Below, one piece after another: positions 1 through 35,641 of a stretch of 35,641 bases of DNA. The stretch is from Candidatus Bathyarchaeota archaeon B26-2. GTDB taxonomy: Archaea > Thermoproteota > Bathyarchaeia > Bathyarchaeales > B26-1. The stretch lies in the NCBI GenBank assembly GCA_001593935.1, contig LUCE01000023.1:1-35641 (forward strand). The letters run 5' to 3'. The notes under the pieces were generated by a model that saw nothing but the letters and a program-made list of their open reading frames with translations, ran no database searches and was not told where the DNA came from. How positions within the stretch are numbered: position 1 is the first letter of the stretch; every line of letters starts with the position of its first letter. The translations under genes and the position numbers were made by a program.

Positions 1-160
1 GGACGATGTTGGTGATGGAGAGGTTGGGGGAGGCTACGACGGTTGAGGTTGCTCGGGAGACCGGTCGTTCCCGGAGTGTTGAGAGCATTCATTTGAACCA
101 GCTCGAGCGGATGGGCTACTTGGAGAAGTACCGAAAAGGAAGAAAAATCTACTTCAAAGT
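1..160 (+). repeat. Inverted repeat, left arm (pairs with 3176-3335)
   Basis: Bases 1-160 equal the reverse complement of 3176-3335 at 159 of 160 positions by eye. The only difference I see is T92 against the base pairing with 3244, a silent His codon change. Identity stops abruptly after base 160, where both winged-helix genes run into different tails. The left end of the repeat is cut by the window, so its true length is unknown. Confidence 0.92.
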
Positions 161-224
161 CCCCCAACTCGTCGTTAATGAGACCGAGACAGCTAACCGG
201 AGGCGGCCTCATGGACTCTACTAA
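3..224 (+). CDS. Winged-helix DNA-binding protein, 5' end outside window
   Basis: This is the C-terminal part of a small winged helix-turn-helix regulator. The visible frame has a helix-turn-helix (TVEVARETGRSRSVESIHLN) and a basic wing (KYRKGRKIYFKV), then a short unrelated tail ending at TAA. The frame is open to the window edge, so the ATG at 6 is probably internal. The copy on the opposite strand (3157-3514) carries about 60 more N-terminal residues, including a coiled coil, and this gene probably does too. Its last 14 bases overlap the start of the next gene at 211, so the two are likely cotranscribed. Bases 1-160 are an almost exact inverted copy of 3176-3335, with one silent difference seen. 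The family resembles ArsR/MarR-like archaeal regulators; the target is unknown. Confidence 0.7.
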   Translation, partial: TMLVMERLGEATTVEVARETGRSRSVESIHLNQLERMGYLEKYRKGRKIYFKVPQLVVNETETANRRRPHGLY

Positions 225-492
225 AGGAAAGGGGAGATCTAGCTACTTAGACCTTCTCGTCGCCGTCTTGAAGGAGCATGAGAAATCTCTAGACGAGCTC
301 GTGGAGAAGATGGAGAAACTATCTGAAGAGCTATCCAAAGCCACACGGAAAACCGATGAAACGAAGAAAGAGAAAGCCCTTAAAACTGCAACAACCGGCC
401 CCGAGGAACCTGAGACCCTCATTTATCTGAAGGTCAAGATCGATCGGCCTATAGACGAGGTTATCCGGATTCTTGAGACCCTTAAAGAGTAA
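211..492 (+). CDS. Small EHEK-family coiled-coil protein (copy 1)
   Basis: A 93-residue acidic/basic protein of a family I cannot name. The N-terminal half is a predicted amphipathic or coiled-coil helix (YLDLLVAVLKEHEKSLDELV). A Lys/Thr-rich linker follows, then a conserved C-terminal block (PETLIYLKVKIDRPIDEVIR) ending in ILETLKE. Copies at 2824-3117 and 27342-27623 share both blocks, and 31060-31557 shares the N-terminal one. I chose ATG 211 over an upstream ATG at 178 because GGAGGC lies eight bases before it and the paralogue at 27342 begins the same way (MDSS/MDST). It overlaps the winged-helix gene by 14 bases, so it may bind or modulate that regulator (inference). Confidence 0.85.
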   Translation: MDSTKGKGRSSYLDLLVAVLKEHEKSLDELVEKMEKLSEELSKATRKTDETKKEKALKTATTGPEEPETLIYLKVKIDRPIDEVIRILETLKE

Positions 493-549
493 GGGTCGGA
501 GTTTGAGGAAAAGAGAAGAAGTATGAGCGCCGCCTAGGAGAGTTAGACC

Positions 550-1689
550 GTGGAGATAACCGAAAACCTCGGTGGATTGAAGGTTTGGAGACGCCTTATT
601 CCGGATAAGTTAGCCGTAACTCTCCTAGAACAGGCGGAATATTTAAGCAAGGAAGGGAGGGTTCAAGATTCAATCCGAGCCTTCAGACGAGCCGCTAGAC
701 TATTCTCAGATATCGAAGCCTTCCTGAACCTCAAAGACAGGGAGCCTATAGAAGAGTTAACAGAAAAGATGAGGGATGCGGCTCGGCTAAGTAAGATGTA
801 CTGTCTAGCGAGAATCGACATGGAGGAGGCGAGGATAAGCAAACTAGAAGGCGACTACGAGTCAAGCATCAGAAGCTACGCCTCGGCCACAGAGAAGTTT
901 GAGAGGATCACGGAAATGTTAGAGAGGAAGCCCTTTCGAGAGGCCTCGACTCCTGAAGAAGTCCAGAGAGGCTCGGGCACACCTGCAGATGCTCGCTGTG
1001 GACGGGTCTCTTCCGGGGATAGGGTTTCTACAGGATATGAACCTCTTGACGGTCTCTTGTACGGGGGCATCCCGAAGAACTACTCCGTCATCTTGACCTC
1101 GCCGCCATGCGACGAGAAAGACCTGCTACTAAGGAGATTTCTTGAGAAGGACGCTGAAGAGTGGGTTACGTTCTACGTCTCAGCAAATATTAGCAGGGTT
1201 ACAGACGTCTTGGAGAGGAACCCACCGAACCTTTACGCTTTCATCTATAATTCTCAGTCTGGACTGATCGCCTCCAAGCACACGAACGTTTATGGCATAA
1301 AGAACCTAGAGGACCTGAGTTCCATCAATATCTCTTTAGGCTCAGTTCTGTCCAGCCTCGACGAGAAGGGCGACACGAAGAAACGGAGGATCTGCATCGA
1401 CATCCTCTCGGATGTCTTGTTAAGGCTTAAGGCTTTAACCTCTCGGAGGTGGCTCTCTGAACTGATCCCGAGGTTGAAGTCGAGAGGCTTCACGATAGTT
1501 GCAACCCTCAACCCTTACATGCATCCTAGAGAAGAGACCTCGGCGATCATAGACCTCTTCGACGGACATATAGACATCTACGAAAAAGAGGAGCAGGGAA
1601 GAACCGAGTTCCTTCTGAGGATAAGGAGGATGTACGGTCAGAGATACGTGAGGAAGGAACTGAGACTCGACAGGGACTTGATGCTATGA
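550..1689 (+). CDS. TPR-like plus KaiC/RAD55-like (degenerate RecA-fold) protein
   Basis: A 379-residue protein starting with GTG, with GGAG ten bases upstream. Residues 20-125 are paired helices resembling TPR repeats (AEYLSKEGRVQDSIRAFRRA; KLEGDYESSIRSYASATEKF). From about residue 160 a KaiC/RAD55-type RecA-fold domain begins with STGYEPLDGLLYGGIPKNYS, the usual lead-in to the P-loop. The P-loop itself (about 183-193, TSPPCDEKDLL) has lost the GxxGxGK[ST] pattern. A Walker-B-like strand (RRICIDILSDVLL) lies near 279-291. The domain probably no longer hydrolyses ATP in the normal way and may act in signalling or as a scaffold (inference). It lies inside the segment bounded by the inverted repeats, 58 bases after the EHEK gene. 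The fold call is fairly sure; the role is not. Confidence 0.75.
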   Translation: MEITENLGGLKVWRRLIPDKLAVTLLEQAEYLSKEGRVQDSIRAFRRAARLFSDIEAFLNLKDREPIEELTEKMRDAARLSKMYCLARIDMEEARISKLEGDYESSIRSYASATEKFERITEMLERKPFREASTPEEVQRGSGTPADARCGRVSSGDRVSTGYEPLDGLLYGGIPKNYSVILTSPPCDEKDLLLRRFLEKDAEEWVTFYVSANISRVTDVLERNPPNLYAFIYNSQSGLIASKHTNVYGIKNLEDLSSINISLGSVLSSLDEKGDTKKRRICIDILSDVLLRLKALTSRRWLSELIPRLKSRGFTIVATLNPYMHPREETSAIIDLFDGHIDIYEKEEQGRTEFLLRIRRMYGQRYVRKELRLDRDLML

Positions 1690-1757
1690 AAAAGACAAAA
1701 ATGAAGGGCTTTTACGGGCCATCTTAGCCTTGTGTTCTGTACCTTTTTGGGGAGCCT

Positions 1758-2198
1758 TTATTCACTTAGAGAGGAAACTTCTGGTGGAGGAGCATCGACA
1801 AACCTCGCCAAGATCGCCAGCATAGCTAAAGACTCTTGGTATATCCTCATCCAGACTTTGGGAGCCTTCTCTCCCTGAGGAAGAACCCAATCCTCTATGT
1901 TCTCTAACGAGCCCTCGATGTAAACGCCTCCTCTCAACGTGAAGCTGACGAGATCAGGCTCGGTTTCAGCCTCAATTATGAAAGGCACGAAGGCTTCCCC
2001 CTTCTCTCTACCCAAGGCCTCACCGATAAAGATACTCAGTAGATACTGTACCTCGGGAGATCGAGGACTCCAAGACTTTCTTTTTGCCTCTAGGTAACTG
2101 AAATGTACCGAGATCGATACCTCTTTAGGGGGTTTAACAAGCGAGGCTGCGTTAACATCAATATTTAATATCTCACTTATCTTCTCAACTTTTCTCAA
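1758..2198 (-). CDS. SecB-like protein (paralogue of 18001-18441)
   Basis: A 146-residue protein. Several beta strands (VSISVHFSYLEAKRK; FIIEAETEPDLVSFTLRG; GVYIEGSLENI) are followed by a helix with the pattern PKVWMRIYQESLAMLAILAR and then DAPPPE. This beta-sheet-then-helix plan ending in a Pro-rich motif resembles the SecB/SecB-like fold, whose members hold unfolded proteins. The second copy at 18001-18441 has the same end (PPILHRIYQQVFLSIFLLAG ... APHPPPDL). Start is TTG at 2198 with GGAGGT six bases upstream. It is the only minus-strand gene between the two arms of the inverted repeat apart from the EHEK copy. Function as a chaperone is inference. Confidence 0.65.
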   Translation of the reverse strand: MRKVEKISEILNIDVNAASLVKPPKEVSISVHFSYLEAKRKSWSPRSPEVQYLLSIFIGEALGREKGEAFVPFIIEAETEPDLVSFTLRGGVYIEGSLENIEDWVLPQGEKAPKVWMRIYQESLAMLAILARFVDAPPPEVSSLSE

Positions 2199-2488
2199 CC
2201 TTCGACCTCCGTTCGCAGTATAACGCGTACTTCACACAGTCTTTCATCTCTTCGGTTTCTCTTAGGAAACTCCGTCTCTGGAGGCTGTTCAGCACGTGCT
2301 ATCGCCATAGTCCGCATACGCTTCAAAGTGAATCTTACATCTTCTTTTTTAAACAAGTTGTGAAAGGAGGGTATAGACGGCTAGTTTATATCGCAGAGAC
2401 GGAGGGCGATTAACCGATGGTTCACAAAGCTTATAAGGCAATTAGCCAAATTCTTGGACAACAAGTCCAGACATCCGGTGGGAACTCT

Positions 2489-2788
2489 ATGGCGAGAAGG
2501 TCTCAGATGGAGATACTCATCGACATTCTCAAGGCGGTAGCTGAAGGAAAAGAGAAGCCGACACACATCATGTATCGAGCCAACCTCTCATGGATACGGC
2601 TGAAGAAACAGCTGAACTTTCTCCTCAACCAGGAACTTTTACTCGAGATATCGGTTGATAACGGGACTATCTACAAGATGACCCCGAAGGGGAAGGAAGT
2701 TCTGGAGTACTTCAAGAGGCTTGAAGGTGAACTATATAACAAGAAGACTAAGACTCTTCCCACGGAAGTTTATGCTCACTACAAGTGA
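2489..2788 (+). CDS. Sso10a-like winged-helix DNA-binding protein (copy 1)
   Basis: A 99-residue protein with the Sso10a/HTH_45 plan: helix 1 (SQMEILIDILKAVAEGKEKP), the signature THIMYRANLSWIRLKKQLNF, a wing (LEISVDNGTIYKMTPKGKEV) and a C-terminal helix usable for antiparallel coiled-coil dimerisation. ATG 2489 is preferred over ATG 2417 because the three paralogues in the window (26840, 31596, 32166) start just before the same [KR][RN]Sx[LIM]EI motif, and GGTGG lies seven bases upstream. Sso10a proteins are abundant archaeal DNA-binding or chromatin proteins, and some act as local regulators. It is convergent with the EHEK gene at 2824. Confidence 0.85.
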   Translation: MARRSQMEILIDILKAVAEGKEKPTHIMYRANLSWIRLKKQLNFLLNQELLLEISVDNGTIYKMTPKGKEVLEYFKRLEGELYNKKTKTLPTEVYAHYK

Positions 2789-2823
2789 ATGGTGCCACGA
2801 GGCTCTCTTGCTTTAAGGATCGG

Positions 2824-3117
2824 TTACTCCTTTAGGGACTCTAATATCTTTGCAACCTCTTCGACAGGACGTTTGATATTCATTTTGATGTAAACAAGCG
2901 TCTCCGAGTCTTCCGGCGTGGTTTTGGCGGTCTTCAGTTCCAATTCAATCGGTCTTTTAGCTGTGGTACGTCGAACTATCTCCGTGAGGTTATGGGTGAT
3001 CTCCTCTAGCCTTTCGATTATTCCGTCCAGAGTCTTCTCGTGTTCCGTCAAAGTCGAGGCTAATAGGTCTAAATACGCGAATTGAGGCTTTCTCTCTTCC
3101 CTGTCCTCTCCGCTCAT
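2824..3117 (-). CDS. Small EHEK-family coiled-coil protein (copy 2)
   Basis: A 97-residue relative of the proteins at 211-492 and 27342-27623. It has the same N-terminal helix (AYLDLLASTLTEHEKTLDGI) and the same C-terminal block (DSETLVYIKMNIKRPVEEVA) ending in ILESLKE, with a diverged linker. It starts with ATG at 3117, with GGGG six bases upstream, 40 bases beyond the end of the frameshifted winged-helix gene, in the same gene order as the first module. Unlike the winged-helix gene, this gene differs greatly from copy 1, so the two modules are old and only the winged-helix part has been kept identical. No known function. Confidence 0.85.
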   Translation of the reverse strand: MSGEDREERKPQFAYLDLLASTLTEHEKTLDGIIERLEEITHNLTEIVRRTTAKRPIELELKTAKTTPEDSETLVYIKMNIKRPVEEVAKILESLKE

Positions 3118-3156
3118 CTTTACCCCTTTGGCTCCTCTTTAAGTTAATTTCAATCC

Positions 3157-3514
3157 TCATTTTGGAGGGGTCGGAACTTTGAAGTAGATTTTTCTTCCTT
3201 TTCGGTACTTCTCCAAGTAGCCCATCCGCTCGAGCTGGTTCAAGTGAATGCTCTCAACACTCCGGGAACGACCGGTCTCCCGAGCAACCTCAACCGTCGT
3301 AGCCTCCCCCAACCTCTCCATCACCAACATCGTCCCTCAAACTATCCGGAAGCCTCAACAAATAAACCCTAACTGAAGCCTTCGATTCCGTGTCCACCCG
3401 CATAGGTTGAACATCTACTTCCTTCCCAATGGATAGACGTTCTTCCAGCATCTTTAGGAGAGAATCGATCTTCTTCTCGATCCGTTGAAGCCTCTCAGAG
3501 AAATCTTCGCTCAA
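3157..3514 (-). pseudogene. Winged-helix regulator with a frameshift
   Basis: Translation from TTG 3514 gives a coiled-coil start (MSEDFSERLQRIEKKIDSLL) and a linker ending LLRLPDSLR. The frame then runs off to a stop at 3290. From base 3330 the winged-helix part continues in another frame (MLVMERLGEATTVEVARETG ... KGRKIYFKVPTPPK, stop at 3157). Removing one G from the GGG in AGGGACG (3333-3335) would join them as ...PDSLRTMLVMERL..., a normal-looking protein of about 118 residues. Either the gene is broken, the assembly has one extra base, or a frameshift occurs in expression. The second half is the inverted repeat of 1-160. A TATA-like stretch (TTTATTTAG on the minus strand) lies near 3560-3570. 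Confidence 0.7.
3176..3335 (-). repeat. Inverted repeat, right arm (pairs with 1-160)
   Basis: This is the reverse complement of bases 1-160 with one mismatch seen (3244 against 92). Both arms sit at the same place in a winged-helix gene, and both genes point toward the segment between them. Recombination across the arms would invert about 3 kb and exchange the gene tails and the downstream EHEK genes. Confidence 0.92.
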
Positions 3515-3629
3515 GCCTTGATTTCCCCCAGGACTCCCATAATATAGTTGTTCAACAGTTCTAAATAAAACCTTTGGTCGCTAAAGATCAAAGGGACATC
3601 AAGGAAAAAGGTCTATGAAATGTTATCTT

Positions 3630-5384
3630 CTATGTTCTGATGGTGTCGCTGGTCTCGACGTTCAAGTCCGGATCGTAGACGTAACCTTCAAGGACGACGT
3701 CGTCCACCGTGAAGGTGAAGGTCAACCTTCTCCGCCCCCACACCCATGGAGACCAGAAGGAGACTTGACCCAACTCGTTGGTCTGAGCGTTGACGTCTCC
3801 ACTCACCGAGCCGCTCCAGTGACCATACACCATCGCGTTCTCCACAGGGTTACCGTCACCGTCAAGGATCGTTACTACGGCTTTGGCTCTATAGAAGAAC
3901 CACCACCTATAGAGGTACATCTCTATATTCGAGACGTACATCACCTGCGATTCGGTTACCTCGATCGTTATTGAACGCGCCTCTCCCCAGAAGCCTGCGG
4001 CGTCTCTCCCATGAACGTATATCGTGTAATTGCCTGGAGCCCAGCTCGAAACGTCGATCTCCGCCGTTGCCTCTTCACTAGGAGAGTCGAAGCTCCCATC
4101 TGAAGGCGACATCGGTGTTCCGCTTCCGTTGGGTCCCGTCTCGTTCACGAAGTACTCCACATACTCGATGTTAGAGAACCCCGTTAGAAGGTCGTCGATA
4201 GTTGCTGTTAACGTTACCGTCGATAACCCATGTGTTGGGGATGGAGATGCGTAGATGCTCTTGACCCGTGGGCCAGCGGTGTCTTCCTCATAGTTTGCAA
4301 GCGTACGAACCGCGCCTACAATAATTCCCCGAGAGTCTTGGAGGCCTATCCTAACCGTTGGGGTGAGCTGAGTTCGGACGACGTCGATCAACGCCAAGAC
4401 GTAGGTTGTATTCGCGTCCTCGGTTACCCACCTTGAAGAGTTCGGGGCCTCAGGGTTCAGTTTAGGCCTCACGTCGTCCGTGAGGTTGACGTACGCCTGC
4501 ACCAGCTGGCTGGAGTTATACTTCTCTATAACCTCGTCCACCATGCTACAGAGCTGGCTCTTAGTCTCCGTTATGTTCTCTCGGTACTCCGGTTTGAAAT
4601 CCTCCTCCGTCATGTTCTCCCAGATAAAATCCTTTATTTGGTCGAGGCCCTCCAGTATCGTGGTTGAGTACATGGTGAAGTTCGCGAGGTAATGTCCGCC
4701 TCCAAGATACGTTAAGCTGAAGTTTTTAGAGAGCGTAAGCTGATCGCTCTCCACATGCTTGAAGAGTATAAACGCGTAATTTTCAGAGAGACCGCTCACC
4801 GGAACACCGTTCTCCTTCCCGACATAGAAGTAGAACGCAACCGTTCTCCCATCCGTCCGGTTTAGATCTAAACCCAAGATCGTCACATTCAACTCGATCG
4901 ATGCCTGGCTCCTCCACCCGTAGAAACCATAATTTAGGATATCTAAGGTGATGTTGGATGAGACCTTGGAGTAGCCGGAAGAAGAGTTCCATGCACATTG
5001 GAATAGAGGCCGAGAGACTGATAAGTTTAGGCCGAGCCCGGAATAGCTGGCTAGGATCGTCTTCTGCCACTGCGTCATGAACTCGTATCCGCCGAGTTTG
5101 GCGTCTGGATAATCATTTAACGTGGTGTAATTGGAGTACCGGCTTACGCTCGCCTTGAAGTCCAGCTTCTTCGAAACCTCTGCTAGAGATGTCGCCAAGG
5201 CTCTACGGAAGTTCAGGTTAACTTCGGCCGTCACCCTCCTAAAGTCAGTCTTCTCTAGGGATATCCTCGATAGAGAGGTGTAGGCCAGAAGCGAGGATAG
5301 AGTTATCATCATGATAACTATGCCTAAGGCTGAGAGTATCAGGAACTGTCCACGCCTACTCTTGACGGGGGTCCTTCTCATCAT
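3630..5384 (-). CDS. Large pilin-like membrane-anchored surface protein (locus A)
   Basis: A protein of about 585 residues, the last gene of locus A. The start is one of two adjacent ATGs (5384/5381) overlapping the previous stop, with GAGG upstream; the longer frame from 5426 is less likely. An N-terminal SRRGQ motif is followed at once by one hydrophobic helix (FLILSALGIVIMMITLSSLL), the layout of a pilin-like anchor. The long extracellular part has many N-x-S/T sequons. Near the C-terminus are an Ig-like domain (GPRVKSIYASPSPTHGLSTV onward) and a domain with the pattern AKAVVTILDGDGNPVENAMV, seen in archaeal surface proteins as a carboxypeptidase-regulatory or bacterial Ig-like module. It is probably a surface-exposed tip, adhesin or minor pilin (inference). 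The locus B counterpart at 25159-25921 is shorter and frameshifted. Confidence 0.8.
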   Translation of the reverse strand: MMRRTPVKSRRGQFLILSALGIVIMMITLSSLLAYTSLSRISLEKTDFRRVTAEVNLNFRRALATSLAEVSKKLDFKASVSRYSNYTTLNDYPDAKLGGYEFMTQWQKTILASYSGLGLNLSVSRPLFQCAWNSSSGYSKVSSNITLDILNYGFYGWRSQASIELNVTILGLDLNRTDGRTVAFYFYVGKENGVPVSGLSENYAFILFKHVESDQLTLSKNFSLTYLGGGHYLANFTMYSTTILEGLDQIKDFIWENMTEEDFKPEYRENITETKSQLCSMVDEVIEKYNSSQLVQAYVNLTDDVRPKLNPEAPNSSRWVTEDANTTYVLALIDVVRTQLTPTVRIGLQDSRGIIVGAVRTLANYEEDTAGPRVKSIYASPSPTHGLSTVTLTATIDDLLTGFSNIEYVEYFVNETGPNGSGTPMSPSDGSFDSPSEEATAEIDVSSWAPGNYTIYVHGRDAAGFWGEARSITIEVTESQVMYVSNIEMYLYRWWFFYRAKAVVTILDGDGNPVENAMVYGHWSGSVSGDVNAQTNELGQVSFWSPWVWGRRRLTFTFTVDDVVLEGYVYDPDLNVETSDTIRT

Positions 5385-6436
5385 CTCGCCCTCATTATGG
5401 TCAGCTCGATGATTATGATGTCGCACTTAATTGTGAACATGAGGTCTTGGGCTATCATTGTGTATATGTCCGTCAGGTCGCTCGCTGACGGCGCGTAGTA
5501 GTACTTTCCCCCGTTCGTAACCATCTCTTTTAGGAGGTCCTCGTCGATGTCCGACTTCGCTCCCAAACCGATCGTGTAGAGTCTAATCCCCATCGCCGAC
5601 GATTCCTTGGAGGCGTTAAGGGCGTAATTACGGGGGTATTCCTCATCATCCGGGTCATCGGGGTTTTGGGGGCGGTTAGCCTTCCCGTCCGAGAGGAGAA
5701 TTATCACCCACAAAGTGTCTTCTTTCCGTCCATTGAGGTCAAATTCGTCGTTTGCTGTGTATATCCCGTCCCCGATGTTTGTCCATCCCCCAGCGCTTAA
5801 CCCATCGATCCTAGATTTTGCCTCTGCAAAGTTATCTGTTAACCCGCATTCTAGCCTCGCCGTTGTAGAGAACGAGACTACGCCGACCCTATCTCTCGTC
5901 GCGTTGAGAAAATCTATGAATGCTTTGGCCGCCTCTTTGGCGGCGTCGAGCTTGGTAGATTCGTCTCCGGGAAGTTTGTCATTCATGCTTCCTGAGACGT
6001 CTATAACAAGAATCGTGTCTAAAGGCACGTATTCTCTCTTCTTCAAGGGCATAGATATAGTGGCGGTTGTCTTTATCGAGACGGAGTCGTGACTGACCGT
6101 TAGGCCTTGCTCGGGCAAGTTCGAGAATGTGCCGATGACCTGCCCATCCAAAGCGCTTCGTATGGTTAGGTTATAGAAGGTGTCCGCCGGTAGGAGGCTC
6201 TCGATCAGTAACTTTAGGTTAGACTCCCAGTTGTCTCGGCGATTGACTATCTCTTTGAAGACCTCAGACTTGTCGAGCAGAGTGATTATGTTCATGCCTG
6301 CCTTCTCTAGTTCCGCGCTCTCGGTTACTGTGTATACGCTTGAGAGGTAGATGGAAGCCGTCAGTCCACTAATCATAATGAGGCACGTTATCATGGCCTC
6401 GACGACCCTCATCTGTCCCCTTCTATTACGGAACAT
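5381..6436 (-). CDS. Pilin-like protein with von Willebrand factor A domain (locus A)
   Basis: About 351 residues. It starts MFRNRRGQMRVVEAM and then a hydrophobic helix, matching its locus B relative (MLRDRRGQVRILEALM), so ATG 6436 is preferred to ATG 6451. After a region of about 100 residues shared with that relative comes a complete vWA domain (about 140-330). Its MIDAS residues are visible: DVSGS at about 146-150, the Thr in GGWTNIGDG, and Asp in LLSDGKAN. vWA domains bind ligands through a metal ion and occur at the tips of bacterial pili. The locus B relative (24743-25162) has no vWA domain, so it was gained in A or lost in B. Overlaps the 3630-5384 gene by four bases. Confidence 0.85.
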   Translation of the reverse strand: MFRNRRGQMRVVEAMITCLIMISGLTASIYLSSVYTVTESAELEKAGMNIITLLDKSEVFKEIVNRRDNWESNLKLLIESLLPADTFYNLTIRSALDGQVIGTFSNLPEQGLTVSHDSVSIKTTATISMPLKKREYVPLDTILVIDVSGSMNDKLPGDESTKLDAAKEAAKAFIDFLNATRDRVGVVSFSTTARLECGLTDNFAEAKSRIDGLSAGGWTNIGDGIYTANDEFDLNGRKEDTLWVIILLSDGKANRPQNPDDPDDEEYPRNYALNASKESSAMGIRLYTIGLGAKSDIDEDLLKEMVTNGGKYYYAPSASDLTDIYTMIAQDLMFTIKCDIIIIELTIMRAR

Positions 6437-6441
6437 ACGAT

Positions 6442-7245
6442 TCACTTCCATAGGGTGAACTCCGCGATGTAAGCGGAACCGTCGATCTCCACGTATCGGG
6501 AGACGTACTCTTTCTCAAACCCGACGACGGAGCCGGTGGAGTAGTTTATCTCCGTGATCAAGGGGATATCGCTCTTAAAGACCCGTCCACCCTCAACCCT
6601 GAAGTTTAGTCCCGGCGGCTCCGTCAACACAACCCTCACCCCGAAGACCGATGCACAGACTACGAGTACATGGTCCCGCTCGTACTGAAACTCTAAGGTG
6701 CAGGATCCATCTATTTTCGTAATGTTGGATTTAATTGGGTAGTCGGCCATCGGAGACAGGGACTTAGGTACGTAGTACCCTGTCACGTTCACGTTCGGCA
6801 TGGGTGAACCTTTGCTGTTCCTCACGGTTATCGTGAAGCTCCCGTTCCCCTGAATCTCGACTGTCAGAGCTGGAAAGATTCTAAGGGAGAAATGGTAGTC
6901 GTCCCTCAATCCCAGTAGTCTCCGCGCCTTAGCCGGGGAGATGTAGCCCGTTGAACCCTTCTGCAGCCTCAGAACCTTATAGGGGTCGAGAACATAGGCC
7001 CTCAGAGAGTTCTGGTCAGCTAGTCCTAGGTAGTTGGGTTCTTCGGAGAGGTTCCTTCCCCAGTCGGGAGGGTCACCCGGCGAGAGAAGTAGGGCGTCGA
7101 AGATCTTCTCCGCGGTCTTGTAGCCTCCGCTCTGTTCAAGGTATGTCAGTTGACGCGTCATTAGGGCGGACATGGTGATCTGGGTCATCATCAAGATCAG
7201 GAGGATCATCAGGCCGGCTAGGATGTACTCGTAGGTCACGTGCAA
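6442..7245 (-). CDS. Membrane-anchored pilus-locus protein (relative of 23685-24740)
   Basis: 267 residues with one N-terminal hydrophobic helix (YILAGLMILLILMMTQITMS) and an extracellular beta-rich domain. It shares a block with the locus B protein at 23685: LLLSPGDPPDWG...LGLAD here, WLLNPGSPSNWG...FGLAK there. This identifies the two as counterparts although the rest has diverged. The C-terminal half has an Ig-like stretch (GSFTITVRNSKGSPMPNVNV). Start is TTG 7245, with GGAGG eight bases upstream; a GTG six bases on is possible. Likely a minor pilin or pseudopilin of unknown detailed role. Confidence 0.78.
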   Translation of the reverse strand: MHVTYEYILAGLMILLILMMTQITMSALMTRQLTYLEQSGGYKTAEKIFDALLLSPGDPPDWGRNLSEEPNYLGLADQNSLRAYVLDPYKVLRLQKGSTGYISPAKARRLLGLRDDYHFSLRIFPALTVEIQGNGSFTITVRNSKGSPMPNVNVTGYYVPKSLSPMADYPIKSNITKIDGSCTLEFQYERDHVLVVCASVFGVRVVLTEPPGLNFRVEGGRVFKSDIPLITEINYSTGSVVGFEKEYVSRYVEIDGSAYIAEFTLWK

Positions 7246-7248
7246 CTT

Positions 7249-7758
7249 CTAGGCCTCCATAACTCCAAAACCGAAAGTTATCTTTCCAGAGTTCCTCATG
7301 CACCATACCACCGGGTTCTTTGAGATACTTGAAATGGTGGTTTGGGGGGTTATTCTGGTGCTGTTGATGGCTGCCCCTGTGCCGTTGAAGGGTTGAATGT
7401 ATCCTCCGATCAGCCATGGGAGAATGGACTCGCCGAAGACCGACGGGTCTGACCTGAGATAGACCTGAACCTTTAGGGTGTCTCCTGACTCTGTAATCGT
7501 TAGGTTGTAGACGTGACCCCCGATCTTCTCGGGGAGCTGGAGCTCCTTGATTAGCAGCTGACCCTCCGCGCTTAGGGAGCCGAGCGAGACCAGGTCTACG
7601 ATCTCCGAGGATACGTAATCCGCTACTTCTTGAAGGTTGCTTACCATGATCTCTGACTGTAGAGAAGAGTAGGATAGACTGTAGTAGACGCCGGTTATGC
7701 TGAAGAGTATCAGGAGGGTAACAGTCCCTATTATGTGAGGAATTATCGTGGAATCCAT
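7249..7758 (-). CDS. Short pilin-like protein (relative of 20195-20605)
   Basis: About 169 residues. It begins MDSTIIPHIIGTVTLLILFS, a polar tip then a hydrophobic helix, followed by an amphipathic helix (SNLQEVADYVSSEIVDLVSL) and a small beta domain (LPEKIGGHVYNLTITESGDT). The helix-plus-small-domain plan is that of a minor pilin. ATG 7758 is preferred over TTG 7764 because GAGGAG lies at the right distance. It overlaps the stop of the preceding gene only if the TTG is used. The locus B counterpart (20195-20605) shares the LPPKIGNRDYWIRF-type block. Confidence 0.78.
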   Translation of the reverse strand: MDSTIIPHIIGTVTLLILFSITGVYYSLSYSSLQSEIMVSNLQEVADYVSSEIVDLVSLGSLSAEGQLLIKELQLPEKIGGHVYNLTITESGDTLKVQVYLRSDPSVFGESILPWLIGGYIQPFNGTGAAINSTRITPQTTISSISKNPVVWCMRNSGKITFGFGVMEA

Positions 7759-7760
7759 GT

Positions 7761-8558
7761 TCAACCACTCCTCGCAACGGAGACCTCAACATTGACGAAG
7801 ACGAGATTTATTATGGTACGTTTGCTCGGGTCTCCACCTAACTCCTCCAAAGACCTCTTTTCTTCACCATCCGGACCGATAACCCTTATTTCAAAGTTAC
7901 CGGAAATATCTAGGATTGACTCTGAGTTTATTCCTAGGTTCTGAACTATTATGAAGACTTGGGTCCCAGTCTCGATCGTGCCGAACGTAAAGTTTACCAC
8001 TGTGATCTCGACCACGTTGAAGCTCTCGTAGTCCGACCCGTTGAAGTACTCCCAAATTCCCGTGTATACACATCGGACCCGTGAGTAGTCTAGGGACACC
8101 CAAGCGCCGTCGGACTGGTAGACCGAGACCCTGCCCAGCGAACTCGATAGATCGGTCAAGAGGAGAGAGCCGTTGCCCAGGATGTCCTGAGGCGTGGTTA
8201 CTCCGACGTGAGATCCGCCCTTAACCTTAATGACGTTCACCGGGATTTGGTAGGTCCAGTTCACGCTTCCGGCGTCTATGATCAATGTTAAGTTCCCTCC
8301 GGTCCTAGTGAACTGCGGCGTGGTCTTCCAGAAGCTCGACTTGACGTATCCGGAGGACTGGCGTGCGAACAAAACTTTCTTCACGATCTTGTCCACAGCT
8401 AACAGGACGTTCTTTGCCTGTTCGAATTGGGTTTCTTCTAGCTGGGCGTTTATCGCGTTGTTCGCGGCGAAGGAGGCTACTCCCACGATCACCAAGAGGA
8501 CTGAGGCCAAGATTATAGTTGAAAGGGGGGTTGAGATCGCGAGGTTCTCCCTCTTCAA
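7761..8558 (-). CDS. Pilin-like protein (relative of 19352-20152)
   Basis: 265 residues starting with TTG at 8558, with GGAGG nine bases upstream. The N-terminus (MKRENLAISTPLSTIILASV) continues into a hydrophobic helix and then a helix with FEQAKNVLLAVDKIVKKVLF. This is the class-III-signal-like layout of archaeal minor pilins, with a possible processing site before the hydrophobic stretch. A beta-rich extracellular part follows, with several N-x-S/T sequons. The locus B relative at 19352 shares the [RK]xN..LATP/AISTP start and the AKN[AV][ML]L helix. In locus A it follows the FlaJ-like gene; in locus B it precedes the ATPase. Confidence 0.78.
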   Translation of the reverse strand: MKRENLAISTPLSTIILASVLLVIVGVASFAANNAINAQLEETQFEQAKNVLLAVDKIVKKVLFARQSSGYVKSSFWKTTPQFTRTGGNLTLIIDAGSVNWTYQIPVNVIKVKGGSHVGVTTPQDILGNGSLLLTDLSSSLGRVSVYQSDGAWVSLDYSRVRCVYTGIWEYFNGSDYESFNVVEITVVNFTFGTIETGTQVFIIVQNLGINSESILDISGNFEIRVIGPDGEEKRSLEELGGDPSKRTIINLVFVNVEVSVARSG

Positions 8559-8571
8559 GGCTTGGTCCCTC

Positions 8572-10377
8572 CTACCCGAACCTCATTAGACCTTGGAAGT
8601 TGAAGGCGAGCCATATTCCGAACATCGAGAGCGCGGTGAGTATAACGGCTTGTTTGAAACCTGAGGAGAGTTTTCCGGAGGTTATCTTCCCAGCTACCAG
8701 GCCAAGCATGTAGGAGTGGAAGATGAGGGGCATGAGCAGTATCTCCCTTAAGGTGACTATGAGGATTGATCTTCCTCCTAGAGCAGCCATGTCATTGAAG
8801 AACTGAAGGAATAGTACGGTGGTCGTAGTCAGTAGGATTGCTCCTATGTAAGGAACGATGAAGAGGGGGGCGAGGACCGCCCTCCTTTCGCGTTCTATCT
8901 CCTCCACAGACTCCGAGAACTCCGCTAGGGTTTCAAGGCTCTCTTTGGTTCCTCCCCCGACCTCGATGGAGTCTATGAGAATGTACATGTTAATCCGCGC
9001 CAACCAGTTTCCGACGTTCTCCTTAAAGTCCTCAAATATCTCCCTTAGGGGGATTCCCCATCCGATCTGTGAGCTTATGCGCCTCAGATGCTTAGAGAAC
9101 TTTCCATAATCCTTCGTAGAAAGAATCTGAATGCATTTCTCAGGGCTTAAACCGGTCTTCCGGTTCTCGACGAGGTCCCTTAAGAAGCTCGTTATACCTT
9201 GGAGTATCCCCTTCTCTTCCTTCGCATAGTAATGGTCTAGGAGAACGACGGGAACCGTTGTCACTATGAGAGAGAAGGCGAGACCCAAGGCGGATTCACA
9301 GCCCTTTCCTAGGTTGAGTTTAGATGCGAGGAAGACCGTGAACTCCTTTAAGGCGGGGACAAGAAGGAACATGGGTTCGTAGAAGGGGAGGACCATCTGG
9401 GTTATGAGAAAGAAAGTGATGGGTAGGGTCCCCAGAAAGATCAAGTAGATTCTCCAAGAGGACGATGGATAACTTATCTGAATTGCATCACAGAAGTATA
9501 TGAAGAAGCCCGAGATTAGGGGCAGTATAACGAACGCGAAAGTGAAGAAGAACTCTGGGGATATCTGTAACCCGGCCTCTGGCATGCTGAAGGCGATGAC
9601 GAACATCATGTAGAGGCCTAAGGCTCCTAAGATGCCGACGATGGTATATGCCTCCATCAGAGCGCCCATGTTCTCTCCCATAGCCTTCACTCTGGTAGCC
9701 ATGTTTTTGAACATGGAGTGGGTCTGGGCGTAGAGGTAATGGAGTACGTCTCCTCCCGTTCTGAGGGTTGAAGCGTAGCCGAGGAGCAGGTCCTTATAAT
9801 CCTTGAGACCTATGACCCTAGCCGCCTTCTCCATAGCTGAGACCGGGTCACATCCTGAGGAGAGGACTATGCTTTGAATCCGCTCTATCTCTTCACGGAG
9901 CCTCGGCAGGAGGTCCGTCTCCTTCAACCTAAGTAGGCTCGCGTAAGGGTTCAGCCCTCCGCTGGCCATGACGCTCAAGTATATCGAGGCGTAAGGTATC
10001 TCGTTCTTTAGCCCCGAAATCCTGTCCGACGCCTTCAAGCCTGGGATGGAGAGGCCCGTAAGTAACACGATGAAGGGAGAGGCGGCTGTAACTACGCAGA
10101 GTCTCGGGTCCGTCCAGATTAGGTTGGCGAGAAAGTACACAGGATTGGAAAGGATGACTGAGACACCCATACCGTTAGAGATGAAAAAGATAAGGAAGGT
10201 CACCAGAGGGAAGGAGGCGGTTACGAAGACAAAGAAGATCACAACTGAGAGGTAGACCTCAGGATGGAACTTCATATTAGCCGCGTCAAGGTCGTCCTCT
10301 AAGCGTCTATATGCTCTGAGGAAAGGCTTACTCAATGGACCGAAGAAGCTATAACAGAGATCATTAAAGCTCATCAT
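8572..10377 (-). CDS. FlaJ/TadC-like pilus platform membrane protein (locus A)
   Basis: 601 residues, polytopic. Two T2SSF-type domains are visible: residues about 115-290 (EIPYASIYLSVMASGGLNPY ... RTGGDVLHYLYAQ, then hydrophobic helices) and about 385-560 (SFLRDLVENRKTGLSPEKCI ... EVGGGTKESLETLAEFSESV, then hydrophobic helices). In type IV pili and archaella this protein is the inner platform that couples the ATPase to filament assembly. Its start overlaps the ATPase stop (ATGATGA), so the two are translationally coupled. It is about 100 residues longer than the locus B protein (496), mainly through an N-terminal membrane region. Confidence 0.9.
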   Translation of the reverse strand: MMSFNDLCYSFFGPLSKPFLRAYRRLEDDLDAANMKFHPEVYLSVVIFFVFVTASFPLVTFLIFFISNGMGVSVILSNPVYFLANLIWTDPRLCVVTAASPFIVLLTGLSIPGLKASDRISGLKNEIPYASIYLSVMASGGLNPYASLLRLKETDLLPRLREEIERIQSIVLSSGCDPVSAMEKAARVIGLKDYKDLLLGYASTLRTGGDVLHYLYAQTHSMFKNMATRVKAMGENMGALMEAYTIVGILGALGLYMMFVIAFSMPEAGLQISPEFFFTFAFVILPLISGFFIYFCDAIQISYPSSSWRIYLIFLGTLPITFFLITQMVLPFYEPMFLLVPALKEFTVFLASKLNLGKGCESALGLAFSLIVTTVPVVLLDHYYAKEEKGILQGITSFLRDLVENRKTGLSPEKCIQILSTKDYGKFSKHLRRISSQIGWGIPLREIFEDFKENVGNWLARINMYILIDSIEVGGGTKESLETLAEFSESVEEIERERRAVLAPLFIVPYIGAILLTTTTVLFLQFFNDMAALGGRSILIVTLREILLMPLIFHSYMLGLVAGKITSGKLSSGFKQAVILTALSMFGIWLAFNFQGLMRFG

Positions 10378-12143
10378 TTCTTCTTGGTTCCTCCTTTCTT
10401 CTTCCGGTCCTTGCTGAGAGGCTTACTGGAGGATTTTAATTTCCCCTTCAATAGCTCCGAAAGTTTCTTTTTCGAAGAGTTTTTCTTCTGTGGTGACTGT
10501 TTCTTCTTAGATGCTCTTCTTTTTCTCTTTCGGGTTGTTTTTTCTTTCTTTTTCTCGGCAGTTTCAACTTTTTTCTCTTCGATCGTTTTTGTTTCCGACC
10601 TCTTCGCGGCTTCTATGGGCTTACCTTCGTAATAGTTCATGACGGCTTGGGCGACCTCTTGCCCGTTCATCTTCAGCATCAGCATCTTACGTATCACTTT
10701 TCTCCTCTCGTTGATCTCCTTCAAAATAGTGCTCTTCTTAACCCCTCTCATAGCCGCGATCTTCTCTAGGAGAAAACTCTTCGAGAAGTTCGATCTGAAA
10801 CGGTCCTTGGATGGAATCCACTCGGAGATAAGGTTGTACTTCCCGTAATCAACGATCTCCCACATGTTCCTTATTCTTCTGCCAAAGGAGAGGCCTCCCT
10901 TCTTCTTGGGAAGGTCGACCCTCGCCACGTAGATGCATAGGTTCATCAGCGGAATGTAGACTTCAGACACATTCATGGGAGGAGAAGTTAACCGTTTAAC
11001 AGCGTGGTCCAAACTGTCAGCGTGCATGGTGCAGAGGCCGCCGTGGCCCGTGGCTACAGCTTGGAAGAGGACGTAGGCCTCTTCACCCCTTATCTCGCCC
11101 ACGACGATGTAGTCCGGCCTGTATCGCAGACTCACCTTGACGAGGTCGAAGAGGGAGATCGAGGTGGTGTCGGAAGAACCGAACCTGAACGATCTTCTAC
11201 TGACAAGTTGAACCCAGTTTTGGCGGGGAGGGTTAAGCTCCGCAATCTCTTCCACGGTTATTATCTTGTCATTAGGCCGGATGAGACTGGTGAGGGCGTT
11301 CAGCATACTCGTCTTGCCGGCGCCCGTTCCACCGATAATCATTACGTTTATCTTGTTCTCCAGCAGAATCCAGAGGTAGGCGGCCATCTTCTCGTCGAGC
11401 GTCCCAAGGTTGATCAAGTCGATTATGGAGAAGGGGTCTGAACGGAACTTCCTAATGCAGAAGGTGCTTCCGAAGGTTGAGACCTCTCTCATGAAGGTCG
11501 CTGCAAGCCTATGCTTCTCTGGAAGCATGGCGTCGAGGATGGGGTTGGCGCTGGAGATATGTTTTCCAGACATGTGAGCGAGTTTTAGTACGAAATTGTT
11601 GTAGGATATCTCGTCGACAAACTCGATGTTGGTGGGTATACTCTCGTATTTTCTGTGCCAGATATAGATAGGTTTCTTCAAGCCGTTACAAGAGATGTCC
11701 TCGATGTTCGGGTCCAACATTAAAACGTTTAGGTCCCCGTAACCAGCCAGGTCGCGAACCACGTAATAAAATATCTTCTCCCAAGACTCCGCGTCGAACT
11801 TCCCGAGAGACCTCCTATATTTATGCGCGATCCTCTTCGCCTCGTTGAGAACGTAGGTGGAGACATCGATCTCTATGGTGTCTGGGGGACGAAGCTCCTT
11901 ATGAAGGATGGCAACGAGCTTCTCTTTAGCTCTTCGCTCCCTCTCATCTAGGGGAGCCTCCTCAACAAAATACTGGAAGCTGCCTTCAGAACCGGGAAGA
12001 GAGACTATTGTAACCTTCGCGAAGGGGTTATGAACCCAATAACTCTCAATAACTTTATAAGAGGGTTCCCTACTCTTAACGACGATTCCCGTTCCTTCTT
12101 CTTTACCTCTTTTATCACCTCTAATCAGACGCAAAGAGATCAC
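10374..12143 (-). CDS. FlaI/TadA-like type IV pilus assembly ATPase (locus A)
   Basis: 589 residues. Secretion ATPase motifs are clear: Walker A GGTGAGKT at 271-278, Asp-box VEEIAEL at about 297-303, Walker B region YIVVGEIRGEE at about 345-355, and the His-box GHGGLCTMHA at about 366-375. It powers pilin insertion with the FlaJ-like partner encoded just downstream. The start is taken as GTG 12143, although no good ribosome site is seen. An unusual tail of about 80 residues (from about 505) is made almost only of Lys, Arg, Ser, Thr and Glu; it is absent from the locus B ATPase and is probably disordered. A T-run (TATTTTTAC, minus strand) lies between the pilin gene and this one. Confidence 0.93.
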   Translation of the reverse strand: MISLRLIRGDKRGKEEGTGIVVKSREPSYKVIESYWVHNPFAKVTIVSLPGSEGSFQYFVEEAPLDERERRAKEKLVAILHKELRPPDTIEIDVSTYVLNEAKRIAHKYRRSLGKFDAESWEKIFYYVVRDLAGYGDLNVLMLDPNIEDISCNGLKKPIYIWHRKYESIPTNIEFVDEISYNNFVLKLAHMSGKHISSANPILDAMLPEKHRLAATFMREVSTFGSTFCIRKFRSDPFSIIDLINLGTLDEKMAAYLWILLENKINVMIIGGTGAGKTSMLNALTSLIRPNDKIITVEEIAELNPPRQNWVQLVSRRSFRFGSSDTTSISLFDLVKVSLRYRPDYIVVGEIRGEEAYVLFQAVATGHGGLCTMHADSLDHAVKRLTSPPMNVSEVYIPLMNLCIYVARVDLPKKKGGLSFGRRIRNMWEIVDYGKYNLISEWIPSKDRFRSNFSKSFLLEKIAAMRGVKKSTILKEINERRKVIRKMLMLKMNGQEVAQAVMNYYEGKPIEAAKRSETKTIEEKKVETAEKKKEKTTRKRKRRASKKKQSPQKKNSSKKKLSELLKGKLKSSSKPLSKDRKKKGGTKKK

Positions 12144-12178
12144 TCTTTATAAGAGTAAAAATAGAGGGTGAAGGGCTC

Positions 12179-12637
12179 CTAAGGCAATGTCAGCATCACT
12201 GGATAATCTTTGCCCGCGGCGCTGTGGAACTTTAGGTCCAAGGTTGTTCCTGACGTGAAGAGGGTTCCGTTAATGGAGATCGTGAACGCTTGTGATTGAC
12301 CTATCGGGATTGATGCCGGAAGGCTTGGGCTGATCGTCATGTTAGCACCGTAGTCATCTAAAGGCCTACCGTTAACTAGCACGTATTGTATAGTTGCATC
12401 GGCTGACCCCGAGTTCTTCAACTCAATAGTCACAGTGAAGTTTCCATTAGATTCTTTTACCGCGTAAGACTTGACTATCTCTATCTTCTCGAACCTCGTG
12501 TAGAGTCCTGCGATCCCACCCATCCAGTATGAGACTGCCACGGCGACGACGATCGTCACTGCAACCAGAACTACTGTAGCGATCACTGGACTCAGAGCCC
12601 TTTTATTTCTAACGATTCTGCTAGTCACCTTTTTCAC
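12179..12637 (-). CDS. Major archaeal type IV pilin (locus A)
   Basis: 152 residues. The N-terminus (RNKRALSPVIATVVLVAVTI) is the archaeal pilin signature: basic residues, the A|LSPV processing site and a long hydrophobic helix extending to SYWMGGIAGLY. The rest is a beta-rich head with sequons. Start is GTG 12637. This is the first gene of locus A. A TATA-like box (AAATATAG on the minus strand) lies near 12695-12710, and the T-run after its stop could end part of the transcripts so that pilin is made in excess (inference). Substrate of the prepilin peptidase encoded divergently at 12822. Confidence 0.92.
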   Translation of the reverse strand: MKKVTSRIVRNKRALSPVIATVVLVAVTIVVAVAVSYWMGGIAGLYTRFEKIEIVKSYAVKESNGNFTVTIELKNSGSADATIQYVLVNGRPLDDYGANMTISPSLPASIPIGQSQAFTISINGTLFTSGTTLDLKFHSAAGKDYPVMLTLP

Positions 12638-12821
12638 CTTGACCTTTTTCTCCGTCGATTATTGATAAATGAGTTATGAAGCATCTCTATCGACTTTAGA
12701 ATCTATATTTGGGGATCATGGAGCCCACGATTCTAGGATGATAAGTTCATAAACCAAATATTTATCATAGGAACATTCTGTAGACGGGTCCAAAAGTTTT
12801 CAGCATCTCCGGTGGTTATGG
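12638..12821. promoter_or_regulatory. Divergent promoter region, pilin A / prepilin peptidase
   Basis: This 184-base AT-richer gap lies between two divergent starts. On the minus strand AAATATAG sits near 12695-12710, about 60-70 bases before the pilin GTG. On the plus strand AAATATTTAT (about 12757-12766) precedes the peptidase start. GATAA near 12750 and TTATC near 12764 form a weak inverted repeat around that box. I find no copy of the GTATGTA-N8-CTACRCACAAA dyad that marks the locus B side. Confidence 0.55.
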
Positions 12822-13610
12822 ATGCACGAATGGCTCGAGGCAGCGCGGGTGGGCTTAAGCCTTTTCTTTCTATCGCTCTCCTCATGGTACGACCTCAAAG
12901 AGAGGGAGGTCTCTAACAAGGTCTGGCTCGTATTCGCTCCACTGGGGTTCGCCCTCTCCGTTCTTCAGTTCCACCTTACCAGAGATCAGTCCTTCATCGT
13001 CTCGATGGGTCTATCAACCTTAATTATCGGAGGGTTCTCCGTGGCGCTCTTCTATCTCGGGCTATTTGGTGGAGCCGACGCTAAGGCCTTGATCTGCCTC
13101 TCTCTGACGCTACCTGTTCAACCGTCATCCTTTAGGCCTCTACTGAATGTGACTTCGCCGTTCTTCACCTTCTCCGTACTGATCAACGCCGTCTTATTCT
13201 CGTCCGTCTCGATCTTCGGAATGGCCCTCTACAACCTCTATAGGCGTTTCGGAGCTGGAGAAGAGCTCTTTGAGGGGCTTGAAAGCGAGCCCTTGTTGAA
13301 CAAAATTCTAGCGTTCTTTACGGGCCTCAGAGTCGACGTGAATAAACTTAACAACTCGCCTTATTATATTCCTCTAGAAACAGTCTCGATGAGAGAAGAC
13401 GGGACGCAGACCCGTCGGCTGAAGATATTCTTCCGGTTAAGCGAGGACTCGGAGATTGAGAACCTCGATGACGTCAGGGGGCTCGAGGGAAAGATATGGG
13501 TGACGCCCAGCCTTCCCTTCATAGTGTTTATCACTGCAGGCTTCGTCGCAGCCCTCTTCCTCGGAGACGTCCTAATGTGGTTGGTGGCTCTGCTGGTTAA
13601 CTTTATATAG
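12822..13610 (+). CDS. Archaeal prepilin peptidase (A24 aspartic peptidase)
   Basis: 262 residues, polytopic. The two catalytic Asp contexts of the A24/PibD-FlaK family are present: WYDLKEREVSNKVW (Asp24) and FGGADAKAL (Asp86). It cleaves the short leader from prepilins at the membrane. Beyond the first six or so hydrophobic helices is a soluble insertion of about 80 residues (160-235), then two final membrane helices. ATG 12822 has GGTGG six bases upstream. It lies between the two pilus loci and is the only prepilin peptidase seen, so it probably processes the pilins of both. Confidence 0.88.
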   Translation: MHEWLEAARVGLSLFFLSLSSWYDLKEREVSNKVWLVFAPLGFALSVLQFHLTRDQSFIVSMGLSTLIIGGFSVALFYLGLFGGADAKALICLSLTLPVQPSSFRPLLNVTSPFFTFSVLINAVLFSSVSIFGMALYNLYRRFGAGEELFEGLESEPLLNKILAFFTGLRVDVNKLNNSPYYIPLETVSMREDGTQTRRLKIFFRLSEDSEIENLDDVRGLEGKIWVTPSLPFIVFITAGFVAALFLGDVLMWLVALLVNFI

Positions 13611-13677
13611 ATCAGGAGAGACATAACGGCGCTTGTAGGCTATTATGGAGTTGTTCTATATGTCTGAAAACTATTTA

Positions 13678-13704
13678 GTATGTATAGAAAAGCTACACAC
13701 AAAT
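13678..13704 (+). promoter_or_regulatory. Shared dyad operator, site 1 (upstream of 13769 gene)
   Basis: GTATGTA (13678-13684), eight bases, then CTACACACAAAT (13693-13704). The arms GTATGTA and TACACAC form an imperfect dyad. A TATA-like CTTTTTAATG begins right after it at 13705, and the start at 13769 is about 55 bases further. Identical spacing is seen at 17887-17913 and 18619-18645. A site directly next to the TATA box suggests a regulator that helps or blocks TBP/TFB (inference). Confidence 0.75.
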
Positions 13705-13768
13705 CTTTTTAATGCTTATCTGAGACTTCTTGAAACGTGACTTAACAAAATAACTCGTGGGATGTTCC

Positions 13769-14368
13769 ATGTCAGATAAAATGGAGGAGATGGAGTCTAC
13801 AGAGGAAGAACTTTTCAGTTATCCATTCTTTCTTCAAGATGAAGAAGCAAACAGCGAGAAAGTTAAGGAGATAGAAGAGAAATTCTTCAATTTGCTCAAG
13901 GTAATAAACGAGGATACCAGACAATTAAGCGAATTTCTGGTAGAGGAAGAGAACCTAGTAAAGGAGATATGTGCCTGCTTGAAGGACATCTTCTATCGGT
14001 TGGATTTATCAGTCACTCTACCGACGAAACACTTCTCAAATCTCAAAGAGTATAAGGAGATCATCCTGAACTCTCAAGGACACCTTATATTTCTGGATAA
14101 GGAAGGCGCCGTCGAGTCGAAGAGTTTGGAGAGTTATCCGCCAGAGATCATCCTAACAGTGGTCTGGGGAGTCATACCGAAACTTAGAGAAACCGTCAAC
14201 GACTACATGAGGAAGGTCAACTTCAGACTTAACTTCTTCGAGAAGATAAACGAGGAGTTCAAGAGCATCCAAAAGTCCTTAGAGGCCTCCAAAGAGGGCG
14301 CCATAAAAAGTTCGTATGACGACTTTCAGCAGAAGAGCATCAGAGAAGTCATACTATCGAAAAAATAG
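13769..14368 (+). CDS. Unrecognised acidic helical protein
   Basis: 199 residues, mostly helical and charged, with no membrane segment or signal. The N-terminus is strongly acidic (MSDKMEEMESTEEELFSYPF), followed by helices with Glu/Lys periodicity (KVKEIEEKFFNLLKVINEDT) and a short hydrophobic stretch (EIILTVVWGVIPKLRETVND). I do not recognise the family. ATG 13769 is chosen; GTG 13757 in the same frame would add four residues. The start lies behind dyad site 1, and the next gene (14425) follows in 56 bases, so the two are probably one operon. Position beside the AAA+/vWA genes and the shared dyad suggest a role with them. Confidence 0.75.
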   Translation: MSDKMEEMESTEEELFSYPFFLQDEEANSEKVKEIEEKFFNLLKVINEDTRQLSEFLVEEENLVKEICACLKDIFYRLDLSVTLPTKHFSNLKEYKEIILNSQGHLIFLDKEGAVESKSLESYPPEIILTVVWGVIPKLRETVNDYMRKVNFRLNFFEKINEEFKSIQKSLEASKEGAIKSSYDDFQQKSIREVILSKK

Positions 14369-14424
14369 AGCCTAAAGGAGAACGTGAAGGACGCGGGATA
14401 AGTGTAACCGCTGAGCTGTAAAAG

Positions 14425-15030
14425 ATGACCAAGGTCTTCCCGTTGGAGATCAAAGACTTTTACTCCCTAAAAGAGCTGAACTCCTTCATCGACAAGGAGA
14501 TCAGTTGGTACGAGTTCGTCCTAAAAGAGTACAACCAACATTTAGGGTCTCTCTTAAGAGAACAGGGAGAAGGCCAAAACGAAGAGGAACTACTCAAAAA
14601 ACTTCGGGAGAAAGGTTTCACTTCTCAAGAGAAGAAGCGGAAGAAGAAGGGCAAAGGCAAGAAAACAGAGGAGGCCGAGTCGAGAAACTGGTTCACATTT
14701 AGAAGTATAATGTTCTCAGCCAGCAAGGAGAGCAGAGCAGAGATCTACTTCGAGGCCGTGGAGAAGATCAAGAGCAATCTTGAACGCTTGAAGGAGGTCA
14801 AAGCTTTGATCGAAGAGCTTATGAAGGCCGGGTTAGGCTCAGACCTGATCTACTCATCGTATCTCGTCGACGGAATTCCCCAAAAGATAGTCATTCAACA
14901 GCGGAGAGAATCTGAAGGAATTAAATACAGGTTCGAGATCGATCTCTCCACAAGCGTGGATGCCACTAGGCCATCCGCCGAGTCGCCTGAGGAAACCGCC
15001 CTAAGCGAGGAGGCGATCGCTACATCATAG
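14425..15030 (+). CDS. Unrecognised coiled-coil protein with Lys-rich loop
   Basis: 201 residues. An N-terminal helical region (EIKDFYSLKELNSFIDKEIS), a very basic low-complexity loop around 72-85 (KKRKKKGKGKKTEE), a second helical region (YFEAVEKIKSNLERLKEVKA), then a beta-like segment (DGIPQKIVIQQRRESEGIKY) and an acidic Ser/Glu/Ala tail. No known family is recognised. It is the second gene behind dyad site 1, and its last 11 bases overlap the end of the convergent vWA gene. A cytoplasmic partner of the vWA/AAA+ pair is possible but unproven. Confidence 0.72.
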   Translation: MTKVFPLEIKDFYSLKELNSFIDKEISWYEFVLKEYNQHLGSLLREQGEGQNEEELLKKLREKGFTSQEKKRKKKGKGKKTEEAESRNWFTFRSIMFSASKESRAEIYFEAVEKIKSNLERLKEVKALIEELMKAGLGSDLIYSSYLVDGIPQKIVIQQRRESEGIKYRFEIDLSTSVDATRPSAESPEETALSEEAIATS

Positions 15031-16747
15031 AGGTGTACTGGAAGAACGTCTTTACAAAACTTTTCATGAGCTCGTAAGGGTTTCTAACTATACAAGAGAC
15101 CGGAAAATAATTCTTTACTCCCTCACTGTTAATTCCAATACCAATTATGTGCATACCCGATCTTATGACGGTCTTAACGCGGTTCTTCAACTCCTCATCT
15201 ATATTTTTATATCCTATGGGGAAGGCGTCGGAGACCACCAACAGAATCTTCGCCTCCTCGTATCGACCCCTTAAAGAGTCTGAGGCTACTTTTATCGCGT
15301 CGGGCAGGTAAGTCATTCCGCTGTGTTCTATTCCACCTATCCTTGCACATACAGTTCTAGAATAGTTCTCCGAGAAGTCCTTTATTATATAGAATCTGTC
15401 GTTGAAGGCGAAGATGCTCCACGAATGCTTATCTAAGAAGAGCTTTCTAGCAACTTCAGCTAAGCTTAAAGCCACGTCTCTAACTTCTCCAGAGAAGGCT
15501 TTGAGGCTGGTACTCGCATCGACGAGGATTATCCAAGCTTGTTTCCTGTACCTCAGTTCATCCTCCACGAAGACGTCGCTACGTTGACTCTGGCTTGCGA
15601 TCACTTGAACGGCCTCCTGAAGGTCTAAGTATCCGCTCTCCCTCCTGAAGTCTTCACCTGCAACGTTATAGTACACGCTGAGCCTGTTCAAGATTCGGCG
15701 GATACCCTTGGAGAGAGCCTCTTTCCGAAGAATATATTTGGCATAATCCTCCTCCGGAAAGGCGAAAGACTTGAAGTGTGTACCGCTACCCAACTCCCTA
15801 TACTTCGCAAGTATCTTCTCTTCAGACCTCTTCTTTCTATCCCAATCCCAGATAGCTTGGGTTGCCTCTCTCCTAGTCGACTCCATGTTAAGGTCGATCT
15901 TGAGCCTCAGTCTGGATTTCATTCTCTCGATAGTCTTCTCTAGCTCTTCCTCATCGGGCAAAGTTTTATAGAAGAGGGAGTTTCTACTCAGATGGTTCAT
16001 GTACAGAAACGAAGGAATCTCCGTTATCGGGCCGTGATTCGAGATCGCCTCATATACCGCGGATGCTGTTCTCAACTTTTCCGGCTCATTCATAATTGGG
16101 GATAAATCCGTGTCTCCCTTCTCCTTTTTTCCCAAGTAGGATTTAATCAACTTCTTTTCTAATTTTCTAACCGTTGAAACAGTGGCTTTCACATCTTTCA
16201 CCATTTCTTCCGGGAGATTTCCTTTGATCATGGATGTCTTGTAATAGGTTAGTACCGAAGACGCGAAACGAACTCCATTGTTTCTCAAGACATCGACGGG
16301 TTTCATTAGTAGGTAGGAGATGGCGTCGGCGATCTTTATCTCTGGTAAGAAGGGCTGGTAGAACGCCTTGACGTAAGCGTTTATCGCCGCGTCCTCGATG
16401 AGGTTTATCACGTATAACGCCCTCTCTTCGTCTTTACCTTTAACCCAGTCTGGATACAACTCGATGTTCGAGGCTGCAACATAGAAACTCAAATAATAGA
16501 CTGACGCCTTGAAGAGGGTCCAGAGGATGTGAACGTCGTTTGCACTGGCCAGATCGAAGAGCATCCCTTGGTAAGTCACAAACTTATCCTTCACCTTCCT
16601 CATCTTGGGTAGAAAGATTATGAATCCGTCATCATCTTTTCCGAGGAATGGAAACTGAACCTCATCTCGGATAAGTATCTTCACTTCACCGGGTTTCTTC
16701 TTGGTGATCTCGTAGGATGTAAACCAAGCGAACTCGTAAGGGTTCAA
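15020..16747 (-). CDS. CbbO/NorD-like protein with C-terminal vWA domain
   Basis: 575 residues with no signal peptide. The first 400 residues are mainly helical and charged. The C-terminal vWA domain starts at about residue 402 with AWIILVDASTSLKAF; MIDAS residues are DASTS (410-414), Thr in SGMTYLPDA (about 479) and Asp in LLVVSDAFPIGY (about 507). It follows the AAA+ gene by 25 bases. Pairs of a CbbQ/MoxR AAA+ ATPase with a CbbO/NorD-type vWA protein act as chaperones that remodel or insert cofactors into target enzymes; here the likely clients are pilus proteins, by position only. TTG 16747 has GGTGG seven to eight bases upstream. Confidence 0.83.
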   Translation of the reverse strand: MNPYEFAWFTSYEITKKKPGEVKILIRDEVQFPFLGKDDDGFIIFLPKMRKVKDKFVTYQGMLFDLASANDVHILWTLFKASVYYLSFYVAASNIELYPDWVKGKDEERALYVINLIEDAAINAYVKAFYQPFLPEIKIADAISYLLMKPVDVLRNNGVRFASSVLTYYKTSMIKGNLPEEMVKDVKATVSTVRKLEKKLIKSYLGKKEKGDTDLSPIMNEPEKLRTASAVYEAISNHGPITEIPSFLYMNHLSRNSLFYKTLPDEEELEKTIERMKSRLRLKIDLNMESTRREATQAIWDWDRKKRSEEKILAKYRELGSGTHFKSFAFPEEDYAKYILRKEALSKGIRRILNRLSVYYNVAGEDFRRESGYLDLQEAVQVIASQSQRSDVFVEDELRYRKQAWIILVDASTSLKAFSGEVRDVALSLAEVARKLFLDKHSWSIFAFNDRFYIIKDFSENYSRTVCARIGGIEHSGMTYLPDAIKVASDSLRGRYEEAKILLVVSDAFPIGYKNIDEELKNRVKTVIRSGMHIIGIGINSEGVKNYFPVSCIVRNPYELMKSFVKTFFQYTSMM

Positions 16748-16772
16748 AAGTTAGCCACCGTTGAGCGTCTTC

Positions 16773-17846
16773 CTACGTGAAGTAGCTCTTGATTATCCTT
16801 CTAACTATGTCTTGTATCTCAACATCGTCGCTTGTAGTTCCAATTATACTTTCTTCAGCCGCCTCTAAGGGTGTGCTTCCATCGGCTATCAGGACAGCCC
16901 AGTTTATCAAGTCTCCCGGCGAGGGGCCGTACGGAAGATCTCCAGCCTTATACTGCCTTCGTAGCTCCGCGCCTGCGCGAACAATTCTTGTGGCGGTATC
17001 CTCATCTACTCCACTCCGCTTCTGGACGAGCTTTATCTCATCCGGAGATATCTGGTTTCCTACGCTGAGGTAATCAAAGTTTATCCAGACCGACATCCTA
17101 CGTCTGAAGGCTGCGTTTAGAGGCTTAGTTCCAACGAACTCGCTTGAGAATGGGTTCATGGAGATTATGACGTATCCGTATCGGTGTCTATTAACAACTT
17201 CGTTGTCCTTCTCCGTGAGAACTATATGGCCTCTCGTGTCGAGGATCGGGTTTAGACGTGCCGCGATGTCCTGCTTCATCATGTTCGCCTCGTCGAGGTA
17301 GAGGATTCCCCCAGTTCTGCACCAGAGGATTATCTGCCCGTCGATCCAGTTTTCCTTACCGAGGCCGATGTACCTCCCGCAGAGGTCGTAGGTTGACGTC
17401 TGCAACCCGCAGTTGATCTCCCATATCGGCAACCCCGTAAGCTCAGCGATGAAGTAGACGATGTGAGTCTTTCCCGTTCCGCTCGGCCCAATAAGGGCGC
17501 ACTGCTTAAAGTAGTACAGCGCCCTAACGATCTGTTTCACGTAGTTCTTTCCGGGAGGCGTTATGTACTCCGGCACGTTCGAGGGGATCATATCCCTTAC
17601 AGAGTCTGGAAACCTATAATTGGGGTGTAAGTTATACTTCGCTATGCCATACTTCTCCAAGAGCTCCGGCCTAGAAAGCGACTTCTTTATCACTAAATTC
17701 AGCCTCGTCCTCTTGAGTCTGGTGTTGATCCGGGTTTCCACGTACTCGGGAATCTCAGCAACACTCTTCAGACCTTGGCTTCCGTACCCTAACGAGGCTT
17801 TCTCCTCTTGCTGACTAGCTGTAGAACTGTTCATCGATGGAAGCAC
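16773..17846 (-). CDS. CbbQ/NirQ/MoxR-type AAA+ ATPase
   Basis: 357 residues. Walker A GPSGTGKT (120-127), Walker B ILYLDEAN (181-188), sensor 1 IISMNPF and an Arg-finger region AAFRRRM (245-251). The stretch DLCGRY...WIDGQIILWCRTGG is close to the CbbQ/NorQ pattern (DLxGRY...WxDGPL...AxRxGG). Such ATPases work with a vWA protein, encoded here just downstream (15020-16747). The start may be GTG 17846 or ATG 17834; a GGAGG lies too near the GTG and rather far from the ATG. A TATA box (TATTAAAAAA, minus strand, 17874-17883) and dyad site 2 sit directly upstream. Confidence 0.9.
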   Translation of the reverse strand: MLPSMNSSTASQQEEKASLGYGSQGLKSVAEIPEYVETRINTRLKRTRLNLVIKKSLSRPELLEKYGIAKYNLHPNYRFPDSVRDMIPSNVPEYITPPGKNYVKQIVRALYYFKQCALIGPSGTGKTHIVYFIAELTGLPIWEINCGLQTSTYDLCGRYIGLGKENWIDGQIILWCRTGGILYLDEANMMKQDIAARLNPILDTRGHIVLTEKDNEVVNRHRYGYVIISMNPFSSEFVGTKPLNAAFRRRMSVWINFDYLSVGNQISPDEIKLVQKRSGVDEDTATRIVRAGAELRRQYKAGDLPYGPSPGDLINWAVLIADGSTPLEAAEESIIGTTSDDVEIQDIVRRIIKSYFT

Positions 17847-17886
17847 ACCCTCCTTTTATCTTCTCGGTTCTTGTTTTTTAATAGTA

Positions 17887-17913
17887 GTATGTAGCTTGGA
17901 CCTACGCACAAAA
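17887..17913. promoter_or_regulatory. Shared dyad operator, site 2 (AAA+ operon / SecB-like gene)
   Basis: GTATGTA (17887-17893), eight bases, then CTACGCACAAAA (17902-17913). Read on the minus strand, the dyad stops three bases before the TATA box TATTAAAAAA (17883-17874) of the AAA+/vWA operon. The divergent SecB-like gene starts 88 bases away on the plus strand, where I see no convincing TATA box, so control of that gene is less clear. Confidence 0.72.
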
Positions 17914-18000
17914 GGAAAATTGGCGATAACAAAACTTGTTTGGTTAGCGCGCGTTAGAAGTTTGCTTGAGAGATGAAACGACCCGGATAGGAGAAACTAC

Positions 18001-18441
18001 GTGACGATGACGGTACCGGAAGATGCGATAGAGGTTAAACTCTTAAACGTGGCAGGCACTCGGCTGACTGGAGAGAATCCTACAGGCGCGCAGCCCGAAT
18101 TTGATGTGAATGTAAAGTTAGAGGAGATCGAACGGAGAACCGGGGAGGCAGCCTTCGACTTTAAGTTAACGGTAAACACCAAACCGAGCGTTGTAAGGTT
18201 TGATGTGAATGGCATAGTGAACGTAAATAGCGGAGGCGATGATATAGAGAGAATCCTTCAGCCAGACCCCGAGACTAAAGTTCCCCCCATACTACACAGA
18301 ATCTACCAACAGGTCTTTCTGTCGATCTTCCTCCTAGCCGGGATCATAAACGCTCCTCATCCCCCTCCAGACCTAATATTCTCCTCTGTTAAGAGCGAGG
18401 TAGTTCAACCCTCCGAGAAGGAAGAACAATCCGAATCGTAG
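18001..18441 (+). CDS. SecB-like protein (paralogue of 1758-2198)
   Basis: 146 residues. Beta strands (IEVKLLNVAGTRLTG; PEFDVNVKLEEIERR; FDFKLTVNTKPSVVRFDVNG) are followed by PPILHRIYQQVFLSIFLLAG and APHPPPDL, then an acidic tail. The plan matches the SecB-like fold and the protein at 1758-2198. GTG 18001 is chosen because AGGAG lies seven bases upstream; ATG 18007 is possible. It is divergent from the AAA+/vWA operon and lies before the locus B pilin. A chaperone that keeps prepilins or other exported proteins unfolded is a reasonable guess, not shown. Confidence 0.68.
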   Translation: MTMTVPEDAIEVKLLNVAGTRLTGENPTGAQPEFDVNVKLEEIERRTGEAAFDFKLTVNTKPSVVRFDVNGIVNVNSGGDDIERILQPDPETKVPPILHRIYQQVFLSIFLLAGIINAPHPPPDLIFSSVKSEVVQPSEKEEQSES

Positions 18442-18618
18442 GAACGTTTCTAGACTGCTAAGAAAAACGTCAGAAAATAGAGGCTTAAACAGTTTTTCTA
18501 GTAAAGATTACTTCTGCAGAAAGCATAAATATCCAACTGGAGTAATCCACGCTTACAGAAATGTAGGCGCTGCGAGAAACCGGCTGGCGCTGATGAAGCA
18601 CAGTTCTCTTATCTTTTT

Positions 18619-18645
18619 GTATGTATCTGTAATCTACGCACAAAT
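18619..18645 (+). promoter_or_regulatory. Shared dyad operator, site 3 (pilin B promoter)
   Basis: GTATGTA (18619-18625), eight bases, then CTACGCACAAAT (18634-18645). A TATA-like TAATATTTTAAG follows at 18648-18659, and the pilin ATG is at 18690, so the leader would be about ten bases. Same spacing and orientation relative to the TATA box as site 1. Confidence 0.75.
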
Positions 18646-18689
18646 TCTAATATTTTAAGTAAATCCTAACAGTGAACCAGTGAAAAAAT

Positions 18690-19253
18690 ATGAGACTGCT
18701 AAGAAATAAGAAGGCGCTCAGCAACGTGACTTCCACACTGATCCTTCTAGTGGTTTCAGTGTTGCTGGCAGGAGTCGTAACATTGTACGCAACGAACGTC
18801 ACCATGACTAGAACCCAGCAGGAAGAGCTGAAGATAACGAAGCAACACATTTGGGTATACGAGAACGGTACTACTTTCGCAGGTTTCGTGATAGATAACG
18901 TCGGCGGAAAAGACATCGTGATAGACAAGATACAGGTCAGAGGTGTTGAGGCAAGCTGGACGAGTGTCTACTACTATAGGTCTTCAAGCTCGGTTACTGC
19001 CGACCTTGTCTGCCCCAACTCGAGTGGACACAGCTGGACTAACTTCCAATACGACGGAACCAACGTGGCAACCTTCACTCAAGGCACGGCTAACCAAGAC
19101 ATAACGTTGGCTTCAGGAGGCACCCTTGTGGTCTACATAACCAGCCCCGACAACATCAGCTCGAATGACATAGGAACGTCTGTCGGTATAACTGTCTTCA
19201 CCATGAACGGTCAATGGTACGTTGAATGCAACGTTGAGACAGCTGAAAGCTAG
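18690..19253 (+). CDS. Archaeal type IV pilin (locus B)
   Basis: 187 residues. The start MRLLRNKKALSNVTSTLILL has the basic leader, the KA|LS processing site and the hydrophobic helix of archaeal pilins; Asn replaces the Pro found at this point in pilin A. The head is rich in Ser, Thr and Gly, with sequons, and has a strand resembling the pilin/archaellin fold (GGKDIVIDKIQVRGVEASWT). It has its own promoter with dyad site 3 and is followed by T-runs, so it may be expressed more strongly than the rest of the locus. Likely the main filament subunit of locus B. Confidence 0.9.
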   Translation: MRLLRNKKALSNVTSTLILLVVSVLLAGVVTLYATNVTMTRTQQEELKITKQHIWVYENGTTFAGFVIDNVGGKDIVIDKIQVRGVEASWTSVYYYRSSSSVTADLVCPNSSGHSWTNFQYDGTNVATFTQGTANQDITLASGGTLVVYITSPDNISSNDIGTSVGITVFTMNGQWYVECNVETAES

Positions 19254-19310
19254 GCTTAGTTGACAGCGACTTCCCGGTAAAGCAGTAAGGCCGTTGGCAC
19301 ACTATTCCAC

Positions 19311-19326
19311 CCCCTTTTTCATTTTT
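19311..19326 (+). terminator. T-run terminator after pilin B
   Basis: Two T5 runs (CCCCTTTTTC then ATTTTTATG) lie about 60 bases after the pilin B stop and 26 bases before the next gene. Archaeal RNA polymerase stops at such T-runs. Incomplete stopping would let some transcripts continue into the assembly genes. Confidence 0.5.
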
Positions 19327-19351
19327 ATGTTCAACAGTTAGGTGAGAGAGT

Positions 19352-20152
19352 ATGGATGTTAAGAGAACGAACAAAGGGTTGGCTACTCCTGTCTCGCTAT
19401 CGTTTCTCCTATTCTCCTTCACAATCCTCACGGTAACGACGTACTACTTCGTAATGTCCTCGGTTGACACAAAAGCAAACAAAGTGAGTTTCACAGCCGC
19501 AAAGAACGCCATGCTTTCCTTAGAGAGTTCCATCAAGTCGATAGCGTGGTCACCCGGTTCCTCGGCAGTCCAACACTTCAAGGATTATTATGGGACGTTC
19601 GAGACTGAACCCGACGCAAGGAGGCTGCTTCTCAACTTAACATTCGGCTCTTCAAACTACGTAGTCTTCAACAGCAGCCTTGGACGCTTGAAGTATGAGA
19701 TGCCTCCTGCAGACGTAAACCAAGTCGGCTGGTTCCTGAGAGGAGACAAGAGGGTTATCATCAACCAGAGCTTCGCTGGGATGGCGCAGATGTACATCGA
19801 GAACGGCGAGGACAGTCAGGAACTTCGTCTCAGTTATCGTCCGTTGGCGGTCTCCTACGAAGATAGCCAGGATGGAAGCACAGTTAACATCGTTAGAATC
19901 TATCTCATCAACCTAAACTCGTCGGAGAACCTTTGGTTTAAGGGGAGCTTCCGCGTTAAGGCTCGTTGTGTAAACGTTACCGTCGAGACGAGAAACTACA
20001 ATTTCTCCGGCGAGGTCTCCTTCGTGATCGTTAGAGCCTCAGTTGATGGCGACGAAGGAACAGTCTATCTACCCCTCTCAAGCTCGGGCAACTTCACCTT
20101 AGTCAAGGTGGAGGTCTTGGTGTGTAATATACGGTTGGAGGAGGTGGACTAG
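19352..20152 (+). CDS. Pilin-like protein (locus B; relative of 7761-8558)
   Basis: 266 residues. N-terminus MDVKRTNKGLATPVSLSFLL runs into a hydrophobic helix, then a helix with SFTAAKNAMLSLESSIKSIA, and a beta-rich extracellular part with sequons. The arrangement and the AKN[AV][ML]L helix match the locus A protein at 7761. The ATG at 19352 has GTGAGAG just upstream. The TAG stop is followed in the same frame by codons that read like the missing N-terminus of the next gene (see 20195-20605). Confidence 0.78.
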   Translation: MDVKRTNKGLATPVSLSFLLFSFTILTVTTYYFVMSSVDTKANKVSFTAAKNAMLSLESSIKSIAWSPGSSAVQHFKDYYGTFETEPDARRLLLNLTFGSSNYVVFNSSLGRLKYEMPPADVNQVGWFLRGDKRVIINQSFAGMAQMYIENGEDSQELRLSYRPLAVSYEDSQDGSTVNIVRIYLINLNSSENLWFKGSFRVKARCVNVTVETRNYNFSGEVSFVIVRASVDGDEGTVYLPLSSSGNFTLVKVEVLVCNIRLEEVD

Positions 20153-20194
20153 ACGCCTTCAGTCTCTCTTAACTTCTTTTATTCTTTCTTAACG

Positions 20195-20605
20195 ATGATG
20201 ATTGTAGGTACGATTCTAACAGCCTCGTTCGCATCCTATGTAAACCTCTTGAGGGGGACATCCGAAGTTAACCAGTTGAGGGAGGTGCTGGCTAAGGTGG
20301 CATCTAAGGCGGAGGAGGCTTTGGCCAGTGTCGTTGAACACGACGCTACTGTGAGTATCGTCATCCAGCTGCCTCCGAAGATCGGGAACCGAGACTACTG
20401 GATTCGGTTCGCTAACGACTCCTCAAAAGCCTGGATAGAAGCGGCCTTCGGGAGAACCCCGAGGAGTGGAGATCAAGAGTACCGCGTTTACTTGCCTAGA
20501 GGGGTCTCAGCCTCAGGAACCTTCGAAGGGAGATACAGCCGAGCTCTGCTTACCTGTTCCCTCAACAGTTCGGTTCCTCAACTCACCATAAGTCGGATGG
20601 AGTGA
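20195..20605 (+). CDS. Short pilin-like protein (locus B; relative of 7249-7758)
   Basis: 136 residues from ATG 20195: a hydrophobic helix (MMIVGTILTASFASYVNLLR), a charged helix (SEVNQLREVLAKVASKAEEA) and a small beta domain (QLPPKIGNRDYWIRFANDSS). The match to locus A is clear in the domain order and the LP[PE]KIG block. No ribosome site is seen before ATG 20195. Upstream in the same frame, after the TAG at 20150-20152, come TPSVSLNFFYSFLT and then MM, which would complete the hydrophobic helix as in locus A (MDSTIIPHIIGT...). The true start may therefore be affected by a mutation. It ends four bases into a GTG of the ATPase frame. Confidence 0.7.
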   Translation: MMIVGTILTASFASYVNLLRGTSEVNQLREVLAKVASKAEEALASVVEHDATVSIVIQLPPKIGNRDYWIRFANDSSKAWIEAAFGRTPRSGDQEYRVYLPRGVSASGTFEGRYSRALLTCSLNSSVPQLTISRME

Positions 20606-20607
20606 GT

Positions 20608-22188
20608 ATGTTCAGACTCAGCAAAAAAGAGAAGATAACGAAGGAAGAGGAGAACAAACCCGTAGAAGATTTGATGAACGCTTTGAAGATAGAGGGTCAG
20701 AGGCTTCCAGAGAACTACGAGGTCGTCGAGAATTACCCCTTGAAGCCCCCTTTCTCTTACGCTTTGATCCTCCGGGAGAAGGACACAAAGGAGCTCCTCT
20801 ACTTCGTCGACGAAATCTCTCTAGACCGTAGGGAGCAAGAGATCTACATGAAGCTAAAGGAGGTGCTTGAAGCCGAGCTTCAAGCTCCGGAAGATGATGA
20901 AACCCCGGTCCAGTCCTTCAGAAGGCAGTTTCCAGAGATCATCGCTAAGCATCGCGACGTATTGAAGGACATATCTCAGGTTGGGATCAAAAAGATAGAG
21001 TTCTATCTTGAACGAGACATCTTAGGCTACGGCAGGATCGACCCCTTGATGGCGGACCCCTTAATTGAAGACATCAGCTGCAGCGGCGCGAACAAACCCA
21101 TCTACCTTTGGCATAGAAAGTATGAGAACGTCAAGACCAACGTCTTCTTCGGCAGCGAGGAGGAGCTAGATGACTTCGTTATGAGGCTCGTCCACAAAGC
21201 TGGGAGACACGTGAGCATAGCATTTCCGATGGTCGACGCCACCCTTCCGGGGAAGCACCGATTGGCCATATATTACAGGAAGGAGGTTACGCCCTTGGGG
21301 ACGAGCTTCACCATCAGAAAGTTCCGAGAAGACCCGCTCACCATAATCGACCTTATACAGAACGAAACCATAAGTCTAGAGGTCGCGGCCTACCTATGGC
21401 TGCTCGTCGAGAACAAGTTCTCCTCCATGATAATAGGAGCGACAGGGGCAGGCAAGACGACGGCGCTCAACGCGATCGCAGGGTTGATTCACCCGCAACA
21501 GAAGATCATAACAATAGAAGAGGTCGCCGAGATCAACTTACCTCGAGAAAACTGGGTCTCAACGATCTCGCGCGCCGGTTTCGGGATGGAAGATAAGGGC
21601 GAAATCCCTCTCTTTGATCTTATAAAATCTGCTGTTAGGCATAGACCAGACTGGATAATCGTGGGCGAGATAAGGGGTGAAGAGGCCTACGTCCTCTTCC
21701 AGTCTCTAGCCACGGGCCACGGCGGCCTCTGCACCATGCACGCTGAGGACGCGGAGACCGCGATTAAGAGGCTGACTCAGCCACCTATGAACATACCGAG
21801 CACGATAATTCCCCTCATGAACTGCATTATATCCGTGAAGCACGTCAAAGCGCCGGCTCTCGTCGAGTTTGGGAGGAGCTTCTCCAAGAGGAAGTTCGTG
21901 AAGGTCTCTGAGATAGATAGTTCAAGGAGGATTCGGGACGTCTTCGTCTGGGACAGTTCCACCGACACCTACAAAATGGAGCTCTCGGATAGTTACCTCT
22001 TCGAGAGGATCTCTGAGAAGTGGAATCTGCCACTGGAGTACGTGTATGAAGAGTTTGAGCGTCGGAAGGACATCTTGTACTACTTGGCTGAGGTGAACAT
22101 TAGGAGCTGCCATGAAATCGACGAGTTCCTAAACAAGTTCTATAACGATCCGAAGTCGACTTATCAACACATCTTCGAGTCGAGGTGA
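20608..22188 (+). CDS. FlaI/TadA-like type IV pilus assembly ATPase (locus B)
   Basis: 526 residues from ATG 20608 (GGAG five bases upstream); GTG 20602 in frame overlaps the previous stop. Walker A GATGAGKT lies at about 277-284 and an Asp-box at IEEVAEI. Walker B WIIVGEIRGEE and the His-box GHGGLCTMHA follow. The sequence is close to the locus A ATPase over the core (for example DISC[SN]G...KPIY[LI]WHRKYE). It lacks the Lys-rich tail of locus A and ends in a short helical region (CHEIDEFLNKFYNDPK). It drives assembly with the FlaJ-like partner four bases downstream. Confidence 0.93.
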   Translation: MFRLSKKEKITKEEENKPVEDLMNALKIEGQRLPENYEVVENYPLKPPFSYALILREKDTKELLYFVDEISLDRREQEIYMKLKEVLEAELQAPEDDETPVQSFRRQFPEIIAKHRDVLKDISQVGIKKIEFYLERDILGYGRIDPLMADPLIEDISCSGANKPIYLWHRKYENVKTNVFFGSEEELDDFVMRLVHKAGRHVSIAFPMVDATLPGKHRLAIYYRKEVTPLGTSFTIRKFREDPLTIIDLIQNETISLEVAAYLWLLVENKFSSMIIGATGAGKTTALNAIAGLIHPQQKIITIEEVAEINLPRENWVSTISRAGFGMEDKGEIPLFDLIKSAVRHRPDWIIVGEIRGEEAYVLFQSLATGHGGLCTMHAEDAETAIKRLTQPPMNIPSTIIPLMNCIISVKHVKAPALVEFGRSFSKRKFVKVSEIDSSRRIRDVFVWDSSTDTYKMELSDSYLFERISEKWNLPLEYVYEEFERRKDILYYLAEVNIRSCHEIDEFLNKFYNDPKSTYQHIFESR

Positions 22189-22192
22189 GCTT

Positions 22193-23683
22193 ATGACAGT
22201 CGTCCTATCGAAGAAGAGCAATCTCCTTACGCGGGTTTCAGATACCATTTCAAATATAGTCTTCAGGGAGAGAGATAGAGAGTTACCCTTCGCGTTCATA
22301 CTGATAACATTGATGGCTTCCTGCGGAATCTCGCCCTACGAGAGCTTCAAAAGGCTGATGTCCGTTCACATCCTTCCCTTTATTCAGAAGGAGTCCCGAG
22401 AGATCGTTCGGCAAGTCGAGGTGCTGGGCAGGGACCCCTTAAAGGCTATGCTCCGGAGAGCTGAAGAGACCGAGTCGAAGATATTCAGCGATTTCCTGAA
22501 GGGGTACGTCTCTACCGTGAAGAGCGGCGGCAGTGTGACGAGCTACTTAGAGAGTAAGCTACGTTCGATAATTGAGATACAGACCGCGGCGGCGGTCCGC
22601 TCCATCGAGAAGCTCGAAACCTTGGTTGAATCTTACATGGTGATGCTGCTGATCCTGCTCTGCACATACATCCTCGCCGCCGTCATGTCTTCTACCACAG
22701 CTCTCTCCTCCACCTTGGGGGTAGGCCTAGGAAACCCAGGCCTCGTCTACTTGATCGTCTTTCTGGCCATGCCACTAACCTCTATGCTCTTCATGTTATT
22801 TGCACACATTTTACAGAAAGGTACCCTTATCTCTGTTAGGAGTATCTATTATAAGGCTCTGCCGCCAGCTATTGGAGTCACAGCCCTTCTAGCTTTAGCC
22901 TTCCTCGTACCCGAAGTATGGTCGTTCATAGATTCGTTAGGTTCACCCATCTTCACAACGATCTGTTTAACAGCGATCTCCTTACCTCCCCTCATCTCCT
23001 ACCGAAGAATGATCGGGCTGAACCTCCAAGCCGAAGAGGATATGCCGAATTTCCTCCGGGATGTAAGCGAGACGAGAAAGACTGGGATGTCCCCGGAGAA
23101 GAGTATCGTCCAAGGAGCGAGAGTTAAGAGGTCCGGCTCCTTCTCAAAGGTTCTCCAGCGGATAGTCAACCAGATCGAGTGGGGAGTCTCCTTAAGAAAG
23201 ATCTATCGAGACTTGAAGGAACGCATCAACAGTTGGCCCGTCTTGACGAACTTCTTGATCTTGATCGAGACTGTGGAGGTCGGCGGGGGTCCCTCGGACG
23301 CTCTGGAGTTATTGGCAAGTTACAGTGAGAAGATACGGGACGCCGAGAAGAATAAAAGAGATATGTTGAGGCCATACATTATTTTGCCTTTCATTTGGAG
23401 CGTCTTGATGACTCTAACCTTCACCTTTACCTTCTTCGTCATCACTCAGATACCGACTGCGTACATCTCCGAGACCTCGTTTACGATGTTGGAGCAACAG
23501 ATGAACATCCTCTCGAGCGCGATAATCTTCCACTGCTGGCTCTCAGGATTCTTCATAGGTAAGGTCACCAAGGGAACTTTCGCGGCTGGATTCGAGTATT
23601 CGGTGCTCCTCGCGGTTGTATCCCTTACATCGCTTCTACTATCACGGAACTTCATGTCAACGATCGCCGGAGTGCTGATGTAA
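22193..23683 (+). CDS. FlaJ/TadC-like pilus platform membrane protein (locus B)
   Basis: 496 residues with two T2SSF-type halves: about 30-215 (ELPFAFILITLMASCGISPY ... VKSGGSVTSYLESKLRS) and about 280-495 (NFLRDVSETRKTGMSPEKSI ... VEVGGGPSDALELLASYSEK), each followed by hydrophobic helices. It is colinear with the 601-residue protein of locus A and shares its key stretches (SGGxxP/CGISPY, RKTG[ML]SPEK, EVGGG). It starts at ATG 22193, four bases after the ATPase stop, with GAGGTGAG upstream. Membrane platform of the filament machine. Confidence 0.9.
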   Translation: MTVVLSKKSNLLTRVSDTISNIVFRERDRELPFAFILITLMASCGISPYESFKRLMSVHILPFIQKESREIVRQVEVLGRDPLKAMLRRAEETESKIFSDFLKGYVSTVKSGGSVTSYLESKLRSIIEIQTAAAVRSIEKLETLVESYMVMLLILLCTYILAAVMSSTTALSSTLGVGLGNPGLVYLIVFLAMPLTSMLFMLFAHILQKGTLISVRSIYYKALPPAIGVTALLALAFLVPEVWSFIDSLGSPIFTTICLTAISLPPLISYRRMIGLNLQAEEDMPNFLRDVSETRKTGMSPEKSIVQGARVKRSGSFSKVLQRIVNQIEWGVSLRKIYRDLKERINSWPVLTNFLILIETVEVGGGPSDALELLASYSEKIRDAEKNKRDMLRPYIILPFIWSVLMTLTFTFTFFVITQIPTAYISETSFTMLEQQMNILSSAIIFHCWLSGFFIGKVTKGTFAAGFEYSVLLAVVSLTSLLLSRNFMSTIAGVLM

Positions 23684-23684
23684 T

Positions 23685-24740
23685 ATGCCCTCGGCCTCCA
23701 TGGAGACTCTGCTAGCCTGTTACATCATGACCATCCTAGTCCTCTCGTCTATGGTAGGCATATCCGTGGTCGTCCATCCCTATCTAGAAAGCCAACTATC
23801 TAGATACTCAGTAGATTCAAGCCGTAGCTTAGCGGAGTATTGGCTCCTTAACCCTGGGTCTCCTTCTAATTGGGGGTCAGCATCGAACCTAGATTTGACG
23901 GCCTTCGGGTTGGCGAAGGTCAACTATAAAACTCCCTTCGACCTCGACATCGACAAAGTGACCAGATTAAATCAAGAAAATACGTATCACGTAAGTTTCT
24001 ATGAAGTCTTTACAGCCTTAGGAACGGAGGACAGAGCCATAAAAATCAGGATTGCCCCCATATTTGATATCGATATAAACTTGACGTCGCAGAGCGTAGG
24101 GAATGACAGCACAGTCTACACTTTTGAGGTGTCTACGGAAAGGTCGAACCTCCCGGTTACAACCACTCTTCATTGCTACGTCATCTTGGGAGATTACGTC
24201 GACACCGTGACGTCTACCGTTCAGGGGGAGGGCTCTCTGGAGGTGGAGATACCTAACTCTCTGAACGGGACGGCTCTCCTAATAGCCTTTGCAAGGGCAG
24301 AGCCGAGAGTGATTTCCTTCAACGTCTACTCCTTCGGGCATAACACCTCCGAGAGCCCGAACCAGCCTGGGACCTTCATCAAGCTCAGCCCACTGAACTT
24401 CACACTCTACGCGGAACATCTCTTTCCAGAAGAGAACGTCTCCAGCGTAAAGGTCTTCACGTACAGCTATAACTTCGATTTAACGAAGAAGTCAGAGACG
24501 GGGCAAACGGAGATGTACACTATACCAAGACTTTTGGAGGCGAGCCCCATGATCCTCGTGATTACAGGGACCAACCAGTCTCGATCGTTTGCTGAATGGG
24601 TTGCTTATCCCCAGTTGCCTATAGATTTCGGTTCGAGCTTCGATGGGCAGAGGAGCGCGTCTAACTCCATCTCTTGTAACTTCGTGGTGACCATCAACTC
24701 CGCATTATATGAATGCAGAATCATTCTTGGAGATGCTTGA
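23685..24740 (+). CDS. Membrane-anchored pilus-locus protein (relative of 6442-7245)
   Basis: 351 residues. One N-terminal hydrophobic helix (LLACYIMTILVLSSMVGISV) is followed by the block YWLLNPGSPSNWG...FGLAK that identifies its locus A counterpart. The rest is a beta-rich extracellular region with many sequons and is about 85 residues longer than in locus A. The ATG is one base after the previous stop, and GGAG lies about 13 bases upstream. Likely a minor pilin or stalk component. Confidence 0.77.
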   Translation: MPSASMETLLACYIMTILVLSSMVGISVVVHPYLESQLSRYSVDSSRSLAEYWLLNPGSPSNWGSASNLDLTAFGLAKVNYKTPFDLDIDKVTRLNQENTYHVSFYEVFTALGTEDRAIKIRIAPIFDIDINLTSQSVGNDSTVYTFEVSTERSNLPVTTTLHCYVILGDYVDTVTSTVQGEGSLEVEIPNSLNGTALLIAFARAEPRVISFNVYSFGHNTSESPNQPGTFIKLSPLNFTLYAEHLFPEENVSSVKVFTYSYNFDLTKKSETGQTEMYTIPRLLEASPMILVITGTNQSRSFAEWVAYPQLPIDFGSSFDGQRSASNSISCNFVVTINSALYECRIILGDA

Positions 24741-24742
24741 GT

Positions 24743-25162
24743 ATGCTCAGAGATAGGCGAGGGCAAGTTAGGATTCTGGAGGCCTTGATGGCAACATCCA
24801 TAGTCTTCTCGGCTCTACTCGTTACGATGCCGATTAACGACCTAGAGAACGACTACGACTCAAAAAGCCTTCGGTCCATCGGTTTAAACGTTCTGGTTGA
24901 ACTTGACAGAAACGGTGAACTTGGCAGCTTAATCGCTCAGGGGGACTGGGCGGAGCTCTCTAGGCGTGTCTCGATCCTGCTTCCTCTAGGGGTCTCGTAC
25001 AACCTCACAGTCTATAACGAAGACGGTGATGAGGTTAATAGCTCCACAATCTCCGGTGGAGGTGTACTAGGAGAGAACGTTGTATCGATTCGGTATTTAG
25101 TCGTTGAGAGAACTAACTGCCGATTTTACGTCGTTAGGCTTCAGCTGGCGTGGGTAAGATGA
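24743..25162 (+). CDS. RRGQ-type minor pilin (locus B, no vWA domain)
   Basis: 139 residues from ATG 24743, two bases after the previous stop, with GGAG at a suitable distance. An earlier in-frame ATG at 24713 would overlap the upstream gene. It begins MLRDRRGQVRILEALMATSI, a basic RRGQ motif just before a hydrophobic helix, nearly the same as MFRNRRGQMRVVEAMITCLI in locus A. The following region (ELDRNGELGSLIAQGDWAEL ... LPLGVSYNLTVYNEDGDEV) matches the first 110 residues of the locus A protein. The protein ends where the locus A version enters its vWA domain. Confidence 0.82.
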   Translation: MLRDRRGQVRILEALMATSIVFSALLVTMPINDLENDYDSKSLRSIGLNVLVELDRNGELGSLIAQGDWAELSRRVSILLPLGVSYNLTVYNEDGDEVNSSTISGGGVLGENVVSIRYLVVERTNCRFYVVRLQLAWVR

Positions 25163-25921
25163 GAAGGATAAAGAAGGACCGCTCAGCTCAGGCGCTCATC
25201 CTCACGGCTCTATTGATCGCCCTGATCATACTCTCGACGAAGGTCTATGTGCTTAAAGTGAACCGTATTCCAAGTGAGGAAGACTCTTTCTCTTCAGAGA
25301 GTTTTGTGAGAAACGTCAAACTGGGCTCTCGGAACTTGGTGATAGGATGCCTCGCAAATATCTCGCAAGGGGGAGACAACCAAAATTTGGAATCTAACGT
25401 TGAGAGGTGGGTCTCCTTCGTTAGGGAACGGGTACTACTACGGGGAATGCTCCTTAAGTTTTGAACTTTACGGGACCACTCCGTACTCTTCGGGGTTATG
25501 GATTTCTTGGGGGGATGATGGGTTCGGAGTCACCAGCGCCGATGTGGAGTTCTCTCTAACCTTGACTAGCGAAGGAACTGAGACAAACGTTGTTTACTCA
25601 ACAAACGTAACGACTTCCCTCTCCATAAGTGCAGTATCGACGTGGGAAGGGGGGATTCACACAATAAACGTAACCATCCATTTATATAATGAGGGAGAAC
25701 CAGCCCTTGCGAAGAACATCACCGTCTATTATGAGACTCTGAGCGGTTGGATGGATGCGAGCCTCCTCGAGAGTTACCAACTAGAAGACTTCGGAAATGG
25801 GACATACGTGGCATCCTTTACAGTCGGCCCGCCGAGAACACTTAATAGAGGAATCATGGTCAAGTGTTACGATCAAAGAGAGATATACGTTCAGGCTAAT
25901 ACGACATGCACAGACTCTTAA
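25159..25921 (+). pseudogene. Surface protein gene of locus B, frameshifted
   Basis: The ATG at 25159 overlaps the previous stop (ATGA). The first frame reads MRRIKKDRSAQALILTALLI, a pilin-like anchor, and continues to about 25420 before stopping at 25464. The protein continues in another frame from about 25420 (GNGYYYGECSLSFELYGTTP ... stop 25921), with a beta-rich region full of sequons that ends LEDFGNGTYVASFTVGPP. Removing one G from the GGG in TTAGGGAAC (25421-25427) would join the two frames. The counterpart in locus A (3630-5384) is intact and much longer. Gene loss, an assembly error or reversible frameshifting are all possible. Confidence 0.75.
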
Positions 25922-26007
25922 AGACCTACTAATTCTCTTGGCAACCTTTTCCCTAGAAGATTATTTCTTAACCTTTTATATTATGGATCCCAGAAAACTA
26001 GTTAAAT

Positions 26008-26535
26008 ATGAGGCTCTCTAGAGTCTTTAAGTTTATGATTCCCCGTGGGATATGGTTGAAGAGGACGGTTCTCCTCTTCTCTTTCATCTTCTTCGACTAC
26101 TTTGTGACGCTTAAATTCTGTAACAGTCCTTTGGAGGAGGGGAACATCTACGCGAGAATGTTTATGCAGAGTTACGGGAAGACTGCGGGTTTAACCCTCT
26201 TCGTCTTGTTGATAAACCTCCCAATATACGTAATCTTATGTCTCGACTCTCGGTACGTAAGACTGCCTGAGAGGTTCTCAACTAAAGTAGAAGTCTTAGT
26301 CGATCTGGCCTTTGGGTGGTTCGTCGCTGGAGCACACTTCTATGGAGCGGCAAGCTGGTTCTGGATGGCTCCAAGCGTAACGAGCCAAGCGGTAGGTCTG
26401 ATAATTTATGAACTGATCGCGCTTTCGTCTTTCTATCCCTTCAGTCCACTCCACCTAACATCATCAAGGCGACGAGTTATAGGAGACTATCTTAAGCGAT
26501 ATCGCTTTTCAGAAAGACATCCGATCGCCACATAG
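26008..26535 (+). CDS. Polytopic membrane protein (DUF5658-like)
   Basis: 175 residues with about four hydrophobic helices: TVLLFSFIFFDYFVTLKFCN, GLTLFVLLINLPIYVILCLD, LVDLAFGWFVAGAHFYGAAS and VGLIIYELIALSSFYP. The first contains D-x-x-x-T followed by E-E-G-N, a pattern of small archaeal membrane proteins of the DUF5658 type, as at 32477-32767. Function unknown. A TATA-like CTTTTATATT (about 25972-25981) sits 27-36 bases before the ATG, so the transcript would be almost leaderless. Confidence 0.7.
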   Translation: MRLSRVFKFMIPRGIWLKRTVLLFSFIFFDYFVTLKFCNSPLEEGNIYARMFMQSYGKTAGLTLFVLLINLPIYVILCLDSRYVRLPERFSTKVEVLVDLAFGWFVAGAHFYGAASWFWMAPSVTSQAVGLIIYELIALSSFYPFSPLHLTSSRRRVIGDYLKRYRFSERHPIAT

Positions 26536-26612
26536 TACGAAAGTTACTGATCTCAAGTTCTTAGCTGAGTTTCTTAAGATGGGAAAAGAACTATGTTAAT
26601 TATCCAAGATCG

Positions 26613-26654
26613 GGAAATGTTTTCCATTTCCGTTAGAATATGCTTAAATATCTT
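26613..26654 (+). promoter_or_regulatory. GGAAA-N3-TTTCC operator and CGTTAGAA/TATA promoter block
   Basis: GGAAA-TGT-TTTCC (26613-26625) is a perfect 5-bp inverted repeat. It is followed by CGTTAGAA (26631-26638) and a TATA-like CTTAAATATC (26643-26652). Much the same block (TTTCC, CGTTAGAA, TTAAAATATCT) occurs at 32081-32113 before another Sso10a-like gene; the 23 bases from CGTTAGAA match at 18 positions. It probably drives the small gene at 26703 and the Sso10a-like gene at 26840. Confidence 0.65.
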
Positions 26655-26702
26655 TTCTCGGGAAGTGTCGATACAGAGAAACGAGAAAGGTGGAATGAAG
26701 AT

Positions 26703-26801
26703 ATGGCGAAGAAGGCGGACAAGATGGAACTCAACTCCGAGATGCTCGTTTCCTTAATTAGAAAACTATACGCTGAAAAGAAGAAGCTGAGCTTCTACTG
26801 A
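26703..26801 (+). CDS. Very small basic protein, 32 residues
   Basis: An open frame from ATG 26703 to TGA 26801: MAKKADKMELNSEMLVSLIR, then KLYAEKKKLSFY. GGTGGA lies about ten bases upstream, and the promoter block at 26613-26654 places a start site about 25 bases before the ATG. The composition (Lys-rich, amphipathic) is that of a real small protein, but no family is known. It is the first frame of the probable operon with the Sso10a-like gene. Confidence 0.45.
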   Translation: MAKKADKMELNSEMLVSLIRKLYAEKKKLSFY

Positions 26802-26839
26802 ACAGGCTCCAAGCCTCTAGTAGCTGGAGAGGTCAAGAC

Positions 26840-27100
26840 ATGGATAGAAGGAACAGCTTAGAGATAACCGCCAAAATACTTCAGATAGCTGAGAAAGGAG
26901 CTCTAAGGTCACACATTGCCTTTGAGGCAAAATTGAACTACAAATGCCTAAAAAACTATTTGGACGTTCTTGAGAAGCGGGGTTTGATCACAAGTGATGG
27001 AAACCCCGGGAATAAGGTTAGGACCACCCAGAAGGGGCGGTTATTCGCTCAACAGTATAGGAACCTCCTCCAGCTCCTAGGCCAAGAACAGGATAAGTAA
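26840..27100 (+). CDS. Sso10a-like winged-helix DNA-binding protein (copy 2)
   Basis: 86 residues. NSLEITAKILQIAEKGALRS is the first helix, AFEAKLNYKCLKNYLDVLEK the recognition region and TSDGNPGNKVRTTQKGRLFA the wing, followed by a C-terminal helix. It is closest to the protein at 32166 (shared LNxKxL..YLDxLEKxGLI and RTTxKGR). GGAGAGG lies seven to eight bases before the ATG. Probably binds the GGAAA-N3-TTTCC elements seen upstream of itself and of 32166, as an autoregulator (inference). Confidence 0.82.
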   Translation: MDRRNSLEITAKILQIAEKGALRSHIAFEAKLNYKCLKNYLDVLEKRGLITSDGNPGNKVRTTQKGRLFAQQYRNLLQLLGQEQDK

Positions 27101-27121
27101 AGAAGAGAGAAGGCGAAGACC

Positions 27122-27262
27122 ATGTTTAGATATACCCGAGAGACTAGAAGAGAAAGGTTCTGGAAGAACTGTCTCCAGATCGCGAAGACACAACCGAAGT
27201 TGTCCGCGGAAGAGGTTGAGTTCAAAGCTGTTCTCATGGAACTCGGCTTATGCCCAAAGTAG
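27122..27262 (+). CDS. Small protein, 46 residues
   Basis: An open frame from ATG 27122 to TAG 27262: MFRYTRETRRERFWKNCLQI, then a charged helix containing SAEEVEFKAVLMELG and the end LCPK. It has two Cys residues and a strongly helical pattern. The spacing (21 bases after the Sso10a-like gene, about 80 before the EHEK gene) fits an operon. No family is recognised and no strong ribosome site is seen (GAAGGCGAAG). Confidence 0.4.
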   Translation: MFRYTRETRRERFWKNCLQIAKTQPKLSAEEVEFKAVLMELGLCPK

Positions 27263-27341
27263 AATTTTAAGAGGCTACGCTTCTAAACTCGGTTAAAAGG
27301 GGAGTTCATCCCTAAACCCTTCGTTAAGAGGCGGAGACTTT

Positions 27342-27623
27342 ATGGATTCCTCTAAGGAGGATGAAAGAGCGAGCTACAGGGACCTCCTAATCTCAGTACT
27401 GAAGGAACATGAAGAATCCCTCCACAAGATCGTGGAGAGGATGGAGAAGATATCACAGAGAATATCTGAGGCCGTCCAGAGAACCGATTCAACCGGAAAG
27501 GATGAGGACGCTAGAACCGTAGCAACAGCCCCAAAAGACTCGGAGACGCTAGTTTTTCTGAAGATCAAGACCAGCCGGCCGATAGACGAGATTGTTAAAA
27601 TTATCAACACCCTTAAGGAGTGA
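27342..27623 (+). CDS. Small EHEK-family coiled-coil protein (copy 3)
   Basis: 93 residues, the same length as copy 1. N-terminal helix SYRDLLISVLKEHEESLHKI, a linker, and the C-terminal block SETLVFLKIKTSRPIDEIVK ending in INTLKE. AGGCGGAG lies just before the ATG, much as in copy 1. It follows the Sso10a-like gene 26840 and the 46-residue frame, so this copy too is next to a winged-helix regulator. The function is unknown. Confidence 0.85.
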   Translation: MDSSKEDERASYRDLLISVLKEHEESLHKIVERMEKISQRISEAVQRTDSTGKDEDARTVATAPKDSETLVFLKIKTSRPIDEIVKIINTLKE

Positions 27624-27660
27624 AAATCCGCTCCAACGGTTCGACCGGTAAATCCTGAGC

Positions 27661-28683
27661 CTATAGGTTTAAGCGCATCTTCAATCCTTTAGTGACTTTT
27701 TCGTCTTCCGCTGAGAAGAAGCGCAATATCCTCAGAGCTTTGATTATCTCCTTCTGGTTGGTCCACATAGCTCGGAACTCCTTCTTGTTATCGATGTGAT
27801 CTTCAAGAAAGAAGAGGAGTTCTTCTTCGTCTACAAGTATGAAGCTCGGAATGTTCAAGTCTGTATACGAGAATTCCCCCTTGTTCAGCCGAATCTTCTT
27901 CACGATGAAATGACTCTTCAAAGAGTAATTGGTCAACAGCTTCACGTTGACCCTTCGGGAGCTTCTCCTGAGATCGTCCAAGACCCCGGAATGGAACATT
28001 TGGAAAAGCTTATCGTCAGTAGCCACTATGAAGACCTCTTTTTTGGCGTTTCTTATGATCTCGGACGCCTTCGCGTTTATCCGAAGCATACCTTTCAATA
28101 CCTGGAAGGACTCCTTCTCCACCTCGGAGCTCTCTGAGGGACGGGGTAAAGAGAGCCATAACTTCACGATCTCTTCTTTCGCCTTCTCGAGGAGCATCAA
28201 CCTCTGTCTCTTAATCTCGATGAGGTTGGAGAGGGCTTGGTCGATCGGGAGAGCTACGAACTTAGCCGGTTTATCGAGAACCCGGTAGATCAGCCCCATC
28301 TTTTCCAGCTTTTTCAGTATCTTGTAGGTTTCAGTTCTGTGGAGGGAGAGGGCCTCTGATACACGTTGCGCTTTCTGCCCGCCAAACCTAGCGAGATAAA
28401 GGTAAACCTTGGCTTCGTTCTTTAGAAGGCCAAATTTTGATAGCGATTCCTGCATCAGCTCTATTACCGTTAACTTCTCATGACCTAAACTTGGCTTCCA
28501 AATCCCGTTCTTCTTGTAAGAAAGGATCGGTTCTCTGCCCTCGATAGGGGGGAGTAGGGCCGTTTCACTAACCGGGTCGTCTTCGAAGTTGTCAGTCAAA
28601 CTTTTGACTCCCTTCTCCAAGTAACCACTCACTCTTTTCAGCGATCTTCGATGATGGTTCAACCGAGAATTCGACGAGAACAT
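27661..28683 (-). CDS. TrmB-type transcriptional regulator
   Basis: 340 residues. After a basic N-terminal extension of about 80 residues comes a TrmB winged helix (LSKFGLLKNEAKVYLYLARF ... RVSEALSLHRTETYKILKKL ... YRVLDKPAKFVALP), a helical linker and a C-terminal PLD-like or sensor domain (EIIRNAKKEVFIVATDDKLF ... NIPSFILVDEEELLFFLED). TrmB proteins control sugar or other metabolic genes, and here the ligand is unknown. The ATG at 28683 is the first of the frame. A shorter start at Met77 would remove the extension. Divergent from ftsZ with a 210-base gap. Confidence 0.82.
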   Translation of the reverse strand: MFSSNSRLNHHRRSLKRVSGYLEKGVKSLTDNFEDDPVSETALLPPIEGREPILSYKKNGIWKPSLGHEKLTVIELMQESLSKFGLLKNEAKVYLYLARFGGQKAQRVSEALSLHRTETYKILKKLEKMGLIYRVLDKPAKFVALPIDQALSNLIEIKRQRLMLLEKAKEEIVKLWLSLPRPSESSEVEKESFQVLKGMLRINAKASEIIRNAKKEVFIVATDDKLFQMFHSGVLDDLRRSSRRVNVKLLTNYSLKSHFIVKKIRLNKGEFSYTDLNIPSFILVDEEELLFFLEDHIDNKKEFRAMWTNQKEIIKALRILRFFSAEDEKVTKGLKMRLNL

Positions 28684-28893
28684 CTTAAAGGTTTGTGAAC
28701 TGAAGGTATAGACCCGTGGTCCTTATCCCCTCGGCACAATAGCGAAGTTCCCGCGCGTCATCTGGACGATTAGTTGGTGTTAGATATAGATTCAGGGAAT
28801 GGATTCTAACATAGATGAAACAAGTTCATAACTGATTTATTAAAAAAGGAACTAACCAATCCATCAGACCTATAATGTGTAAGGTCAGATAAG
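28684..28893. promoter_or_regulatory. Divergent promoter region, TrmB-like / ftsZ
   Basis: 210 bases. On the plus strand a TATA-like TTTATTAAAAAAGG (about 28836-28850) lies some 45-55 bases before the ftsZ GTG. For the regulator gene no clear box is seen; AGGTTTGTGAACTG lies just upstream. No repeats or dyad sites were noticed. Confidence 0.45.
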
Positions 28894-29955
28894 GTGGAAA
28901 AGTTGTCAGTCACCGAGATAGATTTCCAAAGAGAGATGGAACAGGAGAGAATCGAGGAGATCGCGATACTTTCTAGACCGTCTATTGCGGTTGTGGGCCT
29001 CGGGGGCGCCGGATGCAACATTGTCTCTTGGATCAAGCAGAGAGGAATTGTGGGAGGAAAACTCTTAGCATTGAACACTGACGCCAATCACCTCGCAACG
29101 GTCATGGCGGACAAGAGGATATTGATAGGTGAAAAGATCTGCAAGGGACTTGGAAGCGGAGGCTATCCAGAGACTGGTGAAAGGGCTCTTCGAGAGAACT
29201 TGGACCAGATAATGAAGGAGCTGGCGGGTACGAGCATAGTCTTCATAGTTGCAGGGCTTGGCGGAGGAACCGGAACCGGTGCCTCCTGTGCTTTAGCAGA
29301 GGCTTTGAGAGACTCAGGGAAACTGCTGATAGGGGTTGTCACCCTACCCTTCGAGGTTGAACGAGTTAGGAGCAGAACCGCCAAGAAGGGTCTCCTACGG
29401 CTCATGAAATCCTGCGACACCGTGGTCGCCATCGACAACAACAAGCTCGTAAGGGTTGCCGGCGACCTAGCCTTTAGGCAGGCGCTTGGAGTAGCAAACG
29501 AGCTGATCGGCGTCTTCGTGAAGGATATCACCGAGACGATAACAACAGCGAGCCTCATCAACCTAGACTACATGGACTTGAGAGTGATCATGGAGAAACG
29601 TGGCCTTGCCGCGATCGGGGTTGGATACGGAACAGGGGAAGACAAGATAGAGAAAGCGGTGAAGATAGCTCTGGAAGGGCAACTGCTCGACATCGAAGAC
29701 GTAACGAAGTCCCACGGAGTGCTGATTCATGTCTCCGGAGGCAGAGATATGACCCTCGAAGAGGTTACTAAGGCTGGAGAGATGGTGATGCGGTCTCTAC
29801 CACCAGAGACCAAGATCGTCTGGGGTGCAAGAGTCAGCGACGACCCAGAGATGGAGGGCAAAGCCCACGTCATGGTCATCCTAACTGGCGTAGAGAGCAA
29901 ATTCTTAAGCAGAGAGAAGAGAAGATTCCGATTCCCATCCTTGAGACTCTTCTGA
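28894..29955 (+). CDS. ftsZ: Cell division protein FtsZ
   Basis: 353 residues. GTP-binding motifs are complete: GLGGAGCN (35-42), LNTDANHL (T2-like), the tubulin signature GGGTGTGA (123-130) and the T7 catalytic loop NLDYMD (223-228). FtsZ polymerises with GTP into the division ring. The N-terminus (1-28) is an acidic extension. The protein ends about 40 residues after the core with the basic FRFPSLRLF and has no long C-terminal tail, so the usual tail for partner binding is short. GTG 28894 is the start given; AAGG sits close upstream. The next gene (30009) follows in 53 bases. Confidence 0.93.
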   Translation: MEKLSVTEIDFQREMEQERIEEIAILSRPSIAVVGLGGAGCNIVSWIKQRGIVGGKLLALNTDANHLATVMADKRILIGEKICKGLGSGGYPETGERALRENLDQIMKELAGTSIVFIVAGLGGGTGTGASCALAEALRDSGKLLIGVVTLPFEVERVRSRTAKKGLLRLMKSCDTVVAIDNNKLVRVAGDLAFRQALGVANELIGVFVKDITETITTASLINLDYMDLRVIMEKRGLAAIGVGYGTGEDKIEKAVKIALEGQLLDIEDVTKSHGVLIHVSGGRDMTLEEVTKAGEMVMRSLPPETKIVWGARVSDDPEMEGKAHVMVILTGVESKFLSREKRRFRFPSLRLF

Positions 29956-30008
29956 ACCCCCCATTTTATTTCAACACCGGCTCCAAAGAACGACGGAAGG
30001 CTCGGTAA

Positions 30009-30569
30009 ATGACCGCTGCAACTCCTGTACATGGGGCAGCGAAATCCCCAAATGTGGTGAAGTGCAGAGACTGCTTCTTCTTCAACCCCTTAATGGCGAT
30101 ATGCAGCAAATCAAGAGAGGTCGATTCTAAAGGCTCCTGCCCAAGTTTCAAAGAAAAGAAGACCGCCACGAGAGCCAAGATATCCCAAGAGCTCCTGACC
30201 GCAGCCCTTTCTCACCCACAAGGGGAAGCCTCAATAAGGAGAAGAAAGTCCAATCCAAATATCAGAAAAAGAGAGAAGGCCGTGGCTAAGGCAGAGGACA
30301 GCCAAGCCGTAGAGAGGCTGTTCTTTGGGTTGATGGGAGTTCCAGGGAATAAGGTGAAAGGGCAAGAAGCAAAAGTCAAAGAGAGAACTACAAGCGTATT
30401 TCAGATACTATGTTCAAAGAAGGATGCAGCGAAAGTAGAGAGTAAGGATGAACAAAAACCTAGAGGTAGACAGAAGGCATCAGACTCTGAGAAGAAGGAA
30501 AAGGCCAAGGATAAATCTAAAGGCCGACATAAAAGTCCTTTTGAGATACTGAGTCCACCTGAAAAGTAG
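30009..30569 (+). CDS. Zinc-motif protein with long basic tail, next to ftsZ
   Basis: 186 residues. Near the N-terminus CRDCFFFNPLMAICSK...CPSF gives four Cys spaced as a small zinc finger. The rest (about 50-186) is Lys/Arg/Ser-rich and probably disordered. It contains three short hydrophobic motifs: RLFFGLMGVP (about 103-112), SVFQILCSKK (about 128-137) and SPFEILSPPE at the end. Such motifs in a disordered tail often bind partners. GGAAGG lies eight bases before the ATG. Its place 53 bases after ftsZ suggests a division-linked role, but this is only positional evidence. A small protein on the other strand (30587-30718) carries the same Cys pattern. Confidence 0.72.
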   Translation: MTAATPVHGAAKSPNVVKCRDCFFFNPLMAICSKSREVDSKGSCPSFKEKKTATRAKISQELLTAALSHPQGEASIRRRKSNPNIRKREKAVAKAEDSQAVERLFFGLMGVPGNKVKGQEAKVKERTTSVFQILCSKKDAAKVESKDEQKPRGRQKASDSEKKEKAKDKSKGRHKSPFEILSPPEK

Positions 30570-30586
30570 GTTAGCGCCCTCTCTCT

Positions 30587-30718
30587 TCAAGATTCCCATA
30601 GTCCGAGCAGCTTCTCAACCCGCATCATAGCGGGGATGAAGTCACATCCCCCACCTTTAGTGCATCCCCTCATCGGCTTATAATAAGAACACTTTTTGCA
30701 GAGGACATTCTTGACCAT
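30587..30718 (-). CDS. Small four-Cys zinc-motif protein, 43 residues
   Basis: An open frame from ATG 30718 to TGA 30587: MVKNVLCKKCSYYKPMRGCT, then KGGGCDFIPAMMRVEKLLGL and WES. The four Cys (C7, C10, C19, C25) and the aromatic-aromatic-x-Pro after the second match the N-terminus of the protein at 30009 (CRDCFFFNP), so the two are probably related. GGAGAG lies about ten bases upstream, and a TATA-like CTTAAAATA (minus strand, near 30757-30768) gives a start site at the right distance. Convergent with 30009. In-frame GTGs at 30736 and 30739 are alternatives. Confidence 0.7.
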   Translation of the reverse strand: MVKNVLCKKCSYYKPMRGCTKGGGCDFIPAMMRVEKLLGLWES

Positions 30719-30739
30719 TATTGCTATTCTCTCCACCAC

Positions 30740-31050
30740 TACATTCTCTAGAAAACGTATTTTAAGATATGCGAAATCCAGTTTCTTAACACTTTTATGG
30801 TTTTTAAATGCTATAAAACATAAATTTTTCTGGCATCTAAAAGTTTGAGATGACAGTATATAATATCTCTTAAACTAATAGTTCAGCATAATTTTAATTT
30901 TAAATTTGTTATAACATTGAGATTTCTTAAAACGTCTACAGACAAGATAAAGATAACCTATTTTTTATCTATATTTTTTCTTCTTAGCTAGGTTTCGCAC
31001 CATTTAAAAAGCATCTGCAGAGTATTCTAAACTAATGCAAGATAGAAGAA
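30740..31050. other. AT-rich gap without a gene
   Basis: About 310 bases, very AT-rich (for example ATAATTTTAATTTTAAATTT). It holds the promoter of the small Cys gene (minus strand TATA near 30757-30768) and, at its right end, a TATA-like TTTAAAAAG near 31005-31013 for the gene at 31060. I find no tRNA, repeat array or open frame of note. Confidence 0.6.
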
Positions 31051-31059
31051 GTGGTTCAC

Positions 31060-31557
31060 ATGTCATCTCTTCGGAGGTTTCAGGATAAGATCGATGTCTT
31101 GGATTTAATAATAAGCATACTTAAGGATCATGAGAAAAATCTTTCAGATTTTGTTGATAAGATGGATGCTTTCATCAAGAGAATCTCGGTCTTTGAGAAG
31201 GATACCGAAAAGGGCGTCGTCTCGCAGCGGGAAGGATTTACGCCCGGAGGTAACCGCTGCATAGTCTCTGTTAAGTGTAAGAGATGGTCGGATTTTAGGG
31301 ATGTGAGTATGGGAGCTCCCCTCGTCGCCTTCGAGCTGAGGGACAGCGGCCTTTACATAACTTCCGTGTCTGACAGGTTCATCTTCAAATACCTTGAGAA
31401 GATACCAGACACAAAGGGAGTGACTTTCGTTCACCCCGGGAAAACGGGATGCCGCAAAGTTTTAAGTCTAAATCCTATAAGCGTTAGACGGTGGCTCTCC
31501 GACGAACTTAAGGTTCCCGAAAACAGGATAATAGAGGGCGACCTCTCCACATCTTGA
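31060..31557 (+). CDS. EHEK-related protein with a different C-terminal domain
   Basis: 165 residues from ATG 31060; GTG 31051 in frame is an alternative. The N-terminal helix (KIDVLDLIISILKDHEKNLS, then DFVDKMD) is that of the EHEK family. After a short linker the C-terminal block of the family is replaced by a mixed alpha/beta region (GGNRCIVSVKCKRWSDFRDV ... FIFKYLEKIPDTKGVTFVHP ... LSLNPISVRRWLSDELKVPE). I do not recognise that domain. It is convergent with the Sso10a-like gene at 31596. A TATA-like TTTAAAAAG lies about 50 bases upstream. Confidence 0.75.
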   Translation: MSSLRRFQDKIDVLDLIISILKDHEKNLSDFVDKMDAFIKRISVFEKDTEKGVVSQREGFTPGGNRCIVSVKCKRWSDFRDVSMGAPLVAFELRDSGLYITSVSDRFIFKYLEKIPDTKGVTFVHPGKTGCRKVLSLNPISVRRWLSDELKVPENRIIEGDLSTS

Positions 31558-31595
31558 GTTTAGTTGCCCTCTGCAAAACGCAGTTCTTCACCAAG

Positions 31596-31859
31596 CTAAT
31601 ACTCGATCTTTATAAGTTCCATCATCTCTTCGAAGTATCTTAGTACGTTCAGTCCTTTTTCGGTGATCACATATTCTTTTCTTTTGTTTACCTCAATCTT
31701 TTTGATTATCTCTTGAGAGACCATCGATTCAAGTATCTCTTGCAGTGGTGTCCATGAGAGGTTCGTTCTGTACATGATGCGGGTCGGCTTGTTTACTCCT
31801 TTCTTTATGGCTTGTAGTACGTCTAGGTAGATTTCGAGCCTTGATCTTTTTTGCGTCAT
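31596..31859 (-). CDS. Sso10a-like winged-helix DNA-binding protein (copy 3)
   Basis: 87 residues. RSRLEIYLDVLQAIKKGVNK starts helix 1; PTRIMYRTNLSWTPLQEILE is the diagnostic Sso10a stretch and YVITEKGLNVLRYFEEMMEL closes the wing and dimer helix. It is closest to copy 1 at 2489 (IMYRANLSW against IMYRTNLSW). A TATA-like AATTTAAATACTC (minus strand) lies about 35 bases upstream. Divergent from copy 4 at 32166 with a 300-base region rich in TTTCC/GGAAA sites between them. Confidence 0.87.
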   Translation of the reverse strand: MTQKRSRLEIYLDVLQAIKKGVNKPTRIMYRTNLSWTPLQEILESMVSQEIIKKIEVNKRKEYVITEKGLNVLRYFEEMMELIKIEY

Positions 31860-32165
31860 ATTTATCTGACTAACAGTTTAACATTATGAGTATTTAAATT
31901 TTATGAACTTTCCAATAATGGCGGAAAGGAGACGAATTTTTCCCAACCTCAACTCTTGAGGGAAACCATTTCCCTCACAAAGTCAATGGAGTATGGGTAT
32001 TTCCAAAAGAGGGAAAATATTAGGCTTCAGATTCCATCACTTGATAAAATTAATTATTTTTTTCCAATAATCTTAAATTTTTTCCTTTTTCGTTAGAAAA
32101 CCTTAAAATATCTGTGTTTTAATAGTCAGAAACCGAGGTTCGGAAAAATGTTTAGAAGGAATGTT
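31860..32165. promoter_or_regulatory. Divergent control region between two Sso10a-like genes
   Basis: The gap holds repeated TTTCC/GGAAA half-sites: 31909-31913 with 31923-31927, then a perfect 9-bp inverted repeat at 31957-31977 (arms TGAGGGAAA and TTTCCCTCA around CCA). Further copies are at 32000-32004 with 32012-32016, at 32061-32065 and at 32081-32085. CGTTAGAA (32091-32098) and the TATA-like TTAAAATATC (32103-32112) follow. The arm spacing in GGAAA-N3-TTTCC equals that at 26613-26625. Confidence 0.7.
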
Positions 32166-32417
32166 ATGGCTCGGAGGAGAAGCCACATAGAAATATCCGC
32201 CGATATCCTCCGCATCGCGAGGACAGGCGCCCGAAAGACGAGAATAGTCTACGGAGCCAACCTTAACTTTAAGCTCCTCAACGAGTACCTAGATAAACTT
32301 GAGAAGGCAGGTCTCATCGCCAGAGACCCCAAGAAGACAGGAATCATCAGAACCACAGAGAAGGGTAGGAAGTACCTACAGCAGTACGAAAATCTTAAAG
32401 ACTTCGGAATGCTCTGA
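32166..32417 (+). CDS. Sso10a-like winged-helix DNA-binding protein (copy 4)
   Basis: 83 residues from ATG 32166; ATG 32148 (GAGG upstream) would add six residues. I prefer 32166 because the other copies start at the same place relative to RSHIEISADILRIARTG. Further features: TRIVYGANLNFKLLNEYLDK, a wing (PKKTGIIRTTEKGRKYL) and a short C-terminal helix. It is closest to copy 2 at 26840, and the two promoters share the CGTTAGAA/TATA block. Likely a local regulator or chromatin protein. Confidence 0.85.
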   Translation: MARRRSHIEISADILRIARTGARKTRIVYGANLNFKLLNEYLDKLEKAGLIARDPKKTGIIRTTEKGRKYLQQYENLKDFGML

Positions 32418-32476
32418 TCTTAGACATAGACAAAAAATACTTATTGAAAATCCATGATAGTGAGGGGGGATGGCGC

Positions 32477-32767
32477 ATGGAGATCAAGAAGAGGCTCCTA
32501 CCCTTCATCTTGTCTCTCGGAGGGGTCCTATCAGATTACGCGACGACCATAATCGGTTTGGGCTTAGGCTTCTACGAGACTCATCCAGCATACCACCCCT
32601 TAAAGGCCATCTTAATCTTCTGGGGAGCCATCACCGTACTGACCCTGCTCCTACCAAAAGGGAAACTCTGGACAATAAGCATAAACGGCATAGCACTAGC
32701 CTCGTACTTGGGCACGATCAACAACACATTAGTAATCTTGGGATTCTTTCAAGGATTGAGGATCTGA
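32477..32767 (+). CDS. Small membrane protein (DUF5658-like)
   Basis: 96 residues with three hydrophobic helices. LLPFILSLGGVLSDYATTII is followed by GLGLGFYETHPAYHP, a D-x-x-[ST]T...E-x-[HN]P pattern typical of small archaeal DUF5658-type proteins. Two further helices follow (AILIFWGAITVLTLLLP; ISINGIALASYLGTINNTLV). ATG 32477 has GGGGGG about seven bases upstream. The role is unknown; the protein at 26008 may be a distant relative. Confidence 0.75.
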   Translation: MEIKKRLLPFILSLGGVLSDYATTIIGLGLGFYETHPAYHPLKAILIFWGAITVLTLLLPKGKLWTISINGIALASYLGTINNTLVILGFFQGLRI

Positions 32768-32903
32768 GATCGTGGGGAGCGCGCCACCTCCGTTCTATAA
32801 CCGGTCGCTCATAATGTCGCAACTCAGAATGGTTTTCTAATCCGTCTTTTCCCTTCACAATTCCTTTAACGGTTGATATTATCCAACACGTAGGGGTTTC
32901 CAG

Positions 32904-33047
32904 ATGGAAGAAGATGTAGATATTCAGAGTAGCGCTCCAACGTTAGACCTCAAGAGAGGATTCCGTGAAAAATTTAGGCGGGTTTGGTGGTGGATGATGT
33001 ATGTTGTTCTGCCACTCATTTACCTCGTTTTTACGTTGGTCTCTTAG
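32904..33047 (+). CDS. Small tail-anchored membrane protein, 47 residues
   Basis: An open frame from ATG 32904 to TAG 33047. A polar N-terminus (MEEDVDIQSSAPTLDLKRGF) is followed by the basic REKFRRVWWW and one hydrophobic segment (MYVVLPLIYLVFTLVS) at the C-terminus. This is the layout of a tail-anchored protein. A TATA-like TTGATATTA lies about 30 bases upstream and T-rich bases (33052-33060) follow the stop. No family is recognised; a SecE-like subunit was considered but there is no motif to support it. Confidence 0.6.
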   Translation: MEEDVDIQSSAPTLDLKRGFREKFRRVWWWMMYVVLPLIYLVFTLVS

Positions 33048-33061
33048 GAGACCCTTATTTT

Positions 33062-33940
33062 TTAAAATACTGACCCTATGACTATAGATAACTGAAGCAG
33101 GAAATGTAGAATAGTTATCTTGATCACTAATTTACGGCAGTAGACGTAATCCCTCCAGCGATTGAAGAGGGGATACAGCACGTAGATACACGAGAGAGAG
33201 ATCACGCTGACCAAGATCGGGAAAGCTAAGTTGAATCCCAACTGGAAATACCCGACTATACCCGATATTAGAATTGCGAACATTATAGCTATCGCCAATC
33301 TAATAGTGTATTCTGGACCCCAAATTACTGGAAGCGTCTTTCGCCCTTCCCTCCTGTCTCCCTCGATGTCGCCCAAGTCCACTATCGGAACGACACCCAT
33401 CGCGTACGTGAAGAAGATAAACCCTGCAAAAAGAACGGTTGAGGAGATCATGCCTACAGCCGCACCCCCTGTTAAGCTGGAGATTAAGCCGCCTCCGGCC
33501 ACTGCCACCTGCTTAAGTATGAACCTTCTCTTAAGGTAGATCGGAGAGAAAGAGTACATAAAACCCAACAATACACCAGCTATGCAGAGCAGGAAAGTTG
33601 CTAAATTTATATAGAGGCCAACCGCCACGCCGGCTGCAGCAAGCATAGTAGATAAGGTCAGAGCGTCTTTCTTGGAGACAACCTCTTGAACGACGGGGCG
33701 GATGATCAGGTTAGCCCTATCGGTTTCTATGTCCATCACGTCGTTGGAGATGTAGATACTTAACGCGATTAAGGTAGCCGCGATGGTGGCCATCACGGTT
33801 GGCAGAATCGGGGGGACACCTCGAACAGCGATGAAAGTCGCCATGACCGTGGCCCACGGATAGATAACTGCCCGTGAAAAACGGGACTTTATACATAACC
33901 AGTAGGCGTAGGCTTTCTCTACGATCTGGTTTGGCAACAC
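33062..33940 (-). CDS. UbiA-family prenyltransferase
   Basis: 292 residues with about eight hydrophobic helices. Both Asp-rich motifs of UbiA enzymes are present: NDVMDIETDR (about 66-75) and DLGDIEGDRREGRKTLP (about 197-213). These bind the prenyl diphosphate through magnesium. In archaea the family includes digeranylgeranylglyceryl phosphate synthase of membrane-lipid synthesis and enzymes for quinone or haem side chains; the sequence alone does not decide between them. GTG 33940 has GAGG five bases upstream. It ends 15 bases from the convergent small membrane-protein gene. Confidence 0.9.
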   Translation of the reverse strand: MLPNQIVEKAYAYWLCIKSRFSRAVIYPWATVMATFIAVRGVPPILPTVMATIAATLIALSIYISNDVMDIETDRANLIIRPVVQEVVSKKDALTLSTMLAAAGVAVGLYINLATFLLCIAGVLLGFMYSFSPIYLKRRFILKQVAVAGGGLISSLTGGAAVGMISSTVLFAGFIFFTYAMGVVPIVDLGDIEGDRREGRKTLPVIWGPEYTIRLAIAIMFAILISGIVGYFQLGFNLAFPILVSVISLSCIYVLYPLFNRWRDYVYCRKLVIKITILHFLLQLSIVIGSVF

Positions 33941-34051
33941 TATATCCTCTATTGAGGCTCGAGAATCTTTACCAAGGTAATATAATTTTTTCTATTAGGC
34001 GGAAGTATACCTAATAAATATGTTAAGTGTTGAGGCGCAAGTGGAAGAATT

Positions 34052-34747
34052 ATGGTGAACGATCTCTCAAGTGAACACAGGAATAAAGATGTAGATGAAG
34101 GTAGGAGAATAGTTATTAGACCGGCTAAGCCTTTAGATGCGCCTACAGTATCCCGGTTGATGTATTACTCCGACCCAAAGCTTGCACTCTATCTTTTCGC
34201 TGAACCGGAGGGCGTCGTCGTTAGAGTTCTCCATGATCTCTTTCAGGTTCCAAATCACGTGTTCAGCTACACACAGGCGTTCGTCGCAGAATATAATGAT
34301 AAAGTCGTCGGGTCGATCTTCGGTTTCTGCGGGAGAAGGAGGAAATCTCTTGGATTTGCCATGATCTATAAGATTGGGTTCAGATGGTTCAAAATCGTTC
34401 GGTTTCGACGTGTACCACATATGATCAGAGCGTTAATTGACTTCGGAAGGGTGTACTTGCCCGTTTCGGATGAAGATTATTATCTATATTTCCTAGCGGT
34501 AATGCCGCGATTCCGTGGGCAAGGCATCGGTAGACAGTTAATGAAGTTTGCTGAGTTCCAAGCCCGGTCAAGAGGATTGAGGAGGATAGTATTGGATGTC
34601 GAGATTGACAATAAGAGGGCGCGCCACCTTTATGAGAGGCTGGGTTATCGAGTTTCCGAGGTTGTAACCGACCTGGAATTTTACAGGAGGTCTGGGATTA
34701 AAGGAGCCATTCGGATGGTGAAGACGATAAATCAGCGTAAAAAGTAA
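34052..34747 (+). CDS. GNAT-family N-acetyltransferase
   Basis: 231 residues. The GNAT core is clear: IVIRPAKPLDAPTVSRLMYY at the start, AFVAEYNDKVVGSIFGF, LYFLAVMPRFRGQGIGRQLM (acetyl-CoA motif A, RGQGIG) and DNKRARHLYERLGYRV (motif B). A middle stretch of about 45 residues (KSLGFAMIYKIGFRWFKIVR) is an insertion common in small-molecule acetyltransferases of this type. The substrate is unknown. Divergent from UbiA with a 111-base gap. Confidence 0.88.
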   Translation: MVNDLSSEHRNKDVDEGRRIVIRPAKPLDAPTVSRLMYYSDPKLALYLFAEPEGVVVRVLHDLFQVPNHVFSYTQAFVAEYNDKVVGSIFGFCGRRRKSLGFAMIYKIGFRWFKIVRFRRVPHMIRALIDFGRVYLPVSDEDYYLYFLAVMPRFRGQGIGRQLMKFAEFQARSRGLRRIVLDVEIDNKRARHLYERLGYRVSEVVTDLEFYRRSGIKGAIRMVKTINQRKK

Positions 34748-34786
34748 TCATAACATCCGGACTGTCTTTACACTGACTATGCCTTT

Positions 34787-35641
34787 TTATCTCTCTTTTG
34801 AAAACTGTGCATAAATTTTTTCTGAAAACTCTTTTTTAGGGTCTTCTTTGGCGTTCATCACCAACAGATCGAATATTTCTTTAAGTTTTCTTGCAAGTAA
34901 CTCGTTTTCAAAGAAAAGAGCGACGAAAAATTCGTCGCTGTTGGGTTTCGGTATCTCGATTCCCACATATTTCTCATCAACTATTACGAAGCTGTAGGGC
35001 AAGTCTGCTGTAAACCACGTATGGACTTTTGGAGAACGAAAAATATCGTAAAAAAGCTTTATCATTCTTGGATGGGATAAGATTAATCGTATTAACTGGA
35101 ATTTGTCTGAGAGGTTCTTTTTGTCTCCATCAAGGAGGTACATTTCAATTCCACGATTAAGAGAGTTCAGTAAAGTCTCTGTTATGCTGGGGTCCGTGTA
35201 CCGGGTGGCTATGTATATTTCTTTCTGGGCTTTCTCTATGAGTATCTTCGTTCCCGCTATAATATCCTCAAACTTTGTGACTATACCGACGGGTTTTATT
35301 CCTCCGTTGAGTAAATCTGCGAAGTTTGCTAGGATGCTCCTTGAGACTGCGTAGATCACCTCCTCTTTCTCCTTCGCTGAGAGAGAGCGTGAGAGCCGGA
35401 CCTTATCGATTAACTCTAGCTGTTCGTTATGGCTCACTGCCTCTATCAGAACTTCGCCCAGCTTGTAGCATATCTTTCCTAGAGTGGTGTGTTGATACAT
35501 ATTGTCCCGTTTCTGAATCAGACCGGCCTTCAACAGTTCATTAAGCCGCACGTAGTATCGTTTCTGCGTCAACCCCAATTTTTTGATTGTCTCTGAAGAA
35601 CTTGTTATGCCATCTTTTGCTTCATTAAAAATCTTTAAAGC
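34787..35641 (-). CDS. Winged-helix regulator with PLD-like sensor domain, 5' end outside window
   Basis: The frame continues to the window edge, so the TTG at 35578 is not the true start. Visible residues begin ALKIFNEAKDGITSSETIKK and LGLTQKRYYVRLNELLKAG, a winged helix. A helical linker follows, then a domain with AQKEIYIATRYTDPSITETL ... LNRGIEMYLLDGDKKNLSDK ... SFVIVDEKYVGIEI, a degenerate phospholipase-D-like fold as in TrmB and related archaeal regulators. It resembles the C-terminal part of the protein at 27661 but uses a different helix-turn-helix. Convergent with the acetyltransferase gene. Confidence 0.8.
   Translation of the reverse strand, partial: ALKIFNEAKDGITSSSETIKKLGLTQKRYYVRLNELLKAGLIQKRDNMYQHTTLGKICYKLGEVLIEAVSHNEQLELIDKVRLSRSLSAKEKEEVIYAVSRSILANFADLLNGGIKPVGIVTKFEDIIAGTKILIEKAQKEIYIATRYTDPSITETLLNSLNRGIEMYLLDGDKKNLSDKFQLIRLILSHPRMIKLFYDIFRSPKVHTWFTADLPYSFVIVDEKYVGIEIPKPNSDEFFVALFFENELLARKLKEIFDLLVMNAKEDPKKEFSEKIYAQFSKER

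Follow-up and report, generated by a model that had tools for sequence, protein, structure and literature searches.

The window, i.e. the whole stretch of DNA that was analysed (35,641 nt), carries a module of five core genes, which encode a CbbQ/NorQ-type AAA+ ATPase (AAA), a NorD-like vWA protein and the proteins X1, X2 and SecBl. This module probably helps to build or control the adjacent type IV pilus B, because one operator dyad is common to both and the module is found almost only together with the pilus. The block is real and goes beyond a chance neighbourhood. A Pfam scan of the window proteins placed pilus loci on both sides of it, and a check of the ORF positions found the genes where the preliminary description had located them (Table 1). 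The core genes recur jointly at related loci, AAA being present at 40, X1 at 37 and X2 at 34 of the 41 module loci, and all five are present at each of the 11 ammonia-oxidiser loci (L157-L167). The scan of named genome contigs yielded only two loci, those of B26-1 and QDN_3, both Ca. Bathyarchaeota.

Table 1. Genes and operator dyads of the module and of pilus B in the window.
Feature	Position	Strand	Remark
Prepilin peptidase (A24)	12822-13610	+	PF06847, E 1.7e-16; without an operator of its own
Operator dyad upstream of the X1-X2 operon	13678-13700		exact GTRYGTA-N9-TACRYAC match
X1, 203 aa	13757-14368	+	ATG start possible at 13769
X2, 201 aa	14425-15030	+	ORF; found at module loci of relatives
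vWA protein, 575 aa	15020-16747	-	C-terminal vWA, complete MIDAS (DxSxS-T/S-D)
CbbQ/NorQ-type (MoxR class) AAA+ ATPase, 357 aa	16773-17846	-	Walker A and B intact
Operator dyad common to the divergent AAA-vWA and SecBl	17887-17909		exact match; aligned with the other sites
SecBl, small protein outside recognised families	18001-18441	+	name from the preliminary description; SecB membership unsupported
Operator dyad upstream of pilin B and pilus operon B	18619-18641		exact match; 0 mismatches to the longer pattern too
Pilin B, Pilin_N-like	18690-19253	+	22.1 bits, under the 25.2 cut-off
p19352, pilus-B protein	19352-20152	+	co-occurrence marker in the genome survey
DUF7266 protein of the pilus-B operon	20195-20605	+	family scan
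FlaI/ArlI-like assembly ATPase, pilus B	20602-22188	+	family scan
TadC/UpsF-like membrane platform, pilus B	22193-23683	+	family scan
Remaining pilus-B gene run, unnamed proteins	23685-26535	+	last gene at 26008-26535
TrmB-family transcription regulator	27661-28683	-	candidate dyad reader; PF01978, E 3.4e-16

MoxR/vWA pairs are known as enzyme maturation machines. In AAA, an AAA_5 domain (E 1.8e-19) is followed by CbbQ_C (E 8.5e-16), both over the Pfam cut-offs, and the family profile matched midasin, CbbQ, CobS and NorQ in the PDB (NorQ E 8.2e-27). The Walker A Lys/Thr and the Walker B Asp-Glu are kept in 30 of 30 aligned members, and these domains and residues place the protein in the CbbQ/NorQ branch of the MoxR class. 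For the vWA protein, Pfam revealed a weak C-terminal vWA domain, with CobT_C barely over its cut-off and the VWA families under theirs, and the family profile matched NorD (E 9.5e-8) and also CobT in the PDB. The MIDAS residues D, S, S and D were found in all 37 aligned members, and the T/S position is taken by T in 32 of them and by S in 5; such a C-terminal domain with its MIDAS is that of a MoxR partner of the NorD/CbbO type. A gas vesicle reading of AAA was rejected, as the NCBIfam GvpN model scored 36.5 bits, far under its cut-off of 266.8, and no gas vesicle protein was recognised among the scanned window proteins.

Like NorQ and NorD, the pair combines an AAA+ ATPase bearing CbbQ_C with a NorD-like C-terminal vWA domain, the Walker and MIDAS motifs being intact. 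Unlike in NorQ/NorD, the likeness of the vWA protein is limited to the C-terminal domain, and the neighbours and co-occurrence of the module indicate a pilus; no nitric oxide reductase gene was recognised among the scanned window proteins, and the pair was not classed as a nitric oxide reductase accessory of the NorQ/NorD kind. With the CbbQ/CbbO rubisco activase, RavA-ViaA and CobS-CobT, as far as the available descriptions of these systems go, it shares the ATPase class and the two-gene layout, but the partner protein and the gene neighbourhood are different. It is rather improbable that the client is a metalloenzyme or some other enzyme, matured by the module in the manner of NorQD, CbbQO or CoxDE, the pilus being only co-regulated with the module in a response to surface life or stress. 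Those close relatives of the pair that have been characterised do act on enzymes according to the available text of PMC9976466 and PMC13036017, and NorQ/NorD are put under nitrogen metabolism in the available text of ammonia-oxidiser genome papers (PMC4084955, PMC6790972), but no enzyme is a constant neighbour of the module, the conserved linked genes being those of the pilus, TrmB and the module itself. Besides, the NorQ-like ATPase of Nitrosopumilaceae-type genomes without the pilus TadC is a different and shorter one, accompanied in the stretch scanned by a vWA protein of its own, and the two pairs therefore separate by pilus content.

The connection with the pilus is carried by the operator, a 23-bp dyad of the form GTRYGTA-N9-TACRYAC, which reads GTATGTA-N9-TACRCAC in the window. 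The three window copies are the only exact dyads in the 1.89-Mb genome; one mismatch adds three sites elsewhere, the reversed pattern gives none, and matches to a longer dyad pattern with up to two mismatches are confined to the same three places. An exact site precedes the AAA/vWA pair, pilin B and the X1-X2 operon alike, in agreement with the shared dyad noted earlier. At one mismatch or fewer, the dyad was found upstream of X1 (24/41), AAA (14/39), SecBl (14/21), the pilin (10/20) and p19352 (5/12), and upstream of only 4 of 386 other genes, with 0 for the reversed control in all classes. In other genomes of the order, 52 of the 58 sites examined (72 were listed) precede module or pilus genes, distant pilus and SecBl loci included, and throughout the order the dyad stands before these genes, also with the module, the pilus and SecBl far apart. 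It is also present upstream of these genes in ammonia-oxidising archaea. A TATA-like box is clustered 4-7 nt past the dyad at 36 of 62 scored sites, versus 4 of 61 with shuffled tails. A predicted control site common to the module and the pilus is what a type IV pilus accessory would be expected to have. Some observations count against this picture: at the seven loci of f17/f20 the dyad is unrecognisable at one mismatch or fewer, and at up to two it lies upstream of 6 of 60 named genes; most f7 loci have it at X1, the pilus and SecBl and lack it at AAA; and 8 of 121 genomes contain the dyad without vWA and without the pilus marker.

Co-occurrence was surveyed in 121 genomes of the order, with the vWA protein standing for the module and p19352 for pilus B. 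Both were present in 50 genomes and neither in 61, with 5+5 discordant (Fisher 2.8e-22, uncorrected for kinship among the genomes, which inflates all p-values). Genus g18 gave 7 genomes with both, 15 with neither and 0 discordant (n=22), and the Nitrososphaeria gave 29, 116 and 4+1, respectively (n=150). Co-occurrence with this one pilus type was observed whether or not the genes are linked, and an accident of cluster linkage was ruled out, because it persists with the module and the pilus far apart or on separate contigs. The proposal of a filament-linked module is supported by the pilus-B marker in 50 of the 55 vWA-positive genomes and by an operator that finds the pilus even when it is elsewhere in the genome. 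The outcome named in advance as fatal to it, a block common without pilus loci and beside an enzyme, did not occur. As for the five genomes with vWA and without the pilus marker, four are 81-86% complete, and G031, the remaining one, retains a pilus locus in truncated form.

The accessory proteins are less familiar. Neither X1 nor X2 gave a family over the cut-off in Pfam scans or a convincing PDB profile match, and they remain the two unrecognised proteins that they were taken for. The X1 model, built from three sequences, consists of a helix, three strands and a helix (pLDDT 74.1, pTM 0.47), and the X2 model, also built from three sequences, is predicted to be helical with a Lys-rich linker and strand pairs (pLDDT 66.5, pTM 0.57). 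A Foldseek search with both models returned nothing at E<=0.001, the weaker rows being ordinary helical arrangements. The three-sequence X2 model aligned with prefoldin 3aei (Z 7.5, rmsd 5.3, 82 aligned), a match that unrelated helical rows tie, and the X1 model, from three sequences as well, gave no clear match to prefoldin. Models of such depth and middling confidence demonstrate no new fold. A paralog of X1 (X1′) is divergent from AAA in relatives, and the protein encoded at 26008-26535 travels with X1 in several relatives. X2 is a distant homolog of a 141-aa protein located beside other pilins; weak X2 matches were excluded from the module counts, because the order-wide X2 search also picks up the 141-aa family in many vWA-less genomes.

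SecBl gave no Pfam match at E<=1 and no PDB match with its family profile, and 20 SecBl members compared with Pfam produced one chance match only. Two profile-profile runs of hhalign against eight bacterial SecB proteins gave E 0.25 and 0.22 with a probability below 1%. A sequence relationship to SecB was rejected after these comparisons, and the designation "SecB-like" was not sustained.

It is very unlikely that the pair and X1, X2 and SecBl serve to construct or place another structure, such as a cytoplasmic scaffold, that works beside the pilus and not on it. No relatives are known for the long-helix proteins X1 and X2, X1 has its paralog, and X1/X2 are encoded apart from the pilus in f7, all of which would suit such a scaffold; against it, vWA is found without the pilus marker in just the five incomplete or decayed cases mentioned above.

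A homolog of the TrmB regulator was present within the fetched stretch at 26 of 41 module loci and at all 11 ammonia-oxidiser loci, and this adjacency and co-occurrence suggest a TrmB-family protein as the dyad reader, although no dyad lies upstream of the TrmB gene in the window itself, which counts against it. The operator common to the module and the pilus would also fit a vWA/AAA pair that is not an assembly chaperone but regulates pilus expression or activity by ArnB-like signalling, with X1, X2 and SecBl in the same path. In its available text, PMC4858521 puts the vWA protein into arCOG02900 beside ArnB, which represses the expression of the archaellum, and suggests an alternative regulatory pathway. 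We consider this unlikely, since a TrmB regulator already adjoins the module at many loci, the intact Walker and MIDAS motifs and the closest solved relatives (NorQ/CbbQ and NorD) indicate remodelling, and the recurrent neighbours, whose families are partly annotated, revealed no other conserved partner for signalling. Like ArnB of Sulfolobus, compared by description, the module vWA is linked to a type IV filament of archaea, but the partner of ArnB is the FHA protein ArnA, and ArnB never occurs in T4P loci, according to the same available text.

On balance, we lean slightly towards the five proteins forming a cytoplasmic ATP-driven remodelling module for type IV pilus B under a TrmB-family regulator. 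In the proposed mechanism, the regulator would occupy the dyad, which in each unit immediately precedes the TATA box, and turn on the pilus and the module jointly, presumably by activation and not by repression. By analogy with NorQD, as described in the available text of PMC13036017 and PMC9976466, the AAA+ protein would form a ring, the vWA protein would plug it and bear a client-binding MIDAS, and ATP hydrolysis would remodel the client. The module presumably resides in the cytoplasm, and the likeliest client would be a pilin before insertion or a component of the pilus machine exposed to the cytoplasm (FlaI/TadC), with X1, X2 and SecBl possibly serving as adaptors or holdases. That the module acts in assembly or in quality control is, like the choice of client, what we infer from these data.

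The statement that CbbQ/vWA pairs activate enzymes and not pili is outdated. In the available text of Makarova, Koonin and Albers 2016 (PMC4858521), a pair of vWA (arCOG02900) and GvpN-like ATPase (arCOG00441) is tied to subclade 4A T4P loci in Thaumarchaeota, and a regulatory role is suggested. The AAA/vWA pair is very probably that pair, the two being equated by protein class and FlaI/TadC gene context with the arCOG numbers unmapped; in both accounts, a vWA protein and a MoxR-class ATPase adjoin FlaI/TadC pilus genes in ammonia-oxidising archaea. For the idea of an undescribed filament module, the link to filaments stood, and the novelty of the pair-pilus link was lost to that work on Thaumarchaeota. 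Unlike the account available there, the present one includes the X1/X2/SecBl core, the common operator, the Bathyarchaeia range and co-occurrence without linkage; the main text of PMC4858521, in the part available, makes no mention of an operator, TrmB, SecB or CbbQ. As far as literature searches show, the five-gene core, the common operator, the spread in Bathyarchaeia and the co-occurrence without linkage are new. A further proposal is more tentative, its chances being a little below even: a new MoxR/vWA machine with a secretion-type filament as its client, in which an ATP-powered ring would remodel the FlaI/TadC motor or a pilin, would have helper families (X1, X2 and SecBl) that have to date been seen in these archaea alone, share one operator with the pilus and predate the split of Bathyarchaeia and ammonia oxidisers.

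A pair bound to a pilus by regulation and inheritance would extend the clients of MoxR/vWA systems to filament machines, and archaeal pili would gain an ATP-driven accessory beyond their assembly ATPase. Three nameless protein families and an operator that marks the regulon are supplied, and scattered pilus parts can thereby be found in genomes. If the proposal is true, a pair that is listed in Nitrososphaeraceae as NorQ/NorD would have to be moved from nitrogen metabolism to pili, and an annotation that recurs for ammonia-oxidising archaea would thus receive a correction open to testing.

In the window, the genes for a prepilin peptidase, X1, X2, the vWA protein, the CbbQ/NorQ-type AAA+ ATPase (AAA) and the small protein SecBl are flanked by two type IV pilus loci, as the preliminary description had stated for the module genes. 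Pilus operon B, downstream of SecBl, encodes pilin B, p19352, a DUF7266 protein, a FlaI-like ATPase and a TadC-like platform protein. A named relative, Candidatus Bathyarchaeota archaeon B26-1, belongs to the same genus and has an identical gene order (79% identity of vWA).

Features of the module region and its surroundings (window positions)
Feature	Position	Strand	Remark
KaiC-like ATPase and winged-helix protein	550-2788		other edge of pilus locus A
Pilus locus A	3630-12637		FlaI-like, TadC-like, pilin A
Protein with strong vWA domain	5381-6451		in pilus locus A
Prepilin peptidase	12822-13610		
X1	13757-14368		no known family
X2	14425-15030		no known family
vWA protein	15020-16747	minus	
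CbbQ/NorQ-type AAA+ ATPase	16773-17846	minus	
SecBl	18001-18441		small protein
TrmB-family regulator	27661-28683		beyond pilus operon B
FtsZ/tubulin-family gene	28894-29955		divergent to TrmB regulator

A profile search identified midasin, CbbQ and NorQ as solved relatives of AAA, the Walker residues of which are invariant (30/30). The vWA protein matches NorD by profile in the C-terminal domain only; the MIDAS residues Asp, Ser, Ser and Asp are invariant (37/37), and the Thr position is occupied by Thr in 32 sequences and Ser in five. According to two NorQD papers, the MIDAS is required for activity and dispensable for ring binding, and a finger of the vWA protein inserts into the ring pore (PMC9976466, PMC13036017). 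On the basis of these findings, a similar mechanism may be proposed for the module, in which the MIDAS would serve activity and the vWA finger would enter the ring pore of AAA.

The family searches placed neither X1 nor X2 in a family. The predicted model of X1 comprises a helix, three strands and a helix, that of X2 a strand, helices, a linker, a hairpin, a helix and a hairpin, and neither model yielded a convincing fold match. X2 is distantly related to a 141-aa protein (hhalign 97%), which many genomes in the order encode, including ones that lack the vWA module. It is co-encoded with proteins of 251-289 and 116-139 aa (L119:572-2798, L121:320-2461, L118:33-1768), the smaller of which has a weak, below-cut-off roadblock match in L119. 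A pilin adjoins the 141-aa homolog in L119 and L121, and its position beside pilins is a second hint that X2 is part of pilus biology. SecBl failed every SecB sequence test made, and the label "SecB-like" given to it earlier is not supported by sequence.

A repeat finder revealed a 31-nt element in three copies, at 13674, 17883 and 18615, with the inverted repeat GTRYGTA-N9-TACRYAC as its core. Exact core matches are limited to these three across the 1.89-Mb genome; one mismatch adds three genomic sites elsewhere, and the longer form TKTGTRYGTA-N9-TACRYACAMA, at up to two mismatches, recovers the three window sites only. The reversed core has no match in the whole genome. This exclusivity, together with the empty control, indicates that the shared dyad described previously is real and specific. 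Pilus locus A lacks an exact operator, which ties the module to pilus B rather than pilus A.

Gene classes were also scored in 40 module loci, all of them from the order, with the dyad at no more than one mismatch and the reversed pattern as a control. The dyad is located upstream of X1 (24/41), SecBl (14/21), AAA (14/39), pilins (10/20) and p19352 (5/12), seldom of X2 (2/33) and TrmB (3/25), and never of vWA (0/39), FlaI (0/11) or TadC (0/7), against a background of 4/386 other genes; the control gave zero in every class. A single dyad is often common to AAA and SecBl. The genome-wide scan detected sites in 51 of the 121 genomes of the order, with 0-2 reversed control sites per genome. Among the matches listed, at least 72 sites lie outside the genome of the window, and 58 of those listed were examined in fetched stretches. 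Fifty-two are situated no more than 260 nt upstream of X1, X2, AAA, SecBl, a pilin or p19352; of the other six, one is within an over-long pilin reading, one is about 370 nt before a SecBl fragment, one is near a contig end and three are without explanation. The stretches with distant sites were chosen by the dyad and their gene content was learned only afterwards, which makes them a blind test. In family f7, whose genomes carry the module by itself, the remote sites proved to mark the pilus-B operon in seven stretches (L077, L081, L083, L086, L089, L091, L093) and a SecBl gene in ten (L078-L080, L082, L084, L085, L087, L088, L090, L092).

When 113 Bathyarchaeia sites were aligned on the dyad, a TATA-like octamer, called at 7/8 positions, was found downstream in 62, starting 4, 5 or 7 nt past the dyad in 36 of the 62, versus 4/61 with shuffled tails. 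This clustering means that the operator abuts the TATA/BRE region on the upstream side. In archaeal promoters, an upstream-adjacent operator suits an activator recruiting basal factors. The dyad-bound protein might instead be a repressor blocking the basal factors; the position of the dyad suits an activator.

The vWA protein is encoded in 55/121 genomes of the order. In 41 stretches picked by the vWA gene (L030-L070; 40 from the order and L030 probably from family f17), several of which end at contig edges, the partners are AAA (40/41), X1 (37/41), X2 (34/41), TrmB (26/41) and SecBl (24/41). Among the more distant loci, many have a second X1-type gene divergent from AAA; this paralog has about 175 aa (e.g., L031:7129-7662), with the longer X1 encoded elsewhere, and the intergenic region often contains a dyad. 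Pilus B genes share only about a dozen of the 41 stretches, and the module neighbours in f7, judged by eye, are FeS-assembly-like, helicase and sugar-related genes, not pili. Counting strong matches only (E<=1e-25), so that weaker p19352 matches (e.g., G041, G062, G081, G084, G093) are scored absent, vWA and p19352 are both found in 50 genomes, vWA alone in five, p19352 alone in five and neither in 61 (Fisher 2.8e-22, uncorrected for kinship). In genus g18, 7/22 genomes have both, 15/22 neither and 0/22 one alone, and in several the two are on different contigs. Among the five vWA-only genomes, four are 81-86% complete and the fifth, G031, has a truncated pilus locus devoid of pilins, where the pilus-B operon stops at a truncated FlaI beside a CheA-like gene (L171:2783-5322); it is a case of pilus decay while the module persists. 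X2 persists in three of the five genomes with the pilus alone (G006, G035, G059), and G035 also has a truncated AAA. Across the whole class, vWA occurs in 79/250 genomes, outside the order in families f17 and f20 only (7 genomes), with the module and pilus B side by side in most. In the f17/f20 loci no operator can be recognised at one mismatch; at two, it precedes 6/60 named genes, which counts against its universality.

A phylum sample gave vWA matches in 37/300 genomes, among which 14 belong to family f29 and a single one to f61. Archaeal AmoA (PF12942) was found in 15/20 genomes tested, namely these 14 and the f61 genome, which are thus ammonia oxidisers. All 11 stretches L157-L167 encode AAA, vWA, SecBl, X1, X2 and TrmB, nine of them FlaI and pilins too, and L175 encodes the complete set; L168 and L169, from other families, have a vWA relative alone or vWA and AAA relatives. 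At up to two mismatches, the dyad in L157-L167 precedes AAA (8/11), X1 (6/11), SecBl (5/11), pilins (6/15), FlaI (3/9) and 9/74 other genes, the reversed control giving 0 per named class and 1 for other genes. In 150 Nitrososphaeria genomes, with pilus TadC counted at E<1e-100, module-type AAA is present in 33 and TadC in 30 (both 29, AAA alone 4, TadC alone 1, neither 116); of the AAA-alone genomes, G389 has no intact TadC beside FlaI and the other three have TadC matches near 1e-64. The locus of ammonia oxidisers encloses large proteins (e.g., L157:4530-5978 and L157:14401-16830) with PA14, prealbumin-like and weak Big_1 domains, and several such genes have a dyad about 49 nt upstream. These proteins may be adhesins that belong to this regulon.

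Another ATPase, shorter (about 265-275 aa) and scoring lower for CbbQ_C, is common across f29, including genomes missing pilus TadC; f61 has the longer ATPase only, in the four genomes matched. In Nitrosopumilaceae-type genomes the shorter ATPase precedes a 520-aa protein, apart from the pilus module (L172:7177-9534, L174:6656-9013). The 520-aa protein of L172, the one scanned, contains a vWA domain, and the L172 pair is located between a geranylgeranyl-reductase-like gene and a PLP-enzyme gene. Perhaps this is the pair other authors call NorQ/NorD. Two papers file NorQ/NorD under nitrogen metabolism in ammonia-oxidiser genomes (PMC4084955, PMC6790972), and another reports a strain with pili genes and no NorD/NorQ (PMC4814877), which is at odds with every author having meant the pilus-linked pair. 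We propose that the NorQ/NorD of Nitrososphaeraceae be re-assigned to the pilus module.

A vWA protein with a GvpN-like ATPase at thaumarchaeal pili, with a suggested regulatory function, was described by Makarova, Koonin and Albers 2016 (PMC4858521); no further account of a pilus-linked vWA/MoxR pair was found in a search mostly of papers outside subscription, in their main texts. The AAA-vWA pair itself is of a known kind, as that paper indicates, and its presence at pili is not new, contrary to the preliminary description. The full module composition, the operator, the spread and the unlinked co-inheritance appear to be new. The client and mechanism stay proposals; judged from genomes, the block forms a conserved module that is co-regulated with the pilus and tied to it, and its suggested tie to pili is supported by the conservation of the gene set, the shared operator and the co-occurrence with pilus B.

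Follow-up and report, generated by a model that had tools for sequence, protein, structure and literature searches.

To our knowledge, little is known about how archaeal type IV pili are regulated outside the Sulfolobus archaellum. Lrs14-type regulators are small one-domain proteins. In Sulfolobus, AbfR1 and others of this type are PF01978-family regulators of the archaellum and the attachment pili and are described as never encoded in pilus loci (PMC4858521). Disruption of a TrmB-family gene in Haloferax volcanii, TrmB1 (hvo_0169), impairs adhesion; no operator or target promoters are known for it, and its authors frame the gene in terms of sugar regulation (PMC5198076). The Haloferax trmB adhesion mutant and the Lrs14-type PF01978 regulators of Sulfolobus pili are the nearest precedents for what we describe here. 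Known TrmB targets are mostly metabolic: TGM/TrmBL1 of P. furiosus and Tgr of T. kodakarensis control sugar uptake, glycolysis and gluconeogenesis. The operators described for the family are TACT-N3-AGTA, TATCAC-N5-GTGATA and TACT-N7-8-GAGTA (PMC4158304), and sites of TrmBL1, Tgr and VNG1451C activate when they lie upstream of BRE/TATA and repress when they lie downstream (PMC4158304, PMC4706686). A vWA protein (arCOG02900) paired with a MoxR/GvpN ATPase was linked to thaumarchaeal type IV pilus loci by Makarova et al. 2016.

We analysed a stretch of 35,641 nucleotides, hereafter the window, from contig LUCE01000023.1 of Candidatus Bathyarchaeota archaeon B26-2. Our joint best explanation, to which we assign a probability of roughly 65%, is that a dyad in this window is the operator of pilus B and its helper genes, that the TrmB-family protein encoded at 27661 binds it, and that binding activates transcription. 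As with TrmBL1 and Tgr, a TrmB-family regulator (here a candidate) would act through a palindromic operator that is placed relative to BRE/TATA and is common to many promoters. In contrast, the operator here reads GTGTGTAGCA-N3-TGCTACACAC, whereas that of TrmBL1/Tgr is TATCAC-N5-GTGATA, and the genes behind it code for pilins and chaperone-like proteins. The dyad matches neither TATCAC-N5-GTGATA nor TACT-N3-AGTA. Unlike the Lrs14-type regulators, the TrmB protein is 340 aa long, carries a TrmB domain at its C-terminus and is encoded within the pilus cluster. The ATPase/vWA pair at 15020-17846 is probably the same as that of Makarova et al. 2016, with the same pilus link; the TrmB regulator, the common operator and the SecB-like partner are absent from the examined parts of that paper and are added here. 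We found no published description of the dyad operator or of a SecB-like/TrmB link in the open-access literature. The features are as follows.

13678..13700, plus strand: dyad 1, GTATGTA-N9-TACACAC, preceding gene X (13757/13769)
13706..13713, plus strand: TATA-like box TTTTTAAT, 5 bases after dyad 1, recognised from sequence
13757..14368, plus strand: gene X, 203 aa (199 aa from the ATG at 13769), from a structure model and family searches
14425..15030, plus strand: gene Y, 201 aa, normally follows X
15020..16747, minus strand: vWA-domain protein, partner of the AAA+ protein, without a dyad of its own
16773..17846, minus strand: CbbQ/MoxR-type AAA+ ATPase (PF07728, 1.8e-19; PF08406, 8.5e-16)
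17874..17883, minus strand: TATA-like box TATTAAAAAA of the AAA+/vWA operon, adjoining dyad 2
17887..17909, no strand: dyad 2, common to the divergent promoters of AAA+/vWA (minus) and the SecB-like gene (plus)
17910..17924, plus strand: conserved AAAAGGAAAATTGGC element between dyad 2 and the SecB-like gene
18001..18441, plus strand: SecB-fold protein, 146 aa, from a structure model and fold search
18619..18641, plus strand: dyad 3, GTATGTA-N9-TACGCAC, preceding pilin B
18649..18656, plus strand: TATA-like box AATATTTT of pilin B, 7 bases after dyad 3
18690..19253, plus strand: pilin B, first gene of pilus operon B (PF07790, 2.9e-4)
27661..28683, minus strand: TrmB-family regulator, 340 aa, candidate dyad binder (PF01978, PF11495)

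The sequence-only reading had noticed three copies of an imperfect dyad followed by AAA. All three are present, at 13678-13703, 17887-17912 and 18619-18644; each is 26 bases long, one base shorter than the end coordinates then given. The genome scan it called for, with GTATGTA-N8-CTACRCAC across 73 contigs (1,890,193 bases, 1.89 Mb), returned three matches, all inside 5 kb of the window, and the reversed control pattern returned none. Dinucleotide shuffles of the window gave a mean of 0.01 matches, and no fourth copy was found in the window with up to three mismatches allowed. When up to three mismatches were allowed across the whole genome, the real and control patterns gave similar counts (36 vs 42), so only the three copies stand out. 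We set aside the two-mismatch sites elsewhere in the B26-2 genome, whose number falls in the chance range. These data confirm that the motif is real and far above chance.

The true unit is a symmetric 23-mer, GTRYGTA-N9-TACRYAC. Among 45 distinct exact sites from relatives, which give the consensus above, position 3 is G or A and position 4 is T or C; in relatives' sites AAA flanks one side and TTT the other. The motif is therefore a dyad, as first described, but with this symmetric core it is a good one rather than an imperfect one, and the trailing AAA, while kept in relatives, is a conserved flank and not part of the core. We counted sites with at most one mismatch and spacers of 0 to 30 in loci selected through homologous proteins, 1.4 Mb in total: N9 accounted for 59 sites, N8 for 15, N7 for 5 and any other spacer for 0-4. 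The N8 sites lie mostly in the X promoter, in lineages without an N9 site. The motif thus has the fixed spacing and the two-fold symmetry of a putative archaeal transcription-factor operator, the symmetry being given by construction of the pattern GTRYGTA-N9-TACRYAC.

The window falls in an order of Bathyarchaeia to which 'Ca. Bathyarchaeota archaeon B26-1' also belongs; the contig of B26-1 serves as our same-genus genome, G001. Conservation at orthologous promoters, proposed as a check, was borne out: the same-genus genome has the dyad at 3/3. Between the two genomes the spacers differ at 7/27 positions and the arms at 1/42, the sole arm change being the permitted T/C; dyad 1 is kept (L044, position 15548) with an altered spacer. 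The 163 genomes of the order contain 53 exact dyads, spread over 39 of them, as against 16 matches to the reversed control. About 49 of the exact dyads adjoin orthologues of block genes; one such site (L059) is a pilin promoter whose pilin is frameshifted. The exceptions are two sites inside ORFs and two in one genome (G047) before small zinc-ribbon ORFs. These last (L047, 3282-3304; L049, 3314-3336) lie in a TATA-like context away from the pilus cluster, and their ORFs are possible extra members of the regulon. In loci chosen by the AAA+ protein, with the dyad not consulted, there were 55 dyads against 0 for the reversed pattern. The regulon claim had been said to fall if the motif were frequent elsewhere or not conserved; neither is so, because in this genome the dyad occurs at the block alone, and it is kept at orthologous promoters across the order.

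Several matches were rejected. We set aside as unrelated the exact dyads in G050:C65 and G099 and most matches found beyond the order, since they fall within ORFs or in the gap of a convergent gene pair. In another order, a perfect 23-base dyad ends a phosphoesterase-like gene that is convergent with a radical-SAM gene (L226, 3433; L227, 278; L228, 388); it is terminator-like in appearance, and we regard it as unrelated. AAA loci of Nitrososphaeria carry dyads at or slightly above background, with single good sites at L143 (X) and L131, and we do not claim the regulon there.

Two counts define which promoters carry the dyad. A position-weight scan with a threshold at 99.8% of shuffles found it before 41/72 SecB-like genes, 34/78 X, 24/43 pilin B, 23/86 AAA, 15/25 C19352, 9/64 Y and 9/45 TrmB genes. 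By the same scan it precedes 1/90 vWA genes and none of the secretion ATPase (0/30), D (0/18), pilin A (0/8) or prepilin peptidase (0/6) genes. The earlier remark that no copy precedes pilin A was correct, with no score of 8 or more there in the window and 0/8 in relatives. The second count was restricted to loci retrieved with the AAA+ protein and allowed N8 or N9 with 13/14 arm matches; in Bathyarchaeia it gave 32/49 for X, 21/52 for AAA, 15/24 for the SecB-like gene and 8/14 for pilin B, with 0-0.5% in shuffles, and 0 for each of vWA, secretion ATPase, TadC and gene D. These counts indicate that the dyad marks the first genes of transcription units in one functional set, not genes generally.

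The SecB-like gene 18001 is the dyad's most widespread target in the order. Where it has relocated (L194-L207, one family), it keeps the dyad and lies between a GlcNAc-1-P-transferase-like gene and a membrane protein gene, with an AglB-like gene nearby; the GlcNAc-1-P-transferase-like and AglB-like names come from reading translations only. Of the two SecB-like paralogues in the window, 18001-18441 and 1758-2198, only the 18001 copy has a dyad. The regulon first proposed (two unrecognised proteins, the ATPase, its vWA partner and pilin B) stands but was incomplete, as it omitted this gene; a regulon widened to include it and, in relatives, Y14425, C19352 and the TrmB gene is supported. We are highly confident that the dyad is the conserved operator of one regulon.

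Another conserved palindrome, GTGTATTACGACTTGTTATATGC, lies between X and AAA in one lineage (L080, L084, L086, L102, L103 and L223), about 50-140 bases before AAA. We considered it as a diverged dyad and rejected this: the same X promoters have an N8 dyad of their own, some 44 bases ahead of the gene (seen beside GTGTATTACGACTTGTTATATGC in L080, L086, L102 and L103), and the palindrome is therefore a separate element.

Searches of 18001 against Pfam and NCBIfam models gave no sequence match. Its structure model (pLDDT 83.7) matched only SecB or SecB-like proteins among the 17 PDB matches at E<=0.001 (best E 4.4e-5, TM 0.4-0.6), and on this model it has the SecB fold and is a putative chaperone. 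Protein X is predicted to form a long helix, a small beta sheet and a second long helix, a prefoldin-like topology; it belongs to no Pfam or NCBIfam family and has no significant PDB fold match. No known family was found for protein Y. Pilin B scores weakly, far under the cut-off, against the model of UpsA of the UV-induced pilus. On the flanks of the pilus region lie the genes of three small coiled proteins that are paralogues of one another (178-492, 2824-3117 and 27342-27623).

The promoters share a geometry. At the promoters of pilin B, C19352 and X, a AAATYNTCTTAT-like sequence comes after the dyad. The TATA-like box, as recognised from the letters, begins 5-14 bases after the dyad with spacing fixed across orthologous promoters; at these three promoters it begins 5-9 bases after the dyad, and the start codon mostly lies 40-75 bases after the dyad. 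These positions place the dyad upstream of the core promoter. Each copy in the window does abut a TATA-like box, as had been claimed, but not always in the same orientation: at 17887 the AAA+ box is on the minus strand beside the GTATGTA arm, so dyad 2 is oriented differently from dyads 1 and 3. Relatives have TTTAAA where this minus-strand box sits. The CTACGCACAAA arm of dyad 2 points toward the plus-strand gene 18001, and the AAAAGGAAAATTGGC element occupies the position held by the TATA-like box in other dyad promoters.

The TrmB-family protein at 27661 is the probable binder of the dyad. It scores above the Pfam cut-offs for the PF01978 winged helix (3.4e-16, 59.3 bits, cut-off 25.6) and, over positions 3-120 of 233, for PF11495 (6.2e-7, 29.3 bits, cut-off 22.2), and it matches TrmBL2 structures over its full length (E 2e-12). 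It is an orthologue of neither TrmBL1 (32.8 vs 650 bits) nor TrmBL2 (32.1 vs 530 bits) by the NCBIfam equivalog cut-offs. Its recognition helix, SLHRTETYRILRDLEK, is nearly invariant across the order. In relatives the TrmB gene adjoins pilin B, X or the AAA/vWA pair, and in several genomes TrmB and X diverge around common dyads; at L231 and L257, from a different order of the same class, one exact dyad separates TrmB from pilin B. A TrmB gene is in the cluster at 28/80 AAA loci, 18 of which have a dyad, compared with 10/52 of the loci without TrmB (Fisher 1.5e-4, kinship ignored). Twenty loci chosen by the TrmB protein, 19 of them without reference to the dyad, contained 24 dyads vs 0 for the control. 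Within the order, 34/39 genomes with a dyad have a TrmB match (kinship ignored); the five without (G074, G075, G130, G150 and G151) are 73-91% complete. A further 44 genomes have a TrmB match and no exact dyad, in part because they carry N8 or diverged sites. TrmB, AAA+ and dyad all travel together with the pilus cluster.

We propose that, of the two type IV pilus systems, the dyad places the one with pilin B, but not the one with pilin A, under common control with several helpers, namely the AAA+ ATPase of CbbQ/MoxR type with its vWA partner, proteins X and Y, and the putative SecB-fold chaperone. The regulator would be a winged-helix dimer, most likely of the TrmB protein of 27661-28683, with each subunit bound to one half-site GTRYGTA. 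Sitting directly upstream of the BRE/TATA of weak promoters, it would recruit the basal machinery and so activate transcription. At 17887 a single dimer may serve two divergent promoters.

We lean toward activation rather than repression, which is predicted because the dyad lies just upstream of the TATA-like box, as do the activating sites of TrmBL1 and its relatives. The same regulator at the same operator might instead be a repressor that blocks TBP/TFB until an inducer releases it, so that pilus B and its helpers would be off by default. P. furiosus TrmB acts as a repressor where it covers BRE/TATA (PMC4158304), and here 5-7 bases separate the dyad from the TATA-like box, the AAA flank could belong to the BRE, and a bound dimer might hinder TFB. 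Against this, sites of TrmBL1, Tgr and VNG1451C upstream of BRE/TATA activate, and the boxes beside the dyad are weak, poor TATA matches, as expected of activator-dependent promoters. We consider repression somewhat unlikely.

A second alternative keeps the operator and the regulon and gives them another binder, either a window HTH_45 protein or another TrmB-domain protein. The window encodes four HTH_45 proteins (2417, 26840, 31596 and 32148), six TrmB-domain proteins of the B26-2 genome pass the Pfam cut-off, and the TrmB gene 27661 is 9 kb from the nearest dyad in B26-2 and lacks a dyad of its own. However, the sequence-only reading's suggestion of the winged-helix proteins of the region is not supported: 18/80 AAA loci have an HTH_45 gene, and 0/18 of these have a dyad (kinship ignored). 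The protein at 27661, recurrent in the cluster, fits far better; proteins like it are the only regulator that recurs around dyads in relatives, and its order-wide profile finds one copy only in the B26-2 genome at E<=1e-20. We therefore judge a different binder unlikely.

It is very improbable that, instead of being an operator, the dyad extends the core promoter and is recognised by an alternative TFB. The fixed distance to the TATA-like box would suit such an element, and many archaeal T4P loci come with TFB homologues (PMC4858521), but the exact two-fold symmetry, the spacing fixed at 9 (or 8), the use of both orientations around one centre and the lack of a recurrent TFB gene in the cluster all speak against it. 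Chance, or recent functionless duplication of a promoter segment, has a negligible probability: the small copy number in one genome is all that favours it, and it is refuted by the comparative data, namely the different surroundings of the three copies, the order-wide conservation with diverged spacers and the 55 vs 0 control.

This work names a very probable operator, its targets and one best candidate regulator for an entire class of mostly uncultured archaea. Sharing this operator connects one of the two pili with the SecB-fold protein, with X and Y and with the AAA+/vWA pair, and so offers a clue to what these proteins do. We see an even chance that in Bathyarchaeia a TrmB-family regulator, of a family best known from sugar metabolism, is a dedicated pilus switch with a new operator and an uncharacterised export/assembly module, which in this reading comprises the SecB-fold chaperone, the CbbQ-type AAA+/vWA pair and two novel proteins. 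In that case such archaeal pili would need a cytoplasmic chaperone pathway that has not been described for archaeal type IV pili.
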